Shown one piece after another: positions 1-64,000 of a stretch of DNA of 64,000 bases (its first letter is position 1; each line of letters opens with the position of its first letter). Source of the stretch: Sycon ciliatum (Eukaryota; Porifera; Calcarea; Leucosolenida; Sycettidae). The notes under the pieces are model-generated. The model did not search any database, was not told the origin of the DNA, and saw only the letters and a program-made list of their open reading frames with translations. The position numbers and the translations under genes are program-made. Where the stretch lies: positions 13,746,731 to 13,810,730 of the forward strand of contig NC_088655.1 of NCBI RefSeq assembly GCF_964019385.1. The letters are read 5' to 3'.

Positions 1-1194
1 GCTGATGCCCCACACGGATTCGCTGTGCTCTTCATGATTTTCAACGAGACTCATAGATTGCGCCCCACACGGATTTGATGTGCTCTTCATAATTATTTTC
101 TGGGATAATCACAGATAGCGCCCCACGCGGATTCACTGTGCTCTTCATGATTTCCAGCGAAATCCACAGATTGTGCCCCACACGGATTCACTGTCCTCTT
201 CATGTTTTTCATCGAAATTCACAGATAGCGCCCAACACGGATTCTCTGTGCTTTGTATATTCCTTTTCAGGAAATTCGGTCCGCAGATGCCCCCACACGG
301 ATTCGCCGTGCTCTTCACGATTGTCAACGAAACTCACATATTCCGCCCACACGGATTTGATGTGCTCTTCATGTTTTTCAGGGAAATTCGACCGTGCCGC
401 CCCGTATGGATTTCCTGTGCTCTGCACGTTTTTCATCATGAAATTCGGGCCACAGATTGACCCCACACGGATTTGCTGTGCTCTCTATGATTTTCAAACA
501 AATTCACAGATAACGCCTCACACGGATTCGCTATGCTCTGACTGTTCTTTTACAAGAAAATCGGGCCACAGAGTCCCCCCTCACGGATTCGCTGTGCTCT
601 TCATGATTTTCAACGAAATCCATTATGCGCCCCACACGGATTCGCTGTGCTCTCCATGATTTTCAAGAAAATTCACAAACAACGACTTACACGGATTCTC
701 TGTGCTTTGTGTGTTCCTTTTCAGGAAAATCGGTCCGCTGATGCCCCACACGGATTCGCTGTGCTCTTCATGATTTTCAACGAGACTCACAGATTGCGCC
801 CCACACGGATTTGATGTGCTCTTCATAACTATTTTCTGGGATAATCACAGATAGCGCCCCACACGGATTCACTGTGCTCTTCATGATTTCCAGCGAAATC
901 CACAGATTGCGCCCCACACGGATTCACTGTCCTCTTCATGTTTTTCATCGAAATTCACAGATAGCGCCCAACAAGTATTCTCTGTGCTTTGTATATTCCT
1001 TTTCAGGAAATTAGGTCCGCAGATGCCCCCACACGGATTCGCCGTACTCTTCATGATTTTCAACGAAATCCATTTTGCGCCCCACACGGATTCGCTGTGC
1101 TCTCCATGATTTTCAAGAAAATTCACAGACAACGCTTCACACGGATTCTCTGTGCTTTATGTGTTCCTTTTCAGGAAAATTGGCCCACACATGC
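1..1194. repeat. 57-bp minisatellite array, block 1
   Basis: The block is a tandem array of units that share a core close to CACACGGATTCGCTGTGCTC. Successive cores start at 15, 70, 128, 183, 238 and 298, so the spacing is 55-60 bp. Three subtypes alternate: one continues TCTTCATGATTTTCAACGAA, one TTCATGTTTTTCAGGGAAAT, one TTTGTATRTTCCTTTTCAGG. The array runs off the left edge of the window and stops at the LTR of the first chromovirus copy. Long open frames across it come from base composition and repeat lengths near multiples of three, not from coding constraint. Confidence 0.95.
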
Positions 1195-1353
1195 TGTAAT
1201 AGTTTTACCTTGACACTTCTTGCTTGTCTTATGGTAACACCTTGTGTTCCTACTATTCTCACTCCTGCGGTTCTCACCTTTCTTTTGCTTTATAACCTCT
1301 GGTTTGAACATCATTCGACGAATTCTCCAATCAATCAAGTCTATACTGTTACA
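1195..1353 (+). mobile_element. 5' LTR of truncated chromovirus copy 1
   Basis: This 159-bp terminal repeat is identical to those at 8677-8835 and 13629-13787. It begins TGTAATAG and ends CTGTTACA, an imperfect terminal inverted repeat with the usual TG...CA ends. A TATA-like TTTATAAC lies at 1289-1296. There is no partner LTR downstream because this copy is cut at 4546. Confidence 0.9.
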
Positions 1354-1367
1354 CTGGTAGCTTGAGG

Positions 1368-2258
1368 ATGGTTGAGATCATCGTTTGCCCTTTGACGTGC
1401 CTTGTGCTCCTGGCCGCTACTGCTCTGCTATACGCCGCTTTCCGTGAGATCCGCCGCGCTCGGGACAACGTGGCTGCTACAGTTGGACGACATCAATTAC
1501 CTGCTACATCAAGCTCAAGTCCTCCGGATCTAGCCCCGTGTCGATCGCGTTCTCTCTCCCAGACAAGCCCGAGCGTCAAACGCGTTACCAGAGAACCGAA
1601 TGTTTTCCATGGCAACCCTTCCGAGTTCAAAGAATGGGTATTTACGGTCGAGTTAGCCTTGAAGTGCTCACCTCAAGGTGACCCGGAGAGCCAAGTTAAC
1701 TTTGCGGCTAGCTACCTCGCTGGGAAAGCGCGTCTTTGGCTAATTTCTTCCCTGGAAGCAGGTGAGCAATTTTCGGATTGGCATTCTTTGAAAAGCGCCC
1801 TAGCGCGAGTGTATGGCCCGCACTATGATGGGGAAAGAGTGCGGTTGGATATGTTCTCTATCCAACAGCGTGGGTCAATTGAATCGTACGTAACGGAGTT
1901 TTCTCGGCTAAGTTTACAGGTGCCGGAACTTGACGAACTCTCCAGAGCCTTGCTATTTGTCAACGGCCTGCACGGTAACATGCGGACCTTGGTAGTGAAG
2001 GAACACCCCACTACACTGTCAGCCGCCGTTCAGTCAGCGCTAGCAGTCGCCTCAGACAGCCGATTTCAGCGCAGACCACCACTGGCGACCGCGCCGGGAT
2101 TCGCACCACCATCAGGTAGCAAAAAGCTAACAAAACTAAGCCCCGAGGAACGTGAGACATTACGAGCCCAGGGGGGCTGCTTCGCATGTCGTCGACCAGG
2201 CCATATGGCCCAGAATTGCCCGCAGCATCGAGATCACCCAAACGGTGGACGTCAGTAA
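1368..2258 (+). CDS. Gag polyprotein, chromovirus copy 1
   Basis: This gag frame of 296 codons is identical to the one at 8850-9740. It has a hydrophobic N-terminus, a retrotransposon gag (capsid-like) region around residues 75-245 and a CCHC zinc knuckle (CFACRRPGHMAQNC) near the C-terminus. The ATG at 1368 lies inside the primer-binding site and is the only usable in-frame ATG before the capsid region. The frame itself is intact, but the element downstream is truncated, so the copy is non-autonomous. The product would form retrotransposon particles in the cytoplasm. Confidence 0.85.
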   Translation: MVEIIVCPLTCLVLLAATALLYAAFREIRRARDNVAATVGRHQLPATSSSSPPDLAPCRSRSLSQTSPSVKRVTREPNVFHGNPSEFKEWVFTVELALKCSPQGDPESQVNFAASYLAGKARLWLISSLEAGEQFSDWHSLKSALARVYGPHYDGERVRLDMFSIQQRGSIESYVTEFSRLSLQVPELDELSRALLFVNGLHGNMRTLVVKEHPTTLSAAVQSALAVASDSRFQRRPPLATAPGFAPPSGSKKLTKLSPEERETLRAQGGCFACRRPGHMAQNCPQHRDHPNGGRQ

Positions 2259-3202
2259 GGCCGATGCGATTACTGACGCAGCAAGAAAAGGCATCACCTG
2301 CGTGTAGTGTGTGCTCCGTCTCTACCCGTAACCGATTCAGTAGCCTCGCTGTGGAGGATGTTGACGATGATGCTGAATGCTCCGAAGCCAATTTCAAGCG
2401 AGATGTTACACCAACTATTGAGGCCCAGGTTACCAGCGTCAATGTGGAAACGGAACATGAGCTCCTGCGTGTAGAAGGCAAAATCAACGGTCGTCGCGCG
2501 CTTATGTTAATAGATTCGGGCTCGACCCATGATTTCATTGCCGAACAGTTTGCCAGGAGAGTTAACCTGCCAACCGAAATTGGCTCGGAAAACCTGAATG
2601 TCACGCTGGCTGATGGAGCATCAAGCTCGTTTCCCATGGAGACGACCCATGAATTGAAGGTTATCGTAGGCGACTTCAGCGATAACCAAACCTTCACGGT
2701 GTTCCCCCTTCATCGCTATGACGCTATATTGGGGAAACCTTGGTTAACGCGTAACAATCCAGACATAAACTTCCGGACGAATGAAGTCAGGTTGAACTCG
2801 AATGGTTTGCCTTGTGCGTCGCCCAGTCAAAGCGAACCGACCGCTCCTGTGGAGGCGATGTTCATATCTGGTCGTCAGGCTAGGCATGCCCTTACGAGTG
2901 GAGACGAAGGTGTTCTGGCGTGGGTCAGCGTAGAAGACGGCATTGGCAAGGAACCTCCCGACAAATCCACTCAGAACGAGCACCCAGATCTCAAGGCCAT
3001 GTTCCGTGACTATGACGATCTTTTCCCGGATGATCTGCCAGCTAGACTCCCACCAGAGAGGTCTGTAGACCACGAAATCCGCCTGGAGGAAGGCTCATCA
3101 CCCCCATCGCGACCTGCCTATCGCCTGCCCAGGCCAGAAATGGAGGAATTGAAGAAACAGCTCACAGAACTCTTGAAAAAGGGTTTCGTAGAACCAAGTT
3201 AG
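2156..3202 (+). CDS. Protease and start of RT (-1 frame), copy 1
   Basis: This frame is -1 relative to gag and overlaps its last 103 bases; it is identical to the frame at 9638-10684. An aspartic protease active site LIDSGSTHDF and the downstream ILGKPWL flap/core motif are visible. It ends at an in-frame TAG (3200-3202) just before the conserved SPFGAPV start of reverse transcriptase. The first ATG is at 2186. Expression probably needs -1 frameshifting from gag. Confidence 0.8.
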   Translation, partial: DITSPGGLLRMSSTRPYGPELPAASRSPKRWTSVRPMRLLTQQEKASPACSVCSVSTRNRFSSLAVEDVDDDAECSEANFKRDVTPTIEAQVTSVNVETEHELLRVEGKINGRRALMLIDSGSTHDFIAEQFARRVNLPTEIGSENLNVTLADGASSSFPMETTHELKVIVGDFSDNQTFTVFPLHRYDAILGKPWLTRNNPDINFRTNEVRLNSNGLPCASPSQSEPTAPVEAMFISGRQARHALTSGDEGVLAWVSVEDGIGKEPPDKSTQNEHPDLKAMFRDYDDLFPDDLPARLPPERSVDHEIRLEEGSSPPSRPAYRLPRPEMEELKKQLTELLKKGFVEPS

Positions 3203-4546
3203 TCCCCCTTTGGTGCACCGGTGTTTTTTGTCAAGAAAGCTGATGGTTCGTTACGCATGGTCTGCGATTGGAGGGAGCTAAACAAGATAACTGTTAAGAA
3301 CAAGGCGTGCTTGCCCAATGTGGATGATTTATTCGATACCGTACAGGGCGCTAGGTACTTCACGAAACTAGACCTCCGATCAGGGTATAATCAGATTCGC
3401 ATTCAAGCTGAGGACGTGCCCAAAACCGCGATTAACACTCCCTTTGGGCATTACCAATTTACGGTCATGGGATTTGGTCTCACCAATGCACCGGCAACAT
3501 TTCAATCCATGATGAATACGATTCTTCAACCATATCTGAGGGAGTTCGTAGTCGTGTTCCTAGATGACATACTCATCTTCAGCAAAACGTGGTCGGAGCA
3601 TATGCAGCATGTCCGGTCGGTATTGAGCGTGCTCCGGGACAACCAGTTATTTTGCAAACGGTCAAAATGTGAATTTGGCGTGGAGAGTGTGCGGTTCCTG
3701 GGACATTGCATCGATGGACTGCACATCGCCCCTGACCCAGACAAGATTGCCGCAGTAAAGGTCTGGCCCGCTCCGACTTCCGTCACAGAGGTGAGGCAAT
3801 TTCTTGGATTTACGAATTATTTTAGGCGATTCATAGATCAATACTCATCGCTCTCTAAGAACTTAGAGGAGATAACGGGAAAACATGCACGATTCGAGTG
3901 GAACAGCTCTCGGCAACATGCCTTTGAATCGCTAAAGCATGCCTTGTTGAATGCGCCCCTATTGCGGCTGGCTGATGTGAACCGACCATTCAGAGTGGTA
4001 ACAGATGCAAGCGATTTCGCCTTGGGATGTGTTCTTCTCCAAGAACTAGAGGAAGATGCCTGGCATCCAGTGGCTTATGCTAGCCGAAAATTGTCTGCTG
4101 CGGAACAGAATTATACAGCTACAGAAAGAGAAACATTGGCCGTAGTGTTTGCGCTAAAGACCTGGCGCATCTACCTCTTTCAACACTTTGAGGTCATTAC
4201 AGACAACATGGCGGTAGTTTATCTGAAAACAAAACCAAGCATTACAAAGAGAGAGGCGCGATGGGTTGAATTCCTAGCTGACTATAACTACACAGTCCGT
4301 CACAGACCCGGCAGAGAGAACCCTGCAGATCCCCTTTCGCGTCGCCCAGATCTCCATGAGAGTAACCTCGTGGAGAATGCAGTACCACGTTTGAATGCTA
4401 TTGAGTATGCTTTAGCAATGAATGATGACGTGTCCAATACAATATCAGATGCCTACCAGAGAGACAAAGAGCTAACTCCCATCATAGAAAGATTGAAGCA
4501 TTCTCTCCGAGATAATTTGCATGATCGCTATTATTGGGACGAATCC
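3203..4546 (+). pseudogene. Truncated pol (RT and RNase H only), copy 1
   Basis: In frame with the protease after the TAG, this stretch encodes reverse transcriptase (LDLRSGYNQI, FGLTNAPATFQ and the catalytic FLDD) and RNase H (TDASDFALG, ERETLAVVFALK). The similarity ends at 4546, where minisatellite begins, so integrase, chromodomain, polypurine tract and 3' LTR are missing. The frame stays open into the satellite until 4660, giving a chimeric tail with no functional meaning. Confidence 0.9.
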
Positions 4547-5685
4547 TGTTCTCTTCGTGGTTTCCAAGGTAATTCACAGAAAGCGCCCAACACGGATTCT
4601 CTGTGCTTTGTATGTTCCTATTCAGGAAAATCCATGATTGTCAGGGAAATTCACAGATAGCGCCCCACACGAAATCGCTGTGCTCTGTCTGTCCTTTTTC
4701 AAGAAACTCGGGTCACAGAGTCCCCCACACGGATTCGCTGCGCTCTTCATGATTTCCAACGAAATCCATATTATTGCGCCCCACACGGATTCACCGTGCT
4801 CTTCAGGATTTCCAAAGTAATCAACAGGTTGTGCCCCACCCGGATTCGCTGTTCTCTTCATGGTTTTCAGGGAAATTCAAAGATAGCGCCCCACACGGAT
4901 TCTCTGTGCTTTGTATATTCCTTTTCAGGACAATCGGTCCGCAGATACCCCCACACGGATTCTCTGTGCTCTTTATGATTTTCAACGAAATTTGTATCGC
5001 CCCACACGGATTTGATATGCTCTTCATGTTTTTCAGGGAAATTCACAGATAGCGCCCCACACGAATTCGCTGTGCTCTGTATGTTCTTTGTAAGGAAAAT
5101 CGGGCCACAAATTGACCCCACACGGATTTGCTGTGCTCACCATGATTATCAAGGAAATTCACCGATAGCGCCCCACACGGATTGGCTGTGCCCTGACTGT
5201 TCATTTTCCATGATTATCAAGTAAATTCGCAGATAGCGCCCCACACGGATTCTCTGTGCATTGTATATTCCCTTGTCAGGATAATCGGTCCGCAGAGGCC
5301 CCCACACGGATTCGCTGTGCTCGTCATGATTTTCAACGAAACTCACATTCTGCGCCCCACACGGATTTGATGTGCTCATCATGTTTTTTCTGGGATAATC
5401 ACAGATAGCGCCACACACGGATTCTCTGCGCTCGGCATATTCTCTTTGTGGGAAATCAGGCCACAGATTGACCCCACACGAATTTGTTGTGACCTCCATG
5501 ACTATCAAGTAAATTCACAGATAGCGCCCCACACGGATTTTCTGTGCTTTGTATGTTCCTTTTCAGAAAAATCGGTTCACAGATGCCCCACACGGATTCG
5601 CTGTGCTCTTCATGATTTTCAAGGAAATTCACAGAATGATGACGCCCCACACGGATTCGCTGTGCTCTGCAGATTCTTTCACAGA
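4547..5685. repeat. 57-bp minisatellite array, block 2
   Basis: About 20 units of the same minisatellite as block 1. Several have a variant that ends CGGGCCACAGATTGACCCCA or CGGGTCACAGAGTCCCCCAC. The left edge is the breakpoint of chromovirus copy 1; the right edge fades into the spacer that begins CACAACTCTGTCGGGGTGCG. Confidence 0.9.
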
Positions 5686-6167
5686 TCACAACTCTGTCGG
5701 GGTGCGAACCCCACCGCCTAATTGACTGCCTTCTCCAAATCCACAAATTTACACAAAGTGGCAAGCCAGCCCTCGTCCTACATGAAAAACACGTGCATAC
5801 CCAATGCATTCACGCCATTCGATCGATTTTCTACTGTGATACCCCGCGGACACACCAGCCGTGCTCCAGATTCAGAACTTTTTCAGGCCCTCTCATAGGT
5901 AGCACAGCACTGCACACCGCATCATCTATCGACCCTTCGAAAATTCTTAGACAACTTTTCACCTGTCCAAGACATGCCACGGTCTTCATAGGAGTTGTTA
6001 GAGGCTGTCTAATTTTTCGTTTTATCTATCCCACAGAGAAACGGCAATGAAATATGCTGTGCAGCAGGTTACCGTCTCCTTTCCTTGTTTACACCATAGG
6101 GAGTTTGAGGTTTTCCTGGACTTTGACGGAAAACCGTCAGCTGCACGCCACGAAATGGATTGTTGCT
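5686..6167. repeat. Spacer duplicated at 15526-15995
   Basis: This non-satellite stretch of about 480 bp has a second, slightly diverged copy at 15526-15995, in the same orientation and also between minisatellite blocks. Differences are a few substitutions and a short indel near 5797. It contains GGGGTGCGAACCCC, which resembles a tRNA T-arm or B box with one mismatch, but no A box was found. No convincing coding region is present. Confidence 0.75.
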
Positions 6168-6597
6168 GAAATTCACTGTTCTCTGCATGTTTTATTTCAG
6201 GGGAATGGGACCACAGATTGAACCCACACGGATTCGATGTGCTGCTCTTCTTGATTTTCAACGAAATCCAGACATTCACGGTGCTCTGCATGTTCTTTTT
6301 CAGGGGAATCGGACCAAAGGTTGAACGCACACGGATTCGATGTGCTCTTCTTGCTTTTCAACGAAACCCACAGATTGCGCCCCACACGGATTCGCTGTGC
6401 TCTCCATGATTTTTCAAGAAAATTCACAGACAGCGCCTCACACGGATTCTCTGTGCTTTGTGTGTTCCTTTTCAGGAAAATCGGTCCACTGATGACCCAC
6501 ACGGATTCGCTGTGCTCTTCATGATTTTCAACGAGACACAGATTGCGCCCCACACGGATTTGATGTGCTCTTCATCATTATTTTCTGGGATAACCAC
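6168..6597. repeat. 57-bp minisatellite array, block 3
   Basis: Diverged units at the left, including a form with GATTCGATGTGCTGCTCTTC, pass into standard units at the right. The pattern of diverged units is repeated at 15996-16493, so this block belongs to the same larger duplication as the preceding spacer. Confidence 0.85.
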
Positions 6598-6862
6598 AAC
6601 TATACATGTGGCACATCCCCACCACGTGACAGATTGCTGGTGTGTGGTCATACCATAGCACATACTTTATACATGCAGTACAACCATAGCGCCCTAACAT
6701 GACTCACAGTTCTTGCCACAATCCGCACTCAGTCCGCGCACAAATACCCGCATAAGTACCCACCGTTATCATGTTGCCTGGTGATTACACGGTTGTCACG
6801 TATGAAACACTTTGAATTATAACCACAGAGCCTTTCTGTCCCGCACTATTTGCCTCTACATT
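6598..6862. other. Unclassified spacer within the minisatellite
   Basis: About 265 bp without minisatellite units and without a recognisable gene or target duplication. It begins near CTATACATGTGGCACATCCC and ends near the CTACATTATAGCGCC that precedes the next array. Confidence 0.5.
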
Positions 6863-8676
6863 ATAGCGCCGCCCACACGGATTCACTGTGCTCTTCATAA
6901 TTTCCAGCGAAATCCACAGATTCCGCCCCACACGGATTCACTGTCCTCTTCATGTTTTTCATCGAAATTCACAGATAGCGCCCAACACGGATTCTCTGTG
7001 CTTTGTATATTCCCTTTCAGGAAAATCGGTCCGCAGATGCCCCCACACGGATTCGCCGTGCTCTTCATGATTTTCAACGAAACTCACATATTGCGCCGAC
7101 CCTTGATGTGCTCTTCATGTTTTTCAGGGAAATTCGACCGTGCCGCCCCGCACGGAATTCCTGTGCTCTGTACGTTTTTCTTCAAGAAATTCAGGCCACA
7201 GATTGACCCCACACGGATTTGCTGTGCTCTCTATGATTTTCAAACAAATTCACAGATAACGCCTCACACGGATTCGCTATGCTCTGACTGTTCTTTTACA
7301 AGAAAATCGGGCCAAAGAGTCCCCCCTCACGGATTCGCTGTGCTCTTCATGATTTCCAACGAAATCCATTATGCGCCCCACACGGATTCGCTGTGCTCTC
7401 CATGATTTTCAAGAAAATTCACAAACAACGACTTACACGGATTCTCTGTGCTTTGTGTGTTCCTTTTCAGGAAAATCGGTCCGCTGATGCCCCACACGGA
7501 TTCGCTGTGCTCTTCATGATTTTCAACGAGACTCATAGATTGCGCCCCACACGGATTTGATGTGCTCTTCATAATTATTTTCTGGGATAATCACAGATAG
7601 CGCCCCACGCGGATTCACTGTGCTCTTCATGATTTCCAGCGAAATCCACAGATTGTGCCCCACACGGATTCACTGTCCTCTTCATGTTTTTCATCGAAAT
7701 TCACAGATAGCGCCCAACACGGATTCTCTGTGCTTTGTATATTCCTTTTCAGGAAATTCGGTCCGCAGATGCCCCCACACGGATTCGCCGTGCTCTTCAC
7801 GATTGTCAACGAAACTCACATATTCCGCCCACACGGATTTGATGTGCTCTTCATGTTTTTCAGGGAAATTCGACCGTGCCGCCCCGTATGGATTTCCTGT
7901 GCTCTGCACGTTTTTCATCATGAAATTCGGGCCACAGATTGACCCCACACGGATTTGCTGTGCTCTCTATGATTTTCAAACAAATTCACAGATAACGCCT
8001 CACACGGATTCGCTATGCTCTGACTGTTCTTTTACAAGAAAATCGGGCCACAGAGTCCCCCCTCACGGATTCGCTGTGCTCTTCATGATTTTCAACGAAA
8101 TCCATTATGCGCCCCACACGGATTCGCTGTGCTCTCCATGATTTTCAAGAAAATTCACAAACAACGACTTACACGGATTCTCTGTGCTTTGTGTGTTCCT
8201 TTTCAGGAAAATCGGTCCGCTGATGCCCCACACGGATTCGCTGTGCTCTTCATGATTTTCAACGAGACTCACAGATTGCGCCCCACACGGATTTGATGTG
8301 CTCTTCATAACTATTTTCTGGGATAATCACAGATAGCGCCCCACACGGATTCACTGTGCTCTTCATGATTTCCAGCGAAATCCACAGATTGCGCCCCACA
8401 CGGATTCACTGTCCTCTTCATGTTTTTCATCGAAATTCACAGATAGCGCCCAACAAGTATTCTCTGTGCTTTGTATATTCCTTTTCAGGAAATTAGGTCC
8501 GCAGATGCCCCCACACGGATTCGCCGTACTCTTCATGATTTTCAACGAAATCCATTTTGCGCCCCACACGGATTCGCTGTGCTCTCCATGATTTTCAAGA
8601 AAATTCACAGACAACGCTTCACACGGATTCTCTGTGCTTTATGTGTTCCTTTTCAGGAAAATTGGCCCACACATGC
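6863..8676. repeat. 57-bp minisatellite array with about 736-bp higher-order repeat
   Basis: A set of roughly 13 monomers recurs with small changes about 732-736 bp later: the order of subtypes at 6888-7572 is repeated from 7620-8308. The second higher-order copy is in turn identical to 138-826. This shows amplification of multi-monomer blocks on top of the 57-bp unit. The array is interrupted at 8677 by the chromovirus LTR. Confidence 0.85.
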
Positions 8677-8835
8677 TGTAATAGTTTTACCTTGACACTT
8701 CTTGCTTGTCTTATGGTAACACCTTGTGTTCCTACTATTCTCACTCCTGCGGTTCTCACCTTTCTTTTGCTTTATAACCTCTGGTTTGAACATCATTCGA
8801 CGAATTCTCCAATCAATCAAGTCTATACTGTTACA
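8677..8835 (+). mobile_element. 5' LTR, chromovirus copy 2
   Basis: A 159-bp LTR that starts TGTAATAG and ends CTGTTACA. It is identical to the 3' LTR. A TATA-like TTTATAAC lies at 8771-8778, leaving room for a short R-U5 before the end. It is unusually short for this superfamily. Confidence 0.95.
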
Positions 8836-8836
8836 C

Positions 8837-8855
8837 TGGTAGCTTGAGGATGGTT
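8837..8855 (+). promoter_or_regulatory. Primer-binding site, initiator tRNA-Met
   Basis: TGGTAGC followed by TT and then GAGGATGGTT is complementary to the 3' end of metazoan initiator tRNA-Met (…AACCATCCTCTGCTACCA), with one small bulge (TT opposite a single base). It starts one base after the LTR. The gag ATG (8850-8852) lies inside the site. The tRNA sequence is from general knowledge; the match is read from the window. Confidence 0.75.
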
Positions 8856-9740
8856 GAGATCATCGTTTGCCCTTTGACGTGCCTTGTGCTCCTGGCCGCT
8901 ACTGCTCTGCTATACGCCGCTTTCCGTGAGATCCGCCGCGCTCGGGACAACGTGGCTGCTACAGTTGGACGACATCAATTACCTGCTACATCAAGCTCAA
9001 GTCCTCCGGATCTAGCCCCGTGTCGATCGCGTTCTCTCTCCCAGACAAGCCCGAGCGTCAAACGCGTTACCAGAGAACCGAATGTTTTCCATGGCAACCC
9101 TTCCGAGTTCAAAGAATGGGTATTTACGGTCGAGTTAGCCTTGAAGTGCTCACCTCAAGGTGACCCGGAGAGCCAAGTTAACTTTGCGGCTAGCTACCTC
9201 GCTGGGAAAGCGCGTCTTTGGCTAATTTCTTCCCTGGAAGCAGGTGAGCAATTTTCGGATTGGCATTCTTTGAAAAGCGCCCTAGCGCGAGTGTATGGCC
9301 CGCACTATGATGGGGAAAGAGTGCGGTTGGATATGTTCTCTATCCAACAGCGTGGGTCAATTGAATCGTACGTAACGGAGTTTTCTCGGCTAAGTTTACA
9401 GGTGCCGGAACTTGACGAACTCTCCAGAGCCTTGCTATTTGTCAACGGCCTGCACGGTAACATGCGGACCTTGGTAGTGAAGGAACACCCCACTACACTG
9501 TCAGCCGCCGTTCAGTCAGCGCTAGCAGTCGCCTCAGACAGCCGATTTCAGCGCAGACCACCACTGGCGACCGCGCCGGGATTCGCACCACCATCAGGTA
9601 GCAAAAAGCTAACAAAACTAAGCCCCGAGGAACGTGAGACATTACGAGCCCAGGGGGGCTGCTTCGCATGTCGTCGACCAGGCCATATGGCCCAGAATTG
9701 CCCGCAGCATCGAGATCACCCAAACGGTGGACGTCAGTAA
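8850..9740 (+). CDS. Gag polyprotein, chromovirus copy 2
   Basis: Predicted 296-residue structural protein that assembles retrotransposon particles and binds element RNA. Residues 4-25 form a strongly hydrophobic segment (CLVLLAATALLYAAF) followed by basic residues, like a signal anchor, which is unusual for this family. Residues about 75-245 match the retrotransposon gag domain, with FKEWVFTVE and the W-rich region WLISSLEAGEQF. A single CCHC knuckle CFACRRPGHMAQNC lies near the C-terminus. The ATG at 8850 is preferred because a TTG six bases upstream is the only alternative. The last 103 bases overlap the protease frame. Confidence 0.9.
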   Translation: MVEIIVCPLTCLVLLAATALLYAAFREIRRARDNVAATVGRHQLPATSSSSPPDLAPCRSRSLSQTSPSVKRVTREPNVFHGNPSEFKEWVFTVELALKCSPQGDPESQVNFAASYLAGKARLWLISSLEAGEQFSDWHSLKSALARVYGPHYDGERVRLDMFSIQQRGSIESYVTEFSRLSLQVPELDELSRALLFVNGLHGNMRTLVVKEHPTTLSAAVQSALAVASDSRFQRRPPLATAPGFAPPSGSKKLTKLSPEERETLRAQGGCFACRRPGHMAQNCPQHRDHPNGGRQ

Positions 9741-10684
9741 GGCCGATGCGATTACTGACGCAGCAAGAAAAGGCATCACCTGCGTGTAGTGTGTGCTCCG
9801 TCTCTACCCGTAACCGATTCAGTAGCCTCGCTGTGGAGGATGTTGACGATGATGCTGAATGCTCCGAAGCCAATTTCAAGCGAGATGTTACACCAACTAT
9901 TGAGGCCCAGGTTACCAGCGTCAATGTGGAAACGGAACATGAGCTCCTGCGTGTAGAAGGCAAAATCAACGGTCGTCGCGCGCTTATGTTAATAGATTCG
10001 GGCTCGACCCATGATTTCATTGCCGAACAGTTTGCCAGGAGAGTTAACCTGCCAACCGAAATTGGCTCGGAAAACCTGAATGTCACGCTGGCTGATGGAG
10101 CATCAAGCTCGTTTCCCATGGAGACGACCCATGAATTGAAGGTTATCGTAGGCGACTTCAGCGATAACCAAACCTTCACGGTGTTCCCCCTTCATCGCTA
10201 TGACGCTATATTGGGGAAACCTTGGTTAACGCGTAACAATCCAGACATAAACTTCCGGACGAATGAAGTCAGGTTGAACTCGAATGGTTTGCCTTGTGCG
10301 TCGCCCAGTCAAAGCGAACCGACCGCTCCTGTGGAGGCGATGTTCATATCTGGTCGTCAGGCTAGGCATGCCCTTACGAGTGGAGACGAAGGTGTTCTGG
10401 CGTGGGTCAGCGTAGAAGACGGCATTGGCAAGGAACCTCCCGACAAATCCACTCAGAACGAGCACCCAGATCTCAAGGCCATGTTCCGTGACTATGACGA
10501 TCTTTTCCCGGATGATCTGCCAGCTAGACTCCCACCAGAGAGGTCTGTAGACCACGAAATCCGCCTGGAGGAAGGCTCATCACCCCCATCGCGACCTGCC
10601 TATCGCCTGCCCAGGCCAGAAATGGAGGAATTGAAGAAACAGCTCACAGAACTCTTGAAAAAGGGTTTCGTAGAACCAAGTTAG
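9638..10684 (+). CDS. Aspartic protease region of pol (-1 frame)
   Basis: This frame overlaps gag by 103 bases in the -1 phase; its first ATG is at 9668. The active-site motif LIDSGSTHDF is followed by YDAILGKPWL, as in retropepsins of Ty3/gypsy elements. The C-terminal part LPPERSVDHEIRLEEGS and PAYRLPRPEMEELKKQL is the linker that leads into RT. It ends at TAG 10682-10684 after FVEPS, within the normally continuous entry to RT. It would process Gag-Pol in the particle. Confidence 0.88.
   Translation, partial: DITSPGGLLRMSSTRPYGPELPAASRSPKRWTSVRPMRLLTQQEKASPACSVCSVSTRNRFSSLAVEDVDDDAECSEANFKRDVTPTIEAQVTSVNVETEHELLRVEGKINGRRALMLIDSGSTHDFIAEQFARRVNLPTEIGSENLNVTLADGASSSFPMETTHELKVIVGDFSDNQTFTVFPLHRYDAILGKPWLTRNNPDINFRTNEVRLNSNGLPCASPSQSEPTAPVEAMFISGRQARHALTSGDEGVLAWVSVEDGIGKEPPDKSTQNEHPDLKAMFRDYDDLFPDDLPARLPPERSVDHEIRLEEGSSPPSRPAYRLPRPEMEELKKQLTELLKKGFVEPS
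9653..9659 (+). promoter_or_regulatory. Candidate -1 frameshift site GGGGGGC
   Basis: In the gag frame the bases read CAG GGG GGC, so the heptamer G GGG GGC fits X XXY YYZ. Slipping back one base enters the protease frame, which is open from 9638. A short perfect palindrome GGCCATATGGCC follows at 9681-9692 and could form a small hairpin, though it is further away than is usual. The same site is at 2171-2177 in copy 1. Its use is inferred. Confidence 0.4.
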
Positions 10685-13393
10685 TCCCCCTTTGGTGCAC
10701 CGGTGTTTTTTGTCAAGAAAGCTGATGGTTCGTTACGCATGGTCTGCGATTGGAGGGAGCTAAACAAGATAACTGTTAAGAACAAGGCGTGCTTGCCCAA
10801 TGTGGATGATTTATTCGATACCGTACAGGGCGCTAGGTACTTCACGAAACTAGACCTCCGATCAGGGTATAATCAGATTCGCATTCAAGCTGAGGACGTG
10901 CCCAAAACCGCGATTAACACTCCCTTTGGGCATTACCAATTTACGGTCATGGGATTTGGTCTCACCAATGCACCGGCAACATTTCAATCCATGATGAATA
11001 CGATTCTTCAACCATATCTGAGGGAGTTCGTAGTCGTGTTCCTAGATGACATACTCATCTTCAGCAAAACGTGGTCGGAGCATATGCAGCATGTCCGGTC
11101 GGTATTGAGCGTGCTCCGGGACAACCAGTTATTTTGCAAACGGTCAAAATGTGAATTTGGCGTGGAGAGTGTGCGGTTCCTGGGACATTGCATCGATGGA
11201 CTGCACATCGCCCCTGACCCAGACAAGATTGCCGCAGTAAAGGTCTGGCCCGCTCCGACTTCCGTCACAGAGGTGAGGCAATTTCTTGGATTTACGAATT
11301 ATTTTAGGCGATTCATAGATCAATACTCATCGCTCTCTAAGAACTTAGAGGAGATAACGGGAAAACATGCACGATTCGAGTGGAACAGCTCTCGGCAACA
11401 TGCCTTTGAATCGCTAAAGCATGCCTTGTTGAATGCGCCCCTATTGCGGCTGGCTGATGTGAACCGACCATTCAGAGTGGTAACAGATGCAAGCGATTTC
11501 GCCTTGGGATGTGTTCTTCTCCAAGAACTAGAGGAAGATGCCTGGCATCCAGTGGCTTATGCTAGCCGAAAATTGTCTGCTGCGGAACAGAATTATACAG
11601 CTACAGAAAGAGAAACATTGGCCGTAGTGTTTGCGCTAAAGACCTGGCGCATCTACCTCTTTCAACACTTTGAGGTCATTACAGACAACATGGCGGTAGT
11701 TTATCTGAAAACAAAACCAAGCATTACAAAGAGAGAGGCGCGATGGGTTGAATTCCTAGCTGACTATAACTACACAGTCCGTCACAGACCCGGCAGAGAG
11801 AACCCTGCAGATCCCCTTTCGCGTCGCCCAGATCTCCATGAGAGTAACCTCGTGGAGAATGCAGTACCACGTTTGAATGCTATTGAGTATGCTTTAGCAA
11901 TGAATGATGACGTGTCCAATACAATATCAGATGCCTACCAGAGAGACAAAGAGCTAACTCCCATCATAGAAAGATTGAAGCATTCTCTCCGAGATAATTT
12001 GCATGATCGCTATTATTGGGACGAATCCACTGATCGCTTGTACCTCAAGGCATCCCCCAATAACCGGTTGTGCATACCACAGTGCGGTGTCCGGTTAAAG
12101 CTCATTCAAGAACACCATGAGTGTGCAACGGCTGGCCACCCGGGTCGTGATCGAACGTACTTCCGCCTAGCACGTTTTTTCTACTGGCCCCGAATGGGTC
12201 TCGATATCAAGAGATTTGTCAAAACCTGTGATCTCTGCCAGCGAACGAAGGGAGGTCAGCCACGAACAGGGCTTCTCCAGTCACTTCCAATACCTAATAG
12301 TCCTTGGCAGGATATCTCAATGGATTTTATTGTTGGATTGCCCCTTACTTCTCGTGGCTTCGACGCAATTTACACCTTTGTGGACCGACTTACGAAATGC
12401 GTACATCTTGTTCCAACAAACTCGAAGATTGATGCTAAGGGCAGCGCTCAACTGTACATTCAAAACGTGTTTCGTCTGCACGGGCTGAGCTCAACCATTG
12501 TTTCCGATCGCGATCCACGATTCACTGCAGCTTTTTTCAAAGAAGTATTCTCTCAGCTAGGAACTAAATTGGCATTCAGCACTGCTAACCACCCTCAAAC
12601 GGATGGTTTGACAGAGAGAGTTAACCGGCAAGTGGGAGATGTTCTAAGAGCATTTGTGAACTTGAGACAGGACAATTGGGATTCGCTTCTACCACTCTGC
12701 GAGTTTGCAATAAATAGTTCACAACAGTCATCTGTAGCTAATACACCGTTCTATCTGAACTATGGGTTTGACCCTAAGTCCCCGCCCGAATTCATTCTTA
12801 CGGGAGGGGAAAGGAGTGATTCGGTCGATTGGCTTCATGAGCAGGAAGCCGCACTAAGGATAGCTCGAGATGCTATGCTCGACGCCCAGGCAAGGCAAGC
12901 TCTATACGCAGACCAGACGAGAACGCCCAGTGATTTGAAGGTTGGTGATAGCGTTCTTGTCTACAGAGACTTTCTACTGACCCCGGAAGCTCGTGGCCAG
13001 CCCTCTCGGAAGTTGCAACCCAAGTGGTTTGGTCCGTATCGTATCCAGGCTAAGATTGGAGCGAATGCTTTTCGCTTGGAACTACCCCGTGAACTTCGCT
13101 GCCATCCCGTGTTTAATGTCACTGCTCTTAAACGCTACGAAGAGAACACGATTCCTGGAAGACACCAACCCCCGCCTGCGCCCTTCACAGATCTAGATGG
13201 ACACACACGCTATGTTGTCGAAGCCGTTTTGAATCACCGACACCGCAGTGGTGAGCAACACTTCCTGGTGCATTGGAAGGGTTACCCCAGCAGCGAAGCT
13301 ACGTGGGAGCCCGCTGGCAACCTATGTGATGAGTCTGGTCGGAATATTAAACCGCTGCAGAACTATCTAGCCTCACAACGACAGCAGCCTTGA
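10685..13393 (+). CDS. Pol: RT, RNase H, integrase, chromodomain
   Basis: The frame continues directly after the TAG for 902 codons. Numbering from the Val at 10703: RT about 1-200 with catalytic D51 (LDLRSGY) and FLDD at 113-116; RNase H from TDAS at 261 to about 380; integrase HHCC zinc finger (HHECATAGHPGRDRT … CDLCQRTK) at about 480-530; D,D-35-E core (MDFIVGLP, VSDRDPRFT, NHPQTDGLTERVN); and a C-terminal chromodomain in the last 55 residues (EQHFLVHWKGYPSSEATWEP). It copies RNA to DNA and integrates it. All catalytic residues I could check are present. No in-phase ATG begins the frame, so it depends on translation from upstream. Confidence 0.95.
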   Translation, partial: SPFGAPVFFVKKADGSLRMVCDWRELNKITVKNKACLPNVDDLFDTVQGARYFTKLDLRSGYNQIRIQAEDVPKTAINTPFGHYQFTVMGFGLTNAPATFQSMMNTILQPYLREFVVVFLDDILIFSKTWSEHMQHVRSVLSVLRDNQLFCKRSKCEFGVESVRFLGHCIDGLHIAPDPDKIAAVKVWPAPTSVTEVRQFLGFTNYFRRFIDQYSSLSKNLEEITGKHARFEWNSSRQHAFESLKHALLNAPLLRLADVNRPFRVVTDASDFALGCVLLQELEEDAWHPVAYASRKLSAAEQNYTATERETLAVVFALKTWRIYLFQHFEVITDNMAVVYLKTKPSITKREARWVEFLADYNYTVRHRPGRENPADPLSRRPDLHESNLVENAVPRLNAIEYALAMNDDVSNTISDAYQRDKELTPIIERLKHSLRDNLHDRYYWDESTDRLYLKASPNNRLCIPQCGVRLKLIQEHHECATAGHPGRDRTYFRLARFFYWPRMGLDIKRFVKTCDLCQRTKGGQPRTGLLQSLPIPNSPWQDISMDFIVGLPLTSRGFDAIYTFVDRLTKCVHLVPTNSKIDAKGSAQLYIQNVFRLHGLSSTIVSDRDPRFTAAFFKEVFSQLGTKLAFSTANHPQTDGLTERVNRQVGDVLRAFVNLRQDNWDSLLPLCEFAINSSQQSSVANTPFYLNYGFDPKSPPEFILTGGERSDSVDWLHEQEAALRIARDAMLDAQARQALYADQTRTPSDLKVGDSVLVYRDFLLTPEARGQPSRKLQPKWFGPYRIQAKIGANAFRLELPRELRCHPVFNVTALKRYEENTIPGRHQPPPAPFTDLDGHTRYVVEAVLNHRHRSGEQHFLVHWKGYPSSEATWEPAGNLCDESGRNIKPLQNYLASQRQQP

Positions 13394-13613
13394 TCTAACT
13401 GGGCTGAGCCATATGCATCTCTTACTGAGATAGTTAATAATTATGTTATAGACTGATATAGTTTTGCGTCATCTCCTTGTGAGAGTGATGAAGTTGAGTT
13501 GGATTACACTTCAATGTGGTTATGCATGTGCATGAGTGATTATTTAATATTCCCCTTTCCACAATTGCATCTCCTAACTGGATTGTGTTATCTAATAGAA
13601 CCTTGGGCTTCCT

Positions 13614-13628
13614 ATGGGGCCGGGAGAG
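13614..13628 (+). promoter_or_regulatory. Candidate polypurine tract
   Basis: ATGGGGCCGGGAGAG immediately precedes the 3' LTR. It is purine-rich but interrupted by CC. Position alone supports its role as the plus-strand primer. Confidence 0.5.
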
Positions 13629-13787
13629 TGTAATAGTTTTACCTTGACACTTCTTGCTTGTCTTATGGTAACACCTTGTGTTCCTACTATTCTCACTCCT
13701 GCGGTTCTCACCTTTCTTTTGCTTTATAACCTCTGGTTTGAACATCATTCGACGAATTCTCCAATCAATCAAGTCTATACTGTTACA
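13629..13787 (+). mobile_element. 3' LTR, chromovirus copy 2
   Basis: The 159-bp repeat is identical in every base to 8677-8835. It is followed by the CATGC target duplication and then minisatellite sequence (CCCATACGGATTCGC). Confidence 0.95.
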
Positions 13788-13852
13788 CATGCCCCATACG
13801 GATTCGCTGTGCTCTTCATGATTTTCAACGAAACTCACAGATTGCGCCCCAT
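13788..13852. repeat. 57-bp minisatellite remnant after the chromovirus
   Basis: One unit of the minisatellite lies directly after the target duplication and shows that the element landed inside the array. It ends at TTGCGCCCCA. Confidence 0.9.
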
Positions 13853-14122
13853 TCCATCACTGACACAGTGTGCGGGTATTGCATTATGAATTGGTTGAGT
13901 AGATAGTTCCGGAATTAATTCCGTGTTCGATATTGTTTATTTTTTACATATTTTATTTTATTTTATTCGTGTTCGATATTGAATTTTAATTTTTATTTAT
14001 TTATTTTTTTATATTGTTTTTATTCCATTTCACATTTTTCATTCGTGTTGGGTTTAACTACTCACTGTACTGATACATGGTGATGATTGTGCTTTGCTTT
14101 GCCCGTAAAAGAGGCCTTTCCA
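13853..14122. other. AT-rich spacer
   Basis: About 270 bp with a very T-rich core near 13937-14035, including two copies of CGTGTTCGATATTG. I see no gene, target duplication or structured element. Confidence 0.5.
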
Positions 14123-15525
14123 AAACAGATTGCGCCCCACACTGATTGGATGTGCTCTTCATGTTGTTCAGCGAAATTCACAGATAACACCCCACACGGA
14201 TTCGCTGTGCTCTGTCTGCTACTTTTCAGTAAAATCGGGCCACAGATTCCCCCCCACACGGATTCGCTGTGCTCTTCGTGATTTTCAACGAAACTCACAG
14301 ATTGCGCCCACCCGATTTTGATGTGCTCTTCATGTTTTTCTGGGATAATCACAGATAGCGCCGAACACGGATTCACCGTACTCTTCATGATTTCCAAAGA
14401 AATCCACAGATTGTGCACCACGCGGATTCGCTGTTCTCTTAAGATAGCGCCCCACTCGGATTCTCTGTGCTTCGCATGTTCCTTTTCTGGAGTGTGGGAC
14501 CTCAGATGCTCCCACACGAATTCGCTGAGCTCTTCATGATATTCAACGAAACTCACAGATTGCGCCCCACACGGATTTGATGTGCTCTTCATGTTTTTCA
14601 GGGATAATCACAGATAACGCCCACACGGATTCACTGTGCTCTTCATGATTTCCAACGAAATCCACAGATTGCGTCCCGGACGGATTCGCTGTCCTCTTCA
14701 TGTTTTTCAGGGAAATTCACATATAGCGCCCAACACGGATTTTCTGTGCTTTGTTTGTTCCTTTTCAGGAAAATTGGTCCGCAGATGCCCCCACACGGAT
14801 TCTCTGTGCTCTTTATGATTTTCAACGAAAATCACATATTGCGCCCCACACGGATTTATTGCGCTCTTCATGTTTTTCAGGGAAATTCACAGATAGCGCC
14901 CCACACGGGTTCGCTGTGCTCTGTATGTTCTTTGTCAGGAAATTCGGGCCACAGATTGACCCCACACGGATTTGCTGTGCTCACCATGATTATCAAGGAA
15001 ATTCACCGATAGCGCCCTACACGGATTGGCTGTGCCCTGACTGTTCATTTTCCATGATTATCAAGTAAATTCGCAGATAGCGCCCCACAAGGATTCTCTG
15101 TGCTTTGTATGTTCTTTTTCAGGATAATCGGTCCGCAGAGGCCCCCACACGGATTCGCTGTGCTCTTCATGTTTTTCAACGAAACACATATTGCGCCCCA
15201 CACGGATTTGATGTGCTCATCATGTTTTTCTGGGATAATCACAGATAGCGCCACACACAGATTCTCTGTGCTCTGCATGTTCTTTTTGCGGGAAGTCAGG
15301 CCACAGATTGATCCCACACGAATTTGTTGTGACCTCCATAACTATCAAGTATATTCACAGATAGCGCCCCACACGGATTCTCTGTGCTTTGTATGTTCCT
15401 TTTCAGGAAAATCGGTTCACAGATGCCCCACACGGATTCGCTGTGCCCTTCATGACTTTCACGGAAATTCACAGATAACTCCCCACGCGGATTCGCCGTG
15501 CTCTGCAGATTCTTTTACAGATTAC
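14123..15525. repeat. 57-bp minisatellite array, block 5
   Basis: About 24 units. The right part (14820-15525) repeats the order of variant units found at 4900-5685, including the forms with CATGATTATCAAGGAAATTC and TCATTTTCCATGATTATCAA. The two blocks are therefore diverged copies of one larger repeat. Confidence 0.9.
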
Positions 15526-15995
15526 AACTCTGTCGGGGTGCGAACCCCACCGCCTAATTGACTGCCTTCTCCAAATCCACAAATTTATACAAAGTGGCAA
15601 GCCAGCCCTTGTCCTACATGAAAAACACGTGCATACCATTCACGCCATCCCATCGATTTTTTAATGTGATACCCCGCGGACACAAGAGCCGTGCTCCAGA
15701 TTCAGAACTTTTCCAGGCCCTCTCATAGGTAGCACGGCACTGCATACCGCATCATCTATCGACCCTTCGAAAATTCTTAGACAACTTTTCACCTGTCCAA
15801 GACATGCCACGGTCTTCATAGGAGTTATTAGAGGCTGTCTAATTTTTCGTTTTATCTATCCCACAGAGAAACGGCAATGAAATATGCTGTGCAGCAGGTT
15901 ACCGTCTCCTTTCCTTGTTTACACCATAGGGAGTTTGAGGTTTTCCTGGACTTTGACGAAAAACCGTCAGCTGCACGCCACGAACTGGATTGTCG
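15526..15995. repeat. Spacer, second copy (partner 5686-6167)
   Basis: A diverged direct copy of 5686-6167, starting ACTCTGTCGGGGTGCG and holding the same T-arm-like GGGGTGCGAACCCC. No coding potential is convincing. Confidence 0.75.
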
Positions 15996-16493
15996 CTGAA
16001 ATTTATTGTGCTCTGCATGTTCTTTTTCAGGTGAATCGGGCCAAAGATTGAACCCACACGGATTCGATGTGCTGCTCTTCTTGATTTTCAACGAAATCCA
16101 CAGAAATTCACTGTGCTCTGCATGTTCTTTTTCAGGTTAATCGGGCCTACGCCTACGCGGATTCGCTGTTCTCTTTTTGATTTTCACCGCAATCCACAGA
16201 TTGCACCCCACACGGATTCGCTGTGCTCTTTATGATTTTTCAAGGAAATTCACAGACAGCGCCTCACATGTATTCGCTGTGCGGTATATGTATGTTCTTT
16301 TCATGGGAAATCGGGCCACGAATTGTGCCCCAAACGGATTCGCTGTGTTCTTCCTGATTTTCAGGGGAATCCACAGATAGCCCCCCACACGGATACGCTG
16401 TTCTCTGCATATTATTTTTAAAGGACACATGGACACAGATTGCCCCCATACGGATTCCCTGCGCTCTCCATCGGCTTCAAGCAAATTCAGAGA
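15996..16493. repeat. 57-bp minisatellite array, block 6 (diverged)
   Basis: About 8-9 diverged units that mark the right-hand end of the minisatellite region. The array stops at AAATTCAGAGATATTAATGA, where the 365-bp satellite begins. Confidence 0.85.
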
Positions 16494-16740
16494 TATTAAT
16501 GAACCTCTCTATAACATGATCCATGCTCCTCTCTATAACATGACCCAGCTGTAGTGCGAGTGGTCGCATTGATTATATTTTTAGTTTGCTTGTAGGCCGA
16601 TATAACCCACATTAAAACTTGGAGATTGAATATGGGTGCCAGTGGCCTACAAGCAAACTAAAAATGAAATCAATACGACCAATACCATTACAGCTAGGTC
16701 ATGTTATAGACAGGTGCATCAAAAATTGACCGGTGGTCAA
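16494..16740. repeat. Inverted junction at the start of the 365-bp satellite
   Basis: A plus-orientation piece (ACCCAGCTGTAGTGCGAGTG … GTTTGCTTGTAGGCC, 16538-16597) is followed after about 45 bp by its reverse complement (GGCCTACAAGCAAACTAAAA … CAGCTAGGTCATGT, 16643-16707). The satellite therefore opens with a head-to-head inversion able to form a large hairpin. Confidence 0.85.
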
Positions 16741-19700
16741 ATATGGTCAAAATTTGACAATTTCCCACCTTTCTTCCCGTTTGAAGGTCAGGACCTGAAA
16801 AATGACCATCCTGATCCTTTTCTGTAGCTGGACATAGGGAGGTGCACCAAGACAAAAAGCCACATTTCTCTGAACAACTCGCCAAGGGCTGCTGAAAGCT
16901 GGAAATAACCTATCTCCAAGTTCGGGGCTTGTCGCCGTGAATCTTCACTTTGCGACTAAAGTATTCACAGCAGTGCCAAAGTTTCTAGATCATTGAATGT
17001 GGGTGTCAGCGGCCTACAAGCAAACAAAAAATGAAATCAATACGACCACTCACATTATAGCTAGGTCATGTTATAGACAGGTGCATTAAAATTGACAGGT
17101 GGTCAAAATATGGTCAAAATTTGACAAATTTTCACCGTTCTTCTCGTTTGATACTCAGCACCTGAATATTGACCATCCTGATCCTTTTGTATAGCTGGAC
17201 ATAGGGAGTGGCACCAAGAAAAAAGCCACATTTCTCTAAACAACTCGCCCAGGGCTGCTGAAAGCTGAAAATGACCTATCTCCAAGTTCGGGGCTTGTCG
17301 CCGTGAATCTTCACTTTGCGACTAAAGTATTCACAGCAGTGCCAAAGTGTCTAGGTCATTGAATGAGGGTGTCAGCGGCCTACAAGCAAACAAAAAATGA
17401 AATCAATACGACCACTCACATTACAGCTAGGTCATATTATAGAGAGGTGCATTAAAATTGACAGGTTGTCAAATATGGTCAAAAATTGACAAATTCTCAC
17501 CTTTCTTCCCGTTTGAAGGTCAGGACCTGAATAATGACCATCCTTATCCTTTTCTGTAATTGGACATAGGGAGTTGCACAAGACCAAACGCCACATTTCT
17601 CTAAACAACTCGCCAGGGGCTGCTGAAAGCTGAAAATAACAAGGTTTGGGGCTTGTCGCCGTGAATCTTCACTTTGCGACTAAAGTACTCACAGCAGTGC
17701 CAATATTTCTATGTCATTGAATGTGGGTGTCAGCGGCCTATCAGCAAACAAACAATGAAATCAATACGACCACTCACATTACAGCTAGGTCATGTTATAG
17801 AGAGGTGCATTAAAATTGACAGGTTGTCAGATATGGTCAGCATTTGACAATTTCTCACCTTTCTTCCTGGTTGAAGCTCAGAACCTGAATAATGACCATC
17901 CTGATCCTTTTGTATAGCTGAACATAGGGAGGTGCACCAAGAAAAAAAGCCACATTTCTCTAAACAACTCGCCCAGGGCTGCTGAAAGCTGAAATTAACC
18001 TATCTCCACGTTTGGGGCTTGTCGCCGTAAATCTTCACTTTGCGACTAAAGTATACACAGCAGTGCCAAAGTTTCTAAGTGATTGAATGTGGGTGTCAGC
18101 GGCCTACAAGCAAACAAAAAATGAAATCAATACGACCACTCACATTACAGCTAGGTCATGTTATAGAGAGGTGCATTAAAATTGACAGGTAGTCAAATAT
18201 GGTCCAAATTTGACAAATTCTCACCTTTCTTCCTGTTTGAAGCTGAACACCTGAATAATGACCATCCTGATCCTTTTCTGTAGTTGGACAGAGGAAGGGG
18301 CACCAAGAAAAAAGCCACATTTCTCTAAAAAACTAACCCAGGGCTGCTGAAAGCTGAAAATGACCTATCTCCGAGTTTGGGGCTTGTCGCCGTGAATCTC
18401 CACTTTGCGACTAAAGTATTGACAGCAGTGCTAAAGTTTCAAGGTCATGAAATGTGGGTGTCAGCGGCCAACAAGGAAACAAAAAATTAAATCAATACGA
18501 CCACTCACATTACAGCTAGATCATGCTATAGACAGGAGCATTAAAATCGACAGGTTGTCAAATATGGTCAAAATTTGACAAATTCTCACCGTTCTTCCCG
18601 TTTGAAGCTCAGCACCTGAATAATGACCATCCTGATCCTTTTGTATAGCGGGACATAGGGAGGTGCACCAAGAAAAAAGCCACATTTCTCTAAACAACTC
18701 GCCCAGGGCTGCTGAAAGCTGAAAATAACCTATCTCCAAGTTTGGGGCTTGTCGCCATGAATATTCACTTTGCGACTAACGTATTCACAGCAGTGCCAAA
18801 GTTTCTAGGTCATTGAATGTGGGGACCAGCGGCCTACAAGCAAACAAAAAATAAAATCAATACGACCACTCACATTACAGCTAGGTCATATTATAGAGAG
18901 GTGCATTAAAATTGACAGGTGGTCAAATATGGTCAAAAATTGACAAATTATCACCTTTCTTCCCGTTTGAAGCTCAGCACCTGAATAATGACCATCCTGA
19001 TCCTTTTGTATAGCTAACCATAGGGAGGTGCACCAAGAAAAAGCCACATTTCTCTAAACAACTCGCCCAGGGCTGCTGAAACCTGAAAATCACTATCCTG
19101 ATCCTTTTTTATAGCTGGACATAGGGAGGTGCACCAAGAAAAAAGCCATATTTCTCTAAACAACTCGCCCAGGGCTGCTGAAAGCTGAGAATGACCTATC
19201 TCCGAGTTTGGGGCTTGTCGCTTGAATCTCCACTTTTCGACTAAAGTATTCACAGCAGTGCCAAAGTGTCTAGGTCATTGAATGTGGGTGTCAGCGGCCT
19301 ACAAGCAAACAAAAAATTGTATCAATACGACCACTCACATTACAGCTAGGTCATGTTATAGAGAGGTGCATTAAAATTGACAGGTGGTCAAATATGGTCA
19401 AAATTTGACAAATTCTCACCGTTCTTCTCGTTTGAAGCTCAGCACCTGAATAACGACCATCCTGATCCTTTTGTATAGCTGGACGTAGGGAACGGCACCA
19501 AGAAAAAAGCCACATTTCTCTAAACAACTCGCCCAGGGCTGCTGAAAGCTGAAAATAACCTATCTCCAAGTTCTGGGCTTGTCGCCGTGAATCTTCACTT
19601 TGCGACCAAAGTATACACAGCAGTGCCAAAGTTTCTAGGTGATTGAACGCACCATTACATTCATTCACACAGTATCACATTCATCTGCCACTACCTTTCT

Positions 19701-21545
19701 CACATACACTATATTCACACATTGCAAAGGTGCAAACTTCCCTTTTTGTACCTGTTAGCTGCTGTATTTCTACCTGAAACCATATTAGCTACATGTATAT
19801 AAGTGTGTGTTTTAGTTATTACATTTTTATGTGACGGCGTTCCACTGATGACAGTCACAAGAAAACGTTATGGAACTTGACTTTCTTCATTTTTGCTGTT
19901 GTTATGAGTGCACAATTTATCTTATTTATTGCCATTTTACGACTATTGTCTCCTCGTCGATTGTTTAAATTATTACATTTCTTCCCGTTTGAAGCTCAGC
20001 ACCTGAATAATGACCATCCTGATCCTTTTGTATAGCTGGACATAGGGAGGTGCACCAAGAAAAAAAGCCACATTTCTCTAAACAACTCGCCCAGGGCTGC
20101 TGAAAGCTGAAATGACCTATCTCCGAGTTCGGGGCTTGTCGCCGTGAATCTTCACTTTGCGACTAAAGTATTCACAGCAGTGCCAAAGTGTCTAGGTCAT
20201 TGAATGTGGGTGTCAGCGGCTTACAAGCAAACAAAACATGAAATCAATACGACCACTCACATTACAGCTAGGTCATGTTATAGACAGGTGCATTAAAATT
20301 GACAGGTGGTCAAATATGGTCAAAATTTGACAAATTCTCACCGTTCTTCCCGTTTGAAGCTCAGCACCTGAATAATGACAATCCTGATCCTTTTGTTTAG
20401 CTGGATATAGGGAGGTGCACCAAGAAAAAAAGCCACATTTCTCTAAACAACTCGCCCAGGGCTGCTGAAAGCTGAAAATATACTATCTCCAAGTTCGGGG
20501 CTTGTCGCCGTGAATCTTCACTTTGCGACTAAAGTATTCACAGCAGTGCCAAAGTTTCTAGGTCAATGAATTTGGGTGTCAGCGGCCTACAAGTTAACAA
20601 AAAATTAAGTCAATACGACGACTCACATTACAGCTAGGTCATGTTATAGAGAGGTGCATTAAAATTGACAGGTGGTCAAATTTGGTCAAAATTTGACAAT
20701 TTCTCACCGTTCTTTCCGTTTGAAGCTCAGCACCTGAATAATGACCATCCTGATCCTTTTTTTATAGCTGGACATAGGGAGGTGCACCAAGAAAAAAAGC
20801 CACATTTCTCTAAACAACTCGCCCAGGGCTGCTGAAAGCTGAAAATGATCTATGTCCGAGTTTGGGGCCTGTCCCTTGAATCTCCACTTTGCGACTAAAG
20901 TATTCACAGCAGTGCCAAAGTGTCTAGGTCATTGAAAGTGGGTGTTGGCGGCCTACAAGCAAACCAAAAATTAAATCAATACGACCACTCACATTACAGC
21001 TAGGTCATGTTATAGAGAGGTGCATTAAAATTGACAGGTTGTCAAATATGGTCAAAATTTGAACAATTATTACCTTTCTTCCCGTTTGAAGCTCAGCACC
21101 TGAATAATGACCATCCTGATCCTTTTGTATAGCTGGACATAGGGAGGTGCACCAAGAAAAAAAGCCACATTTCTCGAAACAACTCGCCCAGGGCTGCTGA
21201 AAGCTGAAATTGACCTATCTCCAAGTTCGGGGCTTGTCGCCGTGAATCTTCACTTTACGACTAAAGTATTCACAGCAGTGCCAAAGTTTCTCGGTCATTG
21301 AATGTGGGTGTCAGCGGCCTACAAGCAAACAAAAAATTTAATCAATACGACCACTCACATTACAGCTAGGTCATGTTATAGAGAGGTGCATTAAAATTGA
21401 CAGGTGGTCAAATATGGTCAAAATTTGACAAATTCTCACCGTTCTTCCCGTTTGAAGCTCAGCACCTGAATAATGACCATCCTCATCCTTTTCTGTAGTT
21501 GGACATAGGGAGGTGCACCAAGAAAAAAAGCCACGTTTCTCTAAT
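16741..21545 (-). repeat. 365-bp satellite array, minus orientation
   Basis: About 13 tandem monomers of roughly 365 bp. The landmark GTGTCAGCGGCCTACAAGCA recurs near 17001, 17367, 17725, 18090, 18458, 18822, 19288, 20208, 20575, 20942 and 21306. Every monomer includes CAACTCGCCCAGGGCTGCTG and TGCGACTAAAGTATTCACAG. One monomer has an internal 100-bp duplication (about 19080-19180). Apparent short minus-strand frames that repeat LSAALGELFREMWLF are products of the repeat, not genes. Confidence 0.95.
19640..19982. other. Foreign insert within the 365-bp satellite
   Basis: About 340 bp that do not match the satellite replace part of a monomer. ATTACATT occurs at both edges and may be an 8-bp duplication. 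The insert holds GTTCCACTGATGACAG at 19838-19853 followed by AAGAAAACGTTATGGAAC, a weak hammerhead-like arrangement discussed in the findings. No coding frame is present. Confidence 0.5.
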
Positions 21546-21615
21546 AACATGACCCAGCTGTAATGTGACTGCTCGGATTGATTTGATTTTCTGTTAGCTT
21601 GTAGGCCGCTGACAC
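21546..21615 (+). repeat. 365-bp satellite, orientation switch
   Basis: After AAGCCACGTTTCTCT the sequence changes to TAACATGACCCAGCTGTAAT, the reverse complement of the earlier monomers. This is the inversion point between the left and right arms of the satellite domain. Confidence 0.85.
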
Positions 21616-22691
21616 TAGGCTCCGGTGGATTATGCTCGCAAAATCAAGGAATTATGCTTTCATGGATTCTCGCATTATGCTCGTAAAATCCTCATATTAT
21701 TCTTTGGCACCCGGGGATATATATTCACTTTGTTGTACTTATGGAGCCTCAAAGTTCGGGAAATTGTGCCTTTTTTCGTACTTGCAAGTGGCCATCAGTA
21801 CAACAAAATGCATGTACATGTACATGAGTATCCCCATACCAAGGTGTCCATGCATGTAAGAGATCAACATGGAAAGGAGAAAACAATACTTCTTCTATTC
21901 ATTACTTGATTTCTTTTGTACTTCGGTACAAATATTATTTCATTGCCAAATTAGTTTGAGTTACCTTTGAAAATTATCATGTTCAACTGTCTTCGTAATC
22001 ATCATACTCGTCCAACCGATGTCACCCTGGGCCTCACCCTGCGAATAATCAGCTCATCTCTCCCGTAGCTCCACTTCTCCTTCCATCATGACCGAACATC
22101 AACTATACATCAGTTTAGAGCAATATCCGTACAAGCCTGCAGTCATATCATGGCTGCTAAATATCCAGAGGCAGAGGTCATGATCTCGTAACATGCATAA
22201 TGTACAAATGTAATGTACATGTACATGGAGTTTTGCGGACTACCCGCCACTATCTCGTCCGTTGCCCCGGGATACCTGATGAAGTGTGATTCACTCGCAT
22301 CTTCTGCTACATGTACTTTGTCAGTGTGAGAAAACGGAACTTTGAAGAAGACGAGTTCGAGCATACCGTAACGTATTGACATGATTTCTACCCTGCTTTT
22401 CATTGAAAACACTACCTGCATGACCTCCGAACCCTTTGCCAGGCAGACCACCAGCACTGATCAGGTGCATTGTACACAATTGTATAGCCTACATACTAGA
22501 ACTGTGGTATAATCGTGTAGTTATTATTATTAGTATTATTATTGACAAATTTTTGATAGGGCAATTCCCACAGGCCTAAGGCCTTCTTACAGGGTTATGC
22601 TCCTATCTCCGAGAGGATGCCAAATTATGCTCCAAATTTTCAACCACCAAATTATGCCAATAATTATGCCGGCATAATCCGCAGGTGCCTA
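21616..22691. mobile_element. hAT-like non-autonomous element (ATTATGC family)
   Basis: This 1,076-bp element has ends TAGGCTCCGGTGGATTATGC and, on the other strand, TAGGCACCTGCGGATTATGC. The flanks are GCTGACAC (21608-21615) and GCTGGCAC (22692-22699), an 8-bp target duplication with one mismatch, as expected for hAT. Both ends hold clusters of ATTATGC-type motifs that may be subterminal transposase sites. The interior has no recognisable transposase. Confidence 0.75.
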
Positions 22692-24819
22692 GCTGGCACC
22701 CACATTCAATGACCCAGAAACTTTGGCACTGCTATGAATACTTTAGTCGCAAAGTAAAGATTCACGGCGAAAAGTCCCAAACTTGGAGATAGTTTTTTTT
22801 CAGCTTTCAGCAGCCCTGGGCGAGTTGTTTAGAGAAATGTGGCTCTTTTTCTTGACGCACCTTCCTATGTCCAGCTATACAACAAGCTCCGGATGGTCAT
22901 TGTTCCGGTTTTGAGGTTCAAACGTGCAGAAAGGTGAGAAACTGTAAAATTTTGACTATTTTTTTACCACCTGTCAATTTTAATGCACCTCTCTATAACA
23001 CGACCCAGCTGTAATGTGAGTGCTCGCCTGGATTTGATTTTTTCGTTTCCTTGTAGGCCGCTGGAACCCACATTCAATGACCCAGAAACTGTAGCACTGC
23101 TGTGAATACTTTAGTCGCAAAGTGAAGATTCACGGCGAAAAGTCTCAAACCTGGAGATAGGATATTTTCAGCCTTCAGCAGCCCTGGGCGAGTTGTTTAG
23201 AGAAATGTGGCTGTTTTCTTGATGCACCTCCCTATGTCCAGCTACACAACAAGATCAGGATAGTGATTTTCAGGTTTTCAGCTTCAAACGTGCGGAAAGG
23301 TGAGAAATTGTCAAAATTTGACCAATTTTGACCACTGGTCAATTCTAATGTACCTGTCTATAGCATGACCCAGCTGTGATAATAGCGCTCGCATTGATTT
23401 GATTTTTTGTTTTCTAGTAGGCCGTTGGCAACCACATGTAATGACCCAGAAATGTTAGTACTGATGTGAATACTTTAGTCACAAAGTGAAGATTCAAGGC
23501 GAAAAGCCCCAAACTTGGAGATATTTTACTTTCAGCTTTCAGCAGCCCTGAGCGAGTTGTTTAATGAAATTTGGCTCTTTTACTTCATACACCTTCCTAT
23601 GTCCAGCTTATACAACAAGCTCTGGATGGTTCTTTTTCAGGTTTTGAGGTCCAAACGTGCAGAAAGGTGAGAAATAGTCAACTTTTGACCATTTTTGACC
23701 ACCTGTCAATTTTAATGCACCTCTCTATAACACGACCCAGCTGTAATGTGAGTGGTCGTATTGATTTGATTTTTGGTTTGCTTGTAGGCCGCTGGCACCC
23801 ACAGTTACTGATCCGGAAACTGTAGCACTGCTGTGAATACTTTAGTCGCAAAGTGAAGATTCACGGCGAAAAGTCCCAAACTTGGAGATAGGTTATTTTC
23901 AGCTTTCAGCAGCCCTGGGCGAGTTGTTTAGAGAAATGTGGCAGTTTTTTTATGCACCTCCCTATGTACAGCTACACAACAAGATAAGGATAGTGATTTT
24001 TCAGGTTTTCAGCTTCAAACGTGCAGAAGGGTGAGAAATTGTCAAATTTTGACCAATTTTGACCACCTGTCAATTTTAATGTACCTGTCTATAGCATGAC
24101 CCAGCTGTAATAATAGTGCTCGCATGGATTTGATTTTTTTGTTTTCTAGTAGGCCGTTGGCAACCACATGTAATGTTCCACTGATGTGAATACTTTAGTC
24201 GCAAAGTAAAGATTCACGGCGAAAAGCTCCAAACTTGGAGATATTTTATTTTCAGCTTTCAGCAGCCCTGGGCGAGTTGTTTAGAGAAAAGTGGCTGTAT
24301 TTCTTCGTGCACCTCCCTATATCAGGCTATACGCCAAGATTATGTCGGTCATTGTCAAGGTTTGAGCTTCAAACAGGCAGTAAGGTGAGAAATTGTCAAA
24401 TTGTGACCATTTTTGACCACCTGTCAATTTTAATTCACCTCTCTATAATATGACCCAGCTGTAATGTGGGTGGTCGCATTGATTTGATTTTTGGGTTGCT
24501 TATAGGCTGCTGGCACCCACATTCAATGACCCAGAAACTGTAGCACTGCTGTGAATACTTTAGTCGCAAAGTGAAGATTCACGGCGAAAAGCCCCAAACT
24601 TGGAGATATTATATTTTCAGCTTTGAGCAGCCCTGGGCGAGTTGTTTAGCGAAATGTGGCTCTTTTTCTTGGTGCACCTCCCTATATCAAGATATACGCC
24701 AAGATGAAGATGGTCATTGTGAAGGTTTGAGCTTCAAACGGGCAGTATGGTGACCAATTGTAAAATTTTGACCATTCTTGACCACCTGTCAATTTTAATG
24801 CACCTCTCTATAACATGAC
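22692..24819 (+). repeat. 365-bp satellite array, plus orientation, part 1
   Basis: About 6 monomers, reverse complement to the left arm, with GGCACCCACATTCAATGACC and AGTCGCAAAGTGAAGATTCA as landmarks. Two monomer subtypes alternate, one with GATTTTTTGTTTTCTAGTAG and one with TTTTTGGTTTGCTTGTAGGC. Confidence 0.95.
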
Positions 24820-25582
24820 TAGGGTTGAAACGATTACACCTGTGTGCCTAACGGTTAGCTGTTTGCATAACGGTCGGTTAACCGGTTATAACCTATAAGA
24901 CTGCAACATGAAAACCTCATTGTTTTCGATGCCATTTTTATGCCTTTTTACAAGAATTTTCATGATACATGTACTGTACAAAAATACTTGAAGAATAAGT
25001 AACATAGACTGGGTAGCTAAAGAAGTGAAAACAATGTAGACTAGTGCAGATCGAACTGATTTGTCACCTAGTTATCTGAAAGTGACTGAAAACAGAATTA
25101 TTAACCCCTTGTGCACTGATTACCAGCACAGCATGAAACACAATTAGAAATTGCAGCACAATTTTCACCTTCAACCTGAGGTCGTAACTTTAGCGTCCTT
25201 CACCCGATTTTCACAATCTTGGGCTCCTTGGAACGCTCTAGGTGAGAGCCACGCGATGATACTAGGTTCCATCAAGCAACCTCCACATATCAGGCGCAGG
25301 AACACCGCGAAGTCGTCTCCAAGCCCAATATGCAAGCAAATCCGTACCATCAACGCCATTTCACTTTCTTCCATCAGAGAACGCATAAATATTTTTGAGA
25401 CGCGCGCTTGAACTTCAGGCCGCTGCGTCACTAGCTTGTTGCAGTCGCTCCAATTGCCAAAGCCACACAAAAAAGGTTTTTCTCCAAAAGCGGTGATGAG
25501 TGTCGATCGAAAATTTGAATTTGCAGCTATAAGAATTCGGCATGTGATATCTCCGGAGTCAGACATCGCAGATCTCTAGCAA

Positions 25583-26362
25583 TTGTTGCAATGGAGAGCT
25601 TGGAGTTTCCGCTACCACGTAGAGCCTTCGATTATTGCAGGATTAAACCAGCACGTGTCTTTTCCGACCTGTATTTCCAGAGGCAACTTGAAGTCCTGCC
25701 TCGACGTTGTCATCTCCAACGTACCAGAAGAAGACCTATCTGTCACATCGTATGCCCCTGTCGGAGCGTCAGATCATGTACTCGTCGGAGGACATGTGCC
25801 CCTTGCATGCCCACCACAAGCACCGACACCCCAGCATAACGTCGAAGCATGGCGCTGGAACTGGGACCCTGATCGCGTCGTCGCACTGAAAGAAGCCCTG
25901 AGCTCAATGCAGCTTTTGCCACCAGCTGAGGAAATCCCGCAGTTATCAATGACAGACCTCTGGTCGCATTGGCATGACTCGCTTATCAACACAGCACACG
26001 TGTACTGTACTAACTTCGCACCACGACATACACACCAGACATGCCCAGGTCGGCGACCATGGATGACTCAACAGCTTCTTTGCAGCATTAAACTCAAGCA
26101 TCAGCTCTACCGTCAGTATCTCAGAACTCGCAGTGCCGAGAACTGGCTCACATTCGTTACTCAACGCAATATGACCACAACACTACTGAGAGAAGCTAAA
26201 TCCGCCTTCGTATCCACTACCGCGCAAGGCGACGTGACTGGTGTCCCGCAGCGAAACCTGTACAAGTTAATGAAATCACTGCGGTCGTCCCCGAAAAGGA
26301 GCTTCCACCTATTTCAGCGAACGAAACAGTGGCTAGATCAGACGGAGAAAAGGCGGAAGCGT
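25583..26362 (+). pseudogene. LINE (non-LTR retrotransposon) fragment, endonuclease end to RT linker
   Basis: The frame shows the last part of an apurinic-type endonuclease (SCLDVVISNVPEED and GASDHVLVGGHV) followed by the spacer typical before RT (RRPWMTQQLLCSIKLKHQLY, REAKSAFVSTTAQG). It is broken at 26362 by a hAT-like insertion; the frame resumes briefly after the second copy of the target duplication at 27777. The catalytic RT core is missing. Similarity suggests a CR1/L2/Jockey-like LINE, with the clade unresolved. Confidence 0.75.
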
Positions 26363-27029
26363 TAGGCCTTGACGGATTTTGCTAGCATAATTTTTCGCAT
26401 AATTCCTACCAAAATCGAATAATCGCATAATTCGAGGCAAAATGCATACGAATCGCATACAATTGTAATAATCCGCCTGTTCGCATCAAATTCCATACAG
26501 TTGTACATGTTCTACAAGTACAAGTACAAGTAGATGCACTAGGAAGTTGTAGGTTTACGACTCCCTTGATAACATGTACAGTCCACTACAATCAGTGATG
26601 GTCGTAGCTAGGTCAGACGGTGCGTTGACCCCGTTGAACTTTTGCTACTACAGTACAACGCCCTCTACAAAAAAGTTCCCCTGTTAAGCCATGGTAAAAA
26701 ATAAATTTTATTCTCAGGTCATGAGCCTGTGAAAATCGGTGCGAGCGAGCGACTTTTTATTCTATTTCCCACAATTTTTTCATTTCCAAAGATAGGGTCA
26801 CACACATGAACGTCACAGGTTATTATAATTATTTATTATTCAGGCCAGGACGAAATAGTGGTTGCGACTTCGGCGATGATTTGTAAGAAAGGTTTGCTCC
26901 CCACACCGGAGCTCGCTCTATTCCGCCGACTTTACTTGACACTTGACTGACTCACGACTGCCATCCAGAGCACACGAGAAGTCCATCGAACCTTCGACTC
27001 GGCAAACCTGCAAGAAAGCACCACTCCCT

Positions 27030-27075
27030 GCTCAATACACAGTGTTTCGGGGAATTCACCCCTCATCAGTTGAGC
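27030..27075 (-). ncRNA. Hammerhead ribozyme motif, minus strand
   Basis: Read on the minus strand: stem I 5' arm GCTCAA, core CTGATGA, stem II GGGG/CCCC with loop TGAATT, core GAA, a tiny stem III ACAC/GTGT with one-base loop, cleavage after GTA, then stem I 3' arm TTGAGC. It is the mirror copy of the motif at 27293-27338 in the other arm of the palindrome. Confidence 0.8.
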
Positions 27076-27292
27076 TTGAGTAGGCTGAGGAAGATTGTGC
27101 CTGAAGAGCACCACTTATATAGTGCTCTCCAGGCACAAACATCACCAGGGATACAAACTTACAGAGACGCTCCGCTTCCAGCGCGACAAACACCGGAGCG
27201 TCTCTGTAAGTTTGTATCCCTGGTGATGTTTGTGCCTGGAGAGCACTATACAAGTGGTGCTCTTCAGGCACAATCTTCCTCAGCCTACTCAA

Positions 27293-27338
27293 GCTCAACT
27301 GATGAGGGGTGAATTCCCCGAAACACTGTGTATTGAGC
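27293..27338 (+). ncRNA. Hammerhead ribozyme motif, plus strand
   Basis: Stem I GCTCAA (27293-27298) pairs with TTGAGC (27333-27338). The core CTGATGA is at 27299-27305, stem II GGGG (27306-27309) pairs with CCCC (27316-27319), GAA follows at 27320-27322, and stem III is ACAC/GTGT. Predicted cleavage is after GTA at 27332. Stem I extends past an internal loop: CTACTC (27285-27290) can pair with GAGTGG (27342-27347). All conserved core positions are present. The very short stem III is typical of hammerheads in Penelope-like elements, which are proposed to act as dimers. Confidence 0.85.
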
Positions 27339-27776
27339 AGGGAGTGGTGCTTTCTTGCAGGTTTGCCGAGTCGAAGGTTCGATGGACTTCTCGTGTGCTC
27401 TGGATGGCAGTCGTGAGTCAGTCAAGTGTCAAGTAAATTCAGGCCAGGGAGTAGAAAAATACCGGTATTTTACTACTCCCTGATTCACGCCTTTCGCAAT
27501 GACCGTTTTCATGTGCGCATATGCATGCATAGAAATAAAACAAATCATCCGTGCGCCGCCAAAAATCGGTGCGCGCGTACTTGAGAATCAAAGATAATTT
27601 TTACCATGGCCTTATTTTGCACAGAACCATTTGCATTAGCAGCATATGTGAGCATAATGCGGCATAATATGATAACTTTTAGCATAAAAATAGCATAATT
27701 CTGCAATTTTTTCAGCAATGCGAAAAGCATAATTTCACAAAAATATTAGCATAATCCGTCAAGGCCTAGGAAGCGT

Positions 27777-28760
27777 TTAACAATTTTTTTTCATTGCGGA
27801 AAGCCAGCGACAACTTTCACACCAAGGTTCAACTCGAGTGACAGGACTGCACCCAAAAAAGGTCAAACAGGCTAGTAAGTTGTACCCTGCAGGCACGGTG
27901 ACCAGCTGACTGGTGTACGCAGGAGCACGTGACTGCTTGTTCAACCATGTTCGATTGGGAATAAAGGAGGAACGCTGCATCGCAGCCTTTTCGGACCAAA
28001 ACCAGTCGACTCAGCGTCCAAAAGACTACAACATATGGGCCAATCGCGGTCATCCGTGCTTTTATAAGAACGAAATGGCACTTTTAGTGACATTTTGCAT
28101 ACAAATCCCCATCTAGTAGGGCGCAGTCACCCAGTTTCGGTGGAAGTGCGCGAGTTCGATTGGGATTCAAGTAGGAAGGGAGCGTCTCAGCTTTCTCGGA
28201 CCAAGACCATTCGACTCAGGACCCCGAAGACTACAACTGGTGAAATTTTAACTTTTGCCTTAACTTCCCCTTTAAACAAGCCCTACTAGCATGGGACATC
28301 CACCACCAAACCTCCCCACCACACCTGCAACAACCACATCTTGCACCACAACGTCAACACCAACCATACACCCTTCGACAGACAAGGACCTACTCCATCG
28401 GACACGCACACACGACCAGGCACCGAGATTCCCCCATCAACAGTGCCCTCACCCTCTACAACTCACTCCCTATCGACATCACAACCCAACCTCGTAGAAA
28501 TTCTTTCCGAAACAATGCATCCAGTCTTCTTTTGAGCAGTACCTGTTCCTGCTCCGCGCATCCCCCTGGTTTCTGATATCTCGAACGTGTACTTAACTAT
28601 CTCGATCACCCCTGCTAACGTTATTGCCCCCGCTTGTTTTTCATGATCCATTGCTTCTTGCATCTCGGTTAATTTCGATCTAGCTGTTTCTGGCTAGTAC
28701 CAGTTCTATCGCACTTATTAATCATCCTTAGTGGTGTCACGCCATAGTGGAATAAAAGAA
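27777..28760 (+). pseudogene. LINE 3' part, degenerate
   Basis: This is the continuation of the interrupted LINE. After a few in-frame codons it meets a stop near 27838 and becomes degenerate, with an approximate internal duplication of a stretch ending AAGACTACAAC (near 28030 and 28238). Further on, TLYNSLPIDI and NSFRNNASSLLL (about 28450-28545) match the C-terminal tail typical of CR1/L2-like LINEs. A repeat GAATAAAAGAATAATAATAT at 28750 looks like the 3' tail. Most of the RT is deleted. Confidence 0.6.
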
Positions 28761-28898
28761 TAATAATATTGAATTTGAGCAAGAAATGACGGAGTTACGA
28801 AGGTTGCTATTTTCGAAAAATGTTCGAAAAAATTGCTGCATAACCGTCGATCAAACGGTTATCCGTTTGTTTGACCCTAACGGTTACTTTCAGCCCTA

Positions 28899-31786
28899 AA
28901 CATGACCCACCTGTAAAAGGAGTGGTCGCATTGATTTGAATTTTGGTTTGTTTGTAGGCTGCTGGCACCCACATTCAATGACCCAGAAACTTTGGCACTG
29001 ATGTGAATACATTAGTAGGAAAGTGAAGATTCACGGCGAAAAGCACCAAACTTGGAGATAGGTTATTTCCAGCTTTCAGCAGCCCTGGGCGAGTTGTTTA
29101 GAGATATATGGCTCCCTTTCTTGGCGCAGCTTCATGTGTCCAGCTTTACAACAAGATAAGAATGGTCATTTTTCAGGTTTCGAGGTCCAACCGTGCAAAA
29201 AGGTGAGAAATTGTCAAAAGGTTGACCATTTTTGACCACCTGTCAATTTTAATGCACATCTCTATAACATGACCTAGCTGTAATGTGAGTGCTCGCATGG
29301 ATTGGATTTTTGGTTTTCTTGTAGGCCGCTGCAACCCACATTCAATGACCCAGACACATTGGCATTGCTGTGAATATTTTAGTCGCAAAGTGAGATTCAC
29401 GGCGAAAAGTCTCAAACTTTGAGATTGGTTATTTTCAGCTTTCAGCAGCCCTGCGCGAGTTGTTTAGAGAAATGTGGCTCTTTTGTTTGGTGCACCTTCA
29501 TATGTCCAGCTATACAGCAATATCAGGATGGTCATTTTCGGGTTTTGGGATTTCAAACGTGCAGAAAGATGAGAAATTGTCAAATTTGACCATTTTTGAC
29601 CACCTGTCAATTTTAATGCACCTCTCTATAACACGACCCAGCTGTAATGTGAGGGCTCGCATTGATGTACTTTTTGGTTTGCTTGTAGGCCGCTGGCACC
29701 CACATTCAATGACCCAGAAACTTTGGCACTGCTGTGAATACTTTAGTCGCAAAGTAAAGATTCACGGATAATATTCCCAAACTTGGAGATATTCTATTTT
29801 CAGCTTTCAGCCGCCCTGGGCGAGTTGTTTAGAGAAACGTGTCTGTTTTTCTTGGTGCACCTCCCTATATCAGGCTTTACGCCAAGATTAAGGTGGTAAT
29901 TGTCAAGGTTTGAGCTTCAAACGGGCAGTAAGGTGAGGAATTGTCAAATTTTGACCATTTTGGACTACCTGTCAATGTTAATGCACCTATCTATAACATG
30001 ACCCAGCTGTAATGTGAGTGGTCGTATTGATTTGATTTTTGGGTTGCTTGTAGGTCGCTGGAACCCACATTCAATGGTCCAGAAGTTCTGTCACTGCTGT
30101 GAATACTTTAGTCGCAAAGTGAAGGAAGATTCACGGCGAAAAGCTCCAAACTTGGAGATAGGTTATTTTCAGCTTTGAGCAGCCCTGAGCGAGTTGTTTA
30201 ATGAAATGTGGCTCATTTTCTTCGTCCACCTTCCTATGTCCAGATTATACAACAAGCTCCGGATGGTCCTTTTTCAGGTTTTGAGGTCCAAATGTGCAGA
30301 AAGGTGAGAAATAGTCAAATTTTGACCATTTTTGACCACCTGTCAATTTTAATGCACCTCTCTATAACACGACCCAGCTGTAATGTGAGTGGTCGTATTG
30401 ATTTAATTTTTGGTTTCCTTGTAGGCCGCTGGCACCCACATTCAATGACCCAGAAGCTGTAGCACTGCTGTGAATACTTTAGTCGCAAAGTGAAGATTCA
30501 CGGCGAAAAGTCCCAAACTTGGAGATAGGTTATTTCCAGCTTTCAGCAGCCCTGGGCGAGTTGTTTAGAGAAATGTGGCTCTTTTACTTCGTACACCTTC
30601 CTATGTCGAGCTTATACAACAAGCTTCGGATGGTTCTTTTTCAAGTTTTGAGGTCCCAACGTGCAGAAAGGTGAGAAATAGTCAAATTTTGACCATTTTT
30701 GACCACCTGTCAATTTTAATGCACCTCTCTATAACATGACCCAGCTGTAATGCGAGTGGTCGTATTGATTTGATTTTTGGTTTCCTTGTAGGCCGCTGAC
30801 ACCCACATTTAATGACCCAGAAACTGTAGCACTGCTGTGAATACTTTAGTCGCAAAGTGAAGATTCACGGCGAAAAGTCCCAAACTTGGAGATAGGTTAT
30901 TTTCAGCTTTCAGCAGCCCTGGGCGAGTTGTTTAGAGAAATACGGCTGTTTCTTTTTTATGCACCTCCCTATGTCCAGCTACACAACAAGATCAGGATAG
31001 TGATTTTTCAGGTTTTCAGCTTCAAACGTGCGGAAAGGTGAGAAATTGTCAGCTGTAATAATAGTGCTCGCATTGATTTGATTTTTTGTTTTCTAGTAGG
31101 CCGTTGGCAACCACATGTAATGACCCAGAAATGTTAGTACTGATGTGAATACTTTAGTCACAAAGTGAAGATTCACGGCGAACAGCCCCAAACTTGGAGA
31201 TATTTTATTTTCAGCTTTCAGCAGCCCTGAGCGAGTTGTTTAATGAAATGTGGCTCTTTTACTTCGTACACCTTCTTATGTCCAGCTTATACAACAAGCT
31301 CTGGATGTTGTTTTCAGGTTTTGAGGTCCAAACGTGCAGAAAGGTGAGAAATAGTCAAATTTTGACCATTTTGGACTACCTGTCAATGTTAATGCACCTA
31401 TCTATAACATGACCCAGCTGTAATGTGAGTGGTCATATTGATTTGATTTTTGGGTTGCTTGTAGGTCGCTGGAACCCACATTCAATGGTCCAGAAGTTCT
31501 GTCACTGCTGTGAATACTTTAGTCGCAAAGTGAAGATTCACGGCGAAAAGCTCCAAACTTGGAGATAGGTTATTTTCAGCTTTGAGCAGCCCTGAGCGAG
31601 TTGTTTAATGAAATGTGGCTCATTTTCTTCGTCCACCTTCCTATGTCCAGATTATACAACAAGCTCCGGATGGTCCTTTTTTAGGTTTTGAGGTCCAAAC
31701 GTGCAGAAAGGTGAGAAATAGTCAAATTTTGACCATTTTTGACCACCTGTCAATTTTAATGCACCTCTCTATAACACGACCCAGCT
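28899..31786 (+). repeat. 365-bp satellite array, plus orientation, part 2
   Basis: About 8 monomers continue the array after the hAT-like element. Segments at 29985-30480 and 31395-31780 are near copies of each other, pointing to duplication of multi-monomer blocks. Confidence 0.95.
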
Positions 31787-33028
31787 CTCGTCGACGTCGG
31801 CGGATAATGCTCGATAATCACACAGATTATGCTTTTCAGTATGCTGGCAATATGCTCTGAAAATCACTAAATTATGCTCAAATTATGCTTCATGACACTG
31901 TGCTCTTTCATGTTTATAATGCCACTAAAATGTATAGAATGGGTACTCGGTATCAAATGTGGACTTCCGGAGAAAACTGCATGGAAGAAGATCTAGTATA
32001 GCTATGAATAGTATGAAGGCCGCACACATCACGCAACTACGTTACTTGTTCGACATGTATGACTGTGTATTTTAATTTAAGAAGATCTAGTCTCAGCTAT
32101 GGAGAAGGAACCAGGATACGGCAATAGGCACTGCAACATCATTACAAGCATAATCATGTACAGAAATAATAGAATACTGAGTGTTCATTGTAAGCGTATG
32201 GCACAAGTACTGCTGATGTACATGGAGTTGCTTACCTCTCCTTCTTTCTTATCCTTTCTTTTCCTTCTTCTCTCTCTTTGTTTGCCACGGCGACCCCGTG
32301 TGCTGTCTGTGACTTTGAGCCTCATTTCACTTTACTACTTTTTTTTCTCTTTAACGTTACGTAATACTTTATACCAGGCGTGGGCCATCCACTGTACATA
32401 CATGGTAACATGTAGGTGCTACCATTTTTCCTAGTTTCAATAAAATAGAATCAGAGTCACTGCAGTGACTTATGCATGACACTGCATTGAAAACATGACT
32501 TCAGATATGCATTTGGGAGAATAATGTGCAAGAAATTTGAAAACAATAACAGAAATACCAGTCGAACAGTGGCAGCTTTGGCTGCTGGAGAGACCACATC
32601 CTACAAAGGCTACATGCATCTACTGATCACTAATTCAAAAGCCAGAGGATTCCCCTGCCTTTGTAACAAACAACGAACTCTGGACGGTGAACTTTTGACC
32701 TTTGACGGCCTAAACATTACTTATCTGTTACATTTACAGTCACTGAGTGTAGATCAGGCCCTTTCACGGAGCCGTGCCAGATATATACCGTGGTATGGTA
32801 CGACTCCCTGCCGAGTCCCGGGTGTAGATCTATTTACATTGTATAGGAGGATTCCCTTGCCTTTGTAACAAACAACGGACTCTGGACGGTGAACTTTTGA
32901 CCTTTGAGGCCCTAGTGGTTTTATGCAGCAGTTATGCTGAAGGATCAACTAAATTATGCTCGGCAATGCTATTTTTCAGAAAGCCGTGATTATGCTCAAA
33001 ATTATGCCCGCATTATCCGCCGATGACT
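31787..33028. mobile_element. hAT-like non-autonomous element (ATTATGC family)
   Basis: This 1,242-bp element is flanked by an exact 8-bp duplication ACCCAGCT (31779-31786 and 33029-33036). The end regions are related by inversion (GACGTCGGCGGATAATGC and AGTCATCGGCGGATAATGC). ATTATGC-type motifs cluster at both ends. The interior has a direct repeat containing CTCTGGACGGTGAACTTTTG (near 32680 and 32880) and no transposase. Confidence 0.75.
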
Positions 33029-35786
33029 ACCCAGCTGTAATGTGAGTGGTCGTATTGATTTGATTTTTGGTTACCTTGTAGGCCGCTGGCACCCACATTC
33101 AATGACCCAGAAGCTGTAGCACTGCTGTGAATACTTTAGTCGCAAAGTGAAGATTCACGGCGAAAAGTCCCAAACTTGGAGATAGGTTATTTCCAGCTTT
33201 CAGCAGCCCTGGGCGAGTTGTTTAGAGAAATGTGGCTCTTTTACTTCGTACACCTTCCTATGTCGAGCTTATACAACAAGCTTCGGATGGTTCTTTTTCA
33301 GGTTTTGAGGTCAAAACGTGCAGAAAGGTGAGAAATAGTCAATTTTTGACCATTTTTGACCACCTGTCAATTTTAATGCACCTCTCTATAACATGACCCA
33401 GCTGTAATCTGAGTGGTCGTATTGATTTGATTTTTGGTTTGCTTGTAGGCCGCTGACACCCACATTTAATGACCCAGACACTGTAGCACTGCTGTGAATA
33501 CTTTAGTCGCAAAGTGAAGTTTCACGGCGAAAAGTCCCAAACTTGGAGATAGGTTATTTTCAGCTTTCAGCAGCCCTGGGCGAGTTGTTTAGAGAAATGT
33601 GGCTGTTTTTTATGCACCTCCCTATGTCCAGCTACACAACAAGATCAGGATAGTGATTTTCAGGTTTTCAGCTTCAAACGTGCGTAAAGGTGAGAAATTG
33701 TCAAATTTTGACCAATTTTGACCACCTGTCAATTTTAATGTACCTGTCTATAGCATGACCCAGCTGTAATAATAGTGCTCGCATTGATTTGATTTTTTGT
33801 TTTCTAGTAGGCCGTTGGCAACCACATGTAATGACCCAGAAATGTTAGTACTGATGTGAATACTTTAGTCACAAAGTGAAGATTCACGGCGAACAGCCCC
33901 AAACTTGGAGATATTTTACTTTCAGCTTTCAGCAGCCCTGAGCGAGTTGTTTAATGAAATTTGGCTCTTTTACTTCGTACACCTTCTTATGTCCAGCTTA
34001 TACAACAAGCTTTCGATGTTTTTTTCAGGTTTTGAGGTCCAAACGTGCAGAAAGGTGAGAAATAGTCAAATTTTGACCATTTTTGACCACCTGTCAATTT
34101 TAATGCACCTCTCTATAACACGACCCAGCTGTAATGTGAGTGGACGTATTGATTTGATTTTTGGTTTCCTTGTAGGCCGCTGGCACCCACATTCAATGAC
34201 CCAGAAGCTGTAGCACTGCTGTGAATACTTTAGTCGCAAAGTGAAGATTCACGGCGAAAAGTCCCAAACTTGGAGATAGGTTATTTCCAGCTTTCAGCAG
34301 CCCTGGGCGAGTTGTTTAGAGAAATGTGGCTGTTTTTTTTTATGCACCTCCCTATGTCCAGCTACAAAACAATATCAGGATAGTGATTTTTCAGGTTTTC
34401 AGCTTCAAACGTGCGTAAAGGTGAGAAATTGTCAAATTTTGACCAATTTTGACCACCTGTCAATTTTAATGTACCTGTCTATAGCATGACCCAGCTGTAA
34501 TAATAGTGCTCGCATTGATTTGATTTTTCGTTTTCTAGTAGGCCGTTGGCAACCACATGTAATGACCCAGAAATGTTAGTACTGATGGGAATACCTTAGT
34601 CGCAAAGTGAAGATTCACGGCGAAAAGCCCCTACCTTCGAGATATTTTATGTTCAGCTTTCAGCAGCCCTAGGCGAGTTGTTTAGATTAAAGTGGCTGTT
34701 TTTCTTCGTGCTATATCAAGCTATACGCCAAGATTAAGTCGGTCATTGTCAAGGTTTGACCTTCAAACAGGCAGTAAGGTGAGAAATTGTCAAATTGTGA
34801 CCATTTTTGACCACCTGTCAATTTTAATGCAACTCTCTAAAACATGACCCGGCTGTAATGTGGGTGGTCGCATTGATTTGATTTTTGGTTTGCTGGTAGG
34901 CTGCTGGCACCCACATTCAATGACCCAGAAACTTTGGCACTGTTGTGAATACTTTGGTCGGAAAGTGAAGATTTACGGCGAAAAGCACCAAACTTGGAGA
35001 TAGGTTATTTTCAGTTTTCAGCAGCCCTGGGCGATTTGTTTAGAGAAATTTGGCTCCATTTCTTGGCGCAGCTTCATATGTCCAGCTTTACAACAAGATC
35101 AGGATGGTAATTTTTCAGGTTTTGAGGTCCGAACGTGCAGAAAGGTGAGAAATTGTCGAAATTTGACCATTCTTGACCACTTGTCAAATTTTAATGCACC
35201 TCTCTATAACACGACCCAGCTGTAATGTGAGTGCTCGCATTGATTTAATTTTTGGTTTGCTTGTAAGCCGCTGGAACCCACATTCAATGACCCAGAAACT
35301 TTGGCATGGCTGTGAATACTTTAGTCGCAAAGTAAAGATTCACGGCGAAAATTCCCAAACTTGGAGATATTCTATTTTCAGCTTTCAGCAGCCCTGGGCG
35401 AGTTGTTTAGAGAAACGTGGCTCTTTTGTTTGGTGCACCTTCCTATATCCAGCTATACAACAAGATCAGGATGGTTATTTTTCATGTTTTGGGATTTCAA
35501 ACGTGCCGAAAGGTGAGAAATTGTCAAATTTGACCTTTTTTGACCACCTGTCAATTTTAATGCAAACATGACCCAGCTGTAATGAGACTGAACGCAATGA
35601 TTTGATTCTTGGTTTGCTTGTATGCTGCTGGCACCCACATTCAATGACCCAGAAACGTTGGCATTGATGCGAATACATTAGTCGCAAAGTGAAGATTCAC
35701 GGCGAAAAGCACCAAACTTGGAGATTGGTTATTTTCAGCTTTCAGCAGCCCTGGGCGAGTTGTTTAGAGAAATGTTTTTCTTGGTA
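33029..35786 (+). repeat. 365-bp satellite array, plus orientation, part 3
   Basis: About 8 monomers, the last cut off inside CTTGGTACACC by the TRIM element. The alternation of subtypes follows the same order as in part 2, consistent with block duplication. Confidence 0.95.
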
Positions 35787-35791
35787 CACCT

Positions 35792-36659
35792 ATGGTATTT
35801 TACGTCAACCATGGCGGCTACAATGGCCAACCAGACCACAACGAAGTTGGGGCCAAAGATAAAGTTTATTTCTTTCACGTGAAAATATATACAGGGGCCA
35901 TTTTTACGAAAAATGATTTATGTATACAAAAATGCATGTACGAGGTCACTACATTACACCCCCACCAGAGATGAAGCCGAGAGCAGTTGCTGAAGAACGC
36001 CAAACGGAAAAAAAGATCTTGGAAAGGAAAGGAAAGAGTGAGCGAAGCGTACAAAGCGGAAAGACGGGAAAGAAAAATACACTATACAAGGAGAAAGACT
36101 GTACAAAGAGAAAAAATATGCGCTGCATGTGGAATACCGTTGTATGACACGTGGACACAAGGTCCAAAACAAGGTAGAAAAATGCAGGAAAGGGAAAGAG
36201 GAAACATGCGTGACAGAGGTGGAAGAACGTATCAGAGGCAGTCCAGAGAAAGAAAGTAGAGAAAGGAACAAGGGAAACGTACGCGTGACAGAGGAGGACG
36301 GAACTTGATCTTGTCAGAGGCGGCAGCGGGCTAGGAGATCGTGGCGGTTGATCGGCGGATCGGTGGATGGTGGGCTGGTGAGGTTGTGGGCTTGGGCGCC
36401 TGCTCAATCTGGGCCGCGGAGGTCGAAGGCGCGATGGCCTGCTCCATGCCATCCATACAGCAACTCCGACTCAGCGCAGTGTCAGGGGTCACCAATTATG
36501 GTGTTTTACGTCAACCATGACGGCTACAATGGCCAACCAGACCACAACGAAGTTGGGGCCAAAGAGAAAGTTTATTTCTTTCACGTGAAAATATAAACAG
36601 GGGCCATTTTTACGAAAAATGATTTATGTATACAAAAATGCATGTACGAGGTCACTACA
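35792..36659. mobile_element. Terminal-repeat retrotransposon in miniature (TRIM)
   Basis: Two direct repeats of 162 bp (35792-35953 and 36498-36659) flank a 544-bp purine-rich interior and are themselves flanked by CACCT (35787-35791 and 36660-36664). The satellite sequence continues across the site. The interior has no gag or pol motif. LTR1 and LTR2 differ at about four positions. A primer-binding site is not obvious after LTR1 (TTACACCCCCACC). Confidence 0.8.
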
Positions 36660-36772
36660 CACCTCCCTATGTCCAGATTGTCATTTGTTGACGACTTGTG
36701 CCCAGCTGTCATTTTCAATGTACCTTTTGTATGTAAAACTCTGTACAGCGACAGGTAAAAATGAGTACTAGT
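36660..36772 (+). repeat. Degenerate satellite edge
   Basis: The sequence begins CACCTCCCTATGTCCAGATT like the 365-bp satellite but decays within about 60 bp, marking the right end of the ordered array. Confidence 0.5.
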
Positions 36773-36990
36773 ACTTATATTTTATGAGTGCAATAAAGAG
36801 TATAATAGATGCAGACATGGCCAGACAACAACTAGTTAATGGATTTTTAAAGGATTTTTATGTTATTCAAAATCGATGGAACACGAAAATCGATTTTGAA
36901 TAACATACAAAACCTTTAAAAATCCGTTAACTCGTTGTTGTCTGGCCATGTCTGCATCCATTATACTCCTTATTGCACTCATGAAATTGC
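36773..36990. repeat. Fold-back element
   Basis: Arms of about 88 bp (36789-36876 and 36889-36977) are inverted copies with a loop GGAACACGAAA. They contain ATGGCCAGACAACAACTAGT and its near complement. The structure resembles a palindromic MITE; no clear target duplication is seen. Confidence 0.75.
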
Positions 36991-37017
36991 TTTCTCCACG
37001 CCGACTCTTTAAGTACT

Positions 37018-37146
37018 TATAATTATTGATTTGATTTTGGTTTGTTGCAATTTGTTGGTAGGCCGCTGACACCCGCAAGCAGTGACCCATTAATGTTGGC
37101 CCTGCTGTAGTTTGTCGGAATCACGGGTAAAAAGTCCGGACTTGGA
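37018..37146 (+). repeat. Degenerate 365-bp satellite fragment
   Basis: TTGATTTGATTTTGGTTTGT, GTAGGCCGCTGACACCCGCA and GACTTGGAGATAGGG correspond to parts of the 365-bp monomer, with deletions between them. Confidence 0.7.
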
Positions 37147-38205
37147 GATAGGGAGGGCCAAAGGGCCCAAATATGCTCAAAAAATTCGCATATTATGCTT
37201 TTCGCATATTGGCCACTTGCTTCAAAATATGCTTCGAAATCACACAAAAGCAGAAAAATATGCTCGGAATATGCTCGAAATATGCTCGAAATATGAACTG
37301 ATATCAGTTATAATTATGCGAATTCTTTGCTCCTTGTAGCAAAATATGCTACATTTGGTACAATATGCCCATGGCGACTTGTCCCCTTGGAAAATCGCGA
37401 TTCTGCGGCCGCGATAAATTTCGCGGGTTTCCGCTAGGGAGGGCCCAAATATGCTCAAAAATTTCGCATATTATGCTTTCGCATATTGGCCACTTGCTTC
37501 AAAATATGCTTCGAAATATGCTCGAAATATGCTCGAAATATGAACTGATATCAGTGATAACTGTGCGAATTCTTTGCTCCTTGTAGCAAAATATGCTACA
37601 TTTGGTACAATATGCTAGATTTGCTACTTAATGCGACCTTGAGTCGCGGACACTCTCTTTTCGGGTCAAAATTTCGCCCCGTGTTTGGATGAGCATTTTT
37701 CCTTCCGGGCTAAGTTTGGAAGTGTTCCCTGACCGAGCGTGCCGTGGTAAGTTTCCTTGTCCATTCCCGCAATCTGCCCTATAATTATGTGAATTTTTTT
37801 TCTTTTTTTTTCTACAAAATCCACATATCTCCAGACACTGGGGTGAATGATGGAGTGTGGTGGTGGGGCCCATTAAGCTCCGCCGACCAGAGGTCTCGGC
37901 TTCATAGCTCCATGGACGCACCAAAGGGATATTGGGTAGGTAGGATTAAATTGAGAAAGAAAACAGAAGAAAGAATATGGAAAGATTGTATTGCTCAGTG
38001 AGCAAAAGAATAAGTTGAGTACATGTATTGATGTGAACGCTGTTAGACTTTTAAATTCAAGAGGAGACTGTCTGTGATGAGAAATTCTTCGCTCCTTGTA
38101 GCAAAATATGCTACATTTGGTGGGATTTGCTACTTTATGCGACCTTGTGTCAAAAGGACCAAATATGCGAAAATATGCGCAAGCATATTACCGCGAATCT
38201 AGCAT
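37147..38205. mobile_element. ATATGC-rich element remnant
   Basis: The segment begins AGGGAGGGCC and has the same dense ATATGC motifs as the hAT-like MITE at 39552. A stretch of about 190 bp is duplicated (37175-37370 and 37455-37620), each copy with TGAACTGATATCAGT and GCTCCTTGTAGCAAAATATG. A third partial copy lies at 38090-38150. The right end with GCGCAAGCATATT resembles the end of the MITE at 39552-40064. No target duplication was found. Confidence 0.55.
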
Positions 38206-39543
38206 TTACCGTGGAAAACGTGCAATTTTCTTCATTTTGACTAAATTTTCAGTGAATCCATGCCATGAGCCCATGCTATGGGCCACACTGTACAGACTTT
38301 GATGCGTGGTGTGTTCTGTGCGCTTAGCTTGTGTAATTGGTGTATGCGGAGCGTGGGGCTGCGAATATGTGTCCCCAGGGCCGAACTTTGACATTGCACT
38401 GTTCTTCGCGCTTCGAAATTCCTTGCTATAGTCCATTTCAAAAAGATTAGCAATCAGGTTTTGGTCTTAAAAAGTATGAAGATAAGGGAAATTTGGACAA
38501 CAAAGTACATAGAATGGCTTGTTAGGACACGGCAAATTGTTCTGTGAAGGTTTCGGAACAATTGGACCAGCCGTTAAGGAGTTAGAATTTCGGCCAGGTT
38601 TCCGGCTTTTTCCCATGGTTTACAATTTGCCCTGGATGTCAGTATCGATTTTTTATCAAAACCCACGATTTATCCTTTCCTTTTTGGCCTTGTGGTTATG
38701 AATGCTGTCTGCTGACCATGAAGCTGTGATTCAAATCCCAAACTATTTTCAAGTCAAACTTTTTTCATTGTTTTGGTGGTCACGCTGGTACAAAAAGTAC
38801 AAGCCAAAGAAGGACTGGGTGGCTGCGCCAAACGATTTGTTGTTGTTGGAGCTCGCGTTTCCTGCCGAACAAAGACACTTGTGAACACACCCACAACACT
38901 GAAACGGTGCGAGTGAACACGGAAGTCATTGCGCTGTAGCTACGTGTTGTTGAATACAACGGCACATCGATCGATCGATTTCTCTTTGAGAATTATTTTA
39001 GTATTTCAAGATCGCCAATTTATTTGAATGTAGGAGTCAACAGCTTTCACAGGCGTCTGCTTTTCTCAAAATGTCGTCGAAGTCACACGGATAGCTTTGC
39101 CAAGTCATGGCCTTGGGAATGAGTCTGTGTCGATGTCGTTTTCGTCACATCGTGAGAGTAAATTGCATCGCAGCTCAAAGAAATTGGGCACGAAACGAAT
39201 TGGGACCCATCCCGCTCGTCAACATTTACCACACTTTCGACATGTCCTGAGCCTCTCTGTCCATATCGATACGAGGAAGAACTCGTTTGTTGTAAACCAG
39301 ACGTACCGGTACATGTACCGACGTGAGTGAGTTGTCATTTTTCATGCTTTCGCGCGGATTATTTCTTCGAGTTCACAGTGAGTTTTTCCAGCCAGCTCTC
39401 GAGCGCGCATACGGTAAGACGGCAAACTCCCCGGGCGATCGCCAGGATTGCTAATCTTTTTGAAACTGACTGTAGATCCTCTGTTCAGGTTTTGTGGTCC
39501 ATACGTATCATCGCAAGAACTGCAGTTTCCGCAAAATTACTAT
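38206..39543. other. Unclassified sequence, no gene recognised
   Basis: About 1.3 kb with balanced composition. Only short frames occur and none shows a known motif. A compact GATCGATCGATTT lies near 38968. I see no tandem or inverted structure longer than a few tens of bases. Confidence 0.4.
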
Positions 39544-39551
39544 ATCTGGCC

Positions 39552-40064
39552 TAGGCCTCGACCAAATATGCTAAAAAAAAGAGCATATTATGCTCGTCGC
39601 ATATCAGGGAAAACGGCCACAATATGCCCAAGGTTTAGCAAGATATGCAAAAAGATATGCAAAAATATGCCAAAATATGCTCGACATAAACAGAAAGTGT
39701 AGATCATTTCAGTAAAATTACAACCTTGGAATATTTATTGGCTTCACGGATATCATGCTCATGATGCAAACCAAAACACATGCAGAATAGTATGGCTGGG
39801 GTGTGTCCCCAGCAACCGTAGCGATAGTGTTCATCCATGGGGAAATGTAGCAAACGCCTCAACCATTCCAAGTCATCCATAAAAGGCATTTCTGAACGCA
39901 TTATGTCCATAATATGAATGTTTTGTCTTCATTTTCTTCAGAATATTTTAATTATATGCTGGCTTCATTCCAATATTCCCTTTGTCGCTCAATATGCCAT
40001 AATTATATGAACTGTCTCACAAATGTATGCGGAAATATGCGCAAGCATATTTGGTCGAGGCCTA
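39552..40064. mobile_element. 513-bp hAT-like MITE
   Basis: Perfect terminal inverted repeats start TAGGCCTCGACCAAATATGC. The flanks are an exact 8-bp duplication ATCTGGCC (39544-39551 and 40065-40072). Ten or more ATATGC motifs lie near the left end and several near the right. It is the cleanest member of the ATATGC/ATTATGC set in this window. Confidence 0.85.
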
Positions 40065-40129
40065 ATCTGGCCCACATTTTTCGCTCTTTTCGCCCCACAA
40101 ATTCCGGAATTTTTTCCCGTGATTTTCCA

Positions 40130-41500
40130 GGGGGACAGTATAATAATCAGTGTGGCTCTTTTTTTGTGCACGATCTCAACTGTCAAATCCTATAGGATTT
40201 TCTTCAATACGTCAATGTCTTCAATCATGATCATGCCACCGATAAGTAAGTTGTACGCCTAAATTGAATTGTAAGGTGTTAGGGCAGCATCAGTTGCTCT
40301 CTTCAGAAGGTTTCAAGAGTGCCAGTTTTATCACTTGACTTATAGAGACGTTTTAGGGAGGACATGTCTGTGTTTTGACAGATTACATAGGATTTGAGTG
40401 TTCTGAATTATCCAGAGTGTTGTAAATTGTAATGCATGCAGATGATGGTAGAAGTGGCAGGGAAAGGCCTTTCAAAGCAATATTAGAAGCGATCGGTACA
40501 CTGAATAACTGTACAAAAATACCATGCACACCACTTGACTACAAATAATATACCATGAATAGAAGTCTGTGATTAACTGAGGAGTACTTCCACAGGTTGA
40601 CACATCTAGTACTTTTCGGAAGTTTCACCCGGAAAATTGGTTCGAAATTTCCATGGGAGTGCATCGAAAACAGTTCCAAACACCTCATGAAACCCATGTC
40701 ATCAATTCGTATCTCTTAATTTGCTGGCCAAAAATCCTATATAATATAAAGGAAAATCCTATATAATATATAGGATTTTTACATTTTCAAATCCTATATT
40801 ATAGGATTTGAAAATGTGTGCCTTTTATGCCGTTGTTATTGGTCATCACGACCAATAATAACGGCATAATGGTTTTCATGGAAGTTGTAAAATATGTTTG
40901 AGGCATGAATTTTTACATTTTAGATTCATAGGGCGATAATATTTCTGATGAATACCCATTTTCAGCAATAATTGAAAATTTGAGCATAATTGTTCAGCTG
41001 CTGTCATGGAAAGGACGGAAGCAGTGAATGTGCAGAAGAACATTGCAGGTGTGGCACGGGGTGGTTTCTTGACGACATATCGCACATGCCGTCATGAAAC
41101 TACCAGTTTTAAGGATAAAACAAGGTCCAATAAAATCTCAAATCCTATTATATAGGAATCGTAAAATAGGGCACAGGCCTTAGTAATATTGGGCAAGGAG
41201 ATGAGCCGGAGATGTTAGTGTTTGAAAAAATTATCTTATTCAACTCTCGATATCTACTAAGACCTAGCAAGGAAGAATTGGTCACATACTTTTTGCTATT
41301 CTCATGCCACACCCATTTTGAGTTGAAAAATATGACCAAAATCCTGTATATACATGTATACATGTAGGATTTAGCAAATTAAGAGATAGGTTTGTATAGG
41401 TTTGTATAGGTTGTTTATCAAAATCCTTTACCCAGAAATCAAATCCTATAATTATATACATGTAGGACAGTCTAAGAGATATAACCAGCTGGAGGAGGAA
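40130..41500. repeat. Cluster of AATCCTATA/TATAGGATT palindromes
   Basis: Short inverted repeats built on AATCCTATA recur at about 40185, 40735, 40765, 40790, 41137, 41345 and 41440. The largest are the perfect palindrome around AAATCCTATATTATAGGATT (40779-40816) and a hairpin with arms ATGCCGTTGTTATTGGTC (40829-40870). No coding region is evident between them. Confidence 0.65.
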
Positions 41501-41509
41501 ATCAGGGTG

Positions 41510-41635
41510 GTCACTGTCAGTCTTGCAGCTGCCAATGGCCAGAAAGGTGAGAAATTGTCAGAGAAAAGTTGCGACTCAAGGGCAAAAAGCGCCAAACTTG
41601 GACATTGTTATTTTCAGCTCCGTTATGCTCCAGCT
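41510..41635 (+). repeat. Remnant of the 365-bp satellite
   Basis: GAAAGGTGAGAAATTGTCAG, GCGCCAAACTTGGACATTGT and TATTTTCAGCTCC match parts of the 365-bp monomer, about 4.5 kb beyond the main array. Confidence 0.6.
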
Positions 41636-41645
41636 CGCTCCGGCA

Positions 41646-41775
41646 CGCACTAGCTCACTCTGGTCCCTACGACTCGCTCTGGTCCCTACGACTCACTCTG
41701 GTCCCTACAACTCGCTCTGGCCCCTATGACTCGCTCTGGCCCCTACGACTCGCTCTGGCCCCTACGACTCACTCT
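41646..41775. repeat. 19-bp minisatellite
   Basis: About six units close to CTCTGGYCCCTACGACTCG. Earlier units have GGTCCC and later ones GGCCCC, so two variants are grouped along the array. Confidence 0.85.
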
Positions 41776-42404
41776 GGCACCCGCTACAATTCAAATTCAA
41801 ATTCTTATCGATCATATGCGATCGATATTCCCCGCACCCGCTCGCACCTGCACAAACCAGCTTACACTGACTCGCTCCAGCTCGCCCTAGCTACTACAGT
41901 TTTCGCTGTGGCCAGTCAGATATGGATGAAGAAGTCAAGACAATGTGAAAGATAAATAATAGAAAGCTTCGACAGAAGTAAGTTCATGGAGATGGTTGGA
42001 AAACACAATATTATTCAAAAGGCTAAACCTGATGAATAAGACAAGATAAGCACAACACACAGTCATGGTTTTAAAGCTAAAAATCCGTAAAACGTCACAG
42101 AAGTAGGGCGGTGTAAAGACATGGTCAGTGGAATACAGTCATACAGGCAGAACAGATAAACCACACCCACACCTGCACACCCCCCCCCCCCCACACACAC
42201 ACTCAAGCACCTACATGAACATAAGAACATAGTCATTTGTGACAATGTGTTGCATAGCTAGCATAGCACATGGGTTGCAGCAGACAGGATACTGCTGACA
42301 AGAACAAGACAAGCACACGCAAACACAGACAACAGGTGGCGTAGTCCCCAGAGGCAACATGCAACAGTGATTATGGAGTAAAGAGCAGATGCCGCTTGCT
42401 GCAG
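41776..42404. other. 3' flank of the Tudor gene
   Basis: This stretch contains a run of 13 C at about 42180 and a CA-rich tract. It is probably the 3' UTR and downstream flank of the minus-strand gene that ends at 42405. I do not see a clear AATAAA on the minus strand close to the stop. Confidence 0.4.
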
Positions 42405-43810
42405 CTACTGTTGCTGCTGCGACGGCATTAGGGTGAAAACACGGTCAGTTGTTGTCGTCATCATCAGAGTGGAATGAGATGGCGACCTGGAGGGTGATAG
42501 CGCTGCTGCTGCAGCCGGTGCAAAGGAAGGTCCAGGATTATACATTACCCGATGGCATGTTGTGCTCTGACGAAAATATGCCTGTTGTTGTTGTTGTTGT
42601 TGTTGTTGGTGTTGCTGCTGCTGTTGCCAAAGCATTTCCGGAAATGGACCACGAAACACACCCAACTGTAAGTTGGTACTGGAATGGTGAGGAGCCGCAC
42701 CATTCTCTAATCGCAACATTGCATTTGCTGGAAGACGTGCTGCCTGGCTGGCTAATGAAGGTCGCGCCCATAGATTCTCCCTTCCCATGTTTGCATGATT
42801 AGTAAATCCAGGTGGTCCAGGCTGACGGGGGGGTCCAAGCGGTGGACGATGCATGGCGGCATGTGGAGGTGTGCCGCCGCCGCCAGGTAAGGGTAGAAGA
42901 GCATTACTGTTACTCATGCCGTTGTTATGGTAACGGTGGTGCTGCTGCTGCGGATGCTGATGACGCTGAGCCGGTGATGGTGGTGGCGTTATGCCAGGCG
43001 CTGCTAGAGCGCGCTGAGATTGCTGATGATGAGGATTCCCAGGCGCTGGTAGAGATTGCTGATGATGAGGATTCTTGATAGCAGCAATTTGTGCGTAAAA
43101 ATTAAAATCAGGTGGTAGTGGCTCTACCGGTGGTAGGTATGGCGGGCATTCAATAGCCGATGTTACCATATGGTCATCATCATCTCCACTAACGCCAGCT
43201 ACTGTCTCTTCCTCCCGTACCATCGTTGATGGTGACAAGAGCGATGGTGATCCACAAGGATGATTGTTAACACCACTGCCCTGTCGTCGTTGTTGTTGTT
43301 GGCACATATAGGATGGAGACGCAGCACCACCACTTTCAGCGGAAGACCACTGTGTGGTTTGTTGTGTTACATCATCTGACACAAGGTCAGCAGTTACTAT
43401 CGATCGTCCATTGCTGCTGGCAGGAGCAATTGTTGGCTGCGATTGCAATTTCACTTGCATGGAAAGTGGTGGCCTGAACGGATGCGCACTGATATCTAGA
43501 CTAGTTGTACCATTAATAGTCTGCTCCTCACCATGATTCAACAAACGTGCTGCCGATGGCGCTGCTACTCCTGTTGGCGCTGCCGGTGTTATTGCTGCTG
43601 GCGCTGCTGGTGTTATTGCTGCTGGCGCGACAGTTACAGTGGCATTGCTGACCACTGACGATACAGTAGTTGCTTCAACAGCATTGGCGTCGCCGGTGCT
43701 GCTGTTTAAGCTGTAGCCAGTTGCTACTTGTGCTTCTGCTGACATTGATAAAGCAGTTCGCTTAGAAGGCGACGATGATATTGCCAAAGCATTCATACCA
43801 CCAACAACAC
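42405..43810 (-). CDS. Tudor-gene terminal exon (disordered tail)
   Basis: This exon encodes about 468 residues and the TAG stop at 42405-42407. The acceptor is TGTCCATAG before GTGTTGTTGG, in phase 1, matching the donor at 51306. The sequence is low in complexity: alanine/proline repeats (APAAITPAAP), His/Gln clusters, PPGFTNHANMGRENLWARP, and a poly-Gln run (QQQQQHQQQQQQQQQ, plus strand about 42584-42640). The upstream MLFLMLL stretch that extends the frame is intronic. Such tails often mediate assembly in ribonucleoprotein granules; that role is inferred. Confidence 0.7.
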
Positions 43811-44030
43811 CTATGGACAATGACAAGAGTAGCATCAGAAATAACAACGTATCTTACAAATACCTAAAGCCGTGCCTGCGCCTCGGTTTTTATAAGCCAT
43901 AAAACCTCAGGCGTGTCCTATATTCCATACATAAACACGACACCGGTGTTCATTCTATACAATCAGATCAACTCTTCTTCTGTCTATTAACTTAGTAGTC
44001 TTCTGTCTATTGATAGAATTAGTAATAACT
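43811..44030. other. Intron, start of the transposon-rich stretch
   Basis: Intronic sequence between the last two exons of the Tudor gene. It has a small inverted repeat CCTCGGTTTTTATAAGCCAT / ATAAAACCTCAGGCGTG near 43880. Nothing else is recognised. Confidence 0.4.
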
Positions 44031-44235
44031 AGGGGTGAAACGATTATACCGAATACTCAAAATAGAAATCGTTACAAGCTAACGAATCGATTATTCGAAA
44101 GGTTTTGATTACTCAATTATGCATACAGTATACATATGTATCACTCTCTTATTATTGACCACCACAGAAACTTGTGATCTCTAAGCGGTCAAATATCAGC
44201 ATTATATTGACCGCTTATATTGACCACTTATATCT
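44031..44235. mobile_element. hAT-like terminal fragment
   Basis: CTAGGGGTGAAACGATTATA at 44029 resembles the end of the hAT-like element at 24820. It is followed by tracts of CGATTATTCG and by repeated TATATTGACCACTTAT. The matching opposite end was not found. Confidence 0.5.
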
Positions 44236-44965
44236 AGGGGTGAAACGAACAAGGAATTTCGTATACGAACGAACTTCAACACTAACGAACGAACTCGAAC
44301 GAATATTCTCTAATGAATGTAGTTACCAAGACAGTATAGCCGTGTGTCCACTCGATTTATATTTGCAGAATTCATAAAGTTGTGATGGTAAATAAACCCT
44401 GTAATGCGTGACTGTGTGTTCATCGTATAATACAGTACTTGTGGATAACATTTGATGTTGCAAAAACAACGGAAGAAAGAAAGTGCAGATTGGAGAGGCA
44501 CAGTTCCAGTTCCACCGACATCGGTAGCGATTGCAGCTACTGAAGATCTGGAACTGGCAGCAGAGTGGCAGGACAGCAGGTGCCAAGACCTCAACAACCT
44601 CCTCTTCCAAAACTTCATCAAGCTCAACTACAGCAGCCTGCTTGACGGCTACTCGCCCTGCAGCTGGCCCTTGTGCGCTCCTAAGCCGCTGGTTCTGTTG
44701 GAGGAAGATCAGTGCGTCGATATTCACTGGTGACAGTGCCGACCGGAGCTTGGACACGATGTGCCCTGCTGCCGAAAACACCCGCTCGGACGGCACAGAA
44801 GTCGCAGGGACACACAAGACTTGCCTAGCCACCTGGCTTAGCACGCTGAACCGGGACCCGTGCATGCGCCACCAGCTCAACGGATCCATGGATGAAGGTG
44901 CCGCCTTCTCGCCGAAGAACCAACCTCTATGTAGTGCTGCGACGGCAGAACTTCACATCACGTGA
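44236..44965 (-). pseudogene. hAT transposase C-terminal fragment
   Basis: On the minus strand, residues after the ATG at 44889 read DPLSWWRMHG, then LCVPATSVPSERVFSAAG and ALSPVNIDALIFLQQN: the hAT dimerisation domain with its conserved W, PSER(V/I)FS and N motifs. The N-terminal catalytic part is missing. A hAT-type end TAGGGGTGAAACGAACAAGG lies at 44236 on the plus strand, downstream of the transposase. Codons after LQQN look degenerate. It is a dead copy, but it shows that autonomous hAT elements existed in this genome. Confidence 0.8.
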
Positions 44966-45159
44966 CATGGTTCAAAAGGTTACACAGGCAAACAGGGCAA
45001 AGTGATCACAAGAGAGTTGTACCCAAAGCTGGGTTGCGTACAACCCTGTATCAATCATGCATAGAGTGCAAATAATGTGTACAGGTTCATCACATGATGT
45101 GAAGTTCTGCTGTCACAGACCCCATAGCTGGACTTGCACACTCTTGGGGGTGATGTACT

Positions 45160-45460
45160 TTTGCTTATATCAAGAGTACATAACCCCCCAGAGTGTGCAA
45201 CGCCGATCCAGCTCTGTGTAGGGTCTTGGTCGAGCGGAATCGGATCTTCTGATGTCATGCGTACACTTCACACCAGCGCAAGGCCTGTCTCGAGGCAGGG
45301 CACCATTGTTTTTGATCCAAGAGTACCCGCGACTCCCCGGGTTCCCCTCAGATGTGTACGGTATTATGACGCAAAGATCCGATTCCGCTCGACCAAGACC
45401 CTATGCAGAGCTGGAGCAGGCGTTGCACACTCTGGGGGGTTATGTACTCTTGCTTATATT
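45160..45460. repeat. Fold-back with about 80-bp arms
   Basis: The arms 45167-45250 and 45375-45453 are inverted copies (CAAGAGTACATAACCCCCCA and its complement; GGTCTTGGTCGAGCGGAATC and its complement) around a loop of about 125 bp. A smaller inverted repeat based on CAGAACTTCACATCA flanks it on the left (44947 and 45098). Confidence 0.75.
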
Positions 45461-45599
45461 GACCACTTAGCCCGAGGACTTAGAACTTTGTCCTCAACTT
45501 AACGGGAAACCCATCGCGCAACGGGTTTCCCGTACGCGAAATAGTTGAGGTCAGATCAACTTTTTCGCGACGCGACGCGTTTCCCGTACGCGACATGAA

Positions 45600-45735
45600 G
45601 TATGAATCGGCCTTTAGAAAAAAATCAGAAATGAAAGAAGAAAAATCTGAAGCCAAATGTTGGGATTTGAACCCAAACTGTCAGATTCTCAGTTAAAGAA
45701 CTTAGGGAACATACTACAAGTGACAACTGAAAACT
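45600..45735 (-). repeat. Possible tRNA-derived SINE fragment
   Basis: On the minus strand GGGTTCAAATCCC (45662-45674) is a good polymerase III B box and follows GAGAATCTGACAGTTT as in a tRNA anticodon-variable region. An A box is not convincing. It could be a SINE or a degraded tRNA pseudogene. Confidence 0.45.
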
Positions 45736-45873
45736 TCTGTTTACAGAGAAATATATTGACCTTTGATAAATACCCACACTCATTAGTGACCACACCATCA
45801 ATAGTATCAAATTCATATAAACTTGCTTGACTCAATAAATACCACTGTACTTTTCCATGCAGCACTGCACTTT

Positions 45874-45991
45874 TCCCTAAAAAGGAGTATTTTATAAACA
45901 GTATTTATTGGCCTTAGTGGTATTTTATAAACAGTATTTATTGGCTTTTGGCCATATAAATACTGTTTATAAAATACTCCTTTTTAGGGAA
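45874..45991. repeat. Palindrome A
   Basis: CCCTAAAAAGGAGTATTTTA at the left is inverted at the right (TAAAATACTCCTTTTTAGGG). The centre holds a partial extra copy of TATTTTATAAACAGTATTTA. It could form a long hairpin. Confidence 0.8.
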
Positions 45992-46016
45992 AGCGAAGGT
46001 CAACATATGCATAATA

Positions 46017-46128
46017 AATGTAGTAGCCTCAGGATTTATTGCAATTACATACCAGTTATAAAAACCTCGGGGGACCTCGGTTTTTATACTGGTATGTAAT
46101 TGCAATAAATCCTTCGGCTCTACATTTA
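46017..46128. repeat. Palindrome B
   Basis: The arms of about 50 bp contain GGATTTATTGCAATTACATA and its complement around a short centre near CTCGGGGGACCTCGG. It lies about 25 bp from palindrome A and has no shared sequence with it. Confidence 0.8.
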
Positions 46129-46354
46129 TTATAATACGTAATGCCCAATGTAAACGGCATATACTATTACAATAGTATTCCTTTCTTCCTATAACAAAGC
46201 AAAAACAGTTCAGGTACCGTAAAGTCAGTCTTGTATAAAAGCCGCGGCTTCTGTGACTTTCTTGGTGAAATTTTGCAGGCTTCTACATGAGACAGGCTTC
46301 TATACAAGACAGGTATTTCTATGTATGTCAACACTAAAACCAGGCTTATGTGTC

Positions 46355-47065
46355 ATAAGCCTTAGTCGCCAATGGCTCACAGAGCTCGAACCGGTCATAG
46401 ACCACACTCTCGGGCAGTGGGCCCTGAGAGTCAACAACACCAAAACTGAGTGGACAGAGCTGGGTCGGTCTGTAGACAGAATTGACGAGCGCTGGAGGAC
46501 ACCCCGAAAGCTGGGCTCACTCCTGGGCGACATTGAGGGTGTGACACGTCGCAGGCAATTGGGCGAGGCTGCCTTCCGATCCATGCGGTCTCTTTGGAAG
46601 CGCCGAGGACTTATCCGAGAGCCTCTGCGTATGAGGTTGTACTGCGCCTTTATCATGCCGATACTTCTCTATAATTCAGGCACCTGGGGCCTGACGGTTG
46701 CTAGCAAACGCTCCCTGGACGCTTTCCATAGAAGGCAGCTCAGGTCACTTCTCGGCATCACATGGCCACAGAAGATTAGTAATCTGGCGTTGTATGCCCG
46801 ATGTGGAGTGGAGCCAGTATCGGACTTAATCCGAAATTCACGCTGGAGTCTATTCGGGCATGTGCTTCGCCTGGGTAAGGACACGCCAGCACGATTGAGC
46901 ATGGAGCAATACTTTCAGGCACCCGAGGGGAGGTACCGTGGGAGGCCGAGGGTGACACTACCAATAAAGCTCCACACCGATCTGTGCCAGTCGAACAATG
47001 GGCACCTGCGGAGTGTTGAGGACTTGCGCCGTCTGGAGCGGATTGCTGTGGACCGTCCAGCATGA
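46355..47065 (+). pseudogene. LINE reverse-transcriptase C-terminal fragment
   Basis: The frame reads NNTKTEWTELGR, then LGSLLGDIEGVTRRRQLGEA, RLYCAFIMPILLYNSGTWGL and LDAFHRRQLRSLLGI: the post-catalytic RT/thumb region and C-terminal part common to non-LTR retrotransposons of the kind frequent in marine invertebrates. The RT active site is absent. It ends at TGA 47063-47065, and similar-looking coding continues in frame after that, so the stop appears to be a mutation. It is a 5'-truncated dead copy. Confidence 0.75.
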
Positions 47066-47176
47066 AACGCGCTGGTGAAGAGTGTTTGTGCACACCCTCG
47101 TCACGAGTAGAAACAGCCATGGCACCCGTATAAACTCATAACAACCATTCTATAATAATATTACTATTTGAATCTT

Positions 47177-47862
47177 ACGAAGTAGTGGTTGCGACTTCGG
47201 CGATGATTTGTAAGAAAGGGTTTGCTCCCCACACCGGAGCTCGCGCTATTCCGCCGACTTTACTTGACACTTGACTGACTCACGACTGCCATCCAGAGCA
47301 CACGAGAAGTTCATCGAACCTTCGACTCGGCAAACCTGCAAGAAGGCACCACTCCCTGCTCAATACACAGTGTTTCGGGGAATTCACCCCTCATCAGTTG
47401 AGCCTGAGTAGGCTGAGGAAGATTGTGCCTGAAGAGCACCACTTATATAGTGCTCTCCAGGCACAAACATCACCAGGGATGCAAACTTACAGAGACGCTC
47501 CGTTTCCAGCGCGACAAACACCTCGTGAACACCAGATAGCAGCGTGAGTCAGTGTCGCTCCTGGACGGTGAGACAGACATCGAGGACCCTCGGTCATTCG
47601 CAACGCTGTCACCTCCAAACCAACTAGTGGCAAGCCCGCGCTGGGCACAACAGTACGAAGTAGTGGTTGCGACTTCGACGATGATTTGTAAGAAAGGGTT
47701 TGCTCCCCACACCGGAGCTCGCGCTATTCCGCCGACTTTACTTGACGAGTCGAAGGTTCGATGGACTTCTCGTGTACTCTGGATGGCAGTCGTGAGTCAG
47801 TCAAGTGTCAAGTAAAGTCGGCGGAATAGCGCGAGCTCCGGTGTGGGGAGCAAACCCTTTCT
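47177..47862. mobile_element. Second hammerhead-ribozyme element
   Basis: A 12-bp duplication TATTTGAATCTT flanks it (47165-47176 and 47863-47874), different from the one at 26838. It starts with the same end (ACGAAGTAGTGGTTGCGACT). A left arm up to 47518 holds one minus-strand hammerhead; about 135 bp of other sequence follows (47519-47652); then a second copy of the start (47653) runs into an inverted partial arm and ends GCAAACCCTTTCT. The arrangement of repeated, partly inverted end segments resembles the pLTRs of Penelope-like elements. Confidence 0.7.
47358..47403 (-). ncRNA. Hammerhead ribozyme motif, third copy
   Basis: It has the same core as the motifs at 27 kb: on the minus strand GCTCAA, CTGATGA, GGGG/CCCC stem II, GAA, a short stem III, cleavage after GTA, then TTGAGC. 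The 46-nt motif shows no change relative to the others, although flanking arm positions differ. Confidence 0.8.
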
Positions 47863-48600
47863 TATTTGAATCTTTTAATTATTATCTGGCAACTCAACCT
47901 CATACGTATAATTATCTGGCTACCTATTGACCATGATGCTACACGAGGAGACAATAATGATGACATTTTTCCAATGAGACCAATTTATGACGCTCCATGT
48001 TACTGAAGGACTACTGTAAGACATGTATATATAACGAGGAAGCAAATCTAACGTTTTAACGGATGACATTTCTTCGTTATAATAAGATCCGTTGAGGCCG
48101 TACTGCTTCATATATGCTGTGTGTGGATATGGCAGAATACTGCAAGATCGTTAACATATCTTCTCGTTAACCTATGAATTTTGGACAATCGTTAAATTTG
48201 CGACTCGTTATAATAACATGTCTTACAGTAACTTCGATCATTGGTTTTGTAGAGCCCCATTCTCTAGGAGCTGTCTACATCTGCTTTGTCCAGCATAAGC
48301 GAACGTGTGGATCAAGCATAACTGCTTGGTTGACGCTGCCGCGGGAATGCGTACAATAATAACAATATGTGTGATTTGATGGGCCCAAAATTGCGGCTTC
48401 TATTCAAGTGCGGCTTTTATACAAGTGCGGCTTTTATACAAGACTTTACGGTATGCTATGTCGTGATAAATCTATTATTGCCCTCATAATCGGTCAATAT
48501 ATGAAATATAGACCTCGTAAAAGACCTCAGTCTTTTACTCGTTTACCTCTTTAATCGTGCAATAATAGATACATACAATAATGTCCTTGCCTTGATAGTA

Positions 48601-49412
48601 GGGAGGTTTAGTTCTCACGTAACGGAAACGCGTACGTGGGTGATACACGTAAAGTGGATGAAGGGCACCCACGTTGCAATGTGCGTTTAGTCACACGTAA
48701 TGAAAACTTGTGAAATCTTTGAAGATGGAAACGGCATTTATGTGAGCGGGAAAGTTTTGAACGTTTGAAAACAGATTCGAAGTCGACACCACGACAAAAG
48801 TAAATAGTTATTTTGGTCAATGGTTCTTGCATGTTCTTGTAGCATAAATGGAAGAACGGGGGTAAAACTGTGTGGCGAAAAATAGAAGACCGGGGTCAAA
48901 CTGGGTTGAAAGAATAAAAGACCGTTCTCAATTATAAGGCCGGGTTAGGACGAGTTAAAAAAAATAGTAGACCGGCCTACTATTTGCGGAAATACGGTAT
49001 GTCATCTCTAAGCGAAAAAACGCACAGTATTCTTCGTTGGGGTATCTTGGGCGTACTGACCACAACCACATCCTCAACATCAGCCATGACGAAGAAAAGT
49101 GAGAGGAAAGATTCAACGACTGCACGAAACTACAAAAATTGTAAGCGGGGCGAAAGTGAAACTCGCCCACGTAACAAAAAAAGTCGTTCCACACTTAGTT
49201 TTATTTCCGGTGATCTAAATCCGCTAGATTTGAGCACACGCACAACCAGCGCAATGTGCTGCACTTTCATTTTCACTCGCGTACTGGCCGAACGTGGGTG
49301 AGCCTCCATACACGGCATATCGTGAATCAGAAAACGTCCGTACGTGGGTGACTGAGTATCACGTGGTACACCCACGTAAAGTACACACGGATTACGTGGG
49401 ACTAAACCTCCC
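48601..49412. mobile_element. TA-flanked MITE with GGGAGGTTTAGT ends
   Basis: The ends are GGGAGGTTTAGTTCTCACGT and, on the other strand, GGGAGGTTTAGTCCCACGTA, with TA on both outer sides (48599-48600 and 49413-49414). Both halves carry repeats such as CGTACGTGGGTGA. A segment at about 48840-49000 ends CTACTATTTGCGGAAATACG, which looks like the end of another TA-flanked family; its partner end is missing. Confidence 0.7.
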
Positions 49413-49414
49413 TA

Positions 49415-49800
49415 GTGTGCTTGTGCTTACCTGTTGCTGACGGCCGAATTCATGGTTGCCTGTGGAGCACATTACATCACTTTGCAGTCTCCTATAATAC
49501 GCATCCTGTCCGACGGCAAAAGAGGCTGCAGATTTAGTTTTTGTGCACGTTATCAGCAATGACTACTGATCTTCAGCAACTTGGGTCTCCTATAATACGC
49601 ATCCTGTCTATGCTTTTGTAATGCTAACATAATGCTCGGGATAGCACTCGCTACTGATCATCAGAAACTTGGCTTGACTATCACTCACTCACAATAAGAC
49701 TGTTGTAATGTTCATCGTTCCCAAGCGGTCGCTGGTTTCTCCCACAATTTCATCGTACTGTTGTACGACATGCTATACGACATCCTTATACCGTACAACA
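49415..49800. other. Intron, short direct repeat
   Basis: TCTCCTATAATACGCATCCT occurs twice (near 49488 and 49588) about 100 bp apart, each near TATCAG- or ATCAG-type context. Otherwise no feature is seen. Confidence 0.4.
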
Positions 49801-49975
49801 CCGTATTGATGTCTGGCTGGCTGTCTTTGATGGTACGGTATGGGACAGGTACGGGATAGCGGCAGGCATGCCGATGGCACAAACAAACACGGAATTAAAG
49901 CTGTGTGGACCCTGGCTAGCGCCAGCCGTTCCTGAAGTAACGTCTTTTGCATAGCTACGGGAATAAAATGATACC
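49801..49975. repeat. Dispersed repeat, relative of the 61-kb copies
   Basis: GACAGGTACGGGATAGCGGC and CTGTGTGGACCCTGGCTAGC … TTGCATAGCTACGGGAATAA recur with changes at 61820-61955 and in part at 61060 and 61230. It is a moderately diverged interspersed family. Confidence 0.65.
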
Positions 49976-50096
49976 CGTGCAGGCTCATGTCACAAAACAA
50001 AGTAGCAGTAGTATAGTTGCAGAACGTTTTCTTGTCACGTTTATGAATGGAAACTTGGGACTGGCAGAAAATAGATAGCCAGCAGTAGGATATATA

Positions 50097-50444
50097 CAGT
50101 CAACTCCGCTAAGAACGACTGCGGATATAACGACAATTCGCTAATAACGACTGCAGCGGATATGACAATTCGCTAATAACGACTGCGGATATGACCACAA
50201 TTCGCTAATAACGACTGCGGATATAACCACAATTCGCTAATAACGACTGCGGATATGACGACAATTCGCTAATAACGACTGCGGATATGACCACAATTCG
50301 CGAATAACGACAGAATTTCCATGCCCAGAGCAAAGTCCCATCTACCTGTATACATATAACGAGACTTCGGGTATAACGACACTTCGCGAATAAGGATATT
50401 TTTTCTGATGCCCGGTAGAGTGTCGTTATACGCAAAGTTGACTG
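50097..50444. mobile_element. pogo/Tigger-like MITE with internal tandem array
   Basis: The ends CAGTCAACTCCGCTAAGAAC and, on the other strand, CAGTCAACTTTGCGTATAAC lie between TA dinucleotides (50095-50096 and 50445-50446). About six 32-bp units (AATTCGCTAATAACGACTGC then GGATATGACCAC) fill the left half. The unit resembles the terminal repeat itself, so it was probably amplified from it. Confidence 0.75.
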
Positions 50445-50446
50445 TA

Positions 50447-51080
50447 CAGTTGAGTTGAAGTTGCAGCGTGCACAAAAGGAATTACAAATACGTGACAACT
50501 ATTGTTGGGCCTTAGGCTTTACATTTAGGGGTCGTCGCAAACGTTTTCTGTCGTCCCTGAAACGAACATCATTCATTTCGTACTTGGACCCCCTCCCCTC
50601 CCTCTGAAACGAACACAGCTTGCTATGCTGGACGACGAAAATCGCACTCAAGTACATGTCAGAATTTATGTACAGTGTCGGTCGACTTTAATACTGCATG
50701 CCTGAGTACACGAGTACATGCAGAAAATGGTCAATTTCAGCGTTGCTGCTCCAAACAGCAACTAGCTTCGACTAGCTACACAGATTACACCAAAGGATCA
50801 AACAACAACCATTTTCTTCAGGTTTTTTTGGCAGAAGGCTTTCTTGTGCTTGGCCAACCAGGCCAAAAATCACACCTCGGAGGACTACAAAAACTACAAC
50901 TCTCAGATGTCCTAGATTGCTGGCCATGCGTGTGCATTTTCGTTTTGAACAACCTCTCTATTCTCAGGTTGCACCTTCTTCCCCAATTACAATGATAATA
51001 CGCAGCAGTCATATGTAGGGAAGTTTCCTGCTGCTTATCTGCACCACTCTCTGATTTGAACTACACATGGAAAACAATGA
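50447..51080. other. Intron, nothing recognised
   Basis: About 630 bp without repeat structure, motif or convincing frame. Confidence 0.4.
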
Positions 51081-51083
51081 AAA

Positions 51084-51280
51084 CTATGCTGTTTGTGCTG
51101 CATGTGTACTGTGTGTACTGTGTGTACTGTGTGTGCTGCATGTGTACTGTGTGTACTGTGTGTACTGTGTGTACTGCATGTGTGCTGCATGTGTACTGTG
51201 TGTACTGCATGTGTGCTGCATGTGTACTGTGTGTACTGCATGTGTACTGTGTGTACTGTGTGTGCTGCATGTGTTGCTAC
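51084..51280. repeat. Minisatellite of CTGTGTGTA / CTGCATGTG units
   Basis: Nine-base steps TGTGTACTG and TGTGCTGCA alternate for nearly 200 bp. It lies 26 bp from the donor side of the 51306-52171 exon. Confidence 0.9.
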
Positions 51281-51305
51281 AAGAGTCCATTCTATTGACA
51301 CGTAC

Positions 51306-52171
51306 CATTGGAAAGGCATTTGTTGGTGTGGGTGAGCAGAATGCCGCGTCCAATTGAACGTCCTCTCCCCAGGACCGTCGTCTGCTTGTCAGAACAACGT
51401 AGATGTAGAGGGATGGACGATGATAATGATGGTGACGTCACTGATGAAGCAGAGGAGACTAGAGTCGATGGAGAAGATAAGATGTTGCTTGTGGGGTGTT
51501 GACAAGTGGACCAGGCTGAAGGTGCTTCACTGGATACTGCTGCAAATGTTGGTGATGCTGCTGAGCTTGTAGCGCATGCCGCCATGACTGGGGAGTAGTC
51601 AGTGGCAGGAAGTACTTCTACAATGTCAGCTGCGCTTGACACGGTATCACCACCAAAAGCAGTCATTGGTGGAGCTACGCTTGATGTAGATGGGGAGTCA
51701 GTTGACGAGACGCTACATGCTCCAGACTGCAATGTACCACTACCGCTACCACCACTACTACTACCTGCAGCTGCTACTGGTGATGATTGAGTTAGTTTAG
51801 TGGACTGAGAAGCAAAGGTGAAAGCACATACTGCTGCAGGTTTTGTACTGAATCCAGGAGGTTGTATAGGAGTAGAGGAGGATGGCATAGCAGAGTGTTG
51901 ACTTGATGGATGGACGGATGTCTGTGCCAAAGACTGAAAAGGACCTGATTGCTGGTATTGTGCAGTAGATGAAGATCGAGACGCTGTCACAGTAGTTCCT
52001 ACAGCAGTGACTGTGGCTGCTTCAAGGGCAGCAGCAGCAGCACGTTTCTTCTTGTCAGCTCGCATTCCATCGCGTCTCTTTACAGACACATCAATGACAG
52101 CTTCAAGTGACTTCATCTCTTCAACAATCTCCGTACTGAACGTAACTTTCATAGAATCCAGTAGACGACCA
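51306..52171 (-). CDS. Tudor-gene penultimate exon
   Basis: The acceptor is GTTTTACAG before TGGTCGTCTAC; the donor is CCAATG before GTACGTG. Phase matches the exon at 56878-56985 on entry and that at 42405-43810 on exit. It encodes about 289 residues: GRLLDSMKVTFSTEIVEEMK, a basic stretch KRRDGMRADKKKRAAAAA, then Ser/Thr-rich low-complexity sequence with PPGFSTKP, and GRGRSIGRG near the end. The GRG motif could be an arginine-methylation or RNA-binding segment. Confidence 0.7.
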
Positions 52172-52212
52172 CTGTAAAACACACCGCCACACAAAAATGC
52201 CGGCATGCACGT

Positions 52213-52213
<1 letters not shown>

Positions 52214-52271
<58 letters not shown>

Positions 52272-52290
52272 ACACACACACACACATATA
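52214..52290. repeat. (AC)n microsatellite
   Basis: About 35 AC repeats, broken by one CC near 52270. It lies in the intron just upstream of the exon acceptor at 52172. Confidence 0.95.
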
Positions 52291-52377
52291 TTAGGAACAC
52301 TGCCACTAGATAACATTATCATCCAACATATCTGCAAAATACAGATTCAACAGGCAGCAGAGCCAGCAGTCTACATG

Positions 52378-52396
52378 TAGTAGTAGTAGTAGTAGT

Positions 52397-52489
<93 letters not shown>
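52378..52489. repeat. (TAG)n-(CAG)n-(TAG)n microsatellite
   Basis: Short TAG runs flank about 27 uninterrupted CAG triplets (52397-52479). It is intronic, so not a polyglutamine codon run. Confidence 0.95.
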
Positions 52490-52844
52490 TAGTGTTAAAA
52501 CGATCTCACCGGATACTCGTTAGCTCGCTCGACAGAAACTCGGCTCGTTTGTGCGGCCAGCTCGTTTGCACTAACGAACACCGTACACCGTACCCCGTAC
52601 ACATGACAGTACATATGTACATGTCGACCGGGAAGTCGTAAAATATTTTACGACTCCCTGGTCGATCGAGAGTCCAGTCCCGCGCAAAGTGAAAATCACT
52701 CGCAGTTACAGTGACTGTATGCCTGCACGACACTTGAGTTGTTTCAGTTGTCGTTGCAGCTTTGGTGGACTCTGCTGATGTCTTGTTCCGCATCTGCTGA
52801 CCTGTCGCAGGATATGCTTCGGTCACCTCTCCATTCGAGTGAAA

Positions 52845-52990
52845 GTTACGCATAGTCGTTTGGAAGTTTTCTCCCGTGACGCAGCGAAGACCAGGGCTAC
52901 TTGCTATCTTTGCAAAACGGTCTATTCTTACAAAGGCTACTCGACGACGGCGCTGAAAAAACATCTCGACACCAAACAGCAGTCCGAAGT
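52845..52990 (+). pseudogene. BED zinc finger of a hAT transposase
   Basis: The frame reads SRLEVFSRDAAKTRATCYLC and then STTALKKHLDTKQ, with the C-x2-C and the HL… half of a BED finger. The rest of the transposase is absent. It would have been the DNA-binding N-terminus. Confidence 0.65.
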
Positions 52991-53139
52991 GAAGCAGGAG
53001 CAACCCCAAATGCCGGCGGTGATAATTATTATTATTTGAACCAGCTGAAACAAATCGAACTTAGAAAAAATTATATTCAAAAAATCATATGTTGTCACAT
53101 CAATGAAACTCGTCAGCTCGCTCGATAGCTTGCTCGTTA

Positions 53140-53985
53140 GGCCTCGGTCACACTACGGCAGTTTGAAGCTGGACGCAGCGTCAAGCCGCAGCACTTGACG
53201 GAGACGTGGGGTCACACAGTGTTTCGTTTTTTTTTGCAGCTCACGACTGCCGCGGCTTGACGCATTGGTCTACGTCACAAAACCACCAGGAAAACTCAAT
53301 GACGACACGGATTCCCACGGAAACCGGCCTTTTACTTATTATACAAAAAAATTGTCGGACAAAGTTTTCGAATTTTTCATTGATTTTTGATTACAAGAAG
53401 ACGAAAGGTCCACGCGTGCACGATCGTTGTTGTTTCTTTCCGAATTTAAAGCCATTTTCAGTTGTAGTGTCATTGATCAGGCAAGAAAAGTCCGCATCGC
53501 AGCTGTGTTTCTCCTGACTTCGTCATACTGGTCGTCCTTTTTGGGGCTCTTGACGACAACACAACACTCACAAGTCAACAGGCTCCAGTTGGCCGATGAC
53601 CCACTCAAACAACTGGTCCTTTCTCGACATCATTTTCTTCTCAGAAAACGCCTAGCTCTTCCGCCAGGTTCGGAGCAGAGCAGCCTCGGCCTCGTAGGTC
53701 CACGGACTCATCTCGAACAAAAAGAGGGAACAAAACAAACCTTGAACAGACGAATGTCGAATAACTGCTCAACTCAAGCAAAGACAAATGTCTTGAAACT
53801 AATTTTACTTGAAAGACACTGTTTTTCCGCCAAGCGTCACTCCTACCAGCGGCAACACAGCCGATTTCCCCACGTCAGACGCAGCAGCGTCTGACGCTCA
53901 AACTTCCCGCCTTGCGTCAGTTGCCATGGAAAAGCTCATGATTCTGACGCTGACGCAGCATTTTTGCCGTAGTGTGACCGAGGCC
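53140..53985. mobile_element. PIF/Harbinger-like MITE
   Basis: Inverted ends GGCCTCGGTCACACTACGGC lie between TTA trinucleotides (53137-53139 and 53986-53988), the duplication expected for PIF/Harbinger. GACGC- and TGACG-type motifs occur near both ends. The interior has no recognised transposase. It is nested in the hAT-like element 52490-54035. Confidence 0.8.
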
Positions 53986-54033
53986 TTAGTGGAACTGATC
54001 GCTCGTTTGCTATAGATACGCTCGTTTCAACAC

Positions 54034-54035
<2 letters not shown>

Positions 54036-54130
<95 letters not shown>
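54036..54130. repeat. (TAG)n microsatellite
   Basis: About 31 uninterrupted AGT/TAG triplets directly after the hAT-like element. It is the other half of the repeat at 52378-52489 into which the element inserted. Confidence 0.95.
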
Positions 54131-54131
<1 letters not shown>

Positions 54132-54247
54132 TTGGCGGACACTGCCGCGATAATGTACAACGATACAGTTAAGACAACTCGGCCCGTGCGGGGGCTATAC
54201 AGGTTCCCGGACGTGCCTGAGACTGGTCGTGTGGGATCAGCGGTTGA

Positions 54248-55192
54248 TGGCGGGCGGATGGTGGTGGTTCGTCTGGCCTACGGGAGATGGCAGAGGCGCT
54301 CCAGGAGGCGGGAGGCGCACGGCGGGCTGCTGCACAGTCAAGGCATCGGGCTGGCAAAGCACCTTTGGCCAGTCTGCACGATCATCTATCCGCCACACAG
54401 CAGCTTTTGATGGACGTTGCCGGCTCTGCCGGTGTGTCTTCCTGGCTTACGGCGGAGCCTCGTCTGGCGCACGGCACTGTCTTGAATGCGAGTGACTTCC
54501 GTGACGCACTTGCTCTACGGTATGGCCTGCAGCTCCCTGGGATACCGTCCACTTGTGTCTGTGGTCATGCCTCCACGATCGACCATTTGTTAACCTGCCC
54601 CGCCGGTGGGTATCCATCTGCCCGGCACGATAATGTGCGTGACATCCTGGCGGAGACGCTTTCCGAAGCTGTTCGCGATGTCGAGACAGAGCCACGTCTG
54701 CGGCCGCTGTCTGGCGATGATCTGCCCTATGCCACGGCTAACCGGACTGATGAGGCTCGGCTGGACATTCGTGCCCGGGGCTTCTGGACAAGGCAGCAAG
54801 ACGCTTATTTTGATGTTAGGGTAACCCACCCTAAGGCGTCTGTGCTGTCTGGTCCAGAAGTCCTTAACCAGCTCAGGGCCCATGAACGGCAAAAGAAGCA
54901 GCAGTACGGTGCCAGGGTCACTGATGTCGAGAGAGGCTCGTTCACCCCTCTTGTGTTCGCCACGAATGGGATGGCGGGGCCGGAGTGCTCACGATTCCTG
55001 GCGACACTTGCTGGTCGGCTCGCGGAGCGCAACAAAGACATCCGGTACTCAAGCAACGTCAGTGCATTGCGTGTTCGGCTGGCGTTCTGCCTAGTGCGGT
55101 GGGCAATAACCTGCTTTCGCGGTTGCCGGTCCTCCTACAAGCGTGGTGTCCGCTCGTCGTTGTTGGTGCAGTGTCGACAGGCTGCCGGCTGA
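54248..55192 (+). pseudogene. Retroelement C-terminal domain fragment
   Basis: The frame is open from 54248 with an ATG at 54287 and ends at TGA 55190-55192. It reads VSSWLTAEPR, FRDALALRYGLQLPGIPSTC, CGHASTIDHLLTCPAGG, RTDEARLDIRARGFWTRQQD and YFDVRV, then GSFTPLVFATNGMAG. I recognise this as a conserved C-terminal region seen in reverse-transcriptase proteins of many aquatic invertebrates; the CxC…H…C cluster suggests metal binding and EARLDI…YFDVRV suggests a nuclease-like fold. No RT core is present, so it is a 5'-truncated copy in a host intron. Element class is not certain. Confidence 0.7.
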
Positions 55193-55365
55193 GATCCAGT
55201 GTCCATGTGTCAATCTGGACAATATAACAATGGCTCAAAGACCTTAACAATCGATTACTTCTCTTGATATACTAGTACTCTTCTCGGATTGCATTCCCTC
55301 TTTCTTTCTCTCTTCCATTACTTGTGTGTTTACCGTGGTATTGTTTTCTGCCCGTAAAAGTGGTT

Positions 55366-55397
55366 TGGTCAGTAGTAGTAGTAGTAGTAGTAGTAGG
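55366..55397. repeat. Short (AGT)n microsatellite
   Basis: Nine AGT triplets. They lie just after the retroelement fragment. Confidence 0.85.
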
Positions 55398-55437
55398 TTC
55401 TTTTTTCAACCAGATGAGACCAGGCGACGCTTGCGAA

Positions 55438-55512
55438 CACCAGAATTTGATGATACCATCTTTGAATTCATGGTGAGAATAAAGAATTCAAAGATGGCAT
55501 CATCGAATTAGT
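55438..55512. repeat. Short palindrome
   Basis: GATGATACCATCTTTGAATT is followed after about 17 bp by its near complement AATTCAAAGATGGCATCATC. The arms are about 25 bp. Confidence 0.75.
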
Positions 55513-56480
55513 CTCCGTGTACTTACTCCGGAAACAAAAACTTCGTGACTTTTTGACATAACTTCAAGGAGTTACTGTGCTCAACAAAAGTGTTCTTTTG
55601 GAAGAGAATCACTTCAACACATTCAATCGACATATCTACAATATCTACAGGATCGATCGATTAGTGGGAGTAGAGTCTCAGTCTGGGTCGCCATCGCTCG
55701 ACTCATCACAGCTGAAACCGTTCCAAGTGGCAGGTCGATCGACGCGATGCCGAATGTCACAGAGAAGCTTCTCCACGTCCCTGGTCGTCTTCGCTTTTAT
55801 CAGAATGCCTTCTCCAACATCTCGGCGGAGATCATAGTAGCGCTGCAGCGCTGGTACTTATTTCCGCCTCCGCTCTCACTCGAGGATGCCCCGGAACAAC
55901 AAACACAGGCAACGCCAAATATTTCAAATTTCCTCCGAGGGACATCATAGTCGACTAGCACTTCCCGACTGCCGCGGTCAGATCTCGCCTTCTCCTTTGG
56001 GACCAAGGATACATCGTGGAGGCTGCTGGAAAAGGCGAGATCATCCACGTTGAGGTCTGGGCTCTGCAGTGACTAAACGACTTCTATTTTGAACTTGTTC
56101 ATCTTGCTCTGCTGCGCGAAGTGAATCGTCACATCTCTGCGTTTTGGAGTTTTGACATCTTGCCGACCTGTTCGCATGCAGACAGGCGTTTCGGGGATGG
56201 CGAAGATTTCAAAACGCTAGCTGCTATTGCAATTCATTTTCCACTCTTCTTGCGCCTCAGTGCCATTGTCCTGCTCTGTCAAGTTCTGAACTAAAAAATA
56301 GCTACGACGAGCAGTGAGCGCAGTGCTTTTCTTCCCATTGAGCCCGGTGGACGAAAAATGAAAAACATGTTCGTTTCGCTTTGTTTGCAGCGTCGACACC
56401 CATGCTCTGCGACGACTTTCGGCTCTCCAAAATATGAATCATGCCCTCCTACGATTCCGAAATGTCATGTCAGTGTTTCA
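55513..56480. other. Intron, nothing recognised
   Basis: About 970 bp of non-repetitive sequence. Short frames occur on both strands but none shows a known motif or suitable splice context. Confidence 0.4.
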
Positions 56481-56493
56481 GGCTGACAGAACC

Positions 56494-56498
<5 letters not shown>

Positions 56499-56566
<68 letters not shown>
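56499..56566. repeat. (GA)n microsatellite
   Basis: About 33 GA repeats, nearly perfect. Confidence 0.95.
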
Positions 56567-56568
<2 letters not shown>

Positions 56569-56629
56569 ACAGCAGCAAAAAGTAGTGACAAAAAGTCACG
56601 AAGTTTTTGTTTCCGGAGGAAGTAAACAA

Positions 56630-56722
56630 ACACTCAGCAATTTATTCCAGGACTCAGGAGCATACATGCAGGCACAACACTCAGCAATTTATTCCAGGAC
56701 TCATACATGCAGGCACAACGGT
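56630..56722. repeat. Short tandem duplication
   Basis: ACTCAGCAATTTATTCCAGG … CATGCAGGCACAAC occurs twice in tandem; the second copy lacks about 7 bp after ACTCA. Confidence 0.85.
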
Positions 56723-56877
56723 CAACTGACTTTGATGCCTGCTTCATCACTACGATATTGGGATTTTGGCAGTTATGATCACCAGCAATCTTGAGTTCAG
56801 TATTTGTTGAGAGTTTTAGAAGTCAAAGAGGAATCACCATCAGCAACAGCAGTGGTTGTATCAGCAATGCAACTTAC

Positions 56878-56985
56878 CGCCGGACATTCAGTGTATCAAT
56901 CAGAACAGTTAAGACCTTGATATCGTCATCGTCATCTTCATCATCTCCGTCTCCATCAGTCTCCACTATTCCATTACAAACTCCA
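56878..56985 (-). CDS. Tudor-gene exon with acidic run
   Basis: This 108-nt exon has acceptor CTTCGTAG before TGGAGTTTG and donor CGGCG before GTAAGT. Its residues include CNGIVETDGDGDDEDDDDD and IKVLTVLIDTLNVRR. Phase agrees with the exons on both sides. The acidic run may be a linker or interaction segment. Confidence 0.7.
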
Positions 56986-57125
56986 CTACGAAGAACAAGA
57001 ACAACACAATACAGAAAACAATTACATGCAAGGCATATTCCAAAAAAAGCCAAAAAAAGTAATGCAACAGACAAGTGCTCTCGTTCAGGAAACAGTAGAT
57101 TAGAATGATGGGGGGGGGGACTTAC

Positions 57126-57192
57126 GCATCACCGTCTTCAGAGACATCCTCTACTTCAGCACATATCAACTTCTCTAAATCATCTAGATCAC
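57126..57192 (-). CDS. Tudor-gene small exon
   Basis: This 67-nt exon has acceptor TCCTGTGTAG and donor GATGC before GTAAGT. It encodes DLDDLEKLICAEVEDVSEDG. The next intron is only 140 bp. Entry phase fits the single base left by the exon at 62540-62738. Confidence 0.7.
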
Positions 57193-57195
57193 CTA

Positions 57196-57380
57196 CACAG
57201 GATGCACACATGCATGCGATACGCAGGCAGTCACATACACAGCCACACATACGCGGCCACACACACACAGCCGCGCATACACATATACACATACACGAAC
57301 CATCAAACACACATACACAGATACACAAACACACATACACATGCACAAACGCATGTACACAAACACAAAGGTTGGAGAGA
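57196..57380. repeat. ACAC/ATAC-rich low-complexity tract
   Basis: An irregular CA-rich tract (CACATACACA, CACACACACAGC) directly upstream of the exon acceptor on the minus strand. Confidence 0.85.
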
Positions 57381-57916
57381 CACTAAATTGTAAAGTATGT
57401 GTACAAGTGCCTCAAAATACTTCACACAAATAGCTTCATATGTATATGTATGTATATGTATATGTATATGTATGAGAAGGTGCAAAATCGCAGCGGTTTG
57501 ACAGCAAACTGTGTAGACCAAAACCGGTCATCTGTGTGGATTGTTCACTCGAAATATGCTTGTGGAAGGAAGCTGGTATGTTGAAGTCTAATCCGAGGCC
57601 AGAGTCGATGGAACTGAGCCACTCCGCTGTGTTGCCCCGTTGCCTCCAAGATGCCCAATTTGTTACAGAGGTGGCTAAAAATAGGATCAGTTTTCGAGTC
57701 CACTTCAAGTTCACCCTGAGTTCTAAAATTCTGTAATTGCTATCGCTCCACGATGGCCAGTACAGAGAAATGATAAGCCTTGTGTGTGCTTCCATTAGTT
57801 TTCATTGGTGCGCAGTGCTTTATTGGCGAGAGGGGAACTGCTGTTTACCTGCTACAAGAAGCAGTAGCTGCGTGGCAAAAACTGCGGAAAATCAGTGATG
57901 GAGATACAGTAAACTG
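57381..57916. other. Intron, nothing recognised
   Basis: It includes a short TATATG tract (57440-57475). An open minus-strand frame across 57436-57795 has no motif I can name and no clear splice sites. Confidence 0.4.
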
Positions 57917-58009
57917 CCCAGATCCGGGCAAGTTGGGACCGAGTACTCCCCAGATCCGGGCAAGTTGGGACCGAGTACTCCCCAGATCCGGGCAAGTTGG
58001 GACCGAGTA
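57917..58009. repeat. 31-bp tandem repeat, left part
   Basis: Three units of CCCAGATCCGGGCAAGTTGG plus GACCGAGTACT. A fourth unit lies at 58591-58632, on the other side of the MITE that split the array. Confidence 0.9.
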
Positions 58010-58588
58010 CAGGTCGTCCCCCGTTAATACGAGTCCGGTTAGTACATAAACCCCGTTAGTACATAGGAAATCTCAAGTCCCAGACGAAACGTGGTCACTT
58101 CCATACAAATCTTGTCGGTTAGTACATAATTCGTTAGTACATAAACCCCGTTAGTACATAACATTTCTCCGTACCCGCATGCCACCTACCTCAATAGTAC
58201 ATAATTTGTTGGTCTTTTGCCCTTCCAGTGGAGGCACATCGTGTTCTAGTTTCTACTTGTGGACGCAATTAGCTCAGAAATCAGAGAGCACATCACAAAC
58301 CGACAAAGCTCTTTTTTCCGAGTGACTGTACAGGCGCGGCTGGGCATGTATCATGTCACTAACTGTAGAATCTTCGCTGACTGTGTCCGTTATAACATAA
58401 TGTTTATGTTATATCGAGGGAATCAAGAATATCTCGCTCCCTAGTCATGGTAGCAAGAAACACTCAGAAAACTTGAGAAAAGTGAAAAATTCTGGTACAC
58501 AAGCAAGTTATGTACACTTTCGTTTAGTACATAAACCCCGTTAATACATAACATTTGTCAAGTCCCAGAGATTATGTATTAACGAGGG
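58010..58588. mobile_element. TA-flanked pogo-like MITE in the 31-bp tandem repeat
   Basis: The ends are CAGGTCGTCCCCCGTTAATA and, on the other strand, CAGGTCGTCCCTCGTTAATA, with TA on both outer sides (58008-58009 and 58589-58590). The motif GTTAGTACATAA recurs about eight times inside, clustered at both ends. The unit of the 31-bp array is restored when it is removed. No transposase is present. Confidence 0.85.
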
Positions 58589-58804
58589 ACGACCTGTACT
58601 CCCCAGATCCGGGCAAGTTGGGACCGAGTACTCCCCAAAACTATGAATTGCCAGTAACTCGGAACATACGTGCCTACTGCACGCAAGTAAACTTTTTTTC
58701 TGCCAATCAATAGTTTTCGGGGCCTTTTTTTGTTGAAATGCCATTTTTTGTGACTCTAACGTTAGATGGGTCAGAAAGGTGTGTATTATATCGGTGGTGG
58801 TGTT

Positions 58805-58825
58805 TGTGTGGGGGGGGGGGGGGGG
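58805..58825. repeat. Poly-G run
   Basis: A run of about 17 G after TGTGTG. Such runs are prone to slippage and assembly error. Confidence 0.85.
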
Positions 58826-58874
58826 ATCCCGCAAAAGACACTTGGAAAAGGCTCCATCTGCGGCACAGCAAAGA

Positions 58875-59345
58875 AGATCAGTATCCTCCAATACTCCAAC
58901 CTCCATAATTGTGCTCTATTAGTGACCGCTTGAGTTTGTAGAGAGCATAAGAAAGATGAAGTACGGTGGTGGTGGTGGAGGTGGTGATGGTGGTGGAGGT
59001 GGTGATGGTGGTGGTGGAGGTGGTGCTGGTGGTGGTGCTGCTGATGGTGGAGGTGGTGCTGGTGGTGGTGGTGCTGATGGTGGAGGTGGTGATGGTGGAG
59101 GTGGTGGTGATGGTGGAGGTGGTGGTGATGGTGGTGGAGGTGGTGGTGGTGATGGTGGTGATGGTGATGGTGATGGTGGAGGTGGTGATGGTGGTGGTGG
59201 TGATGGTGGAAGTGGTGGTGATGGTGATGGTGGTGGTAGTGATGCTTGTGATGGTGGTGGTGGTGGTGACCTTGATCCTCTCAGTTCTCAGTGTTGGCAA
59301 GACGGCAATAATAGAGCACAATAGGTGGAGATTGTGGAATTGGAG
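58875..59345. repeat. Fold-back flanking a GGT-rich array
   Basis: GTATCCTCCAATACTCCAAC … TAATTGTGCTCTATTA (58878-58922) is inverted at 59305-59346. Between them lies about 310 bp of GGTGGTGAT/GGTGGTGCT repeats (58963-59268). Long glycine- or valine-rich frames here arise from the repeat. Confidence 0.8.
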
Positions 59346-60660
59346 GATACGCTCAAAGTCTACATGAGAGAAACATTCAACACTGGATAGCATCCAAGGA
59401 GGCATGCTAGCTACTAGCCAAGGCACCAGACATATACGTGTTATAACGAGAGAGCTTGGAAGCTCAGAGCCCTACGCAGGGGCGTACGCCGCTCGCCTCC
59501 AGGAGTGGTTCCCATGCCAACTGATGAACCAACATTCCACACAATTGAAGTGCTCGTTTTCGTATCCCACGGAGTTTCTGCACATTCTCCTCAGACTGGG
59601 TGAAATTAACATCCACAAGCTGCTGGACGATGTCATTGCTACGCATTTTTGATTTTAAAAGACTGAACTTTTCCCCGTTTTATGGATGTTTTGTTCAGCA
59701 TGACGATTGCATGCAGTCTTGAAAGCTGCCTAAGTAACTAGTTTCGAATCATCTGGAGCAAACATCACACAGGGCAAGCAGAAGCCACTATGGCCCGCCG
59801 GTCAAAAGACTACCCAGGGTAACTCCTCTAACAAGGATAGTTGAAAGTGGCGCTGTTTGCCATCCATCTGGACTTGCACAGGAAATGAAATCCTTCGCCT
59901 TCGGTGGCGCACAATGATTGTCGATGACGGAAATCTTTTCCGTGTCGGTCAAATTTCGGGGGACTGGATTCCACTGTGGACGTCGACTTTCAGAGTATCC
60001 CTTCCAACACACTCCCATGTCACTGAAGTAAATTTTGGATGATCCAGCAGCTTCCAACAACGGTCGCTTCTACAGCTTCGCCGACGATTTCTTCCTCAGC
60101 GCTGCTCGTTGCATGCAGCCTGCGCTTGCAAGTCAGGTGCGTCTGCATTCTCATCTATCTCTTGACCTTCGCCACTAACAGTTAGCACTGGCTACACGCT
60201 CTGCCTGCTGCTCAAAATAGCTCTGAATAGAGCGCTGGCCCTCTGGATGTCGACGCTTCATTTCTCTTTTCCACAAAGCGAAAGCACCGTCCAAAACACG
60301 ACGAACTTTGTCAAAACAAACTGCAAAGGAAAATTTGACTCTGAGACCGAGGAATCCGGCGATGTAGAGACTTTGTTGAACCCAGTTCAGTAGACCATCT
60401 CACATCTACGGTATGTCCCAGCACCGCTTTCACACCTGGGCTAGCCACCGTCCTCGGACCGTCAGGCGCGGACTCCAGGCGCTAGGCATGCACTGCACAG
60501 CTGCATGCACTCGCACTGCATGTGCTGGGCCTGAAATAGCTGGATCAAAAATATTCCGTACCCATATCGAATTTTGTTTACTGGTTCCCGGGCATCCCGG
60601 GAACCGCCCTATGTACGCCCCTGCTACGCTATGCTTTTTTGACTAGCTCATCATGCATGT
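59346..60660. other. Intron, nothing firmly recognised
   Basis: About 1.3 kb without tandem structure. A 60-codon minus-strand frame (59464-59646) has no motif I can name and no strong splice donor, so I do not call it an exon. Confidence 0.4.
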
Positions 60661-60667
60661 TATTAGA

Positions 60668-60772
60668 ACTGATGGAACTTTATCTTTGGCCCCAACTTCG
60701 TTGCGGTCTTATAGTGTTTTACGTCGACCATGACGGCTACAATGCCCACCCATACCACAACGAAGTGATCGG
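60668..60772. mobile_element. Inverted remnants of the TRIM LTR
   Basis: TCTTTGGCCCCAACTTCGTT (60683) is the complement of part of the LTR at 35792, and TGTTTTACGTCGACCATGAC … ACCACAACGAAGT (60713-60765) is a direct part of it. Two LTR pieces thus face each other. Confidence 0.7.
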
Positions 60773-61049
60773 CTACATCACTGTATTGCGAAAAGGTTCC
60801 ATCTGTTCGAATAACATGATAGATGAGCTAGGCAACAAAGCATAATGTAGGGCCCTGAGCGAAAGAAACAAGCAGCTGCTCCGATAGCACGGCGCAATTT
60901 AGGTTCATGTTCAACCTGCGCAAAGCCCAGATTCGAATGCTGATTGACCATGTATTCTTTCAGAAATCTGCAGTCCGACGCGAGTCTCGTGGCTAAGGAA
61001 AGTTGTTCTAAGCGTTTTCATATCCATCAAAATCCATCACGAAGTTTTT

Positions 61050-61960
61050 GTTAACGGAGGAAGTTTCTGTGGACCCTGGCTATCGCCAGACGTTACGGCA
61101 CTATCGCCCTGCTTGCATTCCCCCGATACACTTCGCATACATATATGCCAGGCCTCTACAGTCTCTCATTTCTTGGTGCTGACCGCTTTAATGCTATACA
61201 TAATGCTACTATACATACTCAATCTCTTGATGGTACGGTACGGGAAAGATACGGGATAGCGCCAGGCGTGACACAAACAAACAAACGAGAGAGCTTGGAA
61301 GCTCAGGGCCCTACGCTATGCTTTTTTGCCTTGATGACCTAGACAAAAAAAGCACAGGAATGCTATAAATTCTTATAAATTTCAACTTTTTTGTTTTTAG
61401 ACATAACCTGGGATTCGAACCCGCACTATCGCCCTGCATGCATCCCCCGATACACTTCGTATACATACTTATTCTTCCAAGTTGCTTCACGTTATGATCT
61501 TGTATTTGAAAGCCCTATTTGAATATGAATTGTGGCCAGCCGTCTTTGATTGTACGGTACGGTACGGGACAGGTACGGTCGAGGGTAATACGACACTGTC
61601 TACCGCCTTGAAAACGGCAAACAAAGAATAGGGATGTTATAAATTTTTCAATTCTCCTATTTTTCAGGCATTACCTGGGATTCGAACCCGCACTATCGCC
61701 CTACATGCATTCCCCCATACACTTCGCATTCATATTCATTCTTCCAAGTTGCTTCACGTTAGGATCTTGCGTTTGAAAGCCCTATTTGAATATTGCGGCC
61801 AGCTGTATGTGGCCAGCTGTGTTTGCTGGTACGGTACGGGACAGATACGGGATAGCGCCAGGCGTGACACAAACAAACAAACACCAAATTAAAGCTGTGT
61901 GGACCCTGGCTAGCACCAGACGTTACTGAAGTTACGTCTTCTGCATAGCTACGGGAATAA
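61050..61960 (-). repeat. Dispersed repeat cluster with tRNA-like B boxes
   Basis: Three related blocks share ACTATCGCCCTGCATGCATC … CCGATACACTTCG and TACGGGATAGCGCCAGGCGT. On the minus strand GGGTTCGAATCCC occurs at about 61412 and 61679, a perfect polymerase III B box, followed by TTTTT-rich sequence. They look like tandemly inserted SINEs of one family, also seen at 49801-49975. I could not identify a good A box. Confidence 0.6.
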
Positions 61961-62539
61961 TTATACTTATTGGCCTCAGTAATCGGTCAATAATAGTCAT
62001 ACAGTAGAGTGCCGATTATCCACACCCCTCGGGGCGCAGGGCTGTCTCCAGGGCGTTCGGATGAGGAGTATGTTGGGATAAGGTAACAGTCACACATCCA
62101 TCTAAAACATGCCTATTCCCTCATATTTTCATCATTCTCATTCGCTTCATCAGTACCACAGGAAGTAGACACATTTCAGCTCCTCTAAATGACACTTTTG
62201 GTGATACATTTTGAACATCAACCTGTTGCGGTACATCTTGTGTAGTGGTGTGGTTCACTGGTGCTTCGGGTGAGAAAAATCAACAAACACTTATTTTCGA
62301 CCCTTCCATTCAACGCAAACAGGCATTTCCGATAATTGATTGTTGGCATGGTTGACGTTGGGATAATCGGCATCCTACTGTACATACTGTACATAAGGCA
62401 ATAATCATCACATACAATCATATGCAGCACACTCTTCAAACAGACATGTACAGAAGAGCATCCATTTTCACTTCAAACACACAAGCATACACACACATAC
62501 GAGCTCACACTCGCACAAGAAAGGCACTAGGACACATAC
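61961..62539. other. Intron end before the Tudor exons, nothing recognised
   Basis: This is the 5' part of the long intron on the minus strand. A CACACA/ACATAC-rich stretch at about 62478-62510 precedes the exon donor. No gene is seen. Confidence 0.4.
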
Positions 62540-62738
62540 CTCCATTGGATACAGCACCAGCTACAGCTCCCGCCATTTTATTGGCGAGAATTGCGTCTTG
62601 ATTGTCCATAGGAGTTGATGAATGGAACGAGTCAAAGTCAAAACTGGCCAATCCCTGCTCAACTAACCGATTACCAATGTTAACATCGTCCTGTTCCGAC
62701 GTATCAATCAGGAACACGGACAATACACCGCCATCATC
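62540..62738 (-). CDS. Tudor-gene exon (end of extended Tudor domain)
   Basis: This 199-nt exon has acceptor CATGTTAG before GATGATGG and donor TGGAG before GTATGT. Residues SVFLIDTSEQDDVNIGNRLV and EQGLA match the end of extended Tudor domains, where a V-x-L-x-D-T-S strand is followed by an 'I-N-x-x-L-V-x-x-G-L-A' helix. After this come DFDSFHSSTPMDNQD and ANKMAGAVAGAVSNG. It supports binding to methylated arginine in partner proteins, by family. Confidence 0.75.
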
Positions 62739-63171
62739 CTAACATGAAGCACATTTGACATTTGTGTAAACAGAAACACATACAAATACAAAGGTCAGTT
62801 CAAGCATAGGAGAATACCTGCACCATAATAACCTACACAAGACAAAAAATAAGGCAAAAATATTGTTTTCCACTTTTGGAAAGATCACAAAGCTGCAAGC
62901 AACTATGCTGATAGTGTCGGAGAAAATTAGCCAAGGTCCAAATAGAGGAAAGACAACATTGGACATTATCAAGCTTCCAGTTGAAATGCTGAAAAGCACG
63001 GTCGATGCTGCAGGGTGCATTTCTCCCAACATTTTTTAAAGAAATAAAAGTGTCCGGAAATATGTTAGAGAAAAGGGTGTAGATTTTTGTAGAGCAGCCG
63101 CAGCCAGCAACAACGGTGCCTTAGAGAGAGAGAAAAAAAAGGAAAAGGCTACATTTATGTGTACAACTTAC

Positions 63172-63255
63172 AGTCTGCATGGCCACATTCATGAACAGAA
63201 TCATGTTTTCTGGTGCTAGCTCCTTCAATCGATCACATGCTGCTGTTGACCAATC
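63172..63255 (-). CDS. Tudor-gene exon (mid extended Tudor domain)
   Basis: This 84-nt exon of 28 residues has acceptor GTTATAG before GATTGG and donor CAGACT before GTAAGT. DWSTAACDRLKELAPENMIL fits the 'W-S-x-x-A-x-x-x-F-x-x-L' helix that lies between the Tudor core and the last strands. It joins in frame with the next exon. The Tudor aromatic cage itself would be on an earlier exon, not seen here. Confidence 0.65.
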
Positions 63256-63257
63256 CT

Positions 63258-63326
63258 ATAACACACACACGCGCACACACACATACACACACGCACGCAC
63301 ACACACACACACACACGCACACAATG
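63258..63326. repeat. (AC)n microsatellite
   Basis: An interrupted AC repeat with CGCACG variants. It lies just upstream of the acceptor of the exon at 63172-63255. Confidence 0.95.
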
Positions 63327-64000
63327 CACAATGTATACGCCCGTCGCAAGAGAAGCACGCAAATCTGCAAAAGCACTTGATGTGCACCCACAGATTTTCT
63401 CCTATACAGTAGCAACAATAGCGGATCTGAATCTGAATGAAACAGATCAAGACAGCTGTCTAATCCACATAACTGGCAAAGCCCTGCGAATCGACCCCCA
63501 AAATACGCACATACTTTCGGGGCCATCCGGCACTATCGATATTTTTCATGGAACGGAAAAGTTTAGTTGACCCTCACCCATCCAGCTAGAATAGATTGAT
63601 ATTTCAGCCATCAATATTTTTCAAAACAAATCTCCTCGACCAAAGATCGATAATAATGGATGGCCCCTTAGCGTGGATCTATACATCTGTGCTCTGTTCT
63701 AGGCAGGAGTAGGTGTTAGAAGATACATACTAAGGGAGCTGCATTGTAATCAGTTGATCAAGATGGCAAACCTAGAGAGAATATTTAGCATTATGTTTCA
63801 GTCCATGCACACTGGAGCGTTGTTTCGTAGAGAGTGAGGAGCTGCGTGACCATGCAGCTAGATCGTGGTAAGACGATGGAGAGCAGAAAGCACCAGGCGA
63901 CAAAATACAACCCATGTCACACACTGCTTTCATTGGCACGTTTGAACTTTCATTACGTGAGACAATATTGATAAAATACACGCTGGTGAGATTGAAAGTG
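63327..64000. other. Right edge, no exon recognised
   Basis: An open minus-strand frame from 63981 to 63772 follows CTCACCAG at the window edge but ends in a stop and lacks any Tudor motif. I leave it unassigned. Confidence 0.35.

Follow-up and report, generated by a model that had tools for sequence, protein, structure and literature searches.

This locus raises the question of what kind of element carries a hammerhead ribozyme motif on both arms of a palindrome, and how such an element comes to be inserted. An earlier note on the same DNA had described it as a hammerhead ribozyme in a palindromic retroelement. From the window (the whole 64,000-nucleotide stretch of Sycon ciliatum DNA analysed here) and from its relatives elsewhere in the assembly, we consider it very probable that the motif belongs to a high-copy, non-coding and non-autonomous retroelement, built of ~479-nt units arranged head-to-tail, each of which contains a hammerhead of type I together with a 3' tail that acts as the start site of a Penelope-type reverse transcriptase (RT).

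The hammerhead motif

The plus strand at 27293-27338 has the complete core of a type I hammerhead (CUGANGA, GAA, UH); by both sequence and predicted fold, stem I is the open helix, and stems II and III are capped by loops. Stem I pairs GCTCAA with TTGAGC, CTGATGA starts at 27299, and stem II (GGGG-TGAATT-CCCC, with a 6-nt loop) is followed by GAA and by a stem III, ACA-CTG-TGT, of 3 bp and a 3-nt loop. Past an internal loop (AA/AGG) an outer stem I is formed by CTACTC (27285-27290) and GAGTGG (27342-27347), so that sequence and predicted pairs bear out all the core elements, including this outer helix, at the positions where the earlier note had placed them. Cleavage is predicted after 27332, which we take to be A17 in hammerhead numbering. 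Work by Cervera in 2014 and by Lunse in 2017 is said to describe minimal hammerheads of Penelope-like elements (PLEs) that act as dimers, of type I with a weak or tiny stem III; the present motif differs from these in its stem III of 3 pairs and in the outer stem I that extends past the internal loop.

This core, in the right arm of the palindrome (copy A), recurs as two pattern matches on the minus strand, each identical at 46/46 positions: one in copy A itself, in its left (sense) arm (27030-27075, predicted cut after 27036 on that strand) and one in a second copy, copy B (47358-47403, predicted cut after 47364, likewise on the minus strand). A descriptor of the whole type I fold matches these three places in the window and no others, against a chance expectation of 0.0033 per window (37 matches in 11,218 dinucleotide shuffles). 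Three matching copies in two elements had been offered as an argument against chance; the copies are indeed identical, but they represent one repeat family and are therefore not independent evidence. The genome-wide count is stronger: in the window's own assembly (538 Mb, 313 contigs), the core CTGATGA-N14-GAAACACTGTGTA has 3,601 exact matches and the reversed pattern 0. Judged by its sequence, then, the motif is real and beyond chance, as had been claimed, and self-cleavage is predicted.

A comparison with Rfam hammerhead covariance models, proposed in the earlier note as a check, returned no score. The whole window gave 0 matches at the gathering threshold, and queries of 601 and 78 bases matched no hammerhead family up to E = 10. 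Among controls, Hammerhead_II was found on one contig (L001), and a second contig that is hammerhead-like by eye (L002) gave nothing up to E = 1; since Rfam also missed the latter, its silence is weak evidence against a hammerhead. Rfam microRNA matches over the palindrome centre lie below gathering, and the hairpin accounts for them. A similar stem II occurs in two viral contigs, which seem to carry phage hammerheads of no relation to this one; a second viral scan gave 0.

Anatomy of the insertions

Copy A (26850-27436, minus strand) comprises 345 nt of the 3' part of a sense unit (26850-27194), joined head-to-head with an antisense arm. Its inverted repeat of 247 nt occupies 26928-27174 and 27194-27440, the final 4 bases of which are target sequence, and it is flanked by a 12-bp target site duplication, ATTCAGGCCAGG, at 26838-26849 on the left and 27437-27448 on the right. 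Copy B (47177-47862, minus strand) contains a full 478-nt unit (47177-47654), abutted on its upstream side (in the sense direction) by 92 nt from the end of a second unit, and an inverted arm of 123 nt that ends at a tail-less site, without the last 34 nt; its 12-bp duplication, TATTTGAATCTT, lies at 47165-47176 and 47863-47874. The 34 nt concerned form the 3' tail (unit positions 445-478; 47177-47210, minus strand; it includes a stem-loop CGAAGT...ACTTCG with an AC-rich loop), which is found at one end only of copy B and again in copy A at 26850-26883. The sense strand is the minus strand in both copies, and in both the 3' end of the unit adjoins the left duplication. The retroelement setting of the earlier note is thereby upheld, but the palindrome is one insertion product, two arms set head-to-head, of a non-coding tandem repeat of ~479 nt arranged head-to-tail, and not the native element.

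The wider genome repeats this anatomy. The first 100 core-match places listed all lie on contig C1 and include 36 pairs of neighbours less than 1.5 kb apart, 21 on the same strand, 15 head-to-head and 0 tail-to-tail; 20 of the 21 same-strand spacings are 477-482 nt and one is 442. One head-to-tail joint without a tail, at L035 (G000:C1:2637500-2639320), has a spacing of 442 rather than ~479 nt, as if joined at the tail-less start site. Seventeen loci were compared in detail (copies A and B and 15 fetched stretches, mostly chosen for multi-copy arrangement), selected by exact core match and, besides the window, all on one contig. In all 11 resolvable two-ended insertions (copy B, L031-L039 and L045, which belong to the window's subfamily and have both ends readable), one end falls at unit 475-478, with the tail, and the other at 440-452, without it, the tail-less site being unit 444, blurred by simple repeats or by the duplication. 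The ends of L038, which carries a second fragment, were read from inner matches, and the inverted arm of L032, a locus with five complete units in succession, is rearranged. Copy A ends at 478 and 399; L040 and L044, of another subfamily and not assignable, were left out of the count of ends, and L041-L043 are one-sided. An ATT/AAT repeat appears in a printed flank at 7/17 loci (L034-L038, L041, L045). Duplications outside simple repeats measure 12 bp (copy A), 12 bp (copy B), 12-13 bp (L031) and 8 bp (L039); a script found none at 7/17 loci, and several others sit in simple repeats. A 200-kb sample around the window holds one further copy, 78% identical, with the core lost.

The palindrome might instead have been a DNA-transposon foldback, a reading we rejected given the retroelement tail at the ends of its arms, the 12-bp duplications and the single direction of the joints among the places listed. 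Copy A does lie within a non-autonomous DNA element (26363-27768) with 22-nt terminal inverted repeats and an 8-bp duplication, GGAAGCGT, at 26355-26362 and 27769-27776; on the strength of this duplication we presume it to be hAT-like. Nor is the palindrome part of that host: when the hAT-like ends were used as a BLAST query, the window, copy B included, showed them nowhere else. The host element is itself non-coding, with many subterminal repeats of GCATAA type, and an open reading frame (ORF) with a hAT dimerisation domain occurs in the window at 44326-44952 (minus strand). A second, short palindrome of the perfect type (27445-27482), with 19-nt arms and no spacer, begins right beside the right duplication of copy A.

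The reading frame that crosses the hammerhead has 135 peptide relatives up to E = 1, and a profile search with the same frame yields 235 at E up to 0.001; the 120 listed of each set are short, unnamed and without Pfam domains. By regular expression, among the 120 of 135 relatives listed, the end falls after the tail in 32, at the tail-less site in 33 (including P0105, whose tail is diverged) and earlier or otherwise in 55. Six of those listed share the same short continuation past the tail. P0124 passes from the tail straight into the next unit, as copy B does, with two differences in that stretch, and P0142 runs antisense and then sense, as another palindromic copy.

A proposed mechanism and its template

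The data establish the motif's sequence and fold, the copy number, the period of the unit, the ends, some of the duplications, the polarity of the joints and the likeness of units within loci; to these a model of transposition adds, by inference, a helper enzyme, priming on two strands, a circle and cleavage. The transcript would be re-ligated into a circle after hammerhead cutting, or else left as an uncut multimer, and a PLE would provide in trans the RT-endonuclease that binds it. Both strands of the target, which is often ATT-rich, would then be cut by this enzyme ~12 bp apart, and reverse transcription would proceed from each cut, starting on the RNA at either of two positions separated by 34 nt. 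Two cDNAs, anything from part of a unit to several units in length, would finally be joined head-to-head; copy A would be a short product of this joining, with the consequence that its ribozyme is probably locked in a hairpin. Against the model stand the missing Rfam score, the want of a PLE protein among the window ORFs scanned, the loci at which the script found no duplication, the unlike arms of L033 and the low probability of stem I in a dimer and in the transcript of copy B. In its most specific form, in which a PLE mediates two-sided rolling-circle retrotransposition, such that a re-ligated hammerhead circle is read from both target strands at once, each from its own site (34 nt apart), and the multi-unit cDNAs are sealed head-to-head, we offer the proposal tentatively, at somewhat less than an even chance.

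The state of the template may be read from the likeness of units. Summed over segment pairs, same-strand units within a locus differ by 0.56%, the arms by 1.04% and separate loci by 4.3%. The predicted cut site, after unit position 291, is crossed unbroken by 45 unit segments, and 25 5' ends (from copy A, from ten of the eleven two-ended insertions, L032 being omitted, and from three one-sided loci) are scattered, the nearest lying ~30 nt from the predicted cut. A linear hammerhead-cut monomer was rejected as the usual template, given that the 45 segments read through the cut site and that 0/25 5' ends fall within 30 nt of it. As the units of a locus are mostly near-identical and uncut through this site, the template would have been either a re-ligated circle or else a multimer, uncut and fairly uniform, both of which fit the sequence data as the linear cut monomer does not.

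Between these two, we give close to an even chance to a linear multimer as the template, left uncut and transcribed by read-through of an array already present. Work on Anolis PLEs favours an unprocessed multi-copy RNA substrate (PMC11167929, in excerpt), and the uncut predicted sites in unit segments point in the same direction, as do two features of the loci themselves: the arms of L033 are exceptional in differing at 15/335 positions (4.5%), as much as separate loci do, and 42/179 within-locus differences involve states that are both seen at other loci. Set against this, the units of an array, as many as five, hardly differ (0.27% same-strand difference in the five units of L032, versus 4.3% between loci), for which a monomer circle would be the simpler source.

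Relation to Penelope-like elements and retrozymes

The anatomy described above matches the one known from PLEs, of which an inverted pLTR, a 31-bp tail at one end and a 9-bp duplication have been reported (PMC3846280, in excerpt). In PLEs two adjacent RT start sites bound the tail, cutting is ATT-rich, and both strands are cut and extended, while the hammerhead is located at the start of the ORF (PMC11167929, in excerpt). Our copies share with Adineta Pen2a and with Anolis Poseidon PAc the tandem partial copies, an inverted arm, the tail at one end, duplications of 8-12 bp, ATT-rich targets, an AC-rich stem-loop at the RT start and a hammerhead near an ORF start, and differ from both in that the unit has 479 nt and no RT or GIY-YIG ORF (cited portions of PMC3846280 and PMC11167929). 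The distance from ATG to the 3' end is ~217 nt here and 111-118 nt in PAc (PMC11167929, in excerpt). The insertion anatomy is the published PLE insertion signature, seen here on an ORF-less, retrozyme-like unit. For the Anolis PLE in vitro, the two start sites are described as the same between strands (PMC11167929, in excerpt), so that the strict rule of one end with a tail and one without is unexplained by that work. An imperfect hairpin with TATATAA just upstream of the hammerhead (27095-27138 and 47423-47466) recalls the TATA-bearing pLTR of Adineta PLEs (PMC3846280, in excerpt).

In other respects the unit resembles metazoan non-LTR retrozymes (Cervera and de la Pena 2020, PMC7229834, in excerpt), which likewise consist of short non-coding tandem units with a type I hammerhead, in high copy number, and with duplications >4 bp. 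Its length of ~479 nt slightly exceeds the 150-450 nt given there, its G+C content of 54% departs from the value of <50% that is one of their defining features, and, unlike retrozymes as that excerpt presents them, it bears a PLE tail and head-to-head joints at its ends, as known here from the DNA. The bdelloid rotifer Terminons also have PLE-type hammerheads, but these elements are giant, coding and telomeric (PMC6431247, in excerpt), whereas our unit is short and non-coding. We accordingly regard it as retrozyme-like and non-autonomous, and PLE-like in insertion; the likeness to both PLEs and retrozymes that the earlier note drew from the tiny stem III is strengthened by the tail, the joints and the tandem units.

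An alternative that we consider doubtful, though by no means negligible, is that the copies are the ends (pLTRs) of an ordinary autonomous PLE that codes elsewhere, with the 479-nt unit as a deletion derivative that happened to spread. PLE pLTRs have the same ends and a hammerhead (PMC3846280 and PMC11167929, in excerpt), and the reading frame crosses the hammerhead, as the start of a PLE ORF does. Nevertheless, copy B and P0124 go from the tail directly into the next short unit, L032 has five complete units in a row, and in a search with an X-padded query none of 14 candidate proteins of 325 to 1,033 residues matched the hammerhead frame at E up to 1. The 478-nt unit holds no ORF with a telomerase-like RT and GIY-YIG endonuclease, and scanning 10 of the 24 listed window ORFs revealed no PLE protein, the only RT being of Gypsy type. 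Lacking an RT ORF, the unit was not filed as a PLE. A PLE that shared both tail and hammerhead would support derivative origin, and would leave the mechanism proposed above unchanged.

The helper enzyme of retrozymes is unsettled, with PLEs a strong candidate (PMC7229834, in excerpt), and retrozyme repeats are said to have no conserved motif that reveals the helper (PMC7761336, in excerpt). A link between PLEs and retrozymes has been suspected without being firmly made, and the structure of the present copies points to PLE machinery. With a PLE start-site signature on an ORF-less unit, the question of the helper becomes directly testable with purified PLE protein, and the rule of one end with a tail and one without, together with the likeness of the arms, bears on PLE insertion and on whether the job of the ribozyme is to make circles. 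A literature search found no title or abstract reporting a PLE tail on retrozymes; as Repbase and most subscription papers lay outside it, we do not claim priority.

Conservation and folding of the ribozyme

With one majority row per locus, the 65 sites of the extended hammerhead outside the search pattern have a diversity of 0.011 (6 variable), and the 393 other sites of the unit 0.055 (104 variable); no window elsewhere, out of 225 that overlap one another, reaches so low a value, in a sample biased by the choice of loci for an exact core match. Two of the hammerhead variants keep a G-U pair, two sit in the internal loop and two more lie outside the fold, so that stem covariation amounts to two G-U-preserving changes and no double change, there being too little variation among the sequences compared. 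Unit positions 161-180 and 361-380 (copy B, minus strand) are as conserved as the hammerhead, and nearly free of variation among 16-17 loci; they are candidate promoter or enzyme-binding sites, and on their account the conservation of the hammerhead is no proof of catalysis.

In a folding model without tertiary contacts, a 70-mer forms stem I with a mean probability of 0.90 and stem II with 0.99, and the whole unit, linear or circular, with 0.24 and 0.92; stem III is weak in both (0.08 and 0.13). The probability of stem I drops to 0.01 in a two-unit RNA and to 0.06 in the transcript of copy B. For transcripts of copy A all stem probabilities are 0.0 on both strands (-533 and -543 kcal/mol), because its arms pair; the model predicts a 247-bp hairpin in which the ribozyme is locked by full pairing with its antisense counterpart.

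We think it improbable that the fold is a relic, or serves another role (as a promoter, or a protein- or RNA-binding site), with an RNA that does not cut itself in the life cycle. Such a reading would account for the missing Rfam score, for the 45 segments that pass the predicted cut site uncut, for the equal conservation of 161-180 and 361-380 and for the want of any compensatory stem II change among the variants listed; moreover, hammerhead mutants of an Anolis PLE still inserted in vitro, and cleavage was not seen without protein (PMC11167929, in excerpt). It sits less easily with a fold expected by chance 0.0033 times per window, with the small variation of both sides of the extended stem I outside pattern-fixed sites, and with four in-fold variants that either keep G-U pairing (2) or fall in the internal loop (2). 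More improbable still is an origin of the head-to-head arms by snap-back, in which the first cDNA would fold back on itself to be copied, with no priming of the second strand on RNA: the arms of one locus are mostly alike, and copy A is a near-perfect palindrome, but the outer end of the second arm lies at the tail-less site (unit 440-452) in 11/11 insertions, and not just anywhere.

Other repeats of the window

A Ty3/Gypsy-type retroelement with a chromodomain, partly duplicated, fills 1-13400, and its ORFs at 1308-4660 and 8790-13393 have long identical stretches in common. Large arrays of ~366-nt tandem units, in both orientations, occupy 16600-21600, 22600-24800 and 28800-35900.
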